From Streptomyces sp. NBC_01571 (GTDB lineage Bacteria; Actinomycetota; Actinomycetes; Streptomycetales; Streptomycetaceae): DNA of 64,000 bases. The notes under the pieces are model-generated. The model was given only the letters and a program-made list of their open reading frames with translations, was not told the origin of the DNA and made no database searches. Position numbers and translations under genes: made by a program. The stretch covers positions 1,984,001-2,048,000 of the forward strand of contig NZ_JAPEPZ010000001.1 of NCBI RefSeq assembly GCF_026339875.1. Direction: 5' to 3'. Position 1 is the stretch's first letter; every line of letters starts with the position of its first letter. Of the stretch, positions 1 to 64,000 are shown piece after piece.

Positions 1-161
1 TGTCCGTCTGGCACCTGATGGCCAACCCGACCGCCCGCTACCGCGAACTGGGCGCGGACTTCCATGCCCGCAACCTCGACCCCGCACGCAAGGCCCGCGA
101 CCTGGTCCGCCAGCTCAAGGCCCTCGGCCACGACGTCACCCTCGCCCCGGCAGCCGCCTGA
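1..161 (+). CDS. IS110-type transposase, C-terminal end (partial)
   Basis: Reading from base 3 gives 52 residues, SVWHLMANPTARYRELGADF onward, ending at TGA 159-161. The W-H-L-(L/M)-x-(N/D)-P and R-(Q/H)-L-(K/E)-A-L-G pattern is one I know from the C-terminal tail of IS110/IS116-type transposases of actinomycetes, which copy a circular intermediate and integrate it with a DEDD catalytic domain. That catalytic part lies outside the window, so the family call rests on the tail only. The 181 bases before the next gene hold no ORF I would support and no obvious element end. Confidence 0.5.
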   Translation, partial: SVWHLMANPTARYRELGADFHARNLDPARKARDLVRQLKALGHDVTLAPAAA

Positions 162-342
162 ACTCCTCCCGACACCCCCGAACACCCCGGAAGAGCCCCC
201 GACAGCCACCGCCGAGGGGCTATCTCGCAGTACCCACCTGACCGTCGAGTTTTCCGGTCAGAATCACTCTCCGCGTTTCTGATCACCTACCGGACGCCCT
301 GCCACGTGAAAGCGCGAGGCTAGGCCAGCTGCCTACGGGTTG

Positions 343-1959
343 CTACGCCAAGTCTGCGTCGCTGACGTACATATCCCTGCGGCGGATGAAAGAAAAGGCG
401 ACCAGCGCGCCGACCGCCGCAACGATCATGCACACCACCATGGCATTGTGCAAGCCGTCCGTGAACGCGGTGCGAGCGGCGAGAGCGACGCGTGCGGCGA
501 TCTCGGGGTCCGGGATGCTCGCGACAATTTGCCTTGACCCTCCGGCAGCCACTGTGTCTCCGATGTTACCGCCGAGAGCGCGGCCGGATGGGGATGCATC
601 GAAAAGGTGACTCACCCGAGCCTGAAAGAACGCACCTATGGCAGCAATTCCCACGGCCGTCCCAACCTGAAGAAATGTCTCATTCATCCCCGATGACATT
701 CCTGATTTTTCCGGCTTGACGAGGGAAATAGCCAAGGAGGCGCGAGGCGGTTGAAACAGCCCCATGCCCAGGCCCAGCAGGATCATACTTGGCAGCAGTG
801 CGGTCCATCCACTGTTCGGAGTGACCAGCAAAACCAGCCCAATTCCCGCAGAGATGGCTGAGAGGGATGCGCCGAGGAGAATAGCCGGCGGCACCTTTTC
901 GGTCAGCAACCCCACGACGCCGGCCGCGATGAACAGGGTGAGAGTCAGGGGTAGGAAGCGGACGCCGGCCTGCCAGGCGGTCAGGCCGAGTTCGTTTTGC
1001 ACATAGGAGATTTCCAGGAATATGGCGGCCATCTGCGCTGCCGCACACAGGATGGTCACGACCGAGAAGCCCATGAATGTGCGGTTGTGGAACAGTGAGA
1101 GGTCGAGCATGGCACGCTCGCCCAACCGGCGTTCGAGGACGAAGAATGCTCCGAATAGAATGACGGAGGCGGCAAAGCAGGCCACGATGACCGGGCTTTT
1201 CCAACCTTCTGCTTCGCCACGGAGGAATCCGAGCACCAGCAGTGCCAGGGCAAAACAGAAGGTGACCAAGCCAGACCAGCCCACGGGGCGCGGAGCGGTC
1301 TCCCTTGACTCTTTCACGCGCGAGAAGGATATGATCAGTGCGAGAATTCCGACGGGTACGTTGATCAGGAAGATATACCGCCAGGACACCGAGGTCAGTG
1401 CACCTCCGATGAGCGGGCCGAAGGCGATGGCCAGTCCCACCACACCGCCGAAGACACCGAATGCTTTGGCCCGGTCCTTGCCTTGGTACTCCTGTCCTAT
1501 CAGTGCGGGTCCAACGGCGAACAGCACCGAACCACCGATGCCCTGGACTGCCCGGGATAGCGAGAGCATTTCCACATTGTGGGAGAGTCCACAGGCGAGG
1601 GATCCAAGAATGAAGACGATAAAGCCGATGTTGAAGGTGCGCTTGCGTCCCGATCTGTCTGCGATCGATCCGGCTGTGAGGAGAAAGATGGCCAGCCCGA
1701 GCGCGTACGCATCCAGGACCCATTGCAGCGCTGGGAAAGAGGAATGAAAATCGGCCCGGATGTCAGGAAGTGCGACGTTGACGACTGTAAGGTCGAGTAT
1801 CAGCATGAAGGTCGCCATAGCAACTGTGGCTAGGGTCCAGCCACGTCCACGCGTGGCCCCACCAGTGGTAGTTGTGAGATCTGGCGAGTCGGGGAGAGCC
1901 TCGTCACGACGGGAGGCCATTCCCCGGGGCCCCGTGGTCTGGTGAACGGAATCGGGCAT
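343..1959 (-). CDS. MFS drug/metabolite exporter, DHA2 (EmrB/QacA) family, 14 TM
   Basis: 538 residues, the usual length for 14-helix proton-driven exporters of the inner membrane. After a 40-residue polar N-terminus come helix 1 with the D1-type signature LDLTVVNVALPDI (55-67), motif A GSIADRSGRKR (about 97-107) and the antiporter motif C GVVGLAIAFGPLIGGAL (about 171-187), all typical of DHA2 exporters. It is the last gene of a leftward operon, 32 bases after the monooxygenase, so it probably exports or gives resistance to the product of that operon. The substrate cannot be read from sequence. Confidence 0.9.
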   Translation of the reverse strand: MPDSVHQTTGPRGMASRRDEALPDSPDLTTTTGGATRGRGWTLATVAMATFMLILDLTVVNVALPDIRADFHSSFPALQWVLDAYALGLAIFLLTAGSIADRSGRKRTFNIGFIVFILGSLACGLSHNVEMLSLSRAVQGIGGSVLFAVGPALIGQEYQGKDRAKAFGVFGGVVGLAIAFGPLIGGALTSVSWRYIFLINVPVGILALIISFSRVKESRETAPRPVGWSGLVTFCFALALLVLGFLRGEAEGWKSPVIVACFAASVILFGAFFVLERRLGERAMLDLSLFHNRTFMGFSVVTILCAAAQMAAIFLEISYVQNELGLTAWQAGVRFLPLTLTLFIAAGVVGLLTEKVPPAILLGASLSAISAGIGLVLLVTPNSGWTALLPSMILLGLGMGLFQPPRASLAISLVKPEKSGMSSGMNETFLQVGTAVGIAAIGAFFQARVSHLFDASPSGRALGGNIGDTVAAGGSRQIVASIPDPEIAARVALAARTAFTDGLHNAMVVCMIVAAVGALVAFSFIRRRDMYVSDADLA

Positions 1960-1991
1960 TGCGTTGTCTCCAGGTGGGATGTTGTGGTGGA

Positions 1992-3152
1992 TTAGGCGTT
2001 TCTGACGCGTTGCTCGCGTCGCAGACGCTTCGCGATGGCCGGTGCGTCGTAGCGCATGTCCGGTAGCTGACCACCTGGCAGTCGGTAGCCAATGAAGTGC
2101 AGGCCAGGGGCTTTTTCCAGAGTCTCGGCGCCATGAACAAGGGGACGCCCATCTGTTCCGAGTACTCCGAGGTGCCCGACTATTGAACTGATTCCGGCCC
2201 GCTGGCCTGTGGCCAGCACAACGACGTCAGGCTGAATTCGCTGGTCGTCGGCAAGGATAACGTCGTCACCGTCCAGGCGGATAACCGCCGGGACGGTTGT
2301 CACTTCTCCCTTTTTGAGAGCATCTAGCAGACCGATTTCCATGGTGACTCCGTGGCCCCGTTCGGCGAAGGCCGTCATCATTCCCGTCGGCGGTGCACCA
2401 AAATACTGTTCTGCCTCGGGGAAAAACCGACGGTGGACATTAAGCGAGGATTTGTCGAGCATGGTGGACGGCAGCTTCAAATAGTGTTTCGTGACGTATG
2501 TCAGGGCTGCCGATGAGAAGCCGAGCATACGTTTGGGCGCGAGGATCGGCGGCGTGCGAACGGATACACGGACCTTCCCGGCACCGCCATTCACCAGATC
2601 GAGTGCGATGTCATGGGCGCTGGCACCGGTTCCTACCACTAGAACATCGCGCCCGGCATAGGGAGCTGAATTTTTGTACTGAGTGACGTGTACCAATTCG
2701 CCCTTGAAATCACCCTCACGTGCCCACTCAGGGACGAAAGCCGGACCGTTGAGCCCAGTTGCCAAAACGACAGCGGTGCCGCTGTACTCTCCGGCCGATG
2801 TCTTCACGACCCAATCCCTTCCGGCTTGGTCAACCCGCGTTACCGAAGCACCGAATTCGATCGGATCGCCGCTCATCTGGGAATATTGGGTCAAGTACTG
2901 CACGAAGTTGTCTCGACTCACCCAGGGACCATACTGTCGAGGTATACGGTGGCCGGGAAGGGAAGAAATTCCCCGTCCCGAGTTGAGCCGGACGCTATCC
3001 CAATGCTCACTCCAACGTGCGCCAACACCTGCGCCTCGCTCAATAAGCAGTGTTGTCAGCCCGAATTTATGCAGCATGTGGCGGACGGATAGACCTCCCG
3101 GGCCACCGCCGATAATGATGACATCTCGGCCTTCGTCGGGGTGGTTACTCAT
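1992..3152 (-). CDS. flavin-containing monooxygenase-like FAD/NADPH oxidoreductase
   Basis: 386 residues from the ATG at 3152, chosen because GAGAGGTG lies about 7 bases upstream; a TTG 15 bases earlier would leave no ribosome site. The N-terminal FAD Rossmann motif GGGPGG (about 15-20), an FMO-like FKGELVHVTQY (about 149-159), the NADPH motif VVGTGASA (about 172-179) and an ATG-type VVLATG motif are in the order expected of FMO/YUCCA-like enzymes. Such enzymes use NADPH and O2 to oxygenate a small substrate in the cytoplasm. It sits 57 bases after the P-loop protein gene and 32 before the exporter, and probably tailors the operon's product. Confidence 0.85.
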   Translation of the reverse strand: MSNHPDEGRDVIIIGGGPGGLSVRHMLHKFGLTTLLIERGAGVGARWSEHWDSVRLNSGRGISSLPGHRIPRQYGPWVSRDNFVQYLTQYSQMSGDPIEFGASVTRVDQAGRDWVVKTSAGEYSGTAVVLATGLNGPAFVPEWAREGDFKGELVHVTQYKNSAPYAGRDVLVVGTGASAHDIALDLVNGGAGKVRVSVRTPPILAPKRMLGFSSAALTYVTKHYLKLPSTMLDKSSLNVHRRFFPEAEQYFGAPPTGMMTAFAERGHGVTMEIGLLDALKKGEVTTVPAVIRLDGDDVILADDQRIQPDVVVLATGQRAGISSIVGHLGVLGTDGRPLVHGAETLEKAPGLHFIGYRLPGGQLPDMRYDAPAIAKRLRREQRVRNA

Positions 3153-3209
3153 GCGAACACCTCTCAAGAATTTTCAGAATGCGTGTTAGATTCAGGTGCA
3201 ATGTTTCGG

Positions 3210-3980
3210 CTAGAACCGCAAGGCAGCCTTCATCTTCTGAATTCGGGTGTCAGGACGAAGGGAAGCTGCCTTCTTGGCATCTTCCTCGATGAGAGCTGTC
3301 GCAGCCCGCACCTTTTCTTTTGCCTGTTCGACAGCGTCCTTTATGGGCATCACCAATGGGAATTCGAAAATGCCGATTATTTTTTCAAGCCGCTCCTCGA
3401 TTGAGCCGCCGACGACATGGTAGGGTATTCCCATTTCCTCGATTGTTTCGATTAGCAGGCGGTCCGAAAGCGCCCGGAATTCTTCCGAGACCGGGCGATG
3501 GCCATCTGCTTTCAGTGGAAACTCCACCGGTAGGTGAACATAGGCGTCATACATCTTTTTTGCTCTTGCCTTCACCACGATTCCGTATGCTTCCATGTAC
3601 TGCCGATAGAAGGCTACGTAAGGCAGCCCGACGATACGCTTAGCGATACGCAATGGTGCCGGCGCTCCGGGGCTGACGCCGATTTTCAGGCGTCCAACAC
3701 CGTAGATCCACTCGTGAACCACGGAGCCGTCGGAAACATAGGAGCCGGTCTGTATGGCCTCGTGATGGATCCGCTCCTCCAGCCTTCGCAAACCAAGCGC
3801 CGTCAGTTCACTCGCGGTGAGCTCTTCGAGTTGCTTACCCGGCGCTATGCCCTGAATCAGTTCACGGGCCGTAAGCGCATGGGTGCGCGGAATGCCAACC
3901 GCCAGGGAAAGCGCCTCAGTTGTGGTCGACTTCCCGGTCGAATATGTACCCGATACAGCCAGGCGAATTGCGTCAGTCAT
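3210..3980 (-). CDS. P-loop ATPase/kinase (NadR-kinase-like AAA_28 type)
   Basis: 256 residues with a P-loop at the extreme N-terminus, SGTYSTGKST (10-19), followed by a Thr-rich helix and a D-G-S motif near residue 85. This compact layout resembles single-domain P-loop kinases of the NadR C-terminal/AAA_28 group, which phosphorylate small molecules such as nucleosides. The gene lies 40 bases downstream of the AvrD-like gene. I infer phosphorylation of an intermediate; the substrate is unknown. GC content is a little lower than in surrounding genes. Confidence 0.65.
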   Translation of the reverse strand: MTDAIRLAVSGTYSTGKSTTTEALSLAVGIPRTHALTARELIQGIAPGKQLEELTASELTALGLRRLEERIHHEAIQTGSYVSDGSVVHEWIYGVGRLKIGVSPGAPAPLRIAKRIVGLPYVAFYRQYMEAYGIVVKARAKKMYDAYVHLPVEFPLKADGHRPVSEEFRALSDRLLIETIEEMGIPYHVVGGSIEERLEKIIGIFEFPLVMPIKDAVEQAKEKVRAATALIEEDAKKAASLRPDTRIQKMKAALRF

Positions 3981-4020
3981 AATAAATTCCGCTCATCTAA
4001 AGAAAATTAGAGTTTGCTTT

Positions 4021-5040
4021 TCATCTGGAGGGCAATATGTGGGTCACGGATGCTGTCCCAGACATGCTGAGCATGCTTGCCTCAAAATCTGCCATGCGCC
4101 ATTCAACTCCACCCTTTTCGATAAGCCGCAAGGACTTAGTATTCGCGGACGCCATGAAAGGACTTGCGAACGGCTGATAGGGCGTCTCCGTAGAGAACGA
4201 GAAATGCCGCATCCAGAGGGTCGAGGAATCATCACGGCTGACGGCGTCCAGGCGATAAAGGGAAGCCTGAATCAATTGAGCCGTGACAATAATTCCATCC
4301 AGCACCGAGACGCTACGAGCGTACGCCGAAGAAATTCCCCCGTAAGCCCTGATGGAATTTGGTGTAAGCGTGACTGCTCCACGGGCATCGGTCTTTTCCT
4401 TTTCGATGCGTACCACCACGTTCTCGACGGAACGAATATTTTCCCTGTGTCCAACGCCGTACAGCGGGAAAGATTGACCCAGGACCTCGGATGCCGACGG
4501 GAAGGATGCCACCTTGTGGGACAGGTGGCTGATTTCATGCTCAACCGTAATTTCGACCTTGATGTTGGCGATCATGCATTCAAACTTTGTCACATAGTCA
4601 AGAATGGAGTACGGCTGCCGGAAAGTGTCCGCTCCCCGAGCTGAAATGGGGAATGCGTCCAGGTTTTCGACCGGCGCCGCGCCAGCCCTGATGTTCAGCG
4701 AGCGTATCCATGCGCGGGAGATCTGCTCCTCGTTCAGGCCGTAGACCTGGAGTAGGTAGCACTCCGCCAGCCACACAGCAAAGACGACGGCATCGACACT
4801 GCTCAGATGAGGTTTCAGCTCCCCGGCAGACGAACTCTTGGAAGACCACAGGGCCGGATAAGCCAAGCTACCCGTGGCGCTGACGACCGACACCTGGCCC
4901 AGACCAATATGTATGTCTGAGATCGACTGCTCGACCCTTCGTAGTCCATCGCCGAAGTAACGGCGAGTAGCGGGACCCAACGCATCATCGATTGACGCGT
5001 ACTCAACAATAGACGCCAATGGCTGTTCGGTGATGGCCAT
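4021..5040 (-). CDS. AvrD-like protein (syringolide-type elicitor synthesis family)
   Basis: 339 residues from the ATG at 5040; AAGAAGG lies 8 bases upstream. A GTG at 5046 is in frame but would overlap that site. The N-terminus (YASIDDALGPATRRYFGDGL, then PHLSSVDAVVFAVWLAE) matches my memory of the AvrD family, first known from Pseudomonas syringae, where AvrD alone leads to syringolides, acyl-glycoside elicitors made from a beta-keto acid and a pentulose. No catalytic residues are assigned here. It heads a four-gene operon with a kinase, monooxygenase and exporter. The family call is by recall, not by a search; an unrelated hot-dog-type protein is the main alternative. Confidence 0.55.
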   Translation of the reverse strand: MAITEQPLASIVEYASIDDALGPATRRYFGDGLRRVEQSISDIHIGLGQVSVVSATGSLAYPALWSSKSSSAGELKPHLSSVDAVVFAVWLAECYLLQVYGLNEEQISRAWIRSLNIRAGAAPVENLDAFPISARGADTFRQPYSILDYVTKFECMIANIKVEITVEHEISHLSHKVASFPSASEVLGQSFPLYGVGHRENIRSVENVVVRIEKEKTDARGAVTLTPNSIRAYGGISSAYARSVSVLDGIIVTAQLIQASLYRLDAVSRDDSSTLWMRHFSFSTETPYQPFASPFMASANTKSLRLIEKGGVEWRMADFEASMLSMSGTASVTHILPSR

Positions 5041-5064
5041 GCTCACAACCTTCTTGGCGTTTGG

Positions 5065-5094
5065 TTATTAGGGTGGTGACCGTCGGGGGTCGAA
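5065..5094 (-). promoter_or_regulatory. candidate promoter of the avrD-like operon
   Basis: On the minus strand TTCGAC (5094-5089) and TAATAA (5070-5065) are separated by 18 bases, 24 bases upstream of the ATG at 5040. The TAATAA stands out in very GC-rich DNA. This is a sigma-70-like guess. The rest of 5047-5236 holds no other feature I can support. Confidence 0.35.
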
Positions 5095-5236
5095 CTTAGC
5101 CCCTAACAACAGAAACGTGACGGGTGCTCAGAAGGTTCAAAAAATGTGCCCCCCGCCACATCTGGCAGGGACCTGCAGCGAGTCAGGCGCACTGTGACAC
5201 GCAGTAGCAGACACTCGCGGCCGAAGAAGCCGTGAG

Positions 5237-7774
5237 TTATTCGGCCCCGGTCGGTGTATGTGCGTCTTTGAGACGGCTGGCGACATAGCTGGCCCGGTCT
5301 CCCCCGTTGAGGGTGTGCCAGGTATGGGCTGTGCCGTCGGCGGCGCCCAGGAGGTCGGCGAGCATCTTCCAGTGGACTGCGCCGACCAGGGCGAGCCAGG
5401 CACCGTTGCGGGCCTTGCTGATGCTGGGGACCCCCAGCTGCTTCAGCCGTCTCTGCAGGGTGTTGGAGTGCATGGGCTGGTCGGGACGAAGGCCAGGGAA
5501 GAGAAAGGGTGTCTCGCGTGTCCTGAGCGGAGCCGCCAGCGGGCGCCTCTCGTTGATGAGCTGTTGCAACAGGACCGACAGCCGGGGCCGGAGCCAGAGG
5601 GGATCTCGGCCGAGCTGAAGTCCGAGGACCCCGGGTTCCTCTGGGTGCACCCGGACGTGGCTGACGGTGAGCTTCACCAGTCGGTCGGCCCGCTGTCCGT
5701 ATTGCAGGACAAGACAGCCGGCGACGCGGTCGAGGATCGCCTGTGAGGCATCGGTCTCCAGCTTGAGGGCAGTCAGAATCCGGTCGGCGTCGCTCATGAT
5801 CGACCGGTCGACGGATCTCACGGCGGTGGCGATGGCGACGTTCTGGGGGGCGAGTCCGCAGGAAGCTGCCCAGATCAGGAACGACCTGGCATAGCTTTGG
5901 AGGGTTTTGTTGGCGATCAGCCATCGGTCGAGGAGGCTCTGGGAAACGTCAGCAAGGCTGTGCTCACGCCGGCGAAGATGGTCGAGCAGGTCGCGGGCGG
6001 CGTGCAGTCTGCGGCGGAGATGTTCGCGATGAAATCGGTTGAACCCGGTTCGTCCGAGATGTTCGTGTGCGAAAGGCATCAAGTGCCATTGGGCATACCG
6101 GGCAAGGATTGACCTGTCGCGCGGATGGGTCACCCCGTCGAGGCAGAGTTGGATATCCCTTCTTAACTGCGCGAGTTGTTCCTCTCTCGGCTCCAAGATC
6201 TCGGACAGTACGAGCAAACCGCGCAGGTGATGGGCAGACGAGGTCTGGCGGAGAGCGTCGAGGGCATCGTGGGAGCAGTCGAGTTCGCCGCTGACGATCG
6301 CGCGGATGAGTTGGCCGCCGGGCCGGCGCAGGTAGAGGACCAGCGAGTACGGGTTGTCGTAGCGCTCCAGGACTTCGGCCAGGGGTGCGAGCCGGGCCGA
6401 GCGGCGGCCATCAGGGCCGGTGAACGTCTCGTTCAGTTCCCTCTCGGCCCTGCAGCGAGGACACTCGCCCTGCAGGAGACGACCCATGGACGCGCAGGTC
6501 GGGCAGCGGTAGGCGAAGGTCACTCCGGCGCATTCGGGGCAAATGGGACCAGCTTCTTCGTAGCGGAAGACGGCGGCCATCTGGCCACATTGGTGGCAGT
6601 GCTGGTGGGTGAAGCGGACTGTGTCTGTGCAGGGGAGGCAGACGGGGCCCTCAGGCCAGCGGCGTTCGGCTCTGGCGAGGGTCCCGCAGCGGGTGCAGGG
6701 GACGCTGGCTGCTGCGTAGCAGGACACGCAGCGGGGTGTGCCATCCCGGGTGGCCATTGGCATGGACGGGAGTTGTCCGCAGTCGACGCAGGTGGGGCCT
6801 GGTCGGGCGTGCTGCCAGCAGGTCATGCACCAGGGGCCGCGGTGGTCGCGTGCGCTGATCACCTTCGTGATGCCGCAGCCGCAGCAGGGTTCGGCTCGGT
6901 CGCGGCGGCGGCAGCCGTCGCACCAGGGAAGACCTTCGTCGTCACGGTAAGCGACTGGCATGCTCCGGCTGCAGATGCGGCATGGTTCGCAGGGGCGGGT
7001 CTGCTGGACACAGGCGCGGCAGAGCCCGCTGTTGAGGACGCCGACCTTGCGGCGTTGACCGCATCGGGGGCAGAGCACGACCGGTGCCCGCCGGTTGTTG
7101 CACTTCTCACAGAGAGGCCCGTCTTCCGATATCCGGTCGGCGGCCCTCGTCTCTCCGCAGTCGACACACCGGTGCCTCGGGCGGTCGCCGCGGTTCAACC
7201 GCTGATAGCAGGCACTGCAAACCGGACTGCCGTCCTCTTGCCTGACGGTGATTTTCCGGGTGATGCCGCATAGGGAGCACGGCTCCGCACGAGCACGGTT
7301 GCGGCAGGTATCGCACCAGGCCCCCTCCTTGGTATGCGCGGAGGCCACGACTTCACGGCCGCAGACGCAGCAATTCTCCTTGGGCAGTGTCTTGCGGTGG
7401 CAGCCGTAACACATGACACCCGTGGGGGTGTTCTTCGTCGCCCTGAGGGTGCGGCCGCAGACGTGACACGGATGGGACACCCGTCGCTCTCGCTGGTAAC
7501 AGCGTCGGCAGACCGGACTGCCAGCGCGGCGCACTGCGACCCTGCCGATCCGGTCGCAGACCGAGCACGGCTCGGCGCGGGCCTTGGACCGGCAGGTCTG
7601 GCACCAGGCGCCGTTCTGGTCGTGGTAGACCGGAACCGTCGGCCTTCCGCATGTGCAGCAGACCTCTGTCGGTCTGCTGTTCTTGTAACAGGTGTGGCAG
7701 AGCCTCGCAGCTTTGAGGATGAGATAGCGCTCCTGACCGCAGCCGTTGCAGATGCCCCGTTCCTTCGTTCCCAC
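5237..7774 (-). CDS. zinc-ribbon-rich protein with degenerate tyrosine-recombinase C-terminus
   Basis: 845 residues from a GTG. The first half is a train of about 28 CxxC knuckles (CNGC, CHTC, CQTC, CSVC, CRRC, CYGC and so on), enough for about 14 zinc ribbons. The last 250 residues look like a tyrosine-recombinase catalytic domain: YGQRADRL supplies the first Arg, KARNGAW the second, RASYVASRL a Tyr, but the usual His of H-x-x-R and of LGH are replaced (S, A). It starts one base after the XRE gene and ends the recombinase module. It may be a DNA- or RNA-binding accessory recombinase; whether it can cleave DNA is doubtful. Confidence 0.7.
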   Translation of the reverse strand: MGTKERGICNGCGQERYLILKAARLCHTCYKNSRPTEVCCTCGRPTVPVYHDQNGAWCQTCRSKARAEPCSVCDRIGRVAVRRAGSPVCRRCYQRERRVSHPCHVCGRTLRATKNTPTGVMCYGCHRKTLPKENCCVCGREVVASAHTKEGAWCDTCRNRARAEPCSLCGITRKITVRQEDGSPVCSACYQRLNRGDRPRHRCVDCGETRAADRISEDGPLCEKCNNRRAPVVLCPRCGQRRKVGVLNSGLCRACVQQTRPCEPCRICSRSMPVAYRDDEGLPWCDGCRRRDRAEPCCGCGITKVISARDHRGPWCMTCWQHARPGPTCVDCGQLPSMPMATRDGTPRCVSCYAAASVPCTRCGTLARAERRWPEGPVCLPCTDTVRFTHQHCHQCGQMAAVFRYEEAGPICPECAGVTFAYRCPTCASMGRLLQGECPRCRAERELNETFTGPDGRRSARLAPLAEVLERYDNPYSLVLYLRRPGGQLIRAIVSGELDCSHDALDALRQTSSAHHLRGLLVLSEILEPREEQLAQLRRDIQLCLDGVTHPRDRSILARYAQWHLMPFAHEHLGRTGFNRFHREHLRRRLHAARDLLDHLRRREHSLADVSQSLLDRWLIANKTLQSYARSFLIWAASCGLAPQNVAIATAVRSVDRSIMSDADRILTALKLETDASQAILDRVAGCLVLQYGQRADRLVKLTVSHVRVHPEEPGVLGLQLGRDPLWLRPRLSVLLQQLINERRPLAAPLRTRETPFLFPGLRPDQPMHSNTLQRRLKQLGVPSISKARNGAWLALVGAVHWKMLADLLGAADGTAHTWHTLNGGDRASYVASRLKDAHTPTGAE

Positions 7775-7775
7775 C

Positions 7776-8162
7776 TCAGGCCTCGGCGTCGAAGAAGTCC
7801 GTGGCCAGCAACGACATATCGGGAACCACCGGCCTCGGGCCCTTCGGAGTCGGCGGCTCGACGGGAACCTCGGGTTCGACTTCGACGACCAGTTCCTCGA
7901 AAGTGCTCTTGAGGATCTTGCAGAGCGCGAGAATCAGCTCCAGCGGCATTTTCGGCGGCCGGTCGGTCTTCACCAGCCGGTAGATACTGCTGCGGTCCAT
8001 GTCGAAGCCGTACTTGTGGAGCTCTGCCCCGAGCTTGGTCGTGCTGTACCAATTTCTGCGGACTGCCATCAGTTCCTGGAGCCGCCACTCGTAGCGGGGC
8101 TGGAGAGCCCCCAGCTCTTCCTTGCCCTGCGGGTTCCCGGCTGCGGGGATCGCCGCCATCAC
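7776..8162 (-). CDS. XRE-type helix-turn-helix regulator of the recombinase module
   Basis: 128 residues. Residues 23-90 (EWRLQELMAVRRNWYSTTKL to SIYRLVKTDRPPKMPLELILALCKIL) fit a Cro/C1-type HTH in which S-S-I-Y-R-L is the recognition helix. An acidic, Pro-rich tail follows. The start, GTG 8162 or ATG 8159, overlaps the stop of the upstream recombinase, so the two are translationally coupled. It may control excision/integration or act as a recombination directionality factor. Confidence 0.8.
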   Translation of the reverse strand: MMAAIPAAGNPQGKEELGALQPRYEWRLQELMAVRRNWYSTTKLGAELHKYGFDMDRSSIYRLVKTDRPPKMPLELILALCKILKSTFEELVVEVEPEVPVEPPTPKGPRPVVPDMSLLATDFFDAEA

Positions 8163-9298
8163 GTCCTCCTCGGGCGGCCGGCGGCGCTGACGGGCTCCCC
8201 GGCTGGCTGTTCGCTGAAGTCGTCGTCCATGTCCGCCTCGGCCTCCGCCAGGGCGAACACAGCCGCAAGCTGGATGCTCTCGGCAGCATCCAGGAACTCT
8301 CGGACCTTCAAGTTCTTGAAGTCGCTGCTGAGCGCCGTATAAATCGCAGTAGTTGCCGCGTGCGAATGCCCGACCTGCTCGGTCACGAACTGGCCGTCGT
8401 ATCCCGCCTCGATCAGCCTGGTCACGTAGGTGTGCCGCAGGCAGTGAGGGCCCAGCGATTCCGGCAGTTTGCCAATCTCGCGCCAGTGCTGGAATCGCTG
8501 GTTCACCGCGCGCTCGGAGATGACCTCGTCGCGCTCGGTGGGGAACATCACGCTGTCATCATCACGGTCGGCGTAGAACAGCGGGCGGACGTGTTCCATG
8601 TAGAGCTGGACAGTCCGGACCGCCCAGGGCCAGACCGAGATCACCATCCGCCGCTTCGGCGGCTGCCCCGCGCCGGCGGCCTTGCCCCAGCGGACCGCCA
8701 GGCCCGCATAATCGCCGAACTCCGGCAACTTTGCCTGCCGCCGCCAGTCATGCGTCTCCAGACGGGCCGTCTCCCGCCGTCGAAGCCCCCAGCCATACAT
8801 CGTGGTGAACATCGCCAGGTCCCGGGCTGCTGCCAGGGCGCCCTTGTGCCCCGCTGCCCGCAACCGCTTGATCTCCGGATCCATCTGTCCGAAGAAGAGC
8901 TTGATCTCCGGCCGTGTCAGGGGCCGGTTGCCACTGGGCTGGCCCATGTACTCCTGCGAATGACGCACGGAGTTCAGGTCCCGTAGGGCGAAGCCAGTGA
9001 ACGTACCGAACCTCTCCATACAGACCTGCGGCCACTCGTAGGCCGGATCGCTCAGATAGGTCAGATACAGGGCGAGATCGCCCTGGTAGCCCCGCATGGT
9101 CGTCGTGGCCACGCTGTCCGCAAGCATGGCTGACCATCGGTCGAACATGGCCAGGTTCCAAGCCGGCTCCCACGGGTAGCCGCCCGAAAATGCCTGCACC
9201 TGCCGCACGATCCGAGCACGATCTTTGATCGTCCCCAGCGACAGGCGACGGGCCCTTTGGTGATCGCCGAACCCTTGAAGGGTGACCCTGTTGCCCAT
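8159..9298 (-). pseudogene. tyrosine-type site-specific recombinase/integrase, 5' end cut off by IS1182
   Basis: The remaining frame keeps the full catalytic set: GLRRRE (first Arg), H-C-L-R-H-T-Y, G-H-S-H and nucleophile Tyr in TTAIYTAL. Its first five codons (MGNRV) come from the IS end. Removing the IS (9283-11121) and one 4-bp target copy restores an upstream start at 11159 and a native N-terminus MLRPEAAVFEKTLQGFGDHQ, typical of actinomycete integrases, giving 385 residues in one frame. So the gene is interrupted at codon 13. A truncated protein could still start inside the IS at 9298, but without native expression signals. Confidence 0.85.
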
Positions 9299-11121
9299 TC
9301 GGTTACGCGGCGAGGCTGAGTTCGAGTCGGGCGAGGTGGCTGGTGTGGCGGCGGTCGAGTGGCCTGCCGTTCCACCAGGCGTTCAGGCGGATAAGGTTGA
9401 GGGCGACGGCGCTGTGGACGTGCTCGAGGTGGGTCTTGGCCAGGCCGCGGTAGCGGGCCCGGCGGCTGTCGGTGACGGCGATCGCTTGTCGCATGGTGCC
9501 CTCGACACCGGCGCGTAGGGCGTATGCGTCCTGCCAGTCCCGGTCGGCCTGTTCGGCGCGTGCGGTGCGCAGGGCCTCGGTCAGCGGGCGAGGGTTCAAG
9601 GTGAGCTGCCGGAAGCCCCGGCGGCTGGTGGTGCATAACTCGCGGACCGGGCAGGGGCCGCAGGTCGGCTTGGTGAAGGCGACCACGATCATCGGGTGGC
9701 CGTGCTGGGTGCACGGGCTCCAGGAGGAGCTGGTCTGTCCCTGGGGGCATGTGACCTGCTGGTACTTCCAGTCGATGGTGAACGCGTCGGCCTGGAAGCC
9801 CTGGGCGGCGCGGGTCTGGCGGGACTGGTCGAGCAGAACCGGGGTGATCAGCGTGATGCCGTAGGTCTTGCGGGACTTCACGATCAGTTCGGCGCTGGGG
9901 TAGCCGGAGTCGAGGTAGTGCTCGCCCGGAGGCAGGCCGCGGCGCTGAAGCTGCTGGTGGATGCCGTCCAGGGCCTTGGTGTCGGGGACGGTGGAGGCGG
10001 TGGTGGCCACGTTCGTGATCAGGTTCGGGGCGGTGCGCTCCTTCTCGGGCGCATCCGTGCAGCTCTCACTCACATGCAGCTTGAACCCGTTCCAGAAGGT
10101 GTCGCGCTTGGCGGACCAGCGGGCGTCGAGGTCGTAGGGGAAGCGATGCGCAGATGGCCGGGCGGCAGCCCGTCGCCGCCCTCCTCGGTCCTGGTGCGGC
10201 GGGCCACCGCCTCGCGTCCGTTCTGCGCGGTGGTGCGGGTGTAGTTCTGCAGCAGCACGGTGCGCAGGGTCTGCACCGCGGGCAGCTCGCGCAGCCAGGG
10301 TTCGGAGCGCGGATCGTAGACGGAGCTGAGCAGGGCGAGGCCGTCGCGGGCGTAGGTCAGCGCGAGCTGGTCGCGCTTGGTGGCGGAGGAGGGCATGCGC
10401 CAGGTGTCGATGCGGGTGTCGTAGCGACGCGACCAGCCGGGCACGTCCAGCACGCCGGCGACCCAGTGCGGGGCCGCCACCGTCAACGCCTCCACTGCCG
10501 CGCGTACCGACTCACCCGCCAGCTCCAGGCGGTTCAGGTCCCGCACCGCGGAGACGATACGGGTGGAGTCGGTGCGCTGCTTGCCCCCGGCCCCGACCAG
10601 ACCCTGCGCTTTCAGACGGGTCAGCAGCAGGTCCAGGACCTTCTCCTCCAGACCGTGCTCAACTACCCGAGTGCGGAACTGGGACAGCACGGTGAAGTCG
10701 AAGCCGGTGTCTTCCAGCCCCAGCCCCAACGCGTAGGCCCACGAGAGCCGGTCACGCACCGCCTCAGCGGCCTGGCGGTCCGTCAAGTTCTCCGCCATCT
10801 GGAACACCGTCACCAACGCCAGGCGCCCCGGAGACCAACCCGCCGGCCCCGTCTTGCCGAATGCAGCCGCGAACTCCTCGTCCGGGAACAGTTCCCCGAG
10901 CCGGTCGCGCACCGCCACCGGCAACGGCACCGCGCGTCCGTAGTTCTTCGCCCGGACCGCCCGCGTCACCACGGGATCCGGCTCCGGCCACGACCGCGGC
11001 TCCAACGACACGACCACTCCCACCCCGCGACCGGGGATCAGGAAGGAACCGGCCGCAGCACCAACCGTGCCAGCACAATCAAGCCGCTGTCAGCCCACAA
11101 CCCGAATGGGCAACAGGGTCA
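9283..11121 (-). mobile_element. IS1182-family insertion sequence, 1839 bp
   Basis: The ends are perfect 20-bp inverted repeats: TGACCCTGTTGCCCATTCGG at 9283-9302 and its complement CCGAATGGGCAACAGGGTCA at 11102-11121. They are flanked by the 4-bp duplication AGGG (9279-9282 and 11122-11125). Size, 4-bp target duplication and transposase fit the IS1182 family. It has inserted into codon 13 of the tyrosine recombinase. Confidence 0.9.
9303..11023 (-). pseudogene. IS1182-family transposase, frameshifted
   Basis: The N-terminal part (10070-11023) has the DUF772-like region (FGKTGPAGWSPGRLALVTVF, DFTVLSQFRTRV, GKQRTDSTRIVSAV). The C-terminal part (9303-10073) has LDSGYPSAELIVKSRKTYGI and the Cys-rich CGPCPVREL region plus GVEGTMRQAI. 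The two frames meet at a C-run (10137-10140 on the + strand GGGG). One more C would join LPPGHLRIASP directly to YDLDARWSAKRDTFWNGFKL, the expected family sequence. So one base is missing, by mutation or assembly error. Confidence 0.85.
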
Positions 11122-11159
11122 AGGGTCTTCTCAAAGACTGCAGCCTCGGGCCGCAACAT
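11122..11159 (-). pseudogene. detached 5' end of the tyrosine recombinase gene
   Basis: ATG at 11159 begins MLRPEAAVFEKT, which runs in frame into the recombinase at 8159-9278 once the IS1182 element is removed. GGAAGG sits a few bases upstream of the ATG. Upstream bases 11160-11250 would hold its promoter. Confidence 0.75.
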
Positions 11160-11250
11160 CGAGATGCCTTCCACGACATGCAGCCTGGCAACCCCCGGAA
11201 CAGCGAGCACACTGCCCGAACCTCCCCGAACCATCCGTCACCCTCCGCGA

Positions 11251-12054
11251 TCAGCGACCACGCGCAATCCTCATACAGTGGTGCACCCACCGCACCACCG
11301 GTGCAGTGAGTACACCAGCCGCAGAAGTCGCGCAGGCCAGATCGCGGACAGGACCACCCCATCGAGCGACTATTCGGCACGAGCAGCGAGCTGACGCGGT
11401 AGTGTCCAGGCACTTCTCCGCAGCACGGCTGATGCAGCCCGCGCAACATTGCCCAGAGCGGGCGGCGCGGTCGCGAGATTCGTCGCTGCGGAGTCCGAGC
11501 GACTTCAGGCGGCGAACGCGCCGGGTCAACTTGACCGCGTTGGGCTTGGTCGCCAGACCCAGCTTCACCTTCAAGCCGTTGATGATCGGGGTGAACGAGG
11601 CATCCTCGACCTGCTCCTTGAAGGCCTTCGTGCAGTACCTGGTGCCCAACCGGGGAAAACAGCCGTACGCGGCGATGTACGTCAGCAGGTCGTACGGCTC
11701 CGGATCGTCGTCCAGAGTGAGCTTGGTGGCCTCGATGTGCCGCTCGGCTGGCACACCTGATGCGGCGCTCTGCTGGGCAGCGAGCTCGGACACGCTCGGG
11801 TAGTACTGGCCGCCGTACTCGACGCCGGGCCATTCCAGCGGGCCCAGGGTGGCGTGGAACGTCCACACGCGGTCGGCGACACCAGCCGCACGGGCAGCGT
11901 CCATCAGGACGCTCTGCATCAGCCAGCTGTCCTTGCCGCCGGACAGATTCCCAACGATCAGGTCGTAGTCCGCCAAATTCGGCAACTGGTCACGAGTGAC
12001 TGTGTTGTCGGGCACGACCAGCGCGGTGGGCTCGATGTCGAACAGGGTGCTCAC
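11251..12054 (-). pseudogene. PAPS-reductase/adenine nucleotide alpha-hydrolase-like protein, 3' truncated
   Basis: From a GTG at 12054 the frame gives a PP-loop SGGKDS at 38-43 and a YCTKAFKEQ motif (140-148), typical of the PAPS reductase/DndC-like phage proteins, which handle adenylated sulfur chemistry or act as nucleotide hydrolases. The family likeness stops abruptly after LRSDESRDRAARS (residue 200, about base 11455); the last 67 residues (Cys/Arg-rich) do not look native. The usual R-x-x-x-x-W-x-P-I region is missing. I infer that the recombinase module or a larger island inserted here. It is the last gene of the long leftward run. Confidence 0.7.
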
Positions 12055-12064
12055 GGTGGGCCCT

Positions 12065-12599
12065 TCAGGCGTCAGGGTCGGTGATGGCGGCGGGGACCAG
12101 CTCGGTCGTCATGGCGAGTGCGTGCACCAGGACCGGGGTCCGGGAGCCGTCCCGGCGGGGCTCGGTGTGGGTGTGAAGGGTCCAGAGGGTGACGCCGTCG
12201 CCAGCCGCCTGGTGGGTGACGTGGCCGCCGAGTGCACGCAGCCAGGCGAGCAGCTCGTGCATGTCGGCGAAGATGTACGCGGTGTCTTCGCGGGCAGCGA
12301 GGCGCCCGGTGGGGAGGCTGTGGAGGTCGGCGGTGACCAGAGCGGCCTCGTCCGCGTCGCTGCTCTCGGCGCTCTCGCCGATTGCCTCCTCGGGGGTAGC
12401 GACGGCATCGGCGGCCGGCTCGGAGTCAGCGGGGGAGACAGGGAACGGGCTTGCCGTCGGCGTGCGCCCTGACAATGTCGCGGATGTCGTCGATAAACGG
12501 CTCGTCGTTGATCACGGACGGGTGGGCGATGCGTTCACCGTCGGGGGACACCACGATCCACGGCCACTCGCGGCCGTCCTCCTTCACGATCGTGTACAC
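12065..12599 (-). pseudogene. hypothetical protein, probable single-base frameshift
   Basis: A frame from GTG 12599 gives YTIVKEDGREWPWIVVSPDG and onward to DGKPVP, then stops at 12426. A second frame entering at about 12445 gives VSPADSEPAADAVATPEEA to the end at 12065 (YIFADMHELLAWLRALGGHV). Alone, the second frame has only a TTG start that overlaps the first by 50 bases. Joined by one base near 12440-12450 they make one smooth protein of about 178 residues. No family recognised. The gene starts 21 bases after the upstream gene and ends 10 before the PAPS-reductase-like gene. Confidence 0.5.
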
Positions 12600-12620
12600 C
12601 TGCGCGCGCGTGGTCGCGTG

Positions 12621-13481
12621 CTACAGAAACCCCGTGATCCGCTTCACCGTGATACACCGCTTACCCGCCATGTCCGTGCGTCCATCCGTGTCGTTGTCGT
12701 GGTCCTGCCGTGTCCTGCTGTCGCTGTCGCCCGGAGGGAGGGCGGGGAAGTCCTCGATGCCCCGCGCTGCCAGTTCCCGGCACTCCCCGCACCGCCAGTC
12801 CAGCGGCCACACCCCCCGGCAGCACCGGCGCGGCGCGGTGCGCTCGGCCTCCCGTGCTGCCTCGCGGCGGGCCTCCCGGCGGTCCCGGATCCGCGCCCGC
12901 CGCATCAGGGCCTCGATGCGCTTGCGGGTCTTCTCCGCCTCGACGGCCGCCCGCTCCGCGCCCTTGCGGGCGACGGCCAGGCGGCGGCGTTCCTCACCGC
13001 CCCCGGGGAGCACCGGCAAGGCGTGCGCGTCCTGGCCAGCGTGGCTGTCCCACTGGCGGGCGCGGCGGGCCTTGCGAACCGACGCCATGACGTCGGCCTC
13101 ATCGCGCAGCACGCCCGGCCCGGCAGCCTCGGCGAGCCTGAGCGCCTCGTGTCCGTCCTCCGTCGCCACGACCAGGCCCGAGGCGTGACGCGCGAGGTAC
13201 CCGCAGCGGGCGAGTAGCCGCACCCGCTCACCCTTGACCCGCCGCCCTGTACGGCCGTCCGCGTCGACCGCGCGGAACCCGGAAGCGTCGGCTTTCAGGC
13301 CACCGGTGACAGCCAGCCGCACCGTGTCCACGAACGCGGCACACCAGCCGAGATCGGCCATGGTCCGCGCGGCGTCGCTATCCGGGCCCTGCGAGCCGAC
13401 CATGACCCGGGGGCCAGCGACCAGCGCCAGCCGGGGGCGGGGGGCCGCCCCGAAGTGGGCGGCCGTCGTCTTGCTGCTCAT
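12621..13481 (-). CDS. hypothetical Arg/Ala-rich plasmid protein
   Basis: 286 residues from the ATG at 13481 (MSSKTTAAHFGAAPRPRLAL), which overlaps the stop of the upstream small gene as TGATG and is preferred to a start 18 bases earlier. The middle is a charged helical stretch (AERAAVEAEKTRKRIEALMR) and the C-terminal third has C-C-x15-C-x2-C, possibly a small zinc site. No family recognised. Part of the coupled leftward operon. Confidence 0.6.
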   Translation of the reverse strand: MSSKTTAAHFGAAPRPRLALVAGPRVMVGSQGPDSDAARTMADLGWCAAFVDTVRLAVTGGLKADASGFRAVDADGRTGRRVKGERVRLLARCGYLARHASGLVVATEDGHEALRLAEAAGPGVLRDEADVMASVRKARRARQWDSHAGQDAHALPVLPGGGEERRRLAVARKGAERAAVEAEKTRKRIEALMRRARIRDRREARREAAREAERTAPRRCCRGVWPLDWRCGECRELAARGIEDFPALPPGDSDSRTRQDHDNDTDGRTDMAGKRCITVKRITGFL

Positions 13482-13664
13482 CAGACCACTTCCCCCCAAC
13501 GCGAGCGGAGATCGTCAAGCGACGCCGTCAGTGCGTCGAACGGATCCTCCGACAGCAGCGGGCCTCAGCCGGGGGCGCCGGGGCAGGGACGACCGGGTCT
13601 CGTCGTACTGGACGGTGAGGTCGTCCTCGGTGACGAGGGGCGGGTCAACAGTGGTGTAGGTCAT
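13481..13664 (-). pseudogene. small hypothetical gene between rarA and the next gene, frameshifted
   Basis: ATG 13664 overlaps the rarA stop as ATGA and reads MTYTTVDPPLVTEDDLTVQY and onward, but this frame ends at 13515. The neighbouring frame ends with LSEDPFDALTASLDDLRSRW and a TGA that overlaps the next gene's ATG (TGATG at 13483-13479). Coupling at both ends argues for one gene of about 60 residues with a one-base shift near 13545-13565. Unknown function. Confidence 0.45.
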
Positions 13665-14955
13665 GGTCTGTTCTCCTGGGTCGCGGTGAGGCTACGGATA
13701 GCGCTCAGCCGCTGGCTGATGGTTTGTTCGAAGCCGTTAAATGTCGGCACGTAGTACTGCGTGCCGAGCGCTCGGTCAGGTAGGTACTGCTGGGTGACGA
13801 CGCCGTGCTCGAAGTCGTGCGGGTACAGGTATCCCTGGCCGTGGCCGAGGGCCTTGGCTCCCGGGTAGTGCGCATCGCGCAGATGCACCGGGACCTCCCC
13901 GGTGCGGCCACGCCGCACATCTCCGAGCGCCTGGTCGATACCGCGGATGATTGCCGGCGACTTGGGAGCCGTGGCGATCGCGACCGTCGCCTGGGCGAGG
14001 TTGATCCGGGCTTCGGGCATGCCGATCAGCTGGACCGCCTGCGCGGCGGCCACTGCGATGGAGAGCACCGACGGATCAGCCATGCCGACGTCCTCGCTGG
14101 CGTGCACGATCAGCCGGCGAGCGATGAACCGCGGGTTCTCCCCTGCCTCGAGCATCCGGGCCAGCCAGTGCAGGGCAGCGTCGGGATCCGAGCCGCGAAG
14201 CGACTTGATGAACGCCGAGATGACGTCGTAGTGCTGGTCGCGGTCGTAGCGCTGCAGCACGGATCCGGTGATCTGCTCCAACACCTCACGGTTGATGGTG
14301 CTCTTACCGGCGGCCTGCGCCGTGGCGACAGCGGTCTCCAGACGGTTCAACGCCTGGCGGACGTCGCCGCTGGAGAGGTCGGCGATCGCATCGAGTGCAG
14401 CGTCTTCGACGCCGATTCCGGTCGCGCTGAGTTGCGGGTCGTCATCGAGCGCCCGCGCCAGGAGTGCGACGATGTCGCGGCTCTTCAGGGGTCGCAGCAC
14501 CATGAGGATCGAGCGTGAGACGAGCGCAGCGTTGACCGCGAAGCTCGGATTCTCGGTCGTCGCCCCGATAAATGAGATCAGCCCGGCCTCGACGGCGGAC
14601 AGGAGCACATCCTGCTGGGCCTTCGAGAAGCGGTGGATCTCGTCGATGAACACCAGCGTCTGCTCGCCAGCGTCCAGCGTCTTCTGAGCAGCAGCCAGCG
14701 TCTTGCGCACGTCGGCGACGCCCGCGGACGTGGCCGAGAGTTCGACGAAGCACCGGCTGGTCTGATGCGCGATAGCGCTGGCGACCGTGGTCTTGCCCGA
14801 CCCGGGCGGGCCCCAGAGTAGGACCGAGGTGGCCCCCTGTCCGCCGGCGAGCAGCTCCAGCGGTGAGCCGGGGAAGATCAGGTGTCCTGGCCCACCATCT
14901 GGTCGAGCGAGGTGGGCCGCATGCGGGCGGCCAGCGGCTGGCGGCTGGAGGACAC
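13661..14955 (-). pseudogene. rarA: RarA/MgsA-type replication-associated AAA+ ATPase, frameshifted near its start
   Basis: The long frame has a Walker A GPPGSGKTT, Walker B/DEIHRFSKAQQD, sensor IGATTENPSF and the C-terminal RarA region (AINLAQ-like NLAQATVAIATAPKSP, GYLYPHDF). RarA acts at stalled forks and gaps. The expected N-terminus, QPLAARMRPTSLDQMVGQD, is present in another frame from GTG 14955, with AAAGGGG about 6 bases upstream; that frame meets TGA where one C is missing (about 14884; the expected text is GACCACCTG and the window has GACACCTG). With that base restored the protein is complete at about 430 residues. Confidence 0.85.
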
Positions 14956-15155
14956 GATGGCCCCTTTCGTCGATGGTCGGACGGGAGGGAGCCTCCTCTT
15001 GCGTCTGGTCGGCCGGCTGGATCGGGATCAGCCGGCGCGGCCTGCGCTGGCTCCTTTTCCTGCGTGCGGAGCTTGTTGAGCACCCGGTACACGGTCTTGC
15101 CGGAGATCCGGAGCTCGGCGGCAATTGGAGGGCACGTCGGTCTCCTGCCGGCCAT
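14884..15155 (-). CDS. possible small HTH protein overlapping the rarA start
   Basis: ATG 15155 opens MAGRRPTCPPIAAELRISGK then TVYRVLNKLRTQEKEP, which resembles a short helix-turn-helix. If the missing base in rarA is restored this frame would end at TGA about 14880, giving about 90 residues that overlap rarA by about 75 bases. No convincing ribosome site. The Pro/Arg-rich tail is weakly supported. Confidence 0.3.
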
Positions 15156-15172
15156 CGCGGCGGCTGCGTCGT

Positions 15173-15514
15173 TCAGGCGTCCAGAAGCACGCAGACGGGG
15201 CACTCGGGTGCTCCGGACGGTGCGTCGCGCTGCACGGTGTAGCCGCACAGGCAACCATGGGATGTGCCGTCGCTCACGTGCATGTAGGCGTCTTCTCGCC
15301 CTTGGATCTGGTTGCGGGCATCGGTGATTTCACCAGGCTCGGCGAAGGCGATGCCGTTTGCGCCCATCGGGGCGAGGTTCCCAGCGATGGATTTCTTGAG
15401 GGCCGCCACATTCGGGTCGTAGGCATCGACATCCAGCCCGGTGAACGTGACGTTCTGATTTGCCGGGTTCGGCTTGGGGCTCCTACGGGGCCTGCCGGCG
15501 GTAAAGTCCTGCAC
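15173..15514 (-). CDS. hypothetical protein, Cys-containing C-terminus
   Basis: 113 residues from GTG 15514, chosen because AGGGGAG lies 9 bases upstream. The sequence contains [20 protein letters not shown], an alpha-helical middle and a C-terminal C-L-C-G-Y-x17-C-x2-C pattern that may bind zinc. The frame is open further upstream through a rarA-like fragment, but that part seems to be a separate gene remnant. Function unknown. Confidence 0.5.
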
Positions 15515-15689
15515 TGCGCTGTCACTCCCCTGTCGTGTGTTGGCACGTCCAGTGCTTCGTGGTGCTCGTGGTGGGTCGCAGGAATGCGGAAGCCCTGGGG
15601 AACACGGGTCCTCCAGAGCTTCTCGGCATCTCATGCTGTCGTCCGGGGCGGCTGTGCCGCCCGCTCCGCACCGACGTCGGGACCCGTGT

Positions 15690-15919
15690 AGAGCGCGCAG
15701 GACGAAGCGGCGGCCCGTTTGGTGCGCGACGATGCTGGCGATGGTGGTCTTGCCGCATCCGGGCGGGCCATACAGGAGCACTGAGGTCGCGCCGCGGCCG
15801 GACACGAGCAGTTCGAGCGGCGAGCCCGGGAAGACGAGGTGCGCCTGTCCAACGATCTGGTCGAGCGACGTCGGCTGTTCCAGGAATGCGGGCATGCAAG
15901 GACACTCCAGGTCCGTCAC
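15690..15919 (-). pseudogene. second, truncated rarA-like N-terminal fragment
   Basis: From GTG 15919 (coupled to the upstream gene by a GTGA overlap) the frame reads [20 protein letters not shown], then a Walker [10 protein letters not shown] and HQTGRRFV. It is clearly homologous to residues 12-75 of the RarA encoded just downstream, but ends there. It looks like a partial duplication or the N-terminus of a separate AAA+ gene lost by deletion. Confidence 0.6.
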
Positions 15920-16137
15920 GAAGGTGAAGCGAAATCAGGGGCCGAGCGTGCCCGTGCACTCGCGCTGGCGTCCGGGCGTTCCCTGCTCATAGCGAGGAGC
16001 GCAGCGTGATCGTCAGCGTTCTCGGGTGGGTGGGGCCGGTGGGTGAAGGGGCTGCACGTTCCTGGGTGTCCGGCGCCGGACTTGCAGTCGAACGGGATCG
16101 GGCGGCCATGGCCCTTGCGGCAGACACGGGGGCTCAT
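15916..16137 (-). CDS. small hypothetical protein
   Basis: 73 residues. The N-terminus [20 protein letters not shown] then [11 protein letters not shown] has three Cys and two His that might bind a metal; the C-terminus is Ala/Arg/Ser-rich. It starts 9 bases after the upstream gene and overlaps the next start by 4 bases. Not recognised. Confidence 0.45.
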
Positions 16138-16146
16138 GGCGTGCGC

Positions 16147-16743
16147 CTACGGCAGCACGGCGCGGAACCCGTTGGTGAGCAGGGCCACGGCCGCAGACAA
16201 CTCGCGGGGTGTGGTCAGCGCGCCCAGCTGAGAGGCCACAGCCGAACTGCTGTGCCCAGCAGCGGCATTGAGTGCCGCCTGAACGACGTGGCGGACGGTT
16301 TCCGTGACGCGCATCTGGACTTCGGTGTCCTCCAAGTCGGCAGCTGTGACCTGCCCGCGCCCCATGAGGCGGTTGGTCTTGGAGGCGACATCGAGGGTGG
16401 TGAGCGCGTCGTCGTCCACCGCGGGGGCGAGAGCGGAGAGGTTCGCGCCGCCGAAGGCAGTACGGAAGCGTGACGGGCAGTGGGTGTGAAGGTTCATGGC
16501 GAGCTCGGCGGCGAGGCCGCGGACGGCTACCAGACCGTACGCGTTGGCCAGTTGCGTCATGAGTCCGAGCGCTGCGTGAAGATCCCCCTGCCTGAGGGCC
16601 ATCAGGTAGGCGTCGGTGACGGCGCGTATGAGCTTCTCGGGAATTGCGGTACTGGACACGGTGTTTTCCCCGTTCGGGTGTTCGGGTGGCTGCGCGCCGA
16701 CGGACTCGCAGGTGATCGGGTTGTCCCAGTCGTGATCGGTCAT
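16147..16743 (-). CDS. hypothetical protein
   Basis: 198 residues from ATG 16743 (MTDHDWDNPITCESV), with AAGGAGC 8 bases upstream. Mostly helical and Ala-rich (EKLIRAVTDAYLMALRQGDL; VRHVVQAALNAAAGHSSSAV), no membrane segment, no motif I recognise. Confidence 0.55.
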   Translation of the reverse strand: MTDHDWDNPITCESVGAQPPEHPNGENTVSSTAIPEKLIRAVTDAYLMALRQGDLHAALGLMTQLANAYGLVAVRGLAAELAMNLHTHCPSRFRTAFGGANLSALAPAVDDDALTTLDVASKTNRLMGRGQVTAADLEDTEVQMRVTETVRHVVQAALNAAAGHSSSAVASQLGALTTPRELSAAVALLTNGFRAVLP

Positions 16744-16800
16744 GAGCGCTGCTCCTTGAGCTTGTTGGGTACGGCAGATGGCTGGGGCCAGCAACGAATC

Positions 16801-16860
16801 TGCCGGTGGAGCTGGGCTGGTCGTTCCAGCACGGCCCCACCGGCAGGCGGGTGTTTTTTT
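16801..16860 (+). terminator. hairpin followed by T7 on the + strand
   Basis: TGCCGGTGG (16801-16809) pairs with CCACCGGCA (16837-16845), followed after 8 bases by seven Ts (16854-16860). The T-run is on the strand opposite to all nearby genes. It could end antisense or read-in transcription. The 214-bp gap 16744-16957 holds nothing else. Confidence 0.4.
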
Positions 16861-16957
16861 CGCCCCCGAGCCGGCAGTGCCGGCCCAACGCTTGTGCTTC
16901 AGAGCGGTTCGGCGACCTGACTCTTGGCGTCGGGGCCCTCGTAGTCACTAAGGTCGA

Positions 16958-17281
16958 TCACCACGGCCTGGCCCGTACGCCGACACCCGTCGCCTTGTCA
17001 ACGACGGTGAAGACACAGGTGTCCCCGTCGGTGGCACCGTCGCGGCCGAAGATGTCCGCCCAGACCTGGCGCGCGGCTCCGAGAGCCGAGCCTCCTTCGG
17101 CGTCGATCTCCCAGCTCACGAGCCACGCGGTGTCGCGCTCCGTTGTTGGGTCGAGCTCGGCGGGGGCGGAGCCTTGGTCGAAGGCAAGGTTGATAGCCCG
17201 GATCCAGTCTTCCCGGGTGGCGTCGGCATCCGTCACCGAGTCGCGGACGGTCATGGCGAGGGTGTCGATGCGGATGCTCAT
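16958..17281 (-). CDS. hypothetical protein
   Basis: 107 residues (MSIRIDTLAMTVRDSVTDAD onward), acidic, with a likely mixed alpha/beta C-terminus (WLVSWEIDAEGGS, TCVFTVVDKATGVG). The ATG overlaps the upstream stop by 4 bases (ATGA), so it is co-translated. No family recognised. Confidence 0.5.
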   Translation of the reverse strand: MSIRIDTLAMTVRDSVTDADATREDWIRAINLAFDQGSAPAELDPTTERDTAWLVSWEIDAEGGSALGAARQVWADIFGRDGATDGDTCVFTVVDKATGVGVRARPW

Positions 17282-17718
17282 GGTCGAGTCTGCTCCTTCG
17301 TGTCGGGGTGTGGTCTCTGCTGGATCTCGGGCGCGTACGGTAGCCGGAACTCACCCAGCGATCCGCTGATGTACGAGTGCGGTTGATGATCGGCCTTTCG
17401 TTGGCCGGCCCGTGGTGCGAGGTGAAGACCTCGCCGTCGCGCGGCGTGAAGCTGACGTCGTGGGGGGACCCAGTCGTAGGGCCGGCGGGTAGCGCTGTGG
17501 CCACTGGGCGAGAAGTGGCCAGTGGATCCGACGGCCACCTCGTTGGGACCCAGGAAAACGATGACCTGGTGCTCACGGTTCGCCAGGGCGGCACGGATGC
17601 TGACTTGGAGGTCGGAGCGTTCAAGGGTCTGGGCGCAGCGCTGGTCTGCTTCTCCGATGCCCTGGAACATGCCGACTGCCTGGGCGGCGGTCAGAGACAT
17701 CTCCGAGGCGAAGTGCAC
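17278..17718 (-). CDS. hypothetical protein
   Basis: 146 residues from GTG 17718 or ATG 17700. The first 70 residues (LTAAQAVGMFQGIGEADQ, HQVIVFLGPNEVAVG) look like a genuine fold. The middle is Arg-rich and could be out of frame, but the end (SYISGSLGEFRLPYAP) and the ATGA overlap with the next gene support the frame. Unknown function. Confidence 0.4.
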   Translation of the reverse strand: MHFASEMSLTAAQAVGMFQGIGEADQRCAQTLERSDLQVSIRAALANREHQVIVFLGPNEVAVGSTGHFSPSGHSATRRPYDWVPPRRQLHAARRRGLHLAPRAGQRKADHQPHSYISGSLGEFRLPYAPEIQQRPHPDTKEQTRP

Positions 17719-17748
17719 GTCGTTGTTCGGATCGAAAGCGACCTGGGT

Positions 17749-17988
17749 CTAGCTGTCGGCGTTGTTGGTGTCTGCGTAGATGGGCTGCACGGTGTCCAGG
17801 TCGACGACCTGGCCCACTCGAAGGGTGTTCAGCCCGCGGAGCATCGCGATCTCCTGCTTGCGCTCTGCGACCCCTGCGGGGCTCAGCGGCCGGCCGTCCT
17901 GCCTGAAGTTGCCCTCTTCGAGCATCTGCTCCAGCGTGTTCTTCCACTGGTCAACCTGGTACTGCGTGATCTTCTGCGTGCGGGCCAT
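17749..17988 (-). CDS. small hypothetical protein, probably DNA-binding or TraR-like
   Basis: 79 residues (MARTQKITQYQVDQWKNTLE, LSPAGVAERKQEIAMLRGLN), helical and charged. The shape recalls small RNA-polymerase- or DNA-binding phage proteins, but there are no Cys for a zinc finger. Its stop is followed 31 bases later by the next gene. Confidence 0.45.
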   Translation of the reverse strand: MARTQKITQYQVDQWKNTLEQMLEEGNFRQDGRPLSPAGVAERKQEIAMLRGLNTLRVGQVVDLDTVQPIYADTNNADS

Positions 17989-18047
17989 GGGGCAGTCCTC
18001 CCCTAGAAGGGCGTGATGTGGGTTGGATGCTGCGCGTGATGGTGGAG

Positions 18048-18671
18048 TTAGGCGCGGGGCTTCAGTGCCATGCGTCGGCGCAGGCTCTGCCCTGCGCCGG
18101 CGAGGACGTCAGTGACCTCCTTGGGAAACGTCACGTAGACGAAGTCGAGGGACGTCACCTTGTCGAACAGAAGCATCACGGCCTCGTGGCGCTGGATGCC
18201 CCGGCTCATGAGGTAGAACAGCTCCTCTTCGTCGAGCACTGGCTCCCCTCCGAGCGAGTTGAGGGTCGCTTCGGGATCCGACGCGAGCTCCATCGGGCGG
18301 TCGGCGACGACGTACTCGTGCGGCCACAGGTGCAGGTCTCCCCGGGGCGTGGCGATGACCGCCTGCTTGGGGTACACCTTGGCGGCCTGCTTGCCATGGC
18401 CGACGGTTATCGCGCCGGAGTTCAGCTGGTGGGGACGGGCACGCCACATCGACAGCTCGGGGACGCGGAACCTCGAGCGCAGCTCGGTCATCGGCTCCTC
18501 GACCACGATGATCCACGCGCCCTCCTCCGGGACGGCCTTACCGTCCTGCTCGGGGAAGTACATCGACGGCTCAGCGCCGATGGAGGCGCCGATGCTCCAG
18601 CCGTCGTCGGCGTGCTCCTTCATGGCGACGAGAGAGCGAATGTGCGGGGCGGCCTCGGTCAGAGAAGTCAT
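18048..18671 (-). CDS. hypothetical protein with weak SufB/SufD-like C-terminal stretch
   Basis: 207 residues from ATG 18671 (MTSLTEAAPHIRSLVAMKEH). Residues near 150-180 read VLDEEELFYLMSRGIQRHEA, which resembles the L-F-Y-L-x-S-R-G-I stretch near the C-terminus of the SufB/SufD iron-sulfur scaffold. The beta-rich part before it (HLWPHEYVVADRPMELAS) would fit a beta-helix. The protein is half the length of SufB, so this is only a hint. Phage-type operon context. Confidence 0.45.
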   Translation of the reverse strand: MTSLTEAAPHIRSLVAMKEHADDGWSIGASIGAEPSMYFPEQDGKAVPEEGAWIIVVEEPMTELRSRFRVPELSMWRARPHQLNSGAITVGHGKQAAKVYPKQAVIATPRGDLHLWPHEYVVADRPMELASDPEATLNSLGGEPVLDEEELFYLMSRGIQRHEAVMLLFDKVTSLDFVYVTFPKEVTDVLAGAGQSLRRRMALKPRA

Positions 18672-18685
18672 GGGGTGCCTGTCTG

Positions 18686-19177
18686 TCAACGTTTGTTGGT
18701 GCGGATCAGCAGATCCGCGGGGAAGTCGCCGGCGTCGGGCGAGACCAGGGCGACGAGACCGTCGGTGCCGATCCTGACGATGGTGTCGGTGCGCCCGGCG
18801 ATGCCATCGGTGATCGAGAGCGACCTCGCCGCGATGCGGTCCGCCGTCGCTCCTTCCGGGATCAGCACCGAGTCGCCGGCGCGCAGTGGACGGTCGAAGT
18901 AGTCGTGGACGGAGTCCGGTTCCGCGTCGGGGAGGGAGATCTCTTCGCACCCGGTGAGCTGTTCGAACACGGACTGCGGGATGACCAGTGCTTCGCCGAA
19001 GGTCACCTGGGTCTCGTCGGTGCTGCCGACGTAGACGATCAGCGGTTCACCGTCGTCGGCGAGCCGGGTCACCCGGCCGATCGCCAGGGACGCGCAGGAC
19101 TCGTAGCCCTTGTCGATGCCGGGCTCGGCGACGAGGACGTAGTCACCGGGCTTGGGTCGGTCGGTGTTACGGAACAT
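18686..19177 (-). CDS. hypothetical protein, beta-rich
   Basis: 163 residues from ATG 19177 (MFRNTDRPKPGDYVLVAEPG), with GGAG 8 bases upstream; this start is better than one 30 bases earlier. Repeated V/I-rich strands with Gly-Asp turns (KPGDYVLV, RAGDSVLIP) suggest a small barrel with two similar halves. No family recognised. Confidence 0.5.
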   Translation of the reverse strand: MFRNTDRPKPGDYVLVAEPGIDKGYESCASLAIGRVTRLADDGEPLIVYVGSTDETQVTFGEALVIPQSVFEQLTGCEEISLPDAEPDSVHDYFDRPLRAGDSVLIPEGATADRIAARSLSITDGIAGRTDTIVRIGTDGLVALVSPDAGDFPADLLIRTNKR

Positions 19178-19213
19178 GTGTGGGCTCCATTTGGATGTGC
19201 GGGGCATCGATGC

Positions 19214-19661
19214 TCATGACGGGCCTCCTTCCGGATCTGCGAATTCCGTGATCCGATCGAGCAGGCCACCGATGAGGCTCCAGAGCTCGTCGTCGTTCTC
19301 GTGCTCGGCCAGCCACTCGGCCGCCCGTAGCGACTCGTCGTCTTCACGGTCGCGCAGCGCGTCGGCGAGGGCCCGCGGTACTGCGTTGTCCCAGACAGCA
19401 GGCACAGCCCCGTCGACGATGTCGATGGCGCTGCGGACGTGTTGCTTGCGCTCAAGCAAGTCCGCGCGCTGGGCGCTGCGTTCCTCGAAGCGGGCGAGGT
19501 GCGCCGCGCAGCAACTGTCGAGCGGTCCGGGCTTTTCGGTGTCCCCGGTAGGAGCTGAGGTACCGGTCGGTCTCGGCGGATTTGTCGTACAACGCGTCGA
19601 TGGTGACGCTCTGCTGGCGTTCGGTCAGCTCGATGCTGATGGTGGGTTCGGTGGCCGTCAT
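19214..19661 (-). pseudogene. hypothetical helical protein split by a one-base shift
   Basis: ATG 19661 gives MTATEPTISIELTERQQSVT to SAETDRYLSSYRG; the frame then degrades to an Arg-rich tail ending at 19452. In the next frame DTEKPGPLDSCCAAHLARFE runs straight into LLERKQHVRSAIDIVDGAVP and on to 19214. One G too many in the run at 19543-19546 explains both. Joined length is about 148 residues; unknown function. The ATG overlaps the preceding stop as ATGA-type coupling. Confidence 0.55.
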
Positions 19662-19993
19662 CGCGAAGCCTCTTTGTGATCGGACGCCACGCCCTCGGCA
19701 CAGAGCCTGACGAGGGCCATGAGCATGTCCATGCGGTGCCCGCCCCAGTGGACGGTCCGCTGACCCTCCAACTTGACGGTGATCACCGGGGTCTGCTGGC
19801 AGCCGAGCTTCTCAGTGACGTGGCGGTGGTTCTCGTCGCCCGGCTCAAGGTCGATCTTCGTGTAGGCGATGCCTTTGCGCTCGAAGAGCTGTATGGCCTT
19901 GTCGAAGTTTGGGCAGTCCCGCGGGCCGTAGATCGTGATCGTCGGCAGAACACGCGCCGTCTGCGGGAGGTCCATGCTGTTGACGGTGGGCAT
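19658..19993 (-). CDS. NrdH/glutaredoxin-like protein with single active-site Cys
   Basis: 111 residues from ATG 19993. TITIYGPRDCPNFDKAIQLF, the linker KGIAYTKIDLEPGDE, the cis-Pro motif QQTPVITVK and the Trp-Gly-Gly-H end follow the order of NrdH redoxins, which reduce ribonucleotide reductase. The usual C-x-x-C is C-P-N-F here (Cys27, Phe30), so only a monothiol mechanism is possible. Phage replicons often carry such redoxins. Confidence 0.7.
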   Translation of the reverse strand: MPTVNSMDLPQTARVLPTITIYGPRDCPNFDKAIQLFERKGIAYTKIDLEPGDENHRHVTEKLGCQQTPVITVKLEGQRTVHWGGHRMDMLMALVRLCAEGVASDHKEASR

Positions 19994-20051
19994 GCGGATG
20001 CCTTTCTGGCTCGTGGGAGGGACTGCGGCTGTGTGGAGGCACGGTGCGCAG

Positions 20052-20642
20052 CTAGGGCGCGACGACGGTGACGCCCTCGTCGAGCACAGCGCGGATCTCG
20101 TTGATGCGCTGCCGGTCGATCTCCGTCGTCGGCTCAGCGGGAGAATCGGCAGCATGCCGCTGCACATGAGTGCGCTGGGCGGAGGTTCCCCTCTTCTTCG
20201 GTGGCACGCCGGCGTCCATCGAGATGGTGACGGCGCGTGCAGTGCCGCCGCTGCCGTCGGCCATGTCAGGGACCAGCTCACAGAAGTAGTGGCCGGCTTC
20301 GATGTCGAGTGCTTCGTCGAACTTCCACCCGGTGATGTATGCGGTTCCGTTGGAGTTGAGCCCACGGACTTCGTAGACGTGCTCGCCGGTCTCGTCGTCG
20401 GCGCAACGCTGCAGCATGAGCTTGCGGGCATCCCGGTCCACAAGGACGATGAGCTTCATCTTTGGCATGTTGCCCGGCCAGCGAGCACCGGCGTCGCCGG
20501 GCGATGGACGGAGCCAGTCCCGCGTGCCCGCGGACAGGGTGATCTGCGAGCGTCCGTTCTCGCTGTGGAGCACGGTGAGCTTCGCTGGTCGCTGCTTGCG
20601 CCGCGACTGGCGCAGGTCAGGGCGATAGATCTCGAAGGGCAT
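20052..20642 (-). CDS. hypothetical protein
   Basis: 196 residues. A basic N-terminus (MPFEIYRPDLRQSRRKQRPA) precedes a beta-rich domain (KMKLIVLVDRDARKLMLQRC, VYEVRGLNSNGTAYITGWKF), and a charged C-terminal helix with a K-K-R patch follows. It may be nucleic-acid-binding; not recognised. Confidence 0.5.
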   Translation of the reverse strand: MPFEIYRPDLRQSRRKQRPAKLTVLHSENGRSQITLSAGTRDWLRPSPGDAGARWPGNMPKMKLIVLVDRDARKLMLQRCADDETGEHVYEVRGLNSNGTAYITGWKFDEALDIEAGHYFCELVPDMADGSGGTARAVTISMDAGVPPKKRGTSAQRTHVQRHAADSPAEPTTEIDRQRINEIRAVLDEGVTVVAP

Positions 20643-20685
20643 GATTGCGCTCCTTCCAGAGGCCGGTCAGGAGGGTGTGCCTGGG

Positions 20686-20820
20686 TCAGCCGGCGAGGTG
20701 GTGGCTCAGACGCGCGATGTAGTCGGCATAGCCCTGCGCGACGGCGAAGCCGCTCGTCTTGGTCGCCAGCCGGTCTTCCCACGAGGCGTAGGTCTGGCGG
20801 GTGGTGTTGTAGGCCTGCAT
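20686..20820 (-). CDS. 44-residue small protein with strong ribosome site
   Basis: ATG 20820 is preceded at 7 bases by AAGGAGG, the best Shine-Dalgarno of the region. The peptide MQAYNTTRQTYASWEDRLAT continues to SHHLAG. The downstream gene starts 43 bases later. Too short for family assignment, but the ribosome site makes it a likely gene. Confidence 0.5.
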   Translation of the reverse strand: MQAYNTTRQTYASWEDRLATKTSGFAVAQGYADYIARLSHHLAG

Positions 20821-21016
20821 CAGCGAGCCTCCTTGGTGTCTGGTTGGCGGCCGATGCGTGTCCCAGCTGGTGCACTGAGGGGCCTCATCGGTGTCTTGCC
20901 CGGGGCATCGGCGATCAGCGTCGCCCTCCCGTCTGGCCGGTGGCTGCGACGCGTCTTGCTCGGTGCATCACCGGGACTCGGAAACGCCACTGACGAGACG
21001 TCGATGGACAAGAAGG

Positions 21017-21050
21017 GAACGGGCCGGGTGCACGAACACCCGGCCCGTTC
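21017..21050. terminator. perfect 14-bp hairpin
   Basis: GAACGGGCCGGGTG (21017-21030), loop CACGAA, CACCCGGCCCGTTC (21037-21050). No T-run on either side, as is common for Streptomyces terminators. A second hairpin follows at 21070-21088. Confidence 0.5.
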
Positions 21051-21275
21051 CGGTATCGATCCCGCACCCGGGTCGGCTATGCCGACCCAGACCCCCGAGG
21101 CCAGCGCCCGTAGGGCGCGAAACCTAGGGGGACACGCTGTCACCCATCGGAACGTGACGCGAAGTGCTTGTTCCACCGGAGGGCGGTGATCTTCTTCATG
21201 AGGGAGTCCTCTTCTTGATCATGCGTGTTCGGTGTGCGGTCGCCGCAGTGACCGCCCGGCTGTGGGATCACAACC

Positions 21276-21300
21276 GGGCCGTCGTCGGATGGGTACGGGT
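21276..21300. repeat. 25-bp direct repeat, copy 1
   Basis: Bases 21276-21300 (GGGCCGTCGTCGGATG then GGTACGGGT) recur exactly at 21772-21796. Both copies lie in the short gaps on either side of the gene at 21381-21731. Confidence 0.8.
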
Positions 21301-21380
21301 TAGCCGGTAAAGGGCAGCGGGGTACGGGGACGGCCTCGGGCCGGGACGGGTGTCCGGGCGCGGGGCCGTGGCGGAGCTGT

Positions 21381-21731
21381 TCAGTGGATCGAAGCGACTG
21401 AGGGGTATGCCTTGAGGTCTCGTGTGAGTGCCGCAGCAGTGACGAGGTCCGCCGGGCGGCGGCCCGTGATCCCTACGTGAAGCACCACCTTCGGGGGCTC
21501 GTGTTGGGCGGTCGATACGTGGTAGCGCCTGCTTCGCACCTGGAAGTGGTAGCTGCCGAGGCAGATCACATCGCTGTCCTGCGGTAGCGGTGCTCCGAGG
21601 AGATCGAGCTCGAAGGTTACGTAGGTCGGGTCCTCCGGCTCCTGCTCGCCACGCAGCCGAACGACGACGCGTACAACATCTATGGTGTGCTCCTGGTCAC
21701 GGGTGCTGGTGGTACTCGGGGGCTGGGGCAT
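21381..21731 (-). CDS. hypothetical protein
   Basis: 116 residues (MPQPPSTTSTRDQEHTIDVV; TYVTFELDLLGAPLPQDSDV), probably a beta-sandwich-like small protein. It is bracketed by the two copies of the 25-bp repeat, suggesting a separate transcription unit. Not recognised. Confidence 0.5.
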   Translation of the reverse strand: MPQPPSTTSTRDQEHTIDVVRVVVRLRGEQEPEDPTYVTFELDLLGAPLPQDSDVICLGSYHFQVRSRRYHVSTAQHEPPKVVLHVGITGRRPADLVTAAALTRDLKAYPSVASIH

Positions 21732-21771
21732 GTCGGTCCCTTCGGATGCGGGGTGGGGGCCGCCGGGAGCG

Positions 21772-21796
21772 GGGCCGTCGTCGGATGGGTACGGGT
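21772..21796. repeat. 25-bp direct repeat, copy 2
   Basis: Identical to 21276-21300. It lies just downstream of the helicase stop (21798) and 41 bases upstream of the next start (21731). Confidence 0.8.
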
Positions 21797-21797
21797 A

Positions 21798-23666
21798 TCA
21801 GACCCGCTCGGAAGCCCAGAGGTCGTTGAGGTCCTCGCGGATCTCTTCTTCCAGGGCGGCGAGGAGTGCCTGCTCGGCGTTGAAGTCCCCGGACACGGCC
21901 TGGATGAGGTCGTCCTGGACCTGCTGCTTGCCGGCGAGCACCGAGGGCATCCGCTCGTCCTGCGTTCCCTTGGCGATGAGCCGGTGGATGATCACTGGCC
22001 GCTGCTGGCCGGGGCGGTGCAGCCGACCGTTCGTCTGCATGTAGTGCTCGAGCGAGAACGGCAGCGTGTACCAGATCATTGTCGAGCCGCCGTGCTGCAG
22101 GTTCAGGCCGTGCCCCGCGGCGGCGGGGTGGAGCAGCATCACCGGGATCTGCTTGGCGTTCCACCGGCGGACCATGTCGCGCGAGCCGTCGAAGGCCTGC
22201 GCGTCGATGCCGACCTTCCGGAGCCTCGTAAGCAGCTGCTCCTTGTCCGACTTGAAGTGATAGGCGATGAGCACGGGCTCGCCGCCATTGTTGCGCACGA
22301 GGTACTCGGCCATCTCGAGCTTCTTGTCGTGGATGACCTCGTACCGGCCCTTCGTGGCCGGGTCGTCGGGATCCGCAGTGTAGAGCGTGCCCGAAGCGAA
22401 CTGCATGAGCTTGCTGGTAAGCACCGCCTGATTCTCGGCGATGATCGACTCGACGCTCTGTGTCACCTTTCCGTCGTCGTCGGTGTAGGTCCGCACGATG
22501 TCCAGGACCAGGTCACGCTTGAATTCCTTGTAAGCCTGAAGCAGGTCAGGCGGGAGCGTGACGTTGACGTCCTGGATGGTGAGCGATGGCAAGATCAGTG
22601 TGGTGTTCTGCGCGCTCATCACCAGGTGCGAGATGGCCTGATGGATCTCGGCCTCGGCGTTCGCCGTGGGGATCCACTTCGCCGGCGTCGTCGTACCGGG
22701 AACCATCTTCGGGACGAACCACCGGTTGCGGAACTGGGTGATATCCCGGCCGAGCGCTTGGCCTTGGTCGAGCAGGTAAATCTGGCTCCACAGGTCGTGG
22801 AGACCATTCGGGCTCGGTGTTCCCGTCAGCTCGATGAGCCGGGTCATGGCCGGCCGCACCGTTGCCAGGGCCAGGAAGCGCTGCGAGTTGTGCGACTTGA
22901 AACCCTGGGACTCGTCGATGATGACCGTCTGGAAGGGCCAGATGATGGTGTTCTGGCCGTTGATGTTCTGGACCGGCAGCTGGTCGACCAGACCGAAGCG
23001 GCACTGAGCGCAGCCTGCGCCGGAACAGGTTCGGCAGTCATAGGCTTCCCACGCCACCAGGGCCGACTTGAGCAACTCCTGAATCCAGGCGCGGATCTTG
23101 GCCTTGGCGGGGACCCGGTTGTTGGCGTTGCCGGCGACCAGAGCACGGTATTCGTCGATCAGCTCGTCTCGGCCCAGTGGCCCCCGTGCCTGGAGCAGAC
23201 CCAGGATCGCCGTCGCCTCCGGTGAGACGGTCGGGGCAGGCACTGCGCCTGGCACTGGCGTGATCAGCTTCGTCTCCTGGGACGGCTGAGTCAGCAGCTC
23301 CTGGTTGATGAAGTACATCGTCGGCGGATCTGTGGCGACTTCCTGGAAGCGCTTCAGGCGCTTGGCCTTGGAGAGCTTCCTGTCGTTCTCGTCGACGATG
23401 AGCGACTTCGTCCGGATGGGGAAGCCCCACTTCTCGATCTCGTCGATCCAGGTGGAGCGGGCGATCGCCACGGGCGCTATGACGAGGATGTGACCCATCG
23501 GGCGGATCGTCTGTAGTACCGCGAGGGTGCTGAGCGTCTTCATGCCACCTACGGGGACCCATGCACCTGCGAAAGGGTGGTCAACGAGGAAGTCGTGGAT
23601 CTGCTGCTGATGCGGCATCAGCGAGATCGGGGACGGAGCAGTAGCCGTAGTCATGTCGCTGGTCAT
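21798..23666 (-). CDS. SNF2-like SF2 helicase/translocase, phage type
   Basis: 622 residues (or 618 from the second ATG, 23654, better spaced from the AGAAGGG). Motif I is the modified P-loop VPVGGMKT (about 37-44), motif II V-I-I-D-E-S-Q, motif III ELTGTPSPNGL, and the C-terminal lobe ends with motif V/VI AGHGLNLQHGG and QTNGRLHRPGQQRPV. The Q-x-x-G-R-x-x-R-x-G-Q pattern is SNF2/SSL-like. A pair of CxxC (CRTCSGAGCAQC) sits in a mid-protein insert. It would move on DNA using ATP in replication or recombination; it stands among primase, polymerase and nuclease genes. Confidence 0.85.
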   Translation of the reverse strand: MTSDMTTATAPSPISLMPHQQQIHDFLVDHPFAGAWVPVGGMKTLSTLAVLQTIRPMGHILVIAPVAIARSTWIDEIEKWGFPIRTKSLIVDENDRKLSKAKRLKRFQEVATDPPTMYFINQELLTQPSQETKLITPVPGAVPAPTVSPEATAILGLLQARGPLGRDELIDEYRALVAGNANNRVPAKAKIRAWIQELLKSALVAWEAYDCRTCSGAGCAQCRFGLVDQLPVQNINGQNTIIWPFQTVIIDESQGFKSHNSQRFLALATVRPAMTRLIELTGTPSPNGLHDLWSQIYLLDQGQALGRDITQFRNRWFVPKMVPGTTTPAKWIPTANAEAEIHQAISHLVMSAQNTTLILPSLTIQDVNVTLPPDLLQAYKEFKRDLVLDIVRTYTDDDGKVTQSVESIIAENQAVLTSKLMQFASGTLYTADPDDPATKGRYEVIHDKKLEMAEYLVRNNGGEPVLIAYHFKSDKEQLLTRLRKVGIDAQAFDGSRDMVRRWNAKQIPVMLLHPAAAGHGLNLQHGGSTMIWYTLPFSLEHYMQTNGRLHRPGQQRPVIIHRLIAKGTQDERMPSVLAGKQQVQDDLIQAVSGDFNAEQALLAALEEEIREDLNDLWASERV

Positions 23667-23687
23667 CCCTTCTCTTCGAGTGAGTGG

Positions 23688-23838
23688 TCAGGCATGGAAG
23701 GCCTCTTGAATAGGGGCGAGTCGGGGATGGGCCTCGTCGGCTCTCTGTTTTTGCTGCGCGACCTCGGTCTCCAGCTCGGCGACCCTCGCTTCGAGCTGCG
23801 TGACGCGCGTTGGCTCCAGGGGGCGGTCGAGGACGCCG
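23688..23838 (-). other. coiled-coil coding stretch without a start codon
   Basis: Between the helicase and the next gene the minus strand encodes VTQLEARVAELETEVAQQKQ then RADEAHPRL to TGA 23688, a clear heptad pattern, but there is no ATG/GTG/TTG in frame after the upstream stop. It is in a different frame from the preceding gene. Joining it to that gene by a one-base shift would give a C-terminal coiled coil. Either a non-standard start or another frameshift. Confidence 0.4.
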
Positions 23839-24534
23839 TCAGGCGCGGGTGCGGGCGGTGGCCTGCCGGGCGCGGAAGGTGTTGATGAGTGCTGCTGCGG
23901 CGCCCTCGGGGGAGTGGTAGGGGTCGGTGATGCCGGGTCCGGTCCAGCGGCCGTTCTCCGTGTACCGGATCGGTCCGGTCTCGGTGTCGTCGACGCGGAC
24001 CGAGCGGGTGCCGGCGTCGGTCTCGCGGCCCAGCTCGGCGTCCTGGAGGGCGCTGAGGATCGTGCGGACGCTGCCGTGGCGGCCGGCGTCCTCGAGCAGG
24101 AGCGCCGTGGACTCCAGCCGAGCACTGGTGTCGGTGGCGATGGCGGACAGTTCCTGGGCGAGGGCGCGGACTTCAGGCGCGGTATCGGGGGCGGAGGCTT
24201 CGACGCTGCGGGCCGCGGTGGCCAGTTCGTCCAGGGCGGAGGCGGCCGCTCGGCAGTCGGCCCGGTTCTTCGCGCAGGGGCCGCTGGGCAGCTGGGCCGC
24301 CGCTGCGTCGAGGGCGGCGAGCGCGTGGAGGGTGTCATCAGGCAGGGAGGCCAGGGTGCGGGTGCCGGCCTGGACGTCGCGGTAGGTGCGGAAGGCGGTG
24401 GCGAGGGCCTGGTCGGCGGCGTGGGGGTCGGGGAAGGGGCCGTCGAGGTCGGAGGGCGGCTTCGACGCGGTGGCGCCGAGGCGGGCGGTGGCCAGTTCGG
24501 TGAAGGCCAGCAGGCGGGCGAGGGGGAAGGCCAT
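23839..24534 (-). CDS. hypothetical helical protein
   Basis: 231 residues, Ala-rich helices (ALDELATAARSVEASAPDTA; ALAQELSAIATDTSARLEST), then a short beta part (GPIRYTENGRWTGPGITDPY) and a last helix. The ATG directly abuts the upstream TAG. May be longer at its C-terminus (see 23688-23838). Not recognised. Confidence 0.55.
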   Translation of the reverse strand: MAFPLARLLAFTELATARLGATASKPPSDLDGPFPDPHAADQALATAFRTYRDVQAGTRTLASLPDDTLHALAALDAAAAQLPSGPCAKNRADCRAAASALDELATAARSVEASAPDTAPEVRALAQELSAIATDTSARLESTALLLEDAGRHGSVRTILSALQDAELGRETDAGTRSVRVDDTETGPIRYTENGRWTGPGITDPYHSPEGAAAALINTFRARQATARTRA

Positions 24535-25053
24535 CTATTCACGTTCGTCGCCGGTGGCGTCGGAGAGCAGGGCCCGGGCGGGTTCACGGACCTGGTCCAG
24601 GAGGCGGACGACGCGCAGGCATCCGCCGCGGGTACCGGACGCGTCGTGCTCCCGCACGATTGCCTCCAGGCCGTCGAGGATCGCGGCCACGTGCGGCTGG
24701 CGCAGGGCGTGGAAGAAGTAGGCGCGGGCGGCGGAGTCGACGATCTCCTGGCGCTGGAGCGGAATGGGGGAGAGCGCGGCCCGGGCCTCGGAGACACTGG
24801 AGTACGGCTGGTGCTCTGCGTCGGCCGTGCCGTGCAGGGCGATATGGAAGACCCCGACGTCCTCGGCCGCCCGCGGAGCGTCCGTGCGCCGGGGGCCGAC
24901 ATCCGTTCCGACGCGGCCGCGGTAGGCGCCGCCGGCGGCGTCGACCTGGCCCACGACTACGTCGTTGGCGTCGACGACTTCGGCCGATGCGGAGCCGTCG
25001 GCGGGCGGGCGCAGCCGGAATGCCGGGAACGCCTGCAGGACCGGGCTGTTCAT
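24535..25053 (-). CDS. hypothetical protein
   Basis: 172 residues from ATG 25053, with a good AGAGGAG 5 bases upstream. Begins MNSPVLQAFPAFRLRPPADG; the C-terminal half is helical (IVDSAARAYFFHALRQPHVA). Paired with the next gene, which it touches without a gap. No family recognised. Confidence 0.55.
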   Translation of the reverse strand: MNSPVLQAFPAFRLRPPADGSASAEVVDANDVVVGQVDAAGGAYRGRVGTDVGPRRTDAPRAAEDVGVFHIALHGTADAEHQPYSSVSEARAALSPIPLQRQEIVDSAARAYFFHALRQPHVAAILDGLEAIVREHDASGTRGGCLRVVRLLDQVREPARALLSDATGDERE

Positions 25054-25279
25054 GGGTCTCCTCTGGTGGTGGAAGTCGGGCCGGCGCGGGCGGGTGCGCC
25101 GACCCGGGGCGAGCGGATGGTCAGTTCGAAGTGCTCAGGGCGGGAAGGTTGCGGACCCGCGGGTCGGGCCCGAGGGCTTCGCGCACGCGTTGCAGCACTG
25201 CCACCGGGTCGTCAGGCTGCTCGACTGCGCCAACCTGTCCGTCCTGCTCGTTCAGTGCGGTGTTGATGACGGTGGGGTT
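25054..25279 (-). other. in-frame continuation after a TAG stop
   Basis: After the TAG of the gene at 25280-25663, the same frame stays open for 52 codons (TVINTALNEQDGQVGAVEQP, then DDPVAVLQRVREALGPDPRV) to TGA about 25130, with protein-like composition but no standard start codon. It might be read-through, a CTG start, or a mutated start. Confidence 0.3.
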
Positions 25280-25663
25280 CTACTGCCGCACCTTGTTGCG
25301 GGCGTCCTTGTCAGCCTGGTGATGCTGGTCGCTGAGCTGCTGGACGTGGCTGAGGTCGCCTCGGCGGGCGGCGGCACGCACGTTGAGGGCGAGGGCGCGT
25401 AGCAGTTCGAGTTCGCCGACGTAGGCCTCGTCGTCTGGCGTCTGGTAGTCGGCGATCTCTTCGAGCTGGGTGATCGCGTCGTTCCAGCCAGTGCCGTACC
25501 AGATGGGTCCGGTGAGGGCGGTACAGGTGACCGGGATGGCACGGAGTCGGCCGATGCACTTCTGGATGACCTCAGTGCGGTACCCATCCAGCAGTTCGAC
25601 GATCTCTGCGTCGGCAGTGGCGAGCACTCCGGGGTGATTGATGATCCGATCGCGAGTGCTCAT
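25280..25663 (-). CDS. hypothetical protein
   Basis: 127 residues from ATG 25663 (MSTRDRIINHPGVLATADAE), coupled to the upstream gene by ATGA. Helical and charged, ending QLSDQHHQADKDARNKVRQ. No family recognised. Confidence 0.55.
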   Translation of the reverse strand: MSTRDRIINHPGVLATADAEIVELLDGYRTEVIQKCIGRLRAIPVTCTALTGPIWYGTGWNDAITQLEEIADYQTPDDEAYVGELELLRALALNVRAAARRGDLSHVQQLSDQHHQADKDARNKVRQ

Positions 25664-25953
25664 GCGGCACGCCCCGAGCAGCGGGCCGTGCGCCGGTTGG
25701 CGTCGTGGACGCTGCACCTCTCGCGGCCCTGCTTGCGGGCCCACCACGTCTGCGCGACGTCCGTCTGCGCGTTGATCTGCGCCATGTGCCCATTTACCAG
25801 GCCGATCACGGTGGTGGCGTAGCCGACGACGTACAGGCTGATGAAGACGGTGTCGGGCTCGCGCAGCATCCCGGAGGAGAACTCGTCGCGCTGGCCGGAG
25901 TCTTTGGTCTCATACTGCGGTTGCCGGGCCGCGGCTATGTATGTGTGGGTCAT
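25660..25953 (-). CDS. small hypothetical protein
   Basis: 97 residues (MTHTYIAAARQPQYETKDSG). A hydrophobic stretch TVFISLYVVGYATTVIGLVN (about 35-54) could be one membrane helix or a core strand-helix. It overlaps both neighbours by 4 bases, so all three are co-translated. Confidence 0.5.
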   Translation of the reverse strand: MTHTYIAAARQPQYETKDSGQRDEFSSGMLREPDTVFISLYVVGYATTVIGLVNGHMAQINAQTDVAQTWWARKQGRERCSVHDANRRTARCSGRAA

Positions 25954-26264
25954 GGTGCTGCTCCCTGTTGGTCGGATGAGGTCTTGAGGAGGTGCGCGAT
26001 GAAGACGTCGACGCTCGCCTTGTCATCGACGACGTGAACCTCGGCGCCGTGGCGGCGCAGCTTGGCGTGCGTGAGCTGTTGCAGCTTCCGCAGCTGGCCG
26101 CCGGGGCGTTTGACCTCGACGAACACGGTGCCGCGGGGGGCGACGACGATCCGGTCGGGCACTCCCCCGCGGGCTGGTGAGACGAATTTCAGGCACAGGA
26201 AGCCGTGCGCCCGGCACTGGCTGAGGAGATAGTCCTCGATGGTGCTCTCTCGCGTGCGAGCCAT
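25950..26264 (-). CDS. VRR-NUC domain nuclease
   Basis: 104 residues. GGVPDRIVVAPRGTVFVEVK then RPGGQLRKLQ gives the VRR-NUC signature: Asp37, Glu50, Lys52 and Gln57. These small PD-(D/E)XK proteins, common in phages, cut structured DNA or act as Holliday-junction-type nucleases; Mg2+-dependent. Length fits stand-alone members. The ATG overlaps the upstream TGA. Confidence 0.85.
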   Translation of the reverse strand: MARTRESTIEDYLLSQCRAHGFLCLKFVSPARGGVPDRIVVAPRGTVFVEVKRPGGQLRKLQQLTHAKLRRHGAEVHVVDDKASVDVFIAHLLKTSSDQQGAAP

Positions 26265-26581
26265 CAGCGCTGTGCCGTCTCGTCCGAGGAGACCGTCGGC
26301 ACGCCGTACTTCAGCTCACTGGGATCGACGAGGCGGAAGCCCGAGGAGTGCTTGTGCATCCGGGAGACGCTGATGGTCGAGCGCCTCGTGCCGTAGTGGG
26401 CCCGGACCCGGGCCCTGCCGTTTTTGACGAACTCGACGACGACGCGGCGCTGGTTCTGCCGGGTGTCGAGGTCCTCCCAGATCTGACCCGGGCAGACCAG
26501 GATGCCCTCGCGGGTCGTGTTCTTTTCCTGCTGGACCTGGGCGTCGTCGTCCTCGGCGGAGGTGTCGGTCGCGGCACTCAC
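26264..26581 (-). CDS. small phage-type hypothetical protein
   Basis: 105 residues from GTG 26581, with GAGGGGGG about 9 bases upstream. After an acidic start comes GQIWEDLDTRQNQRRVVVEF and SGFRLVDPSEL, a small beta-barrel-like pattern that I have seen in actinophage proteins of unknown function. The 178 bases upstream separate it from the polymerase and contain no gene. Confidence 0.5.
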   Translation of the reverse strand: MSAATDTSAEDDDAQVQQEKNTTREGILVCPGQIWEDLDTRQNQRRVVVEFVKNGRARVRAHYGTRRSTISVSRMHKHSSGFRLVDPSELKYGVPTVSSDETAQR

Positions 26582-26759
26582 AACTCGTCGCCCCCCTCAA
26601 CGGTGCGGACGGGAAGTGTGGTCTGGAACATGACGTCTCTCGATTCTCTTGCCATGGCGAGCAAGACTCGCCTTCATCCGAAATTCGAATCGGGCCCCGA
26701 GCAGCGTCGTGTCGGCACGGCCCGGCACCCTGCGGTCCGATGGTGGAGCGGGGAGCTGA

Positions 26760-27595
26760 TCAGGCGGCGTTCTTCCAGTTCTTGGTGAACGTCTCGTCGA
26801 GCATTCGGGTGTAGATGCCGAGATCGAGCGCCCCGATGAGCTGCTCGACTCGGGCGGCCGGCAGCGCGCGGAGGTCGTCGTTGACGACGATCACCGACCA
26901 GTGCGGGTCGATGCCGTTGATCCGGCGGATCACGACGTCCTGGTTATCGGGCAGCAGCGTGAGGCCGTCGGAGATGCTGGCCTCGCTGCGGTTCTTCGCC
27001 CACCCGTGGTGGCGCAGGATCTCCAGCGCGATCGGGTCACGTCGCACCCCGGCGCTGCCGGACTCGCGGCGCTTGCCCTGGCTGGCCGGGTTCACCTTCC
27101 ATGCGCCGGCGTTGTGCAGGCTCACGGCACCATCAGTGCCGTCGTGGACGATGAAGACCCGGTTGACCATCTGCAGGGCCCGCGGGTTCACCAGCTGCGC
27201 ATCGGCGTCCTCGTTGTCGTCACGGTCGGGCGCGGCGCTGACCGGGTCGGCGGCGAACGGGTAGGTGATTGATCCGCGCGAGGCGGCGAGGACGTTCTGG
27301 AACAGCAGCAGCGTCCGCACGGGATCGGCCGGGTCGATCGCCTCCTCGATCATCTTCCGGCCCAGCACAGGATCGAACGGCTCGGCGAGAGCCTCCTCTC
27401 CCCTGCTGGCGACGGTCTGCAGGTAGCGGGCCAGGGCGAAGTCGATCACGGCCGGGTGGGCCAGCGACTTCGTCGGGGTAGGACCCGCGTGGCAGGCCAG
27501 CGTCCCGCCGGAGGCGGTGATGATCGGGCTGTCGGCGACGCTCCGGTCCTCACTGGGCGACTCCAGCTCGAGCCGGTTGTTCGAGTCCTTGCTAA
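26760..27595 (-). pseudogene. family-B DNA polymerase, C-terminal part severed by IS1380
   Basis: Past the IS the polymerase frame continues as KDSNNRLELESPSEDRSVAD, SPIITASGGTLACHAGPTPT and VIDFALARYLQTVASRGEEA to its TGA at 26760. This is the thumb/C-terminal region. Without the IS and one CTAA copy, this part and 29273-31614 make one frame of 1057 residues. On its own it lacks a ribosome site and catalytic motifs. Confidence 0.85.
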
Positions 27596-29272
27596 CCTCG
27601 CCGTTTCACTTGGGTACGGCTGGCTTTGGGGCGGAAATGCGAAAGTGCCTTCCTGACCTGGGACGATGAACCTTGCTGAGGAGTTCTGTCGGTCCAGGCG
27701 GAGGGCACTTTCTACGTGCAGGCTATCGGGTTGCGTCCCAAGATCCAGGTCAGTGCAGATGGTTCGGGGGTGGTCGGGCATGCCGGGGCACGGTTACTGG
27801 CCGATCTCGCTGATGCCACCGGGCTGACCGCCGCGTACTCCACCGCGCTCAGGCCACTTCGGCCGCGCGGGACCGGGCATGATCCGGGCCGGATCGCCAC
27901 CGACCTGGCGGTGGTGCTCGCCGACGGCGGTGAGGCCATCGCGGACCTGGCCGTACTGCGGGACCAGGCAGGGGTGTTCGGTTCGGTCGCCTCGGCACCG
28001 ACGGCCTGGCGACTGCTCGCCGACACCGACGAGAGGACACTGGCTTCTCTGCGCGCGGCGCGTGCCCAAGCTCGGGAAGTCGCCTGGATGCAGGCCGCCG
28101 AGCAAGGCGAGGGCATACCCGCAGTCCGGGCCGCGGGACGCATTCTGCCCGGGCTGGTCCTGGACCTCGACGCCACGCTGATCACCTGCCACTCCGAGAA
28201 GGAGCAGGCCGCACCCACCTATAAAGGCGGCTTCGGCTTCCACCCGCTGCTGTGCTTCCTGGCCAACACCGGCGAGGCACTGTCGGGCCGACTGCGTCCC
28301 GGAAACGCCGGTGCCAACACCGCGAGCGACCACATCACGGTGTTCGACCAGGCACTCGCGCAGATCCCCGACGCTCAACTTCACGGCACCGACATCCTCG
28401 TCCGCACCGACAGTGCCGGATCCGCGAAAGCATTCCTCGCCCACGTCCGCGACGTGCGGAAACGAGGAATCCGTACCTTCTTCTCGGTCGGATACGCCAT
28501 CACCGAGCCGGTCCGTCGCGCTGTCCGGGCCATGCCCGACCGCCTCTGGCATCCCGCCCTGGACCAGGACGGGACTCTGCGTGATGGCGCCGAGGTCGCC
28601 GAGCTGACCGGCATGGTCGATCTGGACGGCTACCCGGCCGGCACCCGCATCATCGTGCGCCGAGAGCGGCCGCACCCCGGAGCCCAGCTGTCCCTGTTCG
28701 ACCAGGACGAGGGCCTGCGGCATCAGGTGTTCCTCACCGACACCCCGTACTCCGGTGGCGGTTCCGCCCAGTTCCTGGAGGTCCGCCACCGCGGACATGC
28801 CACTGTCGAGGACCACATCCGGTGCGGCAAGACCACCGGCTTCGGCCGCTTCCCTCCCGCGACTTCGCCGTCAACGCCGTCTGGCTCGAACTCAGCCTCG
28901 CCGCGATCGACCTGCTCGCCTGGACCCGTGTCCTCCTCCTGGACGGGGAGCTGGCCACCGCCGAGCCGAAGAAACTCCGCTACCGGCTACTGCACGTCAC
29001 GGCCCGCCTCACCCGCGGCGGCCGACGCCTCCACCTGCGAATATCGGCGACCTGGCCCTGGAGACACGAACTGGCCACGGCCTTCCACCGCCTCGCCGCA
29101 CTGCCCCGACCCGCCAGCTGACCAGCAAACCCCCGTCCGCCCACGACCCGAAAGAACCCGGAGAACCCGACCACCGCGCCGGGACTCCGACCTGCCCAAG
29201 CACCGAAATCACATCGGCCACCCAACAGTTGGCGATCAGCGACGCCGCCTCAGCCCAACCGAAACGGCGAGG
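27596..29272 (+). mobile_element. IS1380-family insertion sequence, copy A, 1677 bp
   Basis: Ends CCTCGCCGTTTCACTTGGG (27596) and the inverted CCTCGCCGTTTCGGTTGGG (ending 29272), with 4-bp duplications CTAA at 27592-27595 and 29273-29276. Nearly identical to copy B at 58201-59878 but one base shorter. It splits the DNA polymerase gene. Confidence 0.92.
27716..29121 (+). pseudogene. IS1380-family transposase, frameshifted copy
   Basis: Starts MQAIGLRPKIQVSADGSGVV and carries LVLDLDATLITCHSEKEQAA and ILVRTDSAGSAKAFLAHV, the DDE part of IS1380 enzymes. At 28851-28855 it reads TTCCCTCCC where copy B has TTCCCCTCCC, so the last 90 or so codons are out of frame. Inactive as written, unless the missing C is a base-call error. 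Confidence 0.9.
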
Positions 29273-31614
29273 CTAATGAGGAACATCAGCTCCGGTTCGA
29301 TGTCGATGCCGATGGCGGCCTGCTGCTCGGCGAGCACCCGGTTGTTGGTGGTCTCATCGAAGCCGTTCTCGCCGCCGACGACGGAGTAGAGGCCGTCGGT
29401 GTTCGTCGAGATGATCCGCGCACCGGCCAGCGTCTGGGCCTGCCCGATCCGCCAGCTGAACAGCTGGCCGATGATCCGCATCGAGATGGTGCGGTTGTTC
29501 ATCCTGATCGGGGTCCGGTGCGCGGCGTCAGCAGCTCCAGAGGCCGAGTTGAGGATCAGCTTCGTGCCGTTGCGCAGGGTCGTGAGCCGGGCCTTCTCCT
29601 CGGAGGAGATACCCGGCTTCTTCATCTCGAAGCCCAGGCGCTCCTTCTCGAAGAAGATCGTCGTGTAGCGGTCCGCGCCCAGCTCGGGGTTGTAGAACGC
29701 CCTCATGTTGCGCAGCAGGTTCGGGTAGTAGCTCGTGAAGTCCTCATGGATGACGAGGCCTGCCGAGGTCCGTGCGAACTTCGGGTGCAGCTTGGTGGAT
29801 TTGTCGGCCTTCGCAGTGAACAGCGTGGGGGCCTTCTTCGCCGGCTCATCGCGATAGACGGCCTTGACCGCCGAGGTGACGGCCAAGACTATCTTGCCGT
29901 CGAGCACGGTCCCGTCGGCCAGGCGCACGTGCATCGCCTCGGTGTCCGGGCGCTGCGTATCCAGCAGCTGGGCCGGATCCGGCACTTGGGCCTGCGCACG
30001 CGCGAGCTGCTCGGCCTGGTCCTGGTCGCCCTTCTTCGACTTGCGGTACTTCACCTTTTTCGGGTCCGAGCCCAGCAGCACGAGCCGTTTGTCGACGGTC
30101 GTCCCGTCGGGCAGCGCGAGCAGGTTGTGCTGGCGCTTGGCCTCGGCGACGAAGTCCTTCGCGTCCGGGTAGAAGAGCTTGGCGAGGCCGATCATCGCTG
30201 CCTGTTCTCGGTGCTCGAAGGAGTCGGCGTCGAAGACTGTCATGTCTGCCTCGGCTCCGTGGATGCCGCCTGTGCTGAACGTGGCGAAGCACGATGACGG
30301 AGAGGCGTCACGGTGGAAGTAGGGCACGTTGTTCGGTGTCTTCGGCAGCTCGCGCAAGGACTTGGCCGGGAGGTCGAACAGGTCGCGGTACTCCTCGGAG
30401 TCGTTGAAGTTCTGTCCCTCGATCGAGCGGTAGTAGTTGACGACCTGCATGAACTGGCGGTGCGCCTGCGCCTGTGCCGGCGTCGCGGATGGGTCCTTGG
30501 CAGGGTCGGGGGCCACGTTGTCCTCGAAGAAGCGCACGCACTCGTCGAGCACGTTGACCTGGGAGATGCCCTGCTCCTCGGCCACCTCCTTGGCCGGATA
30601 GAGGAACGACACGGCCTCGATGTCGTTCAGCGAGGTGTACGGCGCGAGGATGCGGCCGACGAACTTCGCGGAGGACGAGTCGATGGTCAGGCGGTCCCGG
30701 CGCACCGAGCCGTTCTTGGCGTAGACGGTCTCGGAGTACTGCGCCAGCAGACCGGCCTTGAGGTCGAAGTTGCTGGCGTAGGCCGGGTGCTGGAAGAGCT
30801 GGGCCAGGCCCAGGCAGTCGGAGACGTTGTAGGCCAGCAGCTCGTAGAGATCCTCGATCGCGGCGATCGAGGTGTCGTGGCTGAGCTTGTCGGACTCCTT
30901 GATCTGGCGGCCGAGCATCCCGAGCAGGCGCTTGAGGCTCACCTTGGTCTGCAGCTCGTTGAGACGGGCGACGTCCAGGTGCCGGCCCGAGTGCATCATG
31001 GCGCGGCGGATCTTGGCGGCCGGGCCGTCCCAGCCGAGGTAGCCGGGCATGTACTCGATGTGCTCGTTGAACAGCTTGTCGTTGTGCTCGCGCATCTCGC
31101 GCGCGGTGGTCGGCTGGACAAGACGACCGGAGTGCGGAGCCGGGAAGGTCTCCATCAGGTACAGCGCGAGCATGGTCATGTCGTAGTTCAGCGAGTTGTA
31201 CCCGGCCAGGAACGGGTGCTTCAGCGGGTCGTACTCGGGATCCGTGTCGCAGACCGGGCGCAGGCTCGCCGGATAGGACGAGACCTCGCTGCGGTCGTTG
31301 ACCTGGTCGGCGTTCGAGAGGCCCATCAGCTCGGCGAGGCGGAGGTTGCCCCGCTCGCCGCGCAGGTTCCACAGCTGGACGCTCACCGCGGGCAGGCCCG
31401 GGTTGGAGCGCACCACGGCTTCATAGAGCGCCTGCGGGTCCACGGCGTCGGAGAGCTGCTGGTTGTCGGCAAGGAAGAAGATCTCCAGGTCGTCGACGGC
31501 TCTGCCCGGCCGCGGGGTGTAGGCGCACAGAGTGAAGACGTCCGACAACGACTCGATGTCGTAGAAGGTGAAGCGCGCCTTCGAGGCCGTGACGGGTGTT
31601 CGCTGTGTGGTCAT
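29273..31614 (-). pseudogene. family-B DNA polymerase, N-terminal and palm part, interrupted by IS1380
   Basis: Residues 1-780 of a phage-type family-B polymerase. The 3'-5' exonuclease motif I is FYDIES (17-22). Motif A is HEDFTSYYPNLLRN, motif B KLILNSASGA and motif C STNTDGLYS (a variant of D-T-D-S). It starts at ATG 31614 with AAAGGAG about 8 bases upstream. The IS inserted after MFLI and appends 11 IS-encoded residues. All three polymerase motifs lie before the break, but the thumb is lost. It would copy the replicon together with the primase-helicase encoded just upstream. Confidence 0.9.
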
Positions 31615-31739
31615 GATGGGGATCTCCTTTCGTCGGTCCGACCATCACGGCCGGCGTCTGGGGAGGAGGCGCGCGCGGCCTCAGAGGGAGTCGTGAGGAG
31701 AGCGCCGGCGCGGGGTATGCATGCGCCGGGACGCCTCAC

Positions 31740-31913
31740 TCATGAGCCGGGCCTCTCCACGGGGTCTGCCGTGATCTGCGAGCGGACGATGAGGTGGGTG
31801 ATCCACTGCTCGCGCTCGACGTCGGACATCGCCGTGATCAGGCGGGCTTGGCCGCGGGCGAGTTCGAGTACGGCATGGGTGAGTTCGCCGAGTGCGCCAG
31901 CCGTTTTAGCCAT
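31740..31913 (-). CDS. 57-residue hypothetical protein
   Basis: ATG 31913, 8 bases after the primase stop, reads MAKTAGALGELTHAVLELAR and ITAMSDVEREQWITHLIVRS to TGA 31740. Helical throughout. Position between primase and polymerase suggests a small replication accessory. No strong ribosome site; probably coupled. Confidence 0.5.
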   Translation of the reverse strand: MAKTAGALGELTHAVLELARGQARLITAMSDVEREQWITHLIVRSQITADPVERPGS

Positions 31914-31920
31914 GGGTGCA

Positions 31921-33762
31921 TCAGTCCTGCTCGTCAGTGGTGTCGTCGGTCGGGGCGGATGGGCCCGTCTGCCGGAGCAGGCCGCGGTAGTTGGCCTGCA
32001 GCATCGGCTGGGATTTCTTCTTCGGGTCGCTGCCGGTGTAGCTCGGGTGCATCCACTTCTTCAGCTCGTACTCGGCGATAAGCACCTCGGGGGTGTGCAT
32101 CATCTGGCCGGGCCGGATCTTGCGGTTCTTGTCCGGGCAGTGCCACAGGGCATCCGGCCGGACGATCGCCACGAGGTCAGTGATGAACTGCTTGTTGCTC
32201 ACCGGGGAGCCCGACGGCGAGACGTCGGCGAACCAGGCCTTGTACAGGTCATAGAGGAACGTGAACGGTGCCAGGTCCCAGGCCAGCCGTCCGCGGAACT
32301 CTTCCCAGAAGGCGCGCACGGGGTCGTTGACCTCCTTGTACTCGGCCAGGACTTCCTTGGTGGCCACCGGCTCTGAGAGCTGGTAGTAGTCACCCGGAGA
32401 TGACGCGCCGGCGCGGTTGACCGCGTACCAGAAGACGTACTCCAGGACCTCGCGGCGCTGGAGGTAGTCGTCCTTGATGTACTTCTTCTCGGCTCCGGTG
32501 AAGCTCTTGGTAAAGGGCACAAAGAGCTGCCGGCGGTAGAACGACTCGGACTTGTCCTTCACGCGCGGGAACTCGTTCAGGCACTGGACCATGAAGCCGA
32601 AGAACTGGTAGGCGATCGGCATCCGGTACTTGCGGTTGATCTGGATGACGTCATTGGTCACGATCGCCTTCAGATTGGCCGCCTTGTCGATGAAGGTGCC
32701 GACATCGTTCTCGTCGACGATGATCGCGTTGGCGCGCACCAGCGGTTCGAGCGCGAAGTCCTTGCCGAAGTCCGAGAGCGGAATCGAGGTGTGCGCGCCG
32801 CTGCCGACGAGGTTGCGCATGAGCGCGCAAAGCGTGCCCTTACCGTTGTTGCCCTGCTCGGAGTAGAACCAGGCGGTCTTACCCCAGCGCACGTGCGGCC
32901 GGATGATCGCGCCGATGATCTCCCAGATCAGGTCGGCAAGACCCTCGTCACCGGGCTGGTCGAAGAGCTCTTCGATCCAGGCGCCGACTTCCCAATCTCC
33001 GTCCTCAGGGTGCGTGATGACCTGCTGCGGGGCGTCGTCCACGTAGTCGACGTCGTTCTTGGTCAGCAGCACGATGGCGGGGTCGAAGGGGTGGACCTGC
33101 TTGGGCTCGAAGTGGAAGTCCTTGCCGAAGATCGTGAGGTCCAGCGGCTCGGTGCCGTAGAAGACGATGCCGTTGCGCGCGGCGATGAAGTCGCGGTTCG
33201 TGCTCTGGTGCCGACGCGGGCTGTCCTCGCGCAAAACGGCCAGGACCTCGGCGAACTCCTTGAGGGTCAGCTGGGTGTTGTACATGCGCGCCGTGGTGCG
33301 GATGTCGTCCTCGCTGGTGGTGTACGTCCCACGCGCGCGGCCCGCGGCCTGGTACATCGCCAGCAGGTCGTACTCACGGTCGGTGTCCTTGGCGTTGGGC
33401 GCGATCCGGATGACGTGGTGCAGACGCAGGAGGATCTGCGCGACCTGCCAGTACGTCAGATATCTCGGCAGGGGGTACTTCTCGGCGGCCGTGGCCGCCT
33501 TGAAATTCTCGGCCTTGATGACCCCGCCCACGATCGCCAGCAGCTCCTTCTCCAGCGCACGAGGCGTCGGAGGATCGGTCGGGTCGATCTGGTCGAGGTA
33601 GGCGGCGGTGACGTAGGTGACGATCTCGTTCTGCGGAGCCATGTCGTCGCGGCTCGAGAAGTACCCCATGACGCTGGCCAGGACGTCGGCGACGGGGTTG
33701 GTGCGCGGTCCGGCGTTGGAACCGGCGGCAGGTACGGACATGAGGGCATCAGGAGGCGTCAT
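31921..33762 (-). CDS. P4/D5-type primase-helicase (SF3 helicase domain)
   Basis: 613 residues. The C-terminal half is an SF3/D5-like ATPase: Walker A EQGNNGKGT (302-310), Walker B NAIIVDEND (345-353), then ATNDVIQINRKY-like VTNDVIQINRKYRMPI and QCLNEFPRVKD, as in phage P4 alpha and poxvirus D5 relatives. The N-terminal 250 residues would hold the primase or D5_N part, though no zinc motif is seen. It unwinds and probably primes the replicon, working with the family-B polymerase next door. First gene of the leftward replication operon. Confidence 0.85.
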   Translation of the reverse strand: MTPPDALMSVPAAGSNAGPRTNPVADVLASVMGYFSSRDDMAPQNEIVTYVTAAYLDQIDPTDPPTPRALEKELLAIVGGVIKAENFKAATAAEKYPLPRYLTYWQVAQILLRLHHVIRIAPNAKDTDREYDLLAMYQAAGRARGTYTTSEDDIRTTARMYNTQLTLKEFAEVLAVLREDSPRRHQSTNRDFIAARNGIVFYGTEPLDLTIFGKDFHFEPKQVHPFDPAIVLLTKNDVDYVDDAPQQVITHPEDGDWEVGAWIEELFDQPGDEGLADLIWEIIGAIIRPHVRWGKTAWFYSEQGNNGKGTLCALMRNLVGSGAHTSIPLSDFGKDFALEPLVRANAIIVDENDVGTFIDKAANLKAIVTNDVIQINRKYRMPIAYQFFGFMVQCLNEFPRVKDKSESFYRRQLFVPFTKSFTGAEKKYIKDDYLQRREVLEYVFWYAVNRAGASSPGDYYQLSEPVATKEVLAEYKEVNDPVRAFWEEFRGRLAWDLAPFTFLYDLYKAWFADVSPSGSPVSNKQFITDLVAIVRPDALWHCPDKNRKIRPGQMMHTPEVLIAEYELKKWMHPSYTGSDPKKKSQPMLQANYRGLLRQTGPSAPTDDTTDEQD

Positions 33763-34096
33763 GTTGCTGCTTTCTCGATCATGATCGAGTTCCTGCCGGC
33801 GATGAGTGGGAAGCCGATTGGACTCGTAATCGAACGAAACGTGATCTTGACCCTACGTCATCCGAGTGCCCTTTTTCAACGATTGAGCCACCATCCAACA
33901 AGAGAGTCGACTGATGTCACGAATGGCGGCCAATGGAGGCCCAAAGGGCCACCGACAGGGACTGGAGAGAGCGCGCGACCGCCACGGCCACGCCACACGC
34001 GTCGCGAGCCTGGGTGGGACATGAGAACCAGCGACTCGTCGGGCACATGCCCCACGGAGTCGCTGGCTTCTCGTACTCGACCACGCACCCGCGGGC
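33763..34096. promoter_or_regulatory. upstream region of the replication operon
   Basis: No gene. A perfect 14-bp palindrome TCGATCATGATCGA (33775-33788) lies 13 bases before the primase start, a natural operator position. Farther out, CCAGCGACTC (34028-34037) pairs with GAGTCGCTGG (34057-34066) around an inner GGGCA-CA-TGCCC stem, a terminator-like hairpin. The promoter itself could not be picked out with confidence. Confidence 0.45.
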
Positions 34097-34106
34097 CAGG
34101 GCTTGA

Positions 34107-35384
34107 TCAAGTTCCGTAGGTGTCTGGTTCGGTTGTGATGCCCAGGATGTGGAGTGCTCGTTCGGGTTCGTTTCGAATCGCTCGGGTGGTTTTGGCGATG
34201 TTGTCGGATCCGAGGGTCTTCAGGACGCCGATGGCGAGGTTGCGGAGGGTTGCCATGGCGCGGGGTGCTGTGCCGGTGTGGACGGTGGAGGCGTCTTCGG
34301 CGAAGGTGACGTCCCTGATGTGGTGTGAGGAGTTCTCGATCCCCCAGTGCCCGCGGATCGCGGTGGCAAGGCCGGCGGGGCCGGTCTGGTGGGCGTCGAG
34401 GCTGGTGACGGCGTAGAGGCTCTCCCGGGTCTCGCGCTGGCCGGTTTGCTTGCGGCGGCGGTGGACACGGATGGCCAGGCGGCCGTGGGGGAAGGAGATC
34501 CCGCCGAGTTCGTCCGGGACGGCGCAGGTCTTGATCGAGCGGGACTCGCGCCTGCCGTGCCCGGTGGTGGAGGCGGTGTGCTGGACGGGAATATCGCGCC
34601 ACGGCAGGTCCGCGAGCTGGCTGTGGGCGGTCGGCTGGTTGGTCTTGGTCACGGCGATGTAGTGGGCCTTCTTCGTCTCGACCAGCCAGGAGACGTTCGC
34701 CTTGACCGAGTGCAGCGCGTCGAAGGTGACGACGGTGCCGGCCAGGTCCAGCGGTGCCAGGAGCGGTTGGAAATGTGTGGTTTCGTTCGTCTTCGCGCCC
34801 ACTTCCACCTGCGCGAGGGTGACGACCGGGGCGTGGGTGACCGCGGAGAGCAGATGCCGGCGCTTCGCGGTCAGACGGGCTGATCCCTTGAGTGTCTTGC
34901 CGTCGACAGCGATCACACACGGCCGCCCGGACGCCGAGGGCGATGGCCTGTGGGCCGGCTCGGTGGCGACGCGGTGCCGGTCGGCGAGGTAGGCGCCCAC
35001 CGCCCGGTCCAGGGCGTCACCGTCAACGGTCCCCAGCACCCGGCCGATCGTGGCCGGTGACGGAGTGCGTCGCCAGCCGAGCAGGTGACGCCGGATCCCG
35101 ATCACTACCAGGAGTGCGTTCGAGGCGCGCTGGCCCCACTCGGCGAGTTCCTCGATGCTCCTCGCTCCCGACACGGCCGCACAGGCGCACACCAGCAAGA
35201 TCGCGGTCAGTGAGTACCAACGGCCCCGCCGCGAGCGCGGATCGGGCACCGCATCGAGGTAGGAACGCAGATCGGCGACCTGACCGGCGTCCAGCGGACC
35301 CAGCCTCATCAGCACGGCAGGGACCGGAGAAGATATTGCAGCAGGCACGGGCCACCTCGTGATCATCGGGCGTAGGAACCACAA
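34107..35384 (-). CDS. ISAs1-family transposase (divergent copy)
   Basis: 425 residues: [60 protein letters not shown] (first Asp) and [20 protein letters not shown] (Glu) are hallmarks of ISAs1/H-repeat DDE transposases. About four fifths identical by eye to the other two copies, so a separate lineage of the same family. Frame intact. Confidence 0.9.
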   Translation of the reverse strand: MWFLRPMITRWPVPAAISSPVPAVLMRLGPLDAGQVADLRSYLDAVPDPRSRRGRWYSLTAILLVCACAAVSGARSIEELAEWGQRASNALLVVIGIRRHLLGWRRTPSPATIGRVLGTVDGDALDRAVGAYLADRHRVATEPAHRPSPSASGRPCVIAVDGKTLKGSARLTAKRRHLLSAVTHAPVVTLAQVEVGAKTNETTHFQPLLAPLDLAGTVVTFDALHSVKANVSWLVETKKAHYIAVTKTNQPTAHSQLADLPWRDIPVQHTASTTGHGRRESRSIKTCAVPDELGGISFPHGRLAIRVHRRRKQTGQRETRESLYAVTSLDAHQTGPAGLATAIRGHWGIENSSHHIRDVTFAEDASTVHTGTAPRAMATLRNLAIGVLKTLGSDNIAKTTRAIRNEPERALHILGITTEPDTYGT

Positions 35385-35534
35385 TGATCACGAAACCCGT
35401 GCCTGCCCTGCTATCCACCCCAACCGACGACAGCCCGGCCAACCCTCACCACCCCGGAACTTGCAGCCGCCCTGTGGTTGGGGCGGACAGCAGAGCAGGC
35501 ACGGACTGAGTGATCATTTGGGTGTCTAAGCCTG

Positions 35535-36782
35535 ATGATCACGAGGTTGCCCGTGCCTGCCGCTGTATCTTCTCCCATCCCCGCCGTGCTGGCGAAGTTG
35601 GGTCTCCTTGACGCTGACCAGGTCGCTGACCTGCGACCCTTCCTCGAGTCGGTGCCCGATCCGCGCTCAAGGCGGGGCCGCTGGTACTCGCTGACGGCGA
35701 TCCTGCTGGTGTGTGCATGCGCGGCGGTCTCCGGGGCGAGGAGCATCGACGAACTCGCCGAGTGGGGTGAGCGCGCCCCGAACTCACTGCTGGTGGTCAT
35801 CGGCATCCGCCGTCATCCGCTCGGCTGGCGGCGCACACCGTCACGGACCACGATCGGCCGGGTGCTGGAGGCCGTCGACGGGGATGCCCTGGACCAAGCG
35901 GTGGGCGCCTACCTCGCCGACCGGCACCACACAGCCACCAGGCCGCCCGGCCCGCCCGGTCCCGGGCAGCGGCGCGTGATCGCCGTCGACGGCAAGGCGC
36001 TCAAGGGCTCGGCCCGCCTCGCCGCTAGGCGCAGACACCTGCTCTCCGCGGTCACCCACCACCGAGCCGTGACCCTCGCTCAGGCCGAGGTCGGCGCGAA
36101 GACGAACGAGACCACCCACTTCCGGCCCCTGCTCGAGCCCCTCGACCTGACCGGCACCCTCGTCACCTTCGACGCTTTGCACTCGGTCCAGGCGAACGTC
36201 GCCTGGCTGGTCGAGATCAAGAAGGCCCACTACCTGGCAGTGATCAAGACCAATCAGCCGACCGCCCACCGCCAACTCGCCGCACTGCCCTGGCAGGACA
36301 TCGCCGTCCAGCACACCGCCACCACGAAGGGACACGGCCGCCGTGAATCCCGCTCGATCAAGACCTGCGGCATCGCGGACGAACTCGGCGGCATCGCCTT
36401 CCCCCACGCCCGACTGGCCATCCGCGTTCACCGCCGTCGCACACAGACCGGCCACCGGCAGACACGGGAGACGGTCTACGCCGTCACCAGCCTCGACGCC
36501 CATCAGACAGCCCCGGCCGAACTGGCCGGCGCAGTCCGAGGCCACTGGTCCGTGGAGGCCCTGCACCATGTCAGAGACGTCACCTTCGCCGAGGACGCCT
36601 CCACCGTCCACACGGGAACCGCACCCCGCGCCATGGCGACCTTCCGCAACCTCGCCATCGGCCTGCTGAAAACCCTCGGTGCCGGCAACATCGCCAAGAC
36701 CACACGGGCGATCCGCGACCAACCAGAGCGAGCACTCCCACTCCTGGGCATCACCAACAACCCGGAACCCCAGGGAACTTGA
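35535..36782 (+). CDS. ISAs1-family transposase
   Basis: 415 residues, intact. [40 protein letters not shown] and [20 protein letters not shown] carry the ISAs1 DDE signatures. It differs from the copy at 38405 by one residue seen here (RRRH versus RRRN in the stretch after ARLAA) and a silent base near 35707. Its IS lacks the left 31 bases. Confidence 0.92.
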
Positions 36783-36801
36783 TCAAGCCCTGCCCGCGGG
36801 C

Positions 36802-37690
36802 GGCGTGAGCCGCCCGGCCCGCGGTCGAGGTTCGGAGGAGTTCTTCTGACCGGTCGAGCCAGCTGCCACCAGAGCATCGACCGGACGCTCTCCAGGAGGA
36901 TCCCGAGCGCCGCACGCCCGCATACCCTCTAGGGGTAAACGAGCGTGTACCACTTGACGTGGTACACCTGTTCCCCCAGGTCAGAGCGAGAATTCCGGGA
37001 GTTCAAGAGCAAGGTGTACCACGTGGCACTTTCTACGTGGTACAGGTGTTTGCCCAGGTCAGGCGGTGTTTATATACCCCCCGTACCACTTGTACCAGGA
37101 AATAGAGACTAGATACACGCGCAGGGGGGATAAGAGAGCAGACTGGCGAGCTGGGGCTGGAGCCGCCTGGACCGCTCCCGAACGCGTCCCCTATGTAAAC
37201 GGTCAAAAAAGCGTGGTACTCGTGGTACATCGACGGGAAATGCTGGGCGACCAGGTAAAACGTCGTACCACGTCGGCGCTCCTATGTGGTACACCCAATG
37301 CGGGAAAGAGCCTTACGGTCCAGGTGTTTTCCCAGGTCAGACGCTGCTTTCGGGTGTGTACCACGTCTCGTGGTACAGCTGGCAGCTCGATGCGCCCAGC
37401 CCCCTGGCGACCAAGTCGAGGCGGACTTCCACGCCGAGCCGCCGTGCGGCTCCCAGGCGGCGCGGCCGAGCCTCAGCGGGACTGGACATCCTCGGCGTCC
37501 TGAGGCTCGCAGAAGGCTCCTTACGCGTCCTCCGAGCGCGAGTCAGAACTCTGTCCGAGCCGTTCATCCATGAGACCCCACTGGAAGCGAGGGAGCATTT
37601 GACTGGCATTCGCTGCTCATTGCGAGTGATACACGACAGCTGCTATCGTTGACGCCAGGTGATCAATGTTGCACTGGAACGTGGAAACAG
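36802..37690. other. non-coding region with an iteron-like array (possible origin)
   Basis: About 890 bases with no supportable ORF, lower GC than the rest. It contains the GTGGTAC array (36945-37377), three copies of an AGGTGTTT-N-CCCAGGTCAG-like motif (near 36968, 37045 and 37322), a T/A-rich patch TGTTTATATACCCC (37067-37080) and a near-palindrome TACCCTCTAGGGGTA (36923-36937). These are features of a plasmid replication origin or a complex operator. Confidence 0.5.
36945..37377. repeat. twelve GTGGTAC half-sites, several as perfect dyads
   Basis: Dyads: GTGTACCAC-N5-GTGGTACAC (36945-36967), TGTACCACGT-N10-ACGTGGTACA (37015-37044), GTACCAC-N14-GTGGTAC (37265-37292) and TGTACCAC-N5-GTGGTACA (37357-37377). 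Single or tandem half-sites lie at 37083, 37092 (GTACCAG), 37213 and 37222. Arms are exact while spacers differ, as expected of a protein-binding array rather than RNA hairpins. Confidence 0.85.
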
Positions 37691-37735
37691 AGAGGCCGGA
37701 GAGCATCCCCGTGGGAAGGGAGCTCTCCGGCCTCT
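37691..37735. terminator. 14-bp perfect hairpin terminator
   Basis: AGAGGCCGGAGAGC (37691-37704) pairs with GCTCTCCGGCCTCT (37722-37735) and is followed on the + strand by TTTGCA. It lies 60 bases beyond the stop of the leftward gene at 37796 and can serve either strand. Confidence 0.75.
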
Positions 37736-37795
37736 TTGCATGTGCTGATGAGTGCGAGGCGTGGATGGCGCGAATCTCCCAGGGGTGACCAGCCT

Positions 37796-38188
37796 TCAGC
37801 CTCGCTGGTATCCCGCATTGGAGGACTCGGGACCGCGGCTACGGGATCGCTCGTCTGCTTCGACGACGTAGAGGATCTCGTAGGAAATCGTGGTGTTGAG
37901 GTTGAGCCGGTTCTTGCTCTGGCTCTTCTCCATCGTGATCTTGCGGAAGCCGCGAACGGCCTCAGCGCGATCGAAGAACCGGCGCAGCCTCAAGTTCACG
38001 CGCTCACGGGCCTGTTCGGCCGTGACGCCCATGTCGGAGACGACGAAGACATGTGTGTGACCATGCTCGAAGGTGGGCTTCTCACCAGTGTCGAGGTCCA
38101 GACGGATCTTCGCACGGCTGATGTCGAGCGCGTCGGGACGGACGAGCTTTCCTCGTGAGTCGTACGTACAGGTGCTGACGATAGCCAT
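37796..38188 (-). CDS. hypothetical protein
   Basis: 130 residues from ATG 38188 (MAIVSTCTYDSRGKLVRPDA), with AGGAGAGGATC upstream. Beta-rich: HVFVVSDMGVTAEQARERVN, then NLNTTISYEILYVVEADERS. The nearest complete gene to the GTGGTAC array, with its own terminator. No family recognised. Confidence 0.55.
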   Translation of the reverse strand: MAIVSTCTYDSRGKLVRPDALDISRAKIRLDLDTGEKPTFEHGHTHVFVVSDMGVTAEQARERVNLRLRRFFDRAEAVRGFRKITMEKSQSKNRLNLNTTISYEILYVVEADERSRSRGPESSNAGYQRG

Positions 38189-38247
38189 GACGAGATCCTC
38201 TCCTCTCCTGATGAGTATGACTGAATAGATACTTTCAGTCACCCCCC

Positions 38248-38271
38248 GGTGACCGGATCACCCCGGTCACC
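38248..38271. promoter_or_regulatory. 9-bp dyad upstream of the 38188 gene
   Basis: GGTGACCGG (38248-38256), 6-base spacer, CCGGTCACC (38263-38271), 60 bases upstream of the ATG. Could be an operator or a terminator from upstream. The IS at 38313 has separated it from whatever lay beyond. Confidence 0.4.
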
Positions 38272-38312
38272 ACGAGCATGCCCTCCGCACGAAGGACCGG
38301 CGGCTGAAAGGC

Positions 38313-39662
38313 CAGGGCTCGTGCAAGTTCCCTGGTTGTGCGGGTGGTTGGGGCGGACAGCAGAGCAGGCACGGACTGAGTGATCATTTGGGTGTCTAAG
38401 CCTGATGATCACGAGGTTGCCCGTGCCTGCCGCTGTATCTTCTCCCATCCCCGCCGTGCTGGCGAAGTTGGGTCTCCTTGACGCTGACCAGGTCGCTGAC
38501 CTGCGACCCTTCCTCGAGTCGGTGCCCGATCCGCGCTCAAGGCGGGGCCGCTGGTACTCGCTGACGGCGATCCTGCTGGTGTGTGCCTGCGCGGCGGTCT
38601 CCGGGGCGAGGAGCATCGACGAACTCGCCGAGTGGGGTGAGCGCGCCCCGAACTCACTGCTGGTGGTCATCGGCATCCGCCGTCATCCGCTCGGCTGGCG
38701 GCGCACACCGTCACGGACCACGATCGGCCGGGTGCTGGAGGCCGTCGACGGGGATGCCCTGGACCAAGCGGTGGGCGCCTACCTCGCCGACCGGCACCAC
38801 ACAGCCACCAGGCCGCCCGGCCCGCCCGGTCCCGGGCAGCGGCGCGTGATCGCCGTCGACGGCAAGGCGCTCAAGGGCTCGGCCCGCCTCGCCGCTAGGC
38901 GCAGAAACCTGCTCTCCGCGGTCACCCACCACCGAGCCGTGACCCTCGCTCAGGCCGAGGTCGGCGCGAAGACGAACGAGACCACCCACTTCCGGCCCCT
39001 GCTCGAGCCCCTCGACCTGACCGGCACCCTCGTCACCTTCGACGCTTTGCACTCGGTCCAGGCGAACGTCGCCTGGCTGGTCGAGATCAAGAAGGCCCAC
39101 TACCTGGCAGTGATCAAGACCAATCAGCCGACCGCCCACCGCCAACTCGCCGCACTGCCCTGGCAGGACATCGCCGTCCAGCACACCGCCACCACGAAGG
39201 GACACGGCCGCCGTGAATCCCGCTCGATCAAGACCTGCGGCATCGCGGACGAACTCGGCGGCATCGCCTTCCCCCACGCCCGACTGGCCATCCGCGTTCA
39301 CCGCCGTCGCACACAGACCGGCCACCGGCAGACACGGGAGACGGTCTACGCCGTCACCAGCCTCGACGCCCATCAGACAGCCCCGGCCGAACTGGCCGGC
39401 GCAGTCCGAGGCCACTGGTCCGTGGAGGCCCTGCACCATGTCAGAGACGTCACCTTCGCCGAGGACGCCTCCACCGTCCACACGGGAACCGCACCCCGCG
39501 CCATGGCGACCTTCCGCAACCTCGCCATCGGCCTGCTGAAAACCCTCGGTGCCGGCAACATCGCCAAGACCACACGGGCGATCCGCGACCAACCAGAGCG
39601 AGCACTCCCACTCCTGGGCATCACCAACAACCCGGAACCCCAGGGAACTTGATCAAGCCCTG
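38313..39662 (+). mobile_element. complete ISAs1-family insertion sequence, 1350 bp
   Basis: Left end CAGGGCTCGTGCAAGTTCCC (38313) and right end the inverse of CAGGGCTTGATCAAGTTCCC (39662) match at 16-18 of 20 positions. A 9-bp duplication CTGAAAGGC lies at 38304-38312 and 39663-39671. Almost identical to the right-hand copy of the 34097-36792 unit. Confidence 0.93.
38405..39652 (+). CDS. ISAs1-family transposase
   Basis: 415 residues, intact; same sequence as the copy at 35535 apart from single changes. Carries [40 protein letters not shown] and [10 protein letters not shown]. Because its element has both ends and a clean duplication, this is the copy most likely to be active. Confidence 0.93.
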
Positions 39663-39727
39663 CTGAAAGGCCGCCAGGTCCCGCACGGAGGGCACCATCG
39701 TGTTTCAGAAGAGGCTGAGTACCCCGC

Positions 39728-40531
39728 TCACTGCATCGCGGACTCGCCTCCCGCGCCCCGGACTGCGCCAGTCGCAGTCCCGCCGGCGACCCGCCGGTAG
39801 AGCCCCAAGGCACAACCAGCGAAGGCCAGGCGCAGGAACACCGCGGAGACGGGGTTCGCCAGAGCGCCGAGCGCCTGTGCCGGGACAAGGGCGGCAGCGA
39901 GGTTGAAGCCCAGGTGCAGGAGCACGCAGGGCCACAGCACGCGTGTGCGTTCGTAGACCAGGGCCAGGAGCACCGCCAGTGGCAGGGTCGAGGCGAACTG
40001 CACGGCGTTGCCGTGCAGCAGGCCGAACACCACGGCGGTGACCAGCGTGGAGGCGAGGATACCCACCCGCTTGCGCAGCAACGGGTAGATCAGCCCTCGG
40101 AACAGGGCCTCCTCCCCCGGGGGAGCCGCGACCAGGGTGAGCAGAAGAGTTGCCACAGCCCCGGCCGCGTGCCTCGTCTGGTTCGACGCGTCGAAGCCGG
40201 CGGACCCGGCCGTGACGTAGATCCACAAGGCCAGCGACTGGCCGGCGAGGAAGGCCAGGACCGCGCAGCCGAGGACGGGCCACCCGAAGCGTGGGATCTC
40301 CGGCCTCGGCCGCGGGGCCGACGCATGCGCGAGCCACCGGGGCCGCTGGATCCTCACCGAACCGACCAGGACGACAACAAGCGTGCCCAGGACGGCGGTC
40401 GCAACGATCGGCTCTCCGATGAGGAGGACTGCGACGGTGCCGAGGACGAGGTAGACCGCGACGGCGACGAACGGCACGAGGACGCACCACCCGATGCCGA
40501 TCAGACGCGAGGCGATCGGTGAAGTCGTCAA
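39728..40531 (-). CDS. CPBP-family intramembrane metalloprotease (CAAX/Abi-like)
   Basis: 267 residues from TTG 40531, with GAGGAGGAG 3-5 bases upstream. About seven membrane helices. The conserved set is present: E-E-x3-R in APPGEEALFRG (Glu140, Glu141, Arg145), F-G-L-L-H (His173) and H-L-G-F-N (His206, Asn210). Members cleave within membranes; bacterial ones process peptides or give bacteriocin self-immunity or phage abortive infection. It lies 20 bases after the RecJ-like gene, so it is co-transcribed with a nuclease. Confidence 0.85.
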   Translation of the reverse strand: MTTSPIASRLIGIGWCVLVPFVAVAVYLVLGTVAVLLIGEPIVATAVLGTLVVVLVGSVRIQRPRWLAHASAPRPRPEIPRFGWPVLGCAVLAFLAGQSLALWIYVTAGSAGFDASNQTRHAAGAVATLLLTLVAAPPGEEALFRGLIYPLLRKRVGILASTLVTAVVFGLLHGNAVQFASTLPLAVLLALVYERTRVLWPCVLLHLGFNLAAALVPAQALGALANPVSAVFLRLAFAGCALGLYRRVAGGTATGAVRGAGGESAMQ

Positions 40532-40551
40532 GGTCTCCTCCTCTACGGGGC

Positions 40552-42405
40552 TCAAGCAGCCGTGGTGATCTGTTCGTTGATGACGGCCTGCACGCGGGTG
40601 TCGCCGCGGAAGGTGTTCAGCTGCAGCGTCGCCGTGAAGCGCAGCGTCCCGAGCTCGGTGCGGCTGGCGCGCTGCACGAAGCCCCGGAGCACGTCGAACT
40701 TCTCCTCGGCGACGTTCCACCACAGGCAGGACAGGCCGGACCGGGTGACCAGCCGCAGGTGCTGCGATTCGGATCCGATCCGGTCCACGCGCAGCCCCAG
40801 GGGCTCGATCGCGATCTCGACGACAGGAGCGGTGAAGCCGTGCCCGAAGGGCTTGAGCCCCTCGGTCCGGCGCACCAGCTCGAACAGCGGCTGCAGATCC
40901 TCGAGGCTGGCGTCGCAGTCGGCGTCCGGGCCGAGTACCAGATCACCGCTCGGTCCGTCGGTGCTGACGGCGAGCAGGGCGACCTGGGTGGCCTCCTGCA
41001 GCACGGCGACGAGGTCACCGAGCTTCTCGGCCTTCGCGATGCGGACGCCGCAGGCCTGCTGGTGCCCGATGGCGCTGAGACCGTCGTGCGGCTCCAGGCT
41101 GGTGATGATGTCGAACCACCCCGGCGCGCGACCGGAGCCGCTGACGAAATCGTCGGGGCCGGCGGGCCGGTTGACGACGACGACCGGGTGGCCGTTGAGC
41201 TCCATCATCCGGTTGGCCAGCAGCCCGTACATGCCCGGGTAGGCGTCCGAGAAGTACACCCACGGGGCCAACGGCTGGTCCCCGGTGGTGAGTTCTTCCA
41301 TGTGCCCGATGACCAGCTGCTTGCGCAGATCGTTGCTCTCGATCACCTGGTGGGCGACCTTGAGCTTGACGTCAGCACCGGCGGCCGTGAACACCGCGAA
41401 GCACGGCTCAAGCGAGGCCCCCGTGCGGCGCGGGCTGTTCATCGCCGGGGCGAGGTAGAAGCCGAAGAAGCCCTCGTCGAGGTCGTCGACGTCTCGGATC
41501 TTGCCGATCTGCGCGAAGGCCTTGAGCACGATCGCGAAGCCCTCGAAGGCCCGGAGGAAGACCGGATGATGTGGCTCGGTGCGCAGCAGCTGCATCAGGA
41601 TCGACTGCTCGACGTCGATGGCATCCGGGTCAGCGTCGAACCCACCCCAGGGATTGGGGATCGTCTTCGGCGCGACGACGCGCAGCAGACGGGCGATCGA
41701 GATCGCATCACGCACCAGCTGACGGTTCTCGTACAGCACGGGCATGACGTCGGAGACGGTGCCCAGGCCGGCGAACAGGCGCAGCAGGTGGATCTCCCAG
41801 AGCTTCTCGGGCCGGTGCACGCGGGTGTAGGCCTCGATCACCTGGTAGAGCACGTGGGCACCGCAGATCCCGGTGTGGGCGTAGGTCTCGTCGATCCGGC
41901 ACGGGTCGACGGTGATGTCCGCGGTCGAGCCCGGCGCGAGCTCCTCGTGGTGATCGGTCACCAGCGTCGTCCAGCCCAGGGCACGCGCGGCGGCGATACC
42001 GCGGTGGGAGTTCACTCCCCCGTCGCAGGTGAGCAGGACCCGGGTGTCGGGCCACTTCGCGTGGATCTCGGCGATGTCCTCGGGCGCGAGCTCGTGACCG
42101 CGGCGGTAGTCGGGCAGGTGCAGCTCGACGTCGAAGCCGAGCTCGGACAGGCCGGCGTAGCCGAGGACGCCGGAGGAGATGCCGTCCATGTCGAAGTCGG
42201 GGGCGATGGTGATCTTCTTACCCGTGGTCCGGGCGTCATGAAGGGCCTCGACCATCTCGGCCAGGCCCAGGAGCTCGTCGTGCTCGGTGGACTCGATCTC
42301 CTTCAGGTACTGATCCGACCACCCCCTGCGCTGGCACAGCAGCTCGAAGAGGTCGGTGTCCTCGTCGGTGAGCGCATGGTCGTCGACCGTATGGAGCGTG
42401 GACAT
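40552..42405 (-). CDS. RecJ-like DHH-family single-strand exonuclease
   Basis: 617 residues from ATG 42405, with GAGAGGTC 6-9 bases upstream. IAPDFDMDGISSGVLGYAGL carries the first DHH motif (D-x-D), LLTCDGGVNS the second, and VTDHHEELAPG the DHH motif; a DHHA1-like glycine-rich region (CGVRIAKAE) follows. RecJ removes 5' single-strand ends in recombination and repair. Here it is a replicon-borne version of about usual length. Divergent from lsr2 across 206 bases that must hold both promoters. Confidence 0.85.
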   Translation of the reverse strand: MSTLHTVDDHALTDEDTDLFELLCQRRGWSDQYLKEIESTEHDELLGLAEMVEALHDARTTGKKITIAPDFDMDGISSGVLGYAGLSELGFDVELHLPDYRRGHELAPEDIAEIHAKWPDTRVLLTCDGGVNSHRGIAAARALGWTTLVTDHHEELAPGSTADITVDPCRIDETYAHTGICGAHVLYQVIEAYTRVHRPEKLWEIHLLRLFAGLGTVSDVMPVLYENRQLVRDAISIARLLRVVAPKTIPNPWGGFDADPDAIDVEQSILMQLLRTEPHHPVFLRAFEGFAIVLKAFAQIGKIRDVDDLDEGFFGFYLAPAMNSPRRTGASLEPCFAVFTAAGADVKLKVAHQVIESNDLRKQLVIGHMEELTTGDQPLAPWVYFSDAYPGMYGLLANRMMELNGHPVVVVNRPAGPDDFVSGSGRAPGWFDIITSLEPHDGLSAIGHQQACGVRIAKAEKLGDLVAVLQEATQVALLAVSTDGPSGDLVLGPDADCDASLEDLQPLFELVRRTEGLKPFGHGFTAPVVEIAIEPLGLRVDRIGSESQHLRLVTRSGLSCLWWNVAEEKFDVLRGFVQRASRTELGTLRFTATLQLNTFRGDTRVQAVINEQITTAA

Positions 42406-42611
42406 GGTGGGACCTCTCATCAAGGTTGTTGGTCGGTGGAGAACGGGGTACGTGACACCCTTCGCATTGCTGTGATTTTAGCAGCTGCATTCACCTTTTC
42501 TGCCAATTCAGCAGTGCCTTCGAGTCCCATTTGGGCTCCGAATGACACTCTTATCTCGAATGGCTGCGACAGACTTTCCAAGGTCCTTGCGCATCAGCTA
42601 CTCTCGCCGGT

Positions 42612-42950
42612 ATGGCCATTCGAAGCATTGTCGAGTCAGATCTCAGTGGTAAGCCGGATGCGGCTACGGCGACCTTCGGCCTGGGTGACACCTGGTACGA
42701 AGTCGACCTCACAGCTGAGGAACAGAAGAAGCTTGAGGAGGCGCTGAAGCCATACCTGAAGGTCGGCCGGAAAGCCGGGAAGGCGGCGCCAGTCAAGAAG
42801 CGAGTCGTACCCGAGACGACTGCCGAGGAGCGCGACAAGATCCGTGAGTGGGCCAAGAAGGAGGGCTACGAGTTCGCGGAGCGGGGGCGCATCCCGAAGA
42901 AGGTCATGAAGGCCTACGACGAGGCGCACGGCATCGATCGGAGCAAGTAG
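42612..42950 (+). CDS. lsr2: Lsr2-family nucleoid protein (xenogeneic silencer)
   Basis: 112 residues. The N-terminal dimer domain (LSGKPDAATATFGLGDTWYE, then VDLTAEEQKKLEEAL) and the C-terminal AT-hook-like domain (IREWAKKEGYEFAERGRIPK) match Lsr2. The usual R-G-R is present as ERGRIP. Lsr2 binds AT-rich DNA and silences foreign genes; a replicon-borne copy may hide this DNA from the host or compete with host Lsr2. A strong terminator follows. Confidence 0.9.
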   Translation: MAIRSIVESDLSGKPDAATATFGLGDTWYEVDLTAEEQKKLEEALKPYLKVGRKAGKAAPVKKRVVPETTAEERDKIREWAKKEGYEFAERGRIPKKVMKAYDEAHGIDRSK

Positions 42951-42998
42951 CGCTGAGCCTGGTGTTCGCCTCCCGGCCAACTTTTCCCATTCGTCCCT

Positions 42999-43030
42999 GA
43001 AGGGCCCTGCAGTGTGCTGCAGGGCCCTTC
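42999..43030. terminator. strong hairpin between lsr2 and the convergent yspA-like gene
   Basis: GAAGGGCCCTGCAG (42999-43012), loop TGTG, CTGCAGGGCCCTTC (43017-43030): a perfect 14-bp stem between two convergent genes, so probably used in both directions. Confidence 0.85.
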
Positions 43031-43038
43031 GCGTGTCC

Positions 43039-43533
43039 TCAGAACGGATGGATCACGTTGGTCGTCATGATCCCCGCAGCTCGCGCGCGAGCCCTGCAAT
43101 GGATGGCGCCGTGCGAGAAGTGCCCCGGCGTATGCGGCATGAGCTGCTCCCGGCCTCGCTGCGGGCATCCGGGCTTCCGGCAGAGGTCAAGGAAGGCCGT
43201 GCACAGCACCTGAGCCCCGGCACCGCGGAAGACCTGGGCGGCGTCGACCATCTCCTGGTTGCGCTGGAAGCCGGCCCGCTTCCCATGAGCCGACCAGGCG
43301 GCGGGGAAAGTGCGGATCCCGAAGCCGGCGGCCCGCCACAGGCGCTCGGCCATGGCGTCGGCACCCTCGGCGCAATGCCCCGAGATGAGTACCGGCCGGG
43401 TGACGTTCTTGGGACCCCAGTCGCGCCAGGCGTCGTTGAACGTCTCACGCATGCTCTTCTCGTCGTTCCAGCTGCGGGAACCGGTGACGAGGACAACGTG
43501 CGAGAACGATTCTGGAATCATTTCAGCAATCAT
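43039..43533 (-). CDS. YspA-like SLOG-family protein (DUF2493)
   Basis: 164 residues from ATG 43533, with AAGGAGAGGAG a few bases upstream. HVVLVTGSRSWNDEKSMRET, ISGHCAEGADAMAERLWRAA and FPAAWSAHGKRAGFQRNQEM follow the DUF2493 pattern (G-S-R, G-x-x-x-G-A-D, R-N-x-x-M). SLOG proteins bind nucleotide-like ligands; several work in anti-phage or stress signalling. Ligand unknown. The C-terminal 40 residues have extra His/Cys. Confidence 0.8.
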   Translation of the reverse strand: MIAEMIPESFSHVVLVTGSRSWNDEKSMRETFNDAWRDWGPKNVTRPVLISGHCAEGADAMAERLWRAAGFGIRTFPAAWSAHGKRAGFQRNQEMVDAAQVFRGAGAQVLCTAFLDLCRKPGCPQRGREQLMPHTPGHFSHGAIHCRARARAAGIMTTNVIHPF

Positions 43534-43630
43534 TCGAGTCTCCTCTCCTTGTGACTCGGCGGTCTCCACAGCTGGAGTCGAGAGCTGTGGCCACGATGTC
43601 TGGACAGGCGGCGGCCTGCATGTCGCTGGC

Positions 43631-44163
43631 TCATACCGGCCGGCTGGTACCGGGTTCGATGACGGCCAGGTCCTTCTCCCGGTGGAGCTCGACGCGGATC
43701 TGATCGTCATCACACATCGGCATGAGGTGGACGGTGTACATCCGGTCATCGCTGCGGGAGGCGTGCACGGTGACGACCGTGCCGTTCTCACCGTTGGTGA
43801 AGTCGACGTTGCCGATGCCCCCGGCTTCGCCGGAGCGCATCACCTCGGCGACGGCTTCGCTGTTCGGTTGCCACAACTTCGGCTCGCGGCGGGCTCCGGT
43901 GTCGTAGGGCGAGATTTCGGGCTGGGACTGCGTCCTGGTGGCGCCTCTTCGTGAACTCGGGTGCGGGTGGCGACCATCGAGTGCGGACCCCGGTGGGTCC
44001 GTGTGATCTCGATGTTCGACCCAGCCCCGTGCCAGCTTTGCTGGCTGACGACCCGGAAGATCTCGATGGCGTGATCTGCTCCCGGATGGATCGCGTGGCG
44101 AGCCGGCGCACGGGTCGTCACTTCTCGCCTGAGCCAGGCGCGCAGCGCCAGGCGATCCACCAC
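43631..44163 (-). pseudogene. hypothetical protein, probable one-base shift
   Basis: A frame from GTG 44163 or 44160 reads VDRLALRAWLRREVTTRAPA and SNIEITRTHRGPHSMVATRT to about 43945. The adjacent frame then gives TQSQPEISPYDTGARREPKL and IGNVDFTNGENGTVVTVHAS to TGA 43631. Each half looks protein-like only in its own frame, so one base is missing or extra near 43935-43945. About 177 residues when joined; not recognised. Confidence 0.45.
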
Positions 44164-45463
44164 TGCTGCACCCTTTGCTGCTGTCCACATCTGTGGACAA
44201 CTGCAGCGGGGCAGCGGTGGGGCTTCCTCTCTCAAGCTCAGCGCTGGGCATAGCCGGAGGGAGCGCCAGCGACCGACGGACCGGCGAGCGAAGCGAGCGG
44301 TGGAACCCGTCGGCTATGCCGACTAACACGTCCTCGGAGCGCAGCGGAGAGGCCGAGCGGAGCGAGGGTCCGCAGGACACGTGTTATCAGGTTCCCTTAT
44401 GCCCTTTGCCTTCTTGCCGTCGTCCTCGCTGTTCCACGGCTGGAGCGTTAGCGGAAGCCTGGAACATCAGGGGAAACGGTCCGTACCCTCTTGACCCGTA
44501 CCCCTCCCCCTTTTCCGCGTAGCGGGGGTACGGGTCTGGCTGTTTCGCCTGGTCATTGCACCTTCTGGCTGTACTGCTGTTTTGCCGTCCGTGATACGGC
44601 CGTACCCCCATGCTGATCCGTCCTCGTGAGGCACGAGCGAGGCGGGGGTACGGGTCTGCTCCTGACGGGGCGCAGCCCCGGTTCATCGTCCTGCTGCCGT
44701 CGGCGGCACAGCCTTCGCCGCGCAGCGGATCCGTCCTCTCGCGACACCGTCGCTCCGGCTGTGGATAACGCTCTGCTCCACCGCTCGCTGCGGCGGCGCA
44801 GCCGGCCTCGCCCCGTCGCGTTGTGCTGGCTACACCGACGTGGATTCACCTCGCTCCGGTCGTTGCTCCGGTGCTGCCGCGGCAGCGCGCCAGCACTTCA
44901 TGCACCGCGTCCGAGGCGGGCGTTCTGCACTGTGTCGACGACGCCCGTTCCGGCCCCGGGCTGTGCTCCGTCTCGCGCTTGCGCGGCGAGCCCGGGGTGG
45001 TTCTTCGTGGACGCATCAGAAGAAGAGAGGCCCGGCTGCTGCGACCAGCTGCTCATCGGGCACAGCGAGCCGCTCCAGCGTCATCGGGCCGTTGTCGTCG
45101 TCCTCCAGGGGCTGCTTCCGCAGCAAAGGCCTCTGCTCTTCCCCTATCCACGGGCCTTCGCTGCGGAAGCAAGTCCTTCCTCGCACGTTCGCTGCGTGCG
45201 GGGGTCTTCTACTCCGCCTTCGCTCCTTCTCCCTCTGCTCTCCTCTGCGCGACCATGACGGCCCGATGACACCCCTGTACCGACCGTCGCAGCGGCGCTG
45301 TGCCAACACTGTGTTGACGGCTCGCCGACGGCTGTGCTGGCTCGCTCCGCCGGCCTTCCGTGGCTGCGCTGCCGCGCCTGCCGACGGGCTTCGGCGAGGG
45401 GCACAGACAGGCTTTTCGGCCCCATGAAACAGCGTCTCTCGCGCGTCTCCGAGGTGACTCATC
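44164..45463. other. 1.3-kb non-coding stretch with DnaA-box-like sites
   Basis: No ORF here has family likeness; the open frames are low-complexity. It holds inverted DnaA-box-like sites at 44181-44200, another at 44760-44768, a GTCGGC-TAT-GCCGAC palindrome near 44311, and two copies of GCGGGGGTACGGGTCTG (about 44522 and 44644). Together with the repeats to the right this looks like replicon control DNA. Confidence 0.45.
44181..44200. promoter_or_regulatory. inverted pair of DnaA-box-like sites
   Basis: CTGTCCACA (44181-44189) faces TGTGGACAA (44192-44200, complement TTGTCCACA, the preferred Streptomyces DnaA box). A third site TGTGGATAA (complement TTATCCACA) lies at 44760-44768. Confidence 0.5.
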
Positions 45464-45909
45464 GGGACACGCAGGGGACGCGACTGGGACACGCATAAGA
45501 CGCCTACTGCTGCCGCTGGGTCTCTCAGAGTCCCGCGCACGTCCTCACGGTGTCTCGTGCACGCTCCAACAGTGGCGCCCCGGCGTCGCACACGGTGCCC
45601 TCCGAGGGCTCGTCCGTGCAGGGGTACCGGGTTGCGTCTCATAGGAGACACCACCTGGACGCCAAGGGGACCTCATTCGTACTCCCATGCGGCTCCTCGG
45701 GATCAGTGTTGTGACCGCGGGTGTCTCGCAGGCGTCCCGCGTGAGCATTTGCCGCGTCACAGGTGGGGCCCATAGGCGCACGGTGCCGGCGACCGGCGCG
45801 CGGTCGCCCCTGGTGGAGGCACGGGGGTGTCTCACAAGTGTCCCTGCCGGTACTCGATAGGGACCCCGACAGCGTCTCTCTTGCGTATCGAATGGGACTT
45901 GCATAGGAC
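45464..45909. repeat. parC: GGGAC-N8-GAC repeat family, candidate parC centromere
   Basis: Five exact matches to GGGAC-N8-GAC: 45464-45479 and 45486-45501 (+), 45723-45738 and 45829-45844 (-), 45894-45909 (+). Two near matches at 45519-45534 and 45636-45651 (-). All lie in the 590 bases upstream of the parR-like gene, where ParR-binding iterons of type II partition loci are expected. Confidence 0.6.
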
Positions 45910-46053
45910 TCAATAGGGGTACTAGAGTGAGCCCGCGTTGATTCGCATTCGAGAGGAAACGCGAAGGGCGGTGAGTCCATATGGCAGAGCGAGAGGCATC
46001 CGGCGAACGACCGGATGAAGCGCAGGTGCGAGTGGCGGGGCGAGGTGAGTGCA

Positions 46054-46527
46054 ATGGCGAATCAGCCGGGTGAACCTCGCAAGGTCCGCTGGACCGTGCC
46101 CGCTGCCGACACCTCGGTGATCGAGTGGCTCGATCAGCAGGAGAACATCTCGCAGTCGCTGCGACTGCTCATTCGGGAGTCCATTCAGCGCGACGGATAC
46201 ATCGATGTCTTCTACAAGCCCGTCGATCAGCTGCCGCGTCGCGGACGGCCGCCGCTGGAGAGCACCGAGCAGCACGAGGACGACGAGGCCACAACCGATC
46301 GCCGTCCGGCCGCCAGGCCGGTTCAGCCGCAGCCCGTGGTCACCGACCAGGCCGACGCCGTCGTCGAGAAGACAGCACCAGCGCCGGTAGCCCAGCCCGA
46401 GCCGATTCCCGCACCGGTTGAGACGGCCGAGGAGCCCGCGGCAAACGCCCCCAGCGCACCGCCGGAACCGCCGAAGCAGGCATCCATCGACGAAATCAGG
46501 GTCTTCGAAGTTAGGCGGGGTGGGTGA
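46054..46527 (+). pseudogene. parR: ParR-like centromere-binding adaptor, last codons replaced by ISL3
   Basis: From ATG 46054 (GAGGTG upstream): MANQPGEPRKVRWTVPAADT then ENISQSLRLLIRESIQRDGY, a ribbon-helix-helix-like N-terminus as in ParR/StbB, followed by a long acidic, Pro/Ala-rich tail. Without the ISL3 element the gene ends SIDEIMASTRR at TGA 48005-48007 (154 residues); with it the tail is IRVFEVRRGG. ParR-family C-termini contact ParM, so this small change could matter. It precedes parM directly in the native order. Confidence 0.7.
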
Positions 46528-47979
46528 GCCTTCGTCCTCCGGGGTTCTCACGGAGGGTGAGCGTGGGGGTGGTCGGCTCGTGGGTGCAGGGCGTCCGTGG
46601 TCATCGGCGATCATGACTGTTCTCCGGCAGTTTGATCACCAGAAACCACGGGCTTGGACAACGATACGGCGGTGCTGCTCGACTTGGACGGCCTTGCCGT
46701 CGAGAGCGTTGAGCGGCTGATGGACGGCACCCGGCGGGTGCATCTGACCACAGCGGACGAAGCCGCCCGGGCCTGTCCCTCCTGCGGCGTGTTCGCGTCA
46801 CATGTGAAGGGCCTCGTGTACACCCGTCCACGTGATCTTCCTTACGGAGAACGGGGATTGGAGTTCGTGTGGTGCAAGCGGCGTTGGTATTGCCGGGAGT
46901 CCGGATGCGAGCGGAAGTCGTTCACCGAGCAGGTTCGGCAGATACCGGCCGGGGCCCGGATCACCGGCCGGCTGCGCCGGGCTGCCGCCCTGCGGGTGCG
47001 GGATGCTGCTTCCACCGTGGTCCAGGCCGCCCGTGACCTGCACGTGTCCTGGCCGACGGTGATGGACGCCTTCCGCGCGGCCGCCCGCGAGGTCACCGAG
47101 GCGCCGCTGCCGGAAGTGGAGGTGCTGGGCGTCGACGAGACCCGGCGCGGACGGCCGCGCTGGGAACAGGATGCGGACACCGGCAAGTGGCACCTGGTGC
47201 GCGAGAGGTGGCACACCGGGTTCGTCGACGCGCTCGGGGCCGGTGGCCTGCTCGGGCAGGTCGAGGGCCGTGCCGCCGCCGACGTCCTGGCCTGGCTGTC
47301 CACCACCCCTTTGGAGTGGAGAAAGAACATCCGCTACGTCGCCATCGACATGTCAGCCACCTACCGGGCCGCGATCCGCACCGGCCTGCCCGATGCCATC
47401 GTGGTCGTTGACCACTTCCACATCGTCCAGCTCGCGAACAAGATGCTCTCTGCTGTACGGCGTCGCACCACCGCCGAGATCCGGGGCCGGCGTGGACGCG
47501 CCACCGACCCGGAATGGAAGGCCCGTCGACGGCTGCTGCGCAACCGTGAGGACCTCACCGACCAGCAGTTCGCCACGATGTGGAACGCGCTGCTGGACGA
47601 GGGGCCGATCGGGCAGACGCTGCTGACCGCCTGGATCGCCAAGGAGAGCCTGCGCACCCTCCTCGCCCTGGCCCGAACCGGCGCCGACCGCGAAGAAGTA
47701 GGCCACGCCCGATGGAAGTTCCTCACCTGGTGCGCGGACTCAGACATCCCCGAAGCCTGCACCCTCGCCACCACCGTCGACCGCTGGTGGCCCGAGATCG
47801 CCGGGTTCATCGACACCGGCCACAGCAACGCCAAGAGCGAAGGCATCAACCGCGTCATCAAGCTCGTCGCCCGCAACGCATTCGGCTTCCGCAATGCCGA
47901 CAGCCAGCGCCTACGCACACGCTGCGTCACCACCCGCCGAGCCCGCGGACACCTCAACCCCGCCTAACCTCGAAGACCC
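46499..47979 (+). mobile_element. ISL3-family insertion sequence, 1481 bp
   Basis: Left end GGGTCTTCGAAGTTAGGCGG (46499) and the inverted right end GGGTCTTCGAGGTTAGGCGG (47979) match at 19 of 20. The 8-bp duplication CGAAATCA lies at 46491-46498 and 47980-47987, as usual for ISL3. It sits between the parR body and its last six codons. Confidence 0.93.
46654..47967 (+). CDS. ISL3-family transposase
   Basis: 437 residues, intact. N-terminal zinc region (ACPSCGVF, WYCRESGCERKSFTE), HTH LHVSWPTVMDAF, then the DDE domain with VEVLGVDETRRGR, VAIDMSATYRAAI and DHFHIVQLANK, and the late Glu in HSNAKSEGINRVIK. Length is normal for ISL3. Confidence 0.93.
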   Translation: MDNDTAVLLDLDGLAVESVERLMDGTRRVHLTTADEAARACPSCGVFASHVKGLVYTRPRDLPYGERGLEFVWCKRRWYCRESGCERKSFTEQVRQIPAGARITGRLRRAAALRVRDAASTVVQAARDLHVSWPTVMDAFRAAAREVTEAPLPEVEVLGVDETRRGRPRWEQDADTGKWHLVRERWHTGFVDALGAGGLLGQVEGRAAADVLAWLSTTPLEWRKNIRYVAIDMSATYRAAIRTGLPDAIVVVDHFHIVQLANKMLSAVRRRTTAEIRGRRGRATDPEWKARRRLLRNREDLTDQQFATMWNALLDEGPIGQTLLTAWIAKESLRTLLALARTGADREEVGHARWKFLTWCADSDIPEACTLATTVDRWWPEIAGFIDTGHSNAKSEGINRVIKLVARNAFGFRNADSQRLRTRCVTTRRARGHLNPA

Positions 47980-48065
47980 CGAAATCATGGCGAGCACTCG
48001 GCGCTGAGTAACGCGGTGAATTTCATTTTCCAGGCAGACAACACAGACACCGAGGGGCCGAATTC

Positions 48066-49364
48066 ATGAGCGCCAACAGCAACGACACCATCACTCTTAC
48101 CGGCGGCATCGACGTCGGCAACGGCTACGTCAAGGGCGTCATCCAGAACACGAAGCAGGGGACTTTCGACGAGATCGATCTGCCCAGCGCGGTCGTCTCG
48201 ACTTCCCGCACCTCGCCGAAGGTGCCGCTCCCCGACGCGGATGCGGCCTCCGTGCTGGCCGGCGACTTCTACAATCAGATCGACTGCTCGCTCGCCACTC
48301 CCCTGGTGGCGGCGTCGGACCGCCGGATCTTCGGCCGCGCAGCGCTGTCTGTGCGTGGCTCGAAGTTCACCGAGTTCGAGGTGCTGGGCAAGCACTCCAA
48401 GGCCGATCAGGAGCTGAGCAAGGTTCTGGTCCTGGGTGTCTTCGCCGCGAAGGCCCTGCGCGACTACGTCCGCGAGAACGGCGCGCTGCCCGATCACGAG
48501 CTGCGCGTGCAGGTGCGCGCCGGCCTGGCGTTGCCGATCTCCGAGTTTGTCGCGCGCCGCCACGCCTACGCCGCCGAGTTCATCGGTCTGCTGGGCAGCG
48601 CGGATTCGACGGTGCACCTGGTGACGATCAAGAACTTCAGCACTCCCGTCTCGGTGCGTCTGCAGTTCGTCGACGTCCAGGTGATGGCCGAGGGTGCCTC
48701 CGCGCAGTTCGCCATCACCGACAAGGGCGAGCCCCTCGCGCAGGCCCTGCTCGATGATCTGCGCGCCCGTGACGCGTCCATCGTGGAAGGTGTCTCTGCC
48801 TCCGATCTGGTGGCGGTGCAGAACACCATCGGCGTCGACGTCGGCGAGGGCACCGTGAACTTCCCGGTCTTCACCGACGGCCGGTTCAACCCCGAGGCGG
48901 CCGACACCCTCGACGAGGGCTACGGCACCGCGCTGATGAACGCCATGGAGCGCATGAGCGAGTCGGACGCCACGCTGCAGTTCTCCTCGCGCAAGCAGCT
49001 GGCCGACTTCCTCCACGCGGAGCCGTCGGTGCTGGTGAAGAACCGTCACCAGCGCGCCGCCGGCTTCGTCGAGGACGAGGCGAGCTACCTGGTCGATGAG
49101 ATCGTCTCCTCCTTCGGCGACGTCCTCTCCCAGGCCGGTGCGACGACCGAGGTCGTCTACGTCTACGGCGGCGGCTCGGGCCCGATCAAGCATCTGCTGC
49201 ACCCGGCGCTGCTGAAGGCCGCGGGCGATGTGCCCGTGCTCTACCTCGACTCGAGCTACTCGCGGCACCTGAACCGCGAGGGCCTGTACATCGCGGCGCG
49301 CCACGTCGAGCAGCAGGCCCTCGCCGCGAAGTCCGCGGGCAAGCGCAGTAAGGAGGTGGCCTGA
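48066..49364 (+). CDS. parM: ParM-type actin-like plasmid segregation ATPase
   Basis: 432 residues from ATG 48066, with GAGGGG 8-9 bases upstream. Actin-fold signatures: phosphate-1 GGIDVGNGYVKG, phosphate-2 NTIGVDVGEGTVNFPVF and adenosine VYVYGGGSGPIKHL. ParM polymerises with ATP and pushes plasmid copies apart when capped by ParR bound to parC. The three parts lie in order parC-parR-parM. Downstream genes are coupled (TGATG at its stop). Confidence 0.85.
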   Translation: MSANSNDTITLTGGIDVGNGYVKGVIQNTKQGTFDEIDLPSAVVSTSRTSPKVPLPDADAASVLAGDFYNQIDCSLATPLVAASDRRIFGRAALSVRGSKFTEFEVLGKHSKADQELSKVLVLGVFAAKALRDYVRENGALPDHELRVQVRAGLALPISEFVARRHAYAAEFIGLLGSADSTVHLVTIKNFSTPVSVRLQFVDVQVMAEGASAQFAITDKGEPLAQALLDDLRARDASIVEGVSASDLVAVQNTIGVDVGEGTVNFPVFTDGRFNPEAADTLDEGYGTALMNAMERMSESDATLQFSSRKQLADFLHAEPSVLVKNRHQRAAGFVEDEASYLVDEIVSSFGDVLSQAGATTEVVYVYGGGSGPIKHLLHPALLKAAGDVPVLYLDSSYSRHLNREGLYIAARHVEQQALAAKSAGKRSKEVA

Positions 49365-49585
49365 TGTGTGAGGCACTGGATGCGACCTCGAAGGCCGAGG
49401 TCGAAGAGATCAGCAGCCGCATCGAGTTGTCGGATGAAATCGTGCTTGAGTTCATCCGCGATGGGGCGTTGGTTCTGCCCTTCGAGCAGGCCCGGCGGAA
49501 GCTGCTCAAGTCGGATGAGGAGCTTCCGGGCTCCGCCGCAGTCCTCGCGGTCGGCTCGAAGAGCAGCCCCGAGCCGGGCGTATGA
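49364..49585 (+). CDS. small hypothetical protein in the par operon
   Basis: 73 residues (MCEALDATSKAEVEEISSRI, ELSDEIVLEFIRDGALVLPF), acidic and helical. The ATG overlaps the parM stop and its own stop overlaps the methylase start (ATGA). Could be a partition accessory; not recognised. Confidence 0.5.
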   Translation: MCEALDATSKAEVEEISSRIELSDEIVLEFIRDGALVLPFEQARRKLLKSDEELPGSAAVLAVGSKSSPEPGV

Positions 49586-50340
49586 GCGGGTACCGCGAGA
49601 TCGTGAAGTTGCTGGCGGCGAACACCGGCGCGAAGCGGATGAGCGAAGTCTTCGACAACTTCGTCGAGATGGCGGCGCTGGCTCTGCGCAACGCCGTGGA
49701 CGTCCGCGGGAGCGAGGCCTGGGGAGCGCGCGAAGGGCAGTACCTCCAGATCGCCGGCCGCTACAGCAGAACAGAGCTGGACCGCTTCGCGCACGCCCTG
49801 GCGCTGGTGACCGCGGAGATGGAGCGCGAGCCCTGCGACGTACTCGGCCGCCTCTACATGGAGTTGGAGCTCGGCAACGAGCGGCTCGGCCAGTACTACA
49901 CGCCCTACGACATCGCCCAGCTGATGGCCGAGATGCAGATCGACTCGGTGGTCGAGCAGGTGCAGAGGGACGGCTTCGCCAATGTGTATGAACCCAGCTG
50001 CGGCGCGGGCGCGTTCATGGTTGCTCTGTCGCAGGCGATGCTCGAGCACGGCCTGAACCCACAGACGCAGCTGCATGTGACGGCAGAGGACATAGCACCG
50101 CAGGCCATGCACATGATCTACGTCCATCTGACGCTGCTGCACATTCCGGCGGTGGTGCGCCGTCGCGATGTCCTCACGCTGGAGACCTTCGAGTCGTGGC
50201 CCGCTCCCGCTCATGTCCTGGGCGGTTGGGGCCGGAAGCTCAGGCTGGCCCGGGCGGTCAATGGATCACGGCGACTGATCATCACCACGCCTCAGGGGAC
50301 TACCGAAAAACCCGCTGATGCTCTGGAGGTGCAGCGATGA
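49582..50340 (+). CDS. N6-adenine methylase-like protein lacking NPPY
   Basis: 252 residues. Contains GQYYTPYDIAQLMAEMQIDS and YEPSCGAGAFMVALSQAMLE, the AdoMet-binding motif I of HsdM-type N6 methylases, with a following acidic TAEDIAPQAM. The catalytic N-P-P-Y/F motif IV is absent; at that place is RRRDVLTLETFESWPAP. So it may bind AdoMet without methylating, or do so by another residue. Known type: short phage/plasmid methylase relatives. Confidence 0.7.
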   Translation: MSGYREIVKLLAANTGAKRMSEVFDNFVEMAALALRNAVDVRGSEAWGAREGQYLQIAGRYSRTELDRFAHALALVTAEMEREPCDVLGRLYMELELGNERLGQYYTPYDIAQLMAEMQIDSVVEQVQRDGFANVYEPSCGAGAFMVALSQAMLEHGLNPQTQLHVTAEDIAPQAMHMIYVHLTLLHIPAVVRRRDVLTLETFESWPAPAHVLGGWGRKLRLARAVNGSRRLIITTPQGTTEKPADALEVQR

Positions 50341-50702
50341 CGATCACGCAAGAACACACCGATCTCTCTGACGTCGAGAGCGACGAAGCGCATGCACGTG
50401 CGTGTCAGCTGGCGGTGTCGGCGGCGAGGGGCCGGACGGCGGAGCAGACCACAGTGTCCGACGTGTCCACCGGTGCGGTGAAACTCCTCACCTGGTACAT
50501 CCAGCACCGACCCGGTGAGACCGCAGCCATCCTCGGCGACATCTGCCTCAAGACCCGTGTGCGCCTGGGTGTGCATCCTTCCAAGACCGGCGAAGTGCTC
50601 CGCCGGTCCTTCCACCTGGACAGCGGTCTCGACGGCCGGACCATCGACACCCTGCTCGACATGGCCCTGCCCTCGGCAGCACAGGTATTCGGGAAACGGT
50701 AG
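50337..50702 (+). CDS. hypothetical protein, last of the par operon
   Basis: 121 residues (MTITQEHTDLSDVESDEAHA, VKLLTWYIQHRPGETAAILG), helical, overlapping the methylase stop by ATGA. No family recognised. After it 191 bases of non-coding DNA separate the nuclease-like gene. Confidence 0.5.
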   Translation: MTITQEHTDLSDVESDEAHARACQLAVSAARGRTAEQTTVSDVSTGAVKLLTWYIQHRPGETAAILGDICLKTRVRLGVHPSKTGEVLRRSFHLDSGLDGRTIDTLLDMALPSAAQVFGKR

Positions 50703-50893
50703 GCAAGGCCCGTACAACCGGTAGCTGCGGCGGCGGCACCGCGTCCTGTGCCTGCGCGGACGCCCCCTCTTGCCGCCGCCTGCGTGCCATAGCTCAGGGT
50801 GCGCCTGCTCGGGTTCCGGAGCAGGAAATCCGCGTGCAGTCTCCCTCGGCGCTGGCAGGCTGTGTCCGGCACCCGAACGTGGAGAGGCGACCG

Positions 50894-53800
50894 ATGCCCG
50901 ACAACGACCGTCGCCAGGAAGACATCAGCGTCCTGGACCAGGCGCTGGAGCTGTACTCCAGTGCTTCGGTCCTTACACTGCTGCGTGCGGCACTTGAGTC
51001 TCCAGGCTGCGCCCGCTTCCATGAGCACCTCCTTCTCATCTTCGCCCGCTCGCTGGCGGCCCCGGCCCGGGACGGGCGGGCCGCGACCGTACGGGACCTG
51101 CCCGTCCTCCTTCACGCGGCCCTCCAAGCCGCCCGCAGGGGCATCACAACGCACCGCTTTCCGAACAGCCCCGCCGATGCCGTGCGCTTCACGCTCAAGG
51201 GTCGCCGGTACCTCGTCCATCCCGGCGACCTCGACCATCCGCTCCCCGTTCTGCGAAGTCTGCGAGACACAGCCGACGCCGTGGACGACCACCTGATCCA
51301 GGTCCGTGGCTTCGGCATCGACGATGTCCTCGAACTCGCCCTGCGCCACACCGACCACACCGTCGCGTGCCTCGCCGCGGCCTGGCCGCCGGCAGACGAA
51401 GCCGAACCGATGCGCGGGCAGATCACGTGTGAGGTAAGCGGGGCCGAGATCACGGCAGCTGCCGGACTCGGCATCGACCATCTGACTACCGCGGCCGCCG
51501 ACGATCCGGAGCGGACGACGGCCGCGCTCGCCTACCTCACCCGGAACCTCAACGAACTTCCCCTCCTCTACGACCCCGGACTGCCTCTTCTCGGCCCCAC
51601 CCTGCTCATCTCGGACGGCGAGCGGACAGTCCCCGTGCCTGCCTCCACCGCCTTGGAGGCCGTCACTGCGGCGGCCGCCGATCTGCTGGACGCCCACCCG
51701 GCACCGCCCGAGGCCCTGATGCGGCTGCGGCGCCGCGCGGCCACTCGCGTGGCAGGCCTGCTCGGTCTGGATCACGCGCCGGCCGAGCCGGAGGAGGTGT
51801 GCCGGATCAGCTCGTTGTCCCACCGTCTGGAGATCGCGATCGTTGCCACCCTCGGCGATGACCTGGCGGTCCTGGTGGAGAAGGCACGCACCGAGCTGTC
51901 GAGTGCACCAGCTGGTACGGGGAGGCTCGTCATCTACGCCGGCCCGAGGTTCCTGGGTCGCGAGGTGATCACCGACACCCTCTACGTCCACGTCGAGGAG
52001 CTGACCGAGATCTTCTCCGCGGCCGGCGGCGACCTGACGAAGGTGGCGCTGTGGGTGCTGGAGCTCACCGAGCACCCCGGTTGCGACGCCGTGGCGTACT
52101 ACGACGTCCTCGACGCATGGACGGCCTGGTCCATGAAGGCAACGCTTCTGCCGCCCGGCCCCGCCGGCGAGGGCGGCGTGGTGGTGGAGCCGTGTGGGTG
52201 GGACATCTCCTGGGAGCGAGCGGCACTGTGGGCGCGCACGGACGATCTGCTGGCCGCGACCGGACTGCCGCCCGCGATCGACTGGGCCGACTGCCGCCTT
52301 GCCGCCGCATCCGAGGGCGATGGCCAGTGGGCCGACCTGCGTCAGAGGCTCGACGAAGGCATCGTGAAGGCCTGCATCAGCACGCACCCGCCGCTCGTCA
52401 TCGTCGCCACGCTCGACTGCGACGAGCGGGCCCTGCTGGACGAGGCCTCCTTGGCCGGACTCGCCGACGGTATCCGGGGCACCCTCGCCGCAGACGCCAG
52501 CCTCACCCAGCACTCCACCCTGCCCGACCGCCGGCCGGTCCTTCTGCATCTGACCGAGACCCTCCAGCCCCACCGTCCGGCCGCCGACCTGGCGCCGGAG
52601 GTTCCGGACGATGCTCTGGCACTACAGATCGGCCTGGACGAGGAAGCAGCTCGCATCGACCTCGTCCTCGACCCGCTATTCCTGGCCCGCTTTACGGAGG
52701 ACGGCCACCGTGTCCTCGGCCTCGTCCTCAACCACACCATCGGCCGCCTCCGCACCGCCCACGGCGCCAAGAACGGGCTCAATCAGGCGGACTTCAGCAA
52801 CGCGTGGGACGCGGCGGTCCCCATCCTCACCTGGTACGCCGGCGACCCCTACGCACCCCCGCCCGCCCCGCACCACTACCTGCCGAGCAGCACGCCTCAT
52901 GTGCGTGTCCGCGCGCTGCGCGTCGCCGCCGACGCGGTGCGCGCCGCAGGCCTGCCGGCCGGCACGTTCACCGGCCGCGAGGCTGTGGGCCGCGAAGGAC
53001 ACGCCAACCAGCTCCTGACCGCCCTGGAAGACGGTCTCACCGGTCAGCTCCGCGCCCACCGTCCCGACCTGGTGCCCGCACTGGTCCGCCACCTCAACGC
53101 AGCGCTCGCCACCCGCACTGAGGGCCGTCGGAAATCCCTGACCGGTCTGGTTCACGCCGGAGGAAAACCCTGGCAGGAAGAGGCAGAGCGGCGGGAGTCC
53201 GACGGCGCCGCCACCACCACCGCCCTGCAACTGCTGATCCAGCAGGCCCTGATCACCCCGCCCGCCGGCGACAAACCCACCGACCTCATCGCCCTGGCCG
53301 AACTGACCGCGCTGGCCGAACTCCTCCTGCGCACCGCGCTGGTCGCCATCCCCGCCAGCCGCGGCCTGCACCCGGCCACCCTCACCGTCCATCCCAGCGG
53401 CGTCTTCACCCTCGACGGCACCACCACAACGTCAGGCGCCGACAGCCCAGAACATCTGGGACTCGACATCGCGGCCTACCGCAACGCCCAGGAACAGGCC
53501 TGGTTCGCACGTGCCCGACAGAACCATCCCCAACCCCTTGCCCCCGAGGAACTGTTCACCGCCCGCCGCGGCGGGCGCACTCCGATCGCCTTCACCCGCC
53601 TGAACCCACCACCGGGCAGCACCCTGGCTCAGGCCGACCGCGACCTCACCGCATGCTGGGGCTGCGGCCTCGACGGGCTCGCCGCCGTACTCGCCACCGC
53701 AGCCGACTGGCCCACCCGCCCGGACGGAACCGCCTTCACCAGCCGCCAGGACCTCGCCCGCGAGGCCGCAGCCTGGTCCCAGCTGCCCGAAACCCAGACC

Positions 53801-54538
53801 CGGGCCGCCGTCGACCAGCTGGTCCTCGACCCGGCCAACGCGGCCGACTCCCTCGACCACGCCTATGCAGAGGTCGAGCGCCGCATCCGCCCCACCACCC
53901 ACCCACTGATCGCCCACGACGACGGCATCATCATCGCGCCCTGGCTCGTACATACCTCCCAGCAGCTGTACGCCGCCGGTCTCGCTGACGGACGCCTGCC
54001 GCGCCCAGACGCTCCCGCGAAGGTGACCGGCCTTCTAGAGCGCCATCGCCAGCAGCAGAACAACCAGCTCGAGACCGACCTCGCCCAGGCCGCAGCCCGC
54101 GCGGGCCTGCCCCACCTCTCCCGCCTCGACCGCGGGCCGGCGGCCGCCGCCGACATACCCGGCCTCCCCGGTGAGGTTGACCTCCTCGTCGCCGACCCCC
54201 GGGGCCGGCTGTGGGTCATCGAGGCGAAGAACCCCCAACGCGCCGTCGGCATCCACAAGGTCGCCCAGAACCTCGGACGGTTCACCGGCTACCGAAAAAA
54301 GCTGCTGGCCAAGGCCGAAGTGATCCGCGCCCATGCCGCGGCAGCAGCACGGGCGTGCGGCGTCCAGACAGCGCGGGACTGGACGGTCACACCCCTCTTC
54401 GTCACCCGGAACATCGATCCCGCCGCCTTCACCACCGATCCTCAGATCGCCTTCACCACCATCGACCACCTCACCGCCCTGCTGGCCGACGGCACAGAAC
54501 CCAAGGCCGGATGGAACCAATCACCCGCCAGTCCCTGA
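50894..54538 (+). CDS. 1214-residue protein with C-terminal PD-(D/E)XK nuclease-like motif
   Basis: Start ATG 50894, with GGAGAGG 6 bases upstream; in-frame starts further up have none. Residues 1-1000 are unlike anything I recognise: alternating helical and beta segments, no P-loop, no membrane helix. The end carries GEVDLLVADPRGRLWVIEAK (from residue 1093) with Asp1096, Glu1110, Lys1112, the E-V-D...E-A-K core of restriction-like nucleases, and a following helix (HKVAQNLGRFTGYRKKLLA). It stands alone, just beside a recombinase remnant. A defence effector is one possibility; a virus-derived recombination nuclease is another. Confidence 0.6.
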   Translation: MPDNDRRQEDISVLDQALELYSSASVLTLLRAALESPGCARFHEHLLLIFARSLAAPARDGRAATVRDLPVLLHAALQAARRGITTHRFPNSPADAVRFTLKGRRYLVHPGDLDHPLPVLRSLRDTADAVDDHLIQVRGFGIDDVLELALRHTDHTVACLAAAWPPADEAEPMRGQITCEVSGAEITAAAGLGIDHLTTAAADDPERTTAALAYLTRNLNELPLLYDPGLPLLGPTLLISDGERTVPVPASTALEAVTAAAADLLDAHPAPPEALMRLRRRAATRVAGLLGLDHAPAEPEEVCRISSLSHRLEIAIVATLGDDLAVLVEKARTELSSAPAGTGRLVIYAGPRFLGREVITDTLYVHVEELTEIFSAAGGDLTKVALWVLELTEHPGCDAVAYYDVLDAWTAWSMKATLLPPGPAGEGGVVVEPCGWDISWERAALWARTDDLLAATGLPPAIDWADCRLAAASEGDGQWADLRQRLDEGIVKACISTHPPLVIVATLDCDERALLDEASLAGLADGIRGTLAADASLTQHSTLPDRRPVLLHLTETLQPHRPAADLAPEVPDDALALQIGLDEEAARIDLVLDPLFLARFTEDGHRVLGLVLNHTIGRLRTAHGAKNGLNQADFSNAWDAAVPILTWYAGDPYAPPPAPHHYLPSSTPHVRVRALRVAADAVRAAGLPAGTFTGREAVGREGHANQLLTALEDGLTGQLRAHRPDLVPALVRHLNAALATRTEGRRKSLTGLVHAGGKPWQEEAERRESDGAATTTALQLLIQQALITPPAGDKPTDLIALAELTALAELLLRTALVAIPASRGLHPATLTVHPSGVFTLDGTTTTSGADSPEHLGLDIAAYRNAQEQAWFARARQNHPQPLAPEELFTARRGGRTPIAFTRLNPPPGSTLAQADRDLTACWGCGLDGLAAVLATAADWPTRPDGTAFTSRQDLAREAAAWSQLPETQTRAAVDQLVLDPANAADSLDHAYAEVERRIRPTTHPLIAHDDGIIIAPWLVHTSQQLYAAGLADGRLPRPDAPAKVTGLLERHRQQQNNQLETDLAQAAARAGLPHLSRLDRGPAAAADIPGLPGEVDLLVADPRGRLWVIEAKNPQRAVGIHKVAQNLGRFTGYRKKLLAKAEVIRAHAAAAARACGVQTARDWTVTPLFVTRNIDPAAFTTDPQIAFTTIDHLTALLADGTEPKAGWNQSPASP

Positions 54539-54812
54539 CCCGGCACCGTCCCCTTCCGTCCGCATACCCATCCCCGCCGGACACCCCCATTCCGGCAGGA
54601 CCCCTTCGCCGCCGCACTGGGGCTCCGGACGGGCGGGCCGCCGCCGGACGCCCGCCAGCACGGCCCGGCGCGCGAAGGGCACGCACCAGTGCGAGCGTGG
54701 AGGAAGGAGCGATACCCCAGGCTTTGCGCTGGGTGCACAGGATGGAGCACGGTCATGGCTCGGGCGATATGAGACGGCATCCAGAAAGGCCCCTCCGAAG
54801 CATGCTCACGCG

Positions 54813-54989
54813 TTGACCAGCCGCTCCCGCGTCACCGGCACGAGCAAGGCGGAACTGCAGAAACTGAGCAAGACAGGGTTGTACGAGTGGGCCGAGCAGA
54901 GGGTCCCGAGGCGGTCCAAGATGAGTCGCGAGCAGCTCATCAGCTCACTTCCCGGTCCCCGACACCGACGCAGCAAGAGCCCTGCCTGA
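54813..54989 (+). CDS. possible small protein with Rho-N-like helix pair
   Basis: TTG 54813 opens 58 residues with TSKAELQKLSKTGLYEWAEQ then RVPRRSKMSREQLISSL, similar to the Rho N-terminal helix-extended motif (K-x-E-L-y...R-S-K-M-S-x-x-x-L). No ribosome site, start uncertain. The flanks 54539-54812 and 54990-55321 hold nothing I can support. Confidence 0.35.
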   Translation: MTSRSRVTGTSKAELQKLSKTGLYEWAEQRVPRRSKMSREQLISSLPGPRHRRSKSPA

Positions 54990-55321
54990 ACGGCCGCGAG
55001 GGCTCGCCCCAGGGCACCACCGGCGTCGCGGGGGGACCGTGCGGAAAGGACGAGTCAGTCGGTGCCTTCCGGGACCGCATCCCCCGGCTGACGCGTCTGG
55101 GAGGCATAGCGGGGCTGGCCGCACTACCGTCGTACGCGCCTTGCCTTGACAGGACGGTGGGGCTTCGGGCGGCCCTCACCGCGCGCCCTGGTCAAGGGCC
55201 GCCCTCCACCGCCCTCGACGGGACGTCGCCGACAGTCCCGTCGTCCAATCAGTGCATTTATGGATGTGGTCACCGATGCCGGGCTCCGTCTCACCTTCCG
55301 GTGCGGCACGCCAAAGGGCCT

Positions 55322-55630
55322 CAGCTTCCTGAGGCAGTCGGCGCGATCCGGATCTTCTCGGACGAGGGCGTCTCAGGAACCACCGCAGGCACTGACCGCC
55401 CCGGGCTGCGCGAGCTGGTGGCGGAGTTGCAGGCCGGCGACGAAGTCGTCGTGTGGCGGTACGACAGGCTCGGACGGACCCTCGAGGCGATACGGGCCGT
55501 CGTTGAGCTGATCATCGCGAAAGGTGCGACGCTGCGCAGTCTCACGGAGTCCCCCGCCAAGGGGCTGTTCTCGCTGAAGTTCATGATGGCCGCTGCCGAG
55601 TACGAGCACGCCTGGAAGCTGGAGAAGTAG
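55322..55630 (+). pseudogene. serine recombinase (resolvase/invertase) fragment
   Basis: The frame reads AIRIFSDEGVSGTTAGTDRP, LVAELQAGDEVVVWRYDRLG and RTLEAIRAVVELIIAKGATL, the central part of a resolvase N-terminal domain with the D-R-L-G-R motif. The first strand with the catalytic Ser and the whole DNA-binding C-terminus are missing; TAG follows YEHAWKLEK. A relic of an inversion or transposon system. Confidence 0.75.
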
Positions 55631-55658
55631 GAGCACCGCCGGCCGCCGGCGAGAAAAG

Positions 55659-55695
55659 AAGATCCCCGCGGAGACGTGCGCTCCACGGGGATCTT
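55659..55695. terminator. hairpin between convergent units
   Basis: AAGATCCCCG (55659-55668) pairs with CGGGGATCTT (55686-55695), with an inner GGAG/CTCC stem. It separates rightward DNA from the leftward genes that end at 55714. Confidence 0.75.
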
Positions 55696-55713
55696 CGGCG
55701 TTCAGAGTGGGTG

Positions 55714-55977
55714 TCAGGCACACCGTTCGATGCGCGTGGCCCCCGAGTCGTCCTGAAGCCCGGTGGCCAGGTCGTACCAGAAGCCACTACCCAGTCGGAC
55801 CAAGGTCTTTTCCTCCCGACCTCCCCAGCCGGGGATTGCGGGGACGTTGCGTCGGTCGAGGACGGTGGTCGTGCAGATGGACTCTCCGGCGTTCTCGTCG
55901 AGGCTGCTCTTGACGACGACCTTGTCGCCGGCCTGAAGGTTCGCAAGATCATTCGTGCTGATGGTGCTGGTGCTCAT
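55714..55977 (-). CDS. small hypothetical protein
   Basis: 87 residues (MSTSTISTNDLANLQAGDKV, VVKSSLDENAGESICTTTVL), probably a small beta-barrel: NLQAGDKVVVKSS resembles the start of SH3-like domains. Last gene of the leftward unit before the hairpin. Confidence 0.5.
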   Translation of the reverse strand: MSTSTISTNDLANLQAGDKVVVKSSLDENAGESICTTTVLDRRNVPAIPGWGGREEKTLVRLGSGFWYDLATGLQDDSGATRIERCA

Positions 55978-56016
55978 GGCGCCGTGCTTCTTTCGGATCG
56001 AATCTGGACTGCGGTT

Positions 56017-56286
56017 TCAGTTCTGGGTCGCGCTCATGAGCGCCTTCTTCGCGCGGCGCTTCTCGGCAAGAGCCCGAAGGGTACGCAGGAGGATCCACCA
56101 GCACACGCCGCTGAAGGCGATGCTGACGATGATCGGCGTGTACTGGCCGGTCACGACGCAGAAGACCGCAGCCGGCGCGAGGACGATCACATTCGTCGCA
56201 ATCATGAGGGTGAGGAGCACCCGGCCGATCGTCTTGACAGCGCGGTCGCGCCACGTCGAACCCGCGGTGCTGGTGGTGGCGTTCAT
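56017..56286 (-). CDS. small membrane protein, two TM helices
   Basis: 89 residues. VLLTLMIATNVIVLAPAAVF and PIIVSIAFSGVCWWILL form two helices with a basic tail (EKRRAKKAL). The ATG overlaps the upstream stop (ATGA). Function unknown. Confidence 0.6.
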   Translation of the reverse strand: MNATTSTAGSTWRDRAVKTIGRVLLTLMIATNVIVLAPAAVFCVVTGQYTPIIVSIAFSGVCWWILLRTLRALAEKRRAKKALMSATQN

Positions 56287-56837
56287 GCGCTGGGTCCTTC
56301 CTCGATGATGTAGATCTTCTCGGCGACGTAGGCGTCGTCCTGCTCCTCGGCTGCGCTCTCGACTTCATGGGAGATCTGGCCGATCACGGGGATCAGCGTC
56401 AGCCGGTCGATCGGGGAGGCCGTGCGGACGGTGATCACGGCGGTGGTGAGTCCGGCCACAGACGGGAACGTCACGCCGTCGAGCTCCGCGTGTGCGCCAC
56501 GGATGCTGTAGCTCGCCGAAATGGGCACCGTGTGCCGCGGCAGCTCCGGCATCTGCTCTGCGCGTGCGTGCAACGCAGCACTCACTGCGCCATGAACATC
56601 AGCGAACTCGCTGGCGTGCAGGACCACCGGCGCAGCGTGCTCGTAGCCCGCCGCCACCTCGAAGGCGACCTTGGCGGCCTGGACGGCGCGCGTCGGACAG
56701 TGCGGTCCCGGGTAGACCTCGTCTCGCCCCGTCATCTCGGAGCACCCGTGGCAGTGCGCGGGCCCCAGATCCGGAACGCAGTCGCAGCGCATGTGCTCCG
56801 TCTGTCGGCGATCAGTGGGTTCGAGGGGCTGGCTCAT
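56283..56837 (-). CDS. hypothetical protein with Cys/His-rich N-terminus
   Basis: 184 residues. The start has MRCDCVPDLGPAHCHGCSEM and a later Cys, a possible zinc site; the rest is beta-rich (VPISASYSIRGAHAELDGVT). First gene after the duplicated terminator/palindrome element, so it probably has its own promoter. Confidence 0.5.
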   Translation of the reverse strand: MSQPLEPTDRRQTEHMRCDCVPDLGPAHCHGCSEMTGRDEVYPGPHCPTRAVQAAKVAFEVAAGYEHAAPVVLHASEFADVHGAVSAALHARAEQMPELPRHTVPISASYSIRGAHAELDGVTFPSVAGLTTAVITVRTASPIDRLTLIPVIGQISHEVESAAEEQDDAYVAEKIYIIEEGPSA

Positions 56838-56871
56838 GGCTGTACTCCTGGCGCTGGACGTGATCTTTCGA

Positions 56872-56957
56872 AGACCAGACCGAATCAGCTCCGCTGATCA
56901 GACAAAGAGAGACCCCCGCCCAGCGAGCGTGATGCTCAGCAGGCGGGGGTTCTGCGG
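56872..56957 (-). promoter_or_regulatory. terminator-plus-palindrome element, copy A
   Basis: On the minus strand a hairpin CCCCCGCC...GGCGGGGG (56949-56913) runs into a T/C-rich tract, then a palindrome ATCAGC-GGA-GCTGAT (56898-56884) 47 bases before the next start. Almost the same about 86-base block recurs at 62319-62410. The rest of 56838-57133 shows no gene. Confidence 0.75.
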
Positions 56958-57133
56958 AGTTCAAGGAACCGGCGGACAGCCGGCCGTTCGGGTCGGCCTG
57001 CACCGGGAGGCGGGGGCGTTACGGCGCCGTCCTTGCGGCTCGGTGCGCCCCGGCGTAGTGCACCGAGCCCGTCCTGCTCGAGCAGGCCAACGGCCCCGCC
57101 CCCGCTGGTCGGCGCAGGCCGTGGGGGCGAGGT

Positions 57134-58189
57134 TCAGCGCATGCCCATGCTGGCCTCGATCGCGTCGCCCTCCTCCTGCTGGTCCTGCCAGCAGGGCTCG
57201 CATGGGTCGCTCTCGGAGCACTCCGGGCGGGGCTGGCCGTTGGGGCACAACTCACCGGCGGCCCCGGCGGGCTGGGCGGGGGTTCCGCCGGTGCCGCACA
57301 CGCACGTGTGGGCGCAGCGCTCACAGTCCTCGCAGACCTGGTGCGGGCAGCAGCCGCAGGGCAGGAACCGGTTCGGCGGCAGGGTGCAGCGGTGCGTGGC
57401 CTCTGCGGCGGCCGCGGCCTCGGCCTCCTCGCGCTCCTCGCGCTTGCTGAGGAGTGCCTTCACGCAGGCCTGGCACGACACGTCGGTGCCGGGGGCCTCG
57501 AGGCTGCTCTCCGTGTCCTGCGGGAAGTACGTGCCGCACGCGCCGGTGTCGCCGATGCCGCCGTCCATCTGCCTGGTGGCGTGTACGGCGTACCCGCGGT
57601 TCGCCTTCTTCCGGCTCGGGTAGCCGTCGCGCCCGGCATCCCGCTCCAGCTTGGCCAGGGCCTGGCGTACGGCGTCGGCGTCGGCGTCGGTGCGGATCCC
57701 GACGGCGCGCAGCGACTTGCACGGCCACGGCACCTGACCGCCGATCGTGTGCTCGCTGCTCCGGCACTCCGGCCGGTGCGTCCCCTTGCAGACCTTCGGC
57801 GTCGCGCAGCACCCGTGCCGGGGGTTGGCCGTCTTCGGGTGCAGAGCGAGCATCGCGCCCTGGAGGCGGAGCGCGCCCACCGCGGCGGCGGCCCGGACTG
57901 CGTCCTCGTGAGCGTCGAGGAGCGCACTCGCCTCCTCGTGGAACATGGGCCCGCCGGCCTCGGGGGCGACGAGTTGGTTGAAGATGGGGCGCCGGGTCCC
58001 GTTCACAGTCGGATCCGGGGCCTGCCCGCCCAGCTCGTCGGCCTGGTCGTCCAGCCGCAGAGCGGAGATGAGGATGGCGTCGTGGGTCTTGGAGTCGGCC
58101 GTGTCCGGCAGGTTCAGTTCCGTGCGGCGCAGGAACTTCGCGGCCCGGCGCAAGGCGGGGATGTCCTTCGGGGTGAATTCGACGGCCAT
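57134..58189 (-). CDS. hypothetical Cys-rich protein
   Basis: 351 residues. N-terminal helical half (FTPKDIPALRRAAKFLRRTE), then many Cys in pairs: CCATPKVC, SCQACVKAL, PCGCCPHQVCEDCERC, and a final CEPC, enough for several zinc knuckles. The IS1380 copy B lies 11 bases upstream of the ATG and has removed its native leader. Confidence 0.55.
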   Translation of the reverse strand: MAVEFTPKDIPALRRAAKFLRRTELNLPDTADSKTHDAILISALRLDDQADELGGQAPDPTVNGTRRPIFNQLVAPEAGGPMFHEEASALLDAHEDAVRAAAAVGALRLQGAMLALHPKTANPRHGCCATPKVCKGTHRPECRSSEHTIGGQVPWPCKSLRAVGIRTDADADAVRQALAKLERDAGRDGYPSRKKANRGYAVHATRQMDGGIGDTGACGTYFPQDTESSLEAPGTDVSCQACVKALLSKREEREEAEAAAAAEATHRCTLPPNRFLPCGCCPHQVCEDCERCAHTCVCGTGGTPAQPAGAAGELCPNGQPRPECSESDPCEPCWQDQQEEGDAIEASMGMR

Positions 58190-58200
58190 CGGTGTCCTAA

Positions 58201-59878
58201 CCTCGCCGTTTCGGTTGGGCTGAGGCGGCGTCGCTGATCGCCAACTGTTGGGTGGCCGATGTGATTTCGGTGCTTGGGCAGGTCGGAGTCCCGGCGCGGT
58301 GGTCGGGTTCTCCGGGTTCTTTCGGGTCGTGGGCGGACGGGGGTTTGCTGGTCAGCTGGCGGGTCGGGGCAGTGCGGCGAGGCGGTGGAAGGCCGTGGCC
58401 AGTTCGTGTCTCCAGGGCCAGGTCGCCGATATTCGCAGGTGGAGGCGTCGGCCGCCGCGGGTGAGGCGGGCCGTGACGTGCAGTAGCCGGTAGCGGAGTT
58501 TCTTCGGCTCGGCGGTGGCCAGCTCCCCGTCCAAGAGGAGGACACGGGTCCAGGCGAGCAGGTCGATCGCGGCGAGGCTGAGTTCGAGCCAGACGGCGTT
58601 GACGGCGAAGTCGCGGGAGGGGAAGCGGCCGAAGCCGGTGGTCTTGCCGCACCGGATGTGGTCCTCGACAGTGGCATGTCCGCGGTGGCGGACCTCCAGG
58701 AACTGGGCGGAACCGCCACCGGAGTACGGGGTGTCGGTGAGGAACACCTGATGCCGCAGGCCCTCGTCCTGGTCGAACAGGGACAGCTGGGCTCCGGGGT
58801 GCGGCCGCTCTCGGCGCACGATGATGCGGGTGCCGGCCGGGTAGCCGTCCAGATCGACCATGCCGGTCAGCTCGGCGACCTCGGCGCCATCACGCAGAGT
58901 CCCGTCCTGGTCCAGGGCGGGATGCCAGAGGCGGTCGGGCATGGCCCGGACAGCGCGACGGACCGGCTCGGTGATGGCGTATCCGACCGAGAAGAAGGTA
59001 CGGATTCCTCGTTTCCGCACGTCGCGGACGTGGGCGAGGAATGCTTTCGCGGATCCGGCACTGTCGGTGCGGACGAGGATGTCGGTGCCGTGAAGTTGAG
59101 CGTCGGGGATCTGCGCGAGTGCCTGGTCGAACACCGTGATGTGGTCGCTCGCGGTGTTGGCACCGGCGTTTCCGGGACGGAGTCGGCCCGACAGTGCCTC
59201 GCCGGTGTTGGCCAGGAAGCACAGCAGCGGGTGGAAGCCGAAGCCGCCTTTATAGGTGGGTGCGGCCTGCTCCTTCTCGGAGTGGCAGGTGATCAGCGTG
59301 GCGTCGAGGTCCAGGACCAGCCCGGGCAGAATGCGTCCCGCGGCCCGGACTGCGGGTATGCCCTCGCCTTGCTCGGCGGCCTGCATCCAGGCGACTTCCC
59401 GAGCTTGGGCACGCGCCGCGCGCAGAGAAGCCAGTGTCCTCTCGTCGGTGTCGGCGAGCAGTCGCCAGGCCGTCGGTGCCGAGGCGACCGAACCGAACAC
59501 CCCTGCCTGGTCCCGCAGTACGGCCAGGTCCGCGATGGCCTCACCGCCGTCGGCGAGCATCACCGCCAGGTCGGTGGCGATCCGGCCCGGATCATGCCCG
59601 GTCCCGCGCGGCCGAAGTGGCCTGAGCGCGGTGGAGTACGCGGCGGTCAGCCCGGTGGCATCAGCGAGATCGGCCAGTAACCGTGCCCCGGCATGCCCGA
59701 CCACCCCCGAACCATCTGCACTGACCTGGATCTTGGGACGCAACCCGATAGCCTGCACGTAGAAAGTGCCCTCCGCCTGGACCGACAGAACTCCTCAGCA
59801 AGGTTCATCGTCCCAGGTCAGGAAGGCACTTTCGCATTTCCGCCCCAAAGCCAGCCGTACCCAAGTGAAACGGCGAGG
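58201..59878 (-). mobile_element. IS1380-family insertion sequence, copy B, 1678 bp
   Basis: Same ends and the same CTAA duplication (58197-58200; 59879-59882) as copy A at 27596. It sits between the TGA at 59887 and the ATG at 58189 of two genes that would otherwise be about 15 bases apart (TTAGGACACCG before the ATG), so it cuts an operon. Confidence 0.93.
58352..59758 (-). CDS. IS1380-family transposase, intact
   Basis: 468 residues: MQAIGLRPKIQVSADGSGVV, LVLDLDATLITCHSEKEQAA, ILVRTDSAGSAKAFLAHVRD and FPSRDFAVNAVWLELSLAAI. Full length for the family, DDE residues in place. It is the likely source of activity for copy A, whose frame is broken. Confidence 0.93.
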   Translation of the reverse strand: MQAIGLRPKIQVSADGSGVVGHAGARLLADLADATGLTAAYSTALRPLRPRGTGHDPGRIATDLAVMLADGGEAIADLAVLRDQAGVFGSVASAPTAWRLLADTDERTLASLRAARAQAREVAWMQAAEQGEGIPAVRAAGRILPGLVLDLDATLITCHSEKEQAAPTYKGGFGFHPLLCFLANTGEALSGRLRPGNAGANTASDHITVFDQALAQIPDAQLHGTDILVRTDSAGSAKAFLAHVRDVRKRGIRTFFSVGYAITEPVRRAVRAMPDRLWHPALDQDGTLRDGAEVAELTGMVDLDGYPAGTRIIVRRERPHPGAQLSLFDQDEGLRHQVFLTDTPYSGGGSAQFLEVRHRGHATVEDHIRCGKTTGFGRFPSRDFAVNAVWLELSLAAIDLLAWTRVLLLDGELATAEPKKLRYRLLHVTARLTRGGRRLHLRISATWPWRHELATAFHRLAALPRPAS

Positions 59879-59886
59879 CTAACGTC

Positions 59887-60645
59887 TCAGTAGCCCTTGC
59901 GGGCCGCCGCGCGGGCCTGCGCTTCGGTGTCACGGGCGGGGATGGTGGCGAGGAGTTCGCCGGGGCTCGCGGCCCTGGCGAGGGACTTGGTACGGGCCGG
60001 GTCGGCGTACAGGGTCCACACGTCGCCGCCCATCCGGGGCCAGTAGGAGAGCTGCCAGAACCGGCGGTTGGCGTAGCAGATCTGCCATGAACGCGGGCTG
60101 GACGGGTGCGCGCTCACACCGGCCGGAAGGTCCGGCAGTTCCGGCGCGGGACCGTACGCGCGGTCGATGTAGGCGAGGTGTTCGGCCGTCGCCGTGATGG
60201 CGACGCGCACCGTGTGCGGCCACCGGTGCCCCTCGGGCAGCATCGGCGCCCACTCCTCCCATTGCGCCTCGATGCTCGCGCTGCCGGTGTACGGCGTCCA
60301 GGCCGCGCCGCGCGCGTAGTTGAAGCCAAGCCGCATCAGGTGCCACCCTGCGGCGATCTTCAGCCCCTCCGTGTTCGCGCCGTCGGTGATGGTGTCCAGG
60401 TAGATCCCGGCGGGGTCGTTCTCCCGCCCGGCCGCACCCCGCTCCGTGAGCGGGATCATGTGGCGTTCCGCAGTGCTCCCCTCGGCGGTCATCAGCCGCA
60501 GCGTGGCGCCCCCACCGGCGAGCGGGTACGCCATCCGGATTTCCGCGACGGTCGGCAGGGCGGCGAGTTGGCCCGCACGCATCCGCTCCAGCCGCTCGGC
60601 CATGGTGGCCGACACCTGGGAACGCTCGCCGCCCTCGGCGGCCAT
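59887..60645 (-). CDS. hypothetical protein
   Basis: 252 residues from ATG 60645, overlapping the upstream stop (TGATG). The sequence has WHLMRLGFNYARGAAWTPYT and SWQICYANRRFWQLSYWPRM, rich in Trp/Tyr, and ends DTEAQARAAARKGY. Soluble, not recognised. Confidence 0.5.
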   Translation of the reverse strand: MAAEGGERSQVSATMAERLERMRAGQLAALPTVAEIRMAYPLAGGGATLRLMTAEGSTAERHMIPLTERGAAGRENDPAGIYLDTITDGANTEGLKIAAGWHLMRLGFNYARGAAWTPYTGSASIEAQWEEWAPMLPEGHRWPHTVRVAITATAEHLAYIDRAYGPAPELPDLPAGVSAHPSSPRSWQICYANRRFWQLSYWPRMGGDVWTLYADPARTKSLARAASPGELLATIPARDTEAQARAAARKGY

Positions 60646-61172
60646 CAAAACGGGGCGCCGTCGTAGGGGCGGACGAGGTAGAGGCGGCCGTCGTGCACGG
60701 CCAGTCGCTCACCGTCGCCCAGCTTGAACGCGGAGACGTCGGCCCTGTAGCCGCAGCCGGTAGCGGTGCACACGTAGACCGGCCGTCCCTGCGCGTACGG
60801 GCCGGGAACGGGGGTGTAGCCGCCCCAGCCGCATTCCGCGCACACCTGCGGGCCGAACTCCTCGGACCCAATCACCATTTCGCCGGTGTGCTTCTCGGCC
60901 GCCCGCGCTGCGGCCTTCTCGCGCCGGTCGGTGCACGCGGGGTCGTCGCACGGCCGGTGCCCGATCAGGCCGTCCGTGGACGCGTGGCGGATCTCGATCA
61001 GGCCGTAGTCCCGGCACGAGCCGCACAGCGGCTCCGGGGCATGCGGCTGCTCACCGTCCACGCACCCGGTCCGGTTGGACGAGTCGTACCAGTCGCCTTG
61101 TCCGTCGGCCTCGATGTACTCGATTTCGCGGGCGCAGTGCAGACAGGTGCGGGTCTCGGAGGTGGTGCTCAT
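60645..61172 (-). CDS. zinc-ribbon-type hypothetical protein
   Basis: 175 residues from ATG 61172. Paired Cys: TCLHCAREIEY, LCGSCRDYG, DDPACTDRR, VCAECGWGGYTPV and VCTATGCGY, compatible with two or three zinc ribbons. Coupled to the next gene. May bind nucleic acid; not recognised. Confidence 0.55.
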   Translation of the reverse strand: MSTTSETRTCLHCAREIEYIEADGQGDWYDSSNRTGCVDGEQPHAPEPLCGSCRDYGLIEIRHASTDGLIGHRPCDDPACTDRREKAAARAAEKHTGEMVIGSEEFGPQVCAECGWGGYTPVPGPYAQGRPVYVCTATGCGYRADVSAFKLGDGERLAVHDGRLYLVRPYDGAPF

Positions 61173-61264
61173 CTGCCGTGGTCCTCTCGGGGGTTGGGCC
61201 GCACGCCGGTCGGTCGCGCGGCGGGGGGACCGGCCGCCAGCGGAAGGGGCGGTCGGTCGCGGGT

Positions 61265-61855
61265 TCAGCGGGTCTCGGCGGTGAGGTCGGCCACGCGCCG
61301 CTGGTAGGCGTCCCACACGCGGTCGGTGTCCAGGTCGGGGCCGGTGGTGTAGCCGGTGGGTGAGGAGGCGTGCGCCCATGTGCCGTGCACGGTGACGGCT
61401 TCCCGGTACTCGGTGCGCCTGGCCGGGTGGGATGCGATGGTGACCCACTGCGCACCGGTCAGGGACGGATAGGTGTGCAGGTGGGCGGCGACGTCTGCCG
61501 CCATGGCGTCGGCGGCGGCGGCCGGGTCGGTGATGCCGGCGGGCGCCTCGGTGAAGTCCCAGTGCACGTGACGGGTGTTGAAATCGTCGGTGATCACAGC
61601 ACTTATGCCGAACAGTCCGGCCAGTGGCACGTCGTAGCCGGACACGGCGGGGCCGTTGGTGTGGGAGTGCGCGTCGATCCACACGTCCGGCTGGCCCGGG
61701 GCGGTGGTCACCAGGGAGGCGCCGGGCAGGGAGCGCCAGGGCTTGACCACGAGGAAGGTGACGCCGTGCGCGGTCAGCGCGGCCTTGAGGATCGTGCCGG
61801 TGCGCTCGGCGGCGGCGGGGGCGGTCTTGCTCAGGTCGTGGGGCCAGGAAGTCAT
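61265..61855 (-). CDS. hypothetical protein
   Basis: 196 residues from ATG 61855 (MTSWPHDLSKTAPAAAERTG). Mixed alpha/beta: VTFLVVKPWRSLPGASLVTT, PDVWIDAHSHTNGPAVSGYD. Not recognised. The reading frame is open further upstream, but without a start with ribosome site. Confidence 0.5.
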   Translation of the reverse strand: MTSWPHDLSKTAPAAAERTGTILKAALTAHGVTFLVVKPWRSLPGASLVTTAPGQPDVWIDAHSHTNGPAVSGYDVPLAGLFGISAVITDDFNTRHVHWDFTEAPAGITDPAAAADAMAADVAAHLHTYPSLTGAQWVTIASHPARRTEYREAVTVHGTWAHASSPTGYTTGPDLDTDRVWDAYQRRVADLTAETR

Positions 61856-62025
61856 GGTGTACCTCTCACATCGATGGGGTGTGGGTGGGGCTGAGTGCGT
61901 GCGGCCAGGCTCGACCGGGCACCGGCCTATCGGGCGGCGCGGGTGGATCAGAGGAGCGGTGCGTCCTGGTCCGTGCGGAGGGGCGGGGACCAGACCGGCG
62001 CTGATCGCCATACGACGCTCGGGGC

Positions 62026-62311
62026 TCACCCGCCGCTGAGGGGCACGCCGGGCACGCGGGGGCCGTGCCTCTGGGGCGGGGCGGCCCGACCGGCCGCAGC
62101 CTCCGCCATGGCCTCCGTGCGCGCGGTCTCGGCCGTCTCCTGCTCCTGGGTGGCCTCCGCCTCGACCGGCGCGACCTCCGTCTGCCCGAGAGTGCCGCCC
62201 GCGCCGTTGCGGTTCTCCGCCGGAGCCGGAGCCTCAGGGGCGTTGCCGTCGTGCAGCTCGGCGACCGCCGCGACGCGGGCCGCCTTGCCGCGCGCCGTGC
62301 ACGGGCCCTCA
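62026..62311 (-). pseudogene. acidic low-complexity protein, probable frameshift
   Basis: ATG 62311 begins MRARA in an Arg-rich frame; the neighbouring frame gives the acidic, Streptomyces-like ARGKAARVAAVAELHDGNAP and VAPVEAEATQEQETAETART to TGA 62026 but lacks its own start. One base near 62290 would join them (about 94 residues). Unknown function. Confidence 0.35.
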
Positions 62312-62318
62312 TGCCCTG

Positions 62319-62410
62319 GAGACCAGACCGGATCAGCTCCGCTGATCAGGCGGAAAAAGAGAGACCCCCGCCCGGCGAGCATCATGCTCAGCCGGCGGGG
62401 GCTCCGCGGA
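62319..62410 (-). promoter_or_regulatory. terminator-plus-palindrome element, copy B
   Basis: Minus strand: hairpin CCCCCGCC...GGCGGGGG (62400-62364) with an inner GAGCAT-ATGCTC stem, then TCTCTCTTTTT, then the palindrome GATCAGC-GGA-GCTGATC (62346-62330), 19 bases before ATG 62311. Same arrangement as copy A at 56872. Confidence 0.8.
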
Positions 62411-62447
62411 ATTCACCTGCCGACGCCCAGAGGTGAGCCCCAGTCGG

Positions 62448-63041
62448 CTACGGCTGGATGCTGCCGTCCGGCACGAGGATCGTGATCCGGTCCTGGCACA
62501 GCTGCTGGCTTCCTGCGTCCGTGCCTTCCTGGTCGGGCCCGATCTTCAGCCGACTCCTGTCGTGCGGGTCGCCGGTGTAGCTCGGCTTCGACGCATCGAC
62601 GGGCTCGACCGTGCAGCGCAGCCGCTCGACGCGCGGCGTCTGGTCCGCCTCCTGCGGATCGATGATCCGGACCGCGATGTCGTTGGCGAAGGTCTTCTGG
62701 TACCAGAGGAAGCCCGTCGGCCTCTGCTCCTGGGTGGTCACCGTGCCGGGCACGACGACGTCCTGGTCCTGGACCGTCGTGTAGTCGTAGGTGATGTCGG
62801 ACGAATACTCCGAGGCGGTCGTGGCCCTGTAGTAGGAGCCGTCGGTGCGCTTGACGAGCTTCTGCACGGGGTCCGCGACGTAGGCGATCTTCGTATTGGC
62901 CATGGCGGCGCGATCTTGGGCTTCCTGGCTTCTCATCTGGTTGCCCCAGATGATCAGGCTCGCGACCAGGGCGGCGATGGCCGCGATCGCGATCGCCCAG
63001 CCGCGAAGGAGCGAGCGCCTGCGTAAGGGGATGTTGTACAT
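62448..63041 (-). CDS. membrane-anchored hypothetical protein, one N-terminal TM
   Basis: 197 residues. A basic start (MYNIPLRRRSLLRG) and helix WAIAIAAIAALVASLIIWG (15-33) anchor a soluble domain outside (YYRATTASEYSSDITYDYTT; PTGFLWYQKTFANDIAVRII) with two Cys. Type II membrane topology. Terminated by the copy B hairpin. No family recognised. Confidence 0.6.
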   Translation of the reverse strand: MYNIPLRRRSLLRGWAIAIAAIAALVASLIIWGNQMRSQEAQDRAAMANTKIAYVADPVQKLVKRTDGSYYRATTASEYSSDITYDYTTVQDQDVVVPGTVTTQEQRPTGFLWYQKTFANDIAVRIIDPQEADQTPRVERLRCTVEPVDASKPSYTGDPHDRSRLKIGPDQEGTDAGSQQLCQDRITILVPDGSIQP

Positions 63042-63070
63042 GGTGGTGGTCTCTCTCTTTCTGCTGGTGC

Positions 63071-63333
63071 TCAGGCGGTTCCGAGCTCGCTGCGCACGTG
63101 CAGCCGCTTGGCTAAGAAGCCGGCCTCGATCTCAAAGTGGCCCTGGTGCAGCTCGTAGAGCGCAGGGCAGACGAGCCCGGAGGCCCAGGCCTGGCAGTAG
63201 TAGACGAGCTTCTAGAGCTTCATCGCGGTCATCGCCGGCCGGGCGGGCTCGGCCGCGGCGTGCTTCTGCAGGATGTACTCGGCGACATCGAAGACGGATG
63301 TCTGAGACTGAGCGATGGTTCCAACCTTCATCT
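63071..63333 (-). pseudogene. DUF4065/Panacea-domain protein, broken by a shift and an amber stop
   Basis: ATG 63333 (MKVGTIAQSQT) leads into SVFDVAEYILQKH only after removing two bases (CA) near 63300. The frame then reads MTAMKL, TAG, KLVYYCQAWASGLVCPALYE and LHQGHFEIEAGFLAKRLHVR. MTAMKLQKLVYYCQAW and G-P-V-x-P-x-L-Y are the DUF4065 core, known as Panacea antitoxin or SocA-like. A TAG replaces the usual Gln and about 12 residues seem deleted after QAW. Confidence 0.65.
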
Positions 63334-63341
63334 CGCTTCGA

Positions 63342-63866
63342 TCACCACCAGTGCCGGAACAGGTAGTCACCGCGCGGCAGTTCGCCGCGTCGGATCAGAT
63401 CGGCCAGGACCAGCCGCAGCGACGGCGAGAAGGCGCGATCGGCGAAGAACCGGTCCTCGAACACGGCGTTCTCAAGGTCTTGCGTCGCCGGCGGGTTCGC
63501 CCCGACGGTGGCTGGTGTGTTTTCGTCGGCGACGCGGATGCTCAGCCAGTAGTCCAGCTCCGTCACGCCGGTCTTGAAGGCGCTCTCGCCGGTGCGGGAG
63601 TCCCAGCCCAGGTAGATCTCGGCGCCGTCGAGGTCGCCGAGTGCCTGCAGGTAGTCCCCGTCGGAGGTGAGCTCGTAGAGCTTCACGCTGTCATTGCCGA
63701 TGTGCTCGTCGTCCCGCTGGCATCCGCGCAGCGAGCTGTACGGCTTGCCGTAGACGCGCTCGGCGATGGCCTCGATCGGAATGTATCCGTTCTCGGCGGT
63801 CACAAGATCAGCGTGCGGTTCCAGCGTGTAGACGCTGCGGGGCGTGTATTCGGGTGCATCGGGCAT
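63342..63866 (-). CDS. hypothetical protein upstream of the DUF4065 remnant
   Basis: 174 residues from ATG 63866 (MPDAPEYTPRSVYTLEPHAD), acidic, ending LADLIRRGELPRGDYLFRHW. It ends 8 bases before the DUF4065 remnant starts. A toxin partner is possible by position only. Confidence 0.5.
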   Translation of the reverse strand: MPDAPEYTPRSVYTLEPHADLVTAENGYIPIEAIAERVYGKPYSSLRGCQRDDEHIGNDSVKLYELTSDGDYLQALGDLDGAEIYLGWDSRTGESAFKTGVTELDYWLSIRVADENTPATVGANPPATQDLENAVFEDRFFADRAFSPSLRLVLADLIRRGELPRGDYLFRHWW

Positions 63867-63921
63867 GACGGGGCCTCTTATGTGCGGTTCGGTGATGGTT
63901 GCGGGGACGAGCCAGTGCGGC

Positions 63922-64000
63922 TCAGTGCTCGCCTCGCAGGAGGACCGCCAAGGCCTGAGCATGGGCGTTCTTCGCTTGTTCGACGGCGGCCTGCTCCTGG
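63922..64000 (-). CDS. C-terminal end of a leftward gene (partial)
   Basis: The last 25 codons, QEQAAVEQAKNAHAQALAVL then LRGEH, TGA at 63922-63924. Helical; the gene continues beyond the window. Confidence 0.4.
   Translation of the reverse strand, partial: QEQAAVEQAKNAHAQALAVLLRGEH

Follow-up and report, generated by a model that had tools for sequence, protein, structure and literature searches.

Phage P4 replicates with a P4-family primase/helicase, the alpha protein, and needs two separate cis regions, ori1 and crr. In one report, SaPI Rep and SCCmec Cch2 are self-loading helicases whose C-terminal domain binds repeats beside their own genes, and they are proposed to act as two hexamers (PMC7581432). 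The origins described there consist of short noncoding repeats next to a helicase gene whose product has a primase_Cterm-type domain; they lie downstream of that gene, and Cch2 uses three 5-nt iterons (PMC7581432). Repeat-type origins of P4/D5-helicase replicons are already known. We present here a noncoding array that shares the short repeats and the adjacent helicase gene but, relative to the SaPI/SCCmec origins as that report gives them, stands upstream of the gene, spans ~500 bp, has twelve half-sites in a mirrored dyad/tandem layout, and is conserved across bacterial orders. The layout, the cross-order conservation, and the presence on an otherwise different plasmid appear to be new. Full-text searches of open-licence PMC articles with the half-site and longer pieces returned nothing on the array; papers on Streptomyces ICEs or actinobacterial prophages could mention the elements. 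Judged from sequence comparison, the array is probably (roughly 0.66) where a family of large mobile elements of actinobacteria starts replication, with helicase loading at two half-arrays.

The window analyzed is a 64,000-nucleotide stretch from Streptomyces sp. NBC_01571. The word GTGGTAC occurs exactly 13 times in these 64 kb (100 shuffles: mean, 3.72; largest, 9), and 11 of the occurrences lie at 36947-37376. For a 516-bp region, 5,000 dinucleotide shuffles run with our own script gave a mean of 0.20 and a maximum of 4, versus the 11 observed. The half-site cluster at 36947-37376 is real and far beyond chance. An initial annotation of the window had counted twelve half-sites and at least four perfect inverted pairs with 5-, 10-, or 14-base spacers. 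Eleven half-sites are exact, and the twelfth, GTACCAG at 37092-37098, carries one mismatch; four exact pairs were found, with N5 spacers at 36947-36965 and 37358-37376 and N14 spacers at 37016-37043 and 37265-37292, and no exact pair has a 10-base spacer. The three other direct repeats that it listed are copies of CCCAGGTCAG, and its AT-rich patch corresponds to low-GC stretches (50% GC) at 37060-37134 and 37185-37234. When the 11.5-Mb genome was scanned for exact half-sites with spacers of 3 to 16 allowed, five inverted pairs were found, four of them in the array. The features of the array are as follows.

36921..37415, conserved noncoding unit of ~500 bp, the origin-like array (21-copy alignment; similarity stops near these ends in the captured plasmid copy)
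36922..36937, left-end inverted repeat ATACCC-TCTA-GGGGTA (by eye; similar in Arthrobacter)
36947..36965, dyad 1, GTACCAC-N5-GTGGTAC (exact in 21/21 aligned arrays)
36975..36984, plus strand, direct repeat CCCAGGTCAG, copy 1
37016..37043, dyad 2, GTACCAC-N14-GTGGTAC (half-sites exact in 21/21)
37053..37062, plus strand, direct repeat CCCAGGTCAG, copy 2
37083..37098, left tandem pair GTACCAC-TT-GTACCAG (second half-site with one mismatch)
37099..37212, central spacer, candidate unwinding region, in which CTAGATACA and TATGTAAACG are conserved
37213..37228, right tandem pair GTGGTAC-TC-GTGGTAC
37265..37292, dyad 3, GTACCAC-N14-GTGGTAC (exact in 20/21)
37331..37340, plus strand, direct repeat CCCAGGTCAG, copy 3
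37358..37376, dyad 4, GTACCAC-N5-GTGGTAC (exact in 21/21)

The order is N5 dyad, N14 dyad, left-facing tandem pair, 114-bp center, right-facing tandem pair, N14 dyad, and N5 dyad, and reverse complementation leaves the order and orientation of the twelve half-sites as they are. Start-to-start offsets inside the pairs are 12, 21, and 9, then 9, 21, and 12, in the 21-array alignment; where both half-sites are exact, the deviations are one base in one pair each, in the NBC_01304 plasmid (20) and in locus L053 (22). The N5 dyads could form hairpins, as in a structured noncoding RNA rather than a protein-binding DNA array. We regard an RNA as most improbable: the half-sites hardly vary, compensating changes were not seen by eye, the tandem pairs are unable to pair locally, and no Rfam family matched the window at its gathering threshold (a permissive search gave two far-below-gathering hits beside the array).

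The unit is present in Streptomyces, one other Streptomycetaceae genus, Arthrobacter/Pseudarthrobacter, and Kocuria. blastn matched 13 of 392 Streptomyces genomes; three with matches of 36 to 43 nt only were dropped, and 11 copies in 10 genomes were kept, including the window's own and one fragment. A 394-genome Streptomycetaceae sample gave four matches at an E value of 1e-8, one in the other genus and three already seen, and a pattern scan of a species-level genome collection returned 20 stretches, 13 of which are arrays. Among these 13 are the Arthrobacter/Pseudarthrobacter and Kocuria arrays, which show 72 to 79% identity per aligned piece. The initial annotation had suggested a search for the dyad in other plasmids; 2 of 72,556 plasmid records matched, and no array was found in the phage and E. 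coli collections searched. The carriers are mobile elements, located either on contigs of chromosome size or on a 639-kb plasmid, and they encode their own DNA polymerase and RecJ-like, SNF2-type, and ParM-like proteins.

The alignment comprised 21 full arrays, several of them near-identical; it omits G931, the fragment in G321, and three loci that are duplicates of G131, G187, and G257. The layout is alike in Streptomyces and Micrococcales. Half-sites are exact in 231/252 cells and, for the eight dyad half-sites, in 167/168. The inexact cells fall at site 6 in every one of the 15 Streptomyces rows, at site 7 in three rows, at site 8 in two, and at site 9 in one; the twelfth half-site is exact in 6/6 Micrococcales copies and 0/15 Streptomyces copies. 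After removal of 34 gappy columns, conservation per column averages 0.99 at half-sites (75/83 invariant) versus 0.81 elsewhere (62/345), and 14 less redundant rows gave 0.99 (75/83) versus 0.81 (64/345). Conservation alone would also fit a centromere or an operator.

The genes and sites around the array are as follows.

26760..27596, minus strand, remaining part of the DNA polymerase, residues 780-1057, past an insertion
29272..31614, minus strand, phage-type DNA polymerase, first part of the split gene (residues 1-781 of 1057)
31921..33762, minus strand, P4-family primase/helicase of 613 aa, candidate initiator (TIGR01613, DUF5906, Pox_D5, PDB 7ola)
34097..36792, IS block separating primase gene and array; relative G131 lacks it
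36798..36815, left flanking hairpin GGGCGGC-GTGA-GCCGCCC (in the window, reached in 5/40 shuffles, not beyond chance)
37688..37738, right flanking hairpin, putative terminator of the 130-aa gene (reached in 0/40 flank shuffles)
37796..38188, minus strand, conserved 130-aa protein (40-sequence alignment, no recognized family)
38314..39661, second IS copy, to the right of the gene for the 130-aa protein; likewise missing from G131
40552..42423, minus strand, RecJ-like DHH exonuclease (NCBIfam recJ below its cut-off)
44280..44700, second conserved noncoding block (block 2), GTACCCC repeats
46015..46527, plus strand, adaptor-like protein, RHH/ParR-like by eye and position, without family match (92.7% to the G131 protein)
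48066..49364, plus strand, ParM-like actin-family partition protein (PHROG 691 partition protein, E value of 1e-16; Pfam MreB-like_C below its cut-off)

The initial annotation saw no initiator gene of known type beside the array. This does not hold: the P4-family primase/helicase gene at 31921-33762 is its constant neighbor, and the array stands upstream, 393 to 448 bp from the primase start, in 20/20 relatives holding both (with ends extrapolated from BLAST). Only in the window is the distance larger, 3,148 bp, because IS DNA stands between the primase gene and the array. Two further arrays, on the NBC_01304 plasmid and in the G321 fragment, have no primase. The protein scores 150.9 bits against TIGR01613 (cut-off, 108.7) and matches DUF5906 and Pox_D5 in Pfam, where a separate primase domain was not found. 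Residues 211-516, the helicase part, match PDB 7ola (E value of 1.3e-38), a DNA primase entry that we take to be the SaPI5 protein. Its AlphaFold model was too poor for use (mean pLDDT, 44.7). Two features of P4/D5-type helicase origins are found here, a P4-family primase_Cterm helicase gene next to the array and repeated words, the putative binding sites, in a noncoding stretch.

The upstream position in 20/20 relatives would also be expected if an element-encoded repressor acted on the half-sites and controlled the primase operon, and some operator arrays are dense. Such an operator array is improbable, given six half-site pairs spread mirror-symmetrically over 430 bp. On the NBC_01304 plasmid, moreover, neither neighbor of the unit is an element gene and the unit is otherwise oriented to its neighbors, and a non-systematic look identified no conserved repressor gene.

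Across the relatives compared, of which the shorter loci show part only, the module runs from an SNF2-type helicase, a VRR-NUC protein, the 1,057-aa phage-type DNA polymerase, and the primase/helicase through the array to the 130-aa protein. It continues with a membrane protein of ~275 aa (a CAAX endopeptidase by its NBC_01454 annotation), the RecJ-like DHH protein, Lsr2, a SLOG protein, block 2, the adaptor-like protein, and the ParM-like protein. In the window, the two parts of the polymerase gene lie 1.7 kb apart, and an ISL3-type transposase gene (46654-47967) stands between the adaptor and ParM genes; for these reasons the window copy of the element is probably not functional. The transposase gene of the second IS copy equals that at 35535-36782 in 1,246/1,248 bases. 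A tyrosine-integrase gene at 8159-9298 and a topoisomerase gene ~23 to 26 kb outside the window would fit an integrated mobile element. The window also holds an AvrD-family gene (4021-5046; Pfam E value of 1.4e-73) near an MFS transporter gene and an FAD/NAD-type oxidoreductase gene.

The Gordonia plasmid pGKT2 resembles the module in its DHH phosphoesterase, P4-family primase (48% identical), adjacent large hypothetical protein, DEAD/DEAH-annotated helicase, and Lsr2. It differs in that the complete plasmid contains not one GTACCAC-N3-16-GTGGTAC dyad, and upstream of its primase gene no repeat array was obvious. Judged from this plasmid, the array is no fixed part of this helicase family. Primase residues 451-600 are 66 to 96% identical per 50-residue block among array-sharing elements and 34 to 50% identical to array-free pGKT2 and L126; other parts of the primase diverge as much. 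Since the module genes are linked, their conservation would not single out the primase as the half-site binder. L126, an IMG/VR contig with a 49% identical primase, has its own upstream repeats at 7492-7700, up to 48 nt long with inverted arms, which by eye stand before a small MerR-like open reading frame.

The 130-residue protein, proposed initially as the nearest candidate, is a frequent neighbor of the array. It belongs to no recognized family, however, is 50 to 54% identical between Streptomyces and Micrococcales while the half-sites hardly change over that range, and was not found on the NBC_01304 plasmid that carries the array. The stretches compared of L048 and NBC_01454, two of the 20 relatives with array and primase, are without its gene, a transposon following the array there; in NBC_01454, a 130-codon gene lies past the transposon. 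That transposon is Tn7-like (TnsA, Mu-C-type TnsB, and ATPase; L007 12630-18049) and begins, in NBC_01454, ~10 bases right of the array's conserved CCAAG end; a related one (L048 3968-8000; TnsB/TnsC 92 to 95% identical) begins only 3 bases away from that end. The NBC_01454 plasmid has another Tn7-like set (NZ_CP109461.1 623019-630515), which includes TniQ and is ~450 bp distant from block 2.

The region at 37655-37745 has a very stable predicted RNA fold (z score, -6.8), and strong hairpins occur at a similar distance in most relatives. This hairpin is probably the terminator of the 130-aa gene. Flank hairpins exceeded chance on the right in 7/7 copies tested and on the left in only 4/7, the left one being stronger in Micrococcales copies. 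That the flanking hairpins insulate the array transcriptionally is a guess.

Block 2 invites comparison with phage P4: the primase/helicase is of the P4 family, and ori1 and crr are comparable to the array and block 2. The repeat sequences are others, the word being GTACCCC in block 2 and GTACCAC in the array. Decayed relics G250, G269, and G321 retain block 2 with the adaptor and ParM genes (one stop codon in the G250 ParM gene), and no array match was found in G250 and G269. Block 2 also stands without the array on two related MobF-type plasmid contigs, G046 (95%) and G150 (a 168-bp piece, 94%); neither genome had a ParM match or appears among those matched by the primase. This suggests that block 2 is of some use even where the element is absent, and that dependence on ParM probably does not explain its role in full. 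It also makes it less likely that both blocks work as a single replicon in every case.

Centromeres, too, can contain dense repeat arrays. Were the array a centromere-like partition site, its half-sites would bind an adaptor, e.g., the RHH-like protein at 46015, and couple the element to the ParM-like filament. The adaptor-like gene upstream of a ParM-like gene recalls the alpAC of CGP3 and pGKT2, and CGP3 likewise has an actin-like gene, an upstream adaptor gene, and repeats near (PMC4446434). In that account, however, the alpS consensus TTAAnnG lies in the alpAC promoter (PMC4446434). The array stands elsewhere and has another word. TTAAnnG (alpS of CGP3/pGKT2) is absent from 19/21 array copies and occurs once in 2/21. 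ParM-type centromeres (parC) have their repeats directly at the par operon; in the window, ~8.6 kb that include other genes separate the array from the adaptor gene, and block 2 is nearer the par genes. The relics G250 and G269, moreover, keep block 2, adaptor, and ParM without an array match. We consider a centromere unlikely. The G131 copy of the adaptor-like protein had no NCBIfam match.

The array is also found on NZ_CP109058.1, a circular MobF plasmid of 45,582 bp from Streptomyces sp. NBC_01304, at reverse-strand coordinates 19280-19749. There it is joined directly to block 2 (19745-20114); in the element, block 2 is 6 to 7 kb from the array and in the opposite relative orientation. The chromosome of the same strain (G284:C1; G284 taken as this strain) holds the element's module. 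The plasmid's block 2 is 93% identical to that of the host element and 78 to 85% to others. Its array is 84.4% identical to the host copy and 86.3% to G090, so the host copy is not the closest, and the two blocks may accordingly differ in history, block 2 being closest to the host element and the array closer to G090. When 44 of the 52 plasmid proteins were compared with the element stretches by tblastn, only a DUF6884 gene matched (G023, 37.8%; G128, a fragment). Extending the comparison to 184 kb at the window and to the complete 639-kb plasmid of NBC_01454 added three genes, with matches on the NBC_01454 plasmid only; they are 30 to 55% identical, and none is near the array. Window proteins gave no match to the 45.6-kb plasmid at an E value of 1e-8. 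Pfam searches of 48 of the 52 genes (38 also with NCBIfam) found partition, coupling-protein, toxin, and recombinase families and no recognized replication initiator; an unrecognized initiator is possible. Tentatively, this plasmid could be a replication satellite that has both cis blocks and is copied, and perhaps segregated, by proteins of the chromosomal element, although we hold this to be less than an even chance.

The joint presence of both blocks on a MobF plasmid, and of block 2 alone on two related MobF-type contigs, might instead point to a transfer or recombination site (oriT, clt-like, or res-like). By eye, block 2 lies just downstream of a serine-recombinase-like reading frame on one of those contigs and 1.4 kb from a tyrosine-recombinase-like open reading frame on the other. 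Such a function is very unlikely for the array, which was not found on the two contigs (G046 and G150), has no relaxase or recombinase as a constant neighbor in the 40-kb contexts compared, and lies ~18 kb from the relaxase gene on the NBC_01304 plasmid.

A replication origin is supported by the primase adjacency in 20/20 relatives, the near-invariant half-sites, the TIGR01613 and 7ola matches, the plasmid copy, and the SaPI/SCCmec precedent. Counting against it are the array-free pGKT2 primase and the 639-kb NBC_01454 plasmid, possibly mosaic, whose cumulative GC skew, after detrending, has its turning points at ~194 and ~537 kb and not at the array (5.4-6.0 kb). The initial annotation had called the array origin-like or operator-like and looked to plasmids; its conservation and its capture by another plasmid favor a replicon, and the window itself is on a 9.66-Mb contig, not a plasmid. 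The mirror-symmetric sites around a spacer would suit two opposed helicases. As an origin, the array would have its half-sites bound by the C-terminal region of the helicase, with two oppositely facing oligomers, one per half-array. The central spacer would be opened between them, and replication would begin with the element's own polymerase set; block 2 (44280-44700) could serve as a partition or accessory replication site.

For these large actinobacterial elements, the comparisons point to a likely origin, to its likely initiator, and to a possible satellite relation. If the satellite relation is true, the plasmid parasitizes the replisome of an integrated element, and the origin is a mirror-symmetric loader that serves two opposed helicases and can be carried from replicon to replicon. 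With its symmetry and near-invariant half-sites, such an origin would be a good model for self-loading by P4/D5-type helicases and could yield new replicons for Streptomyces genetics.
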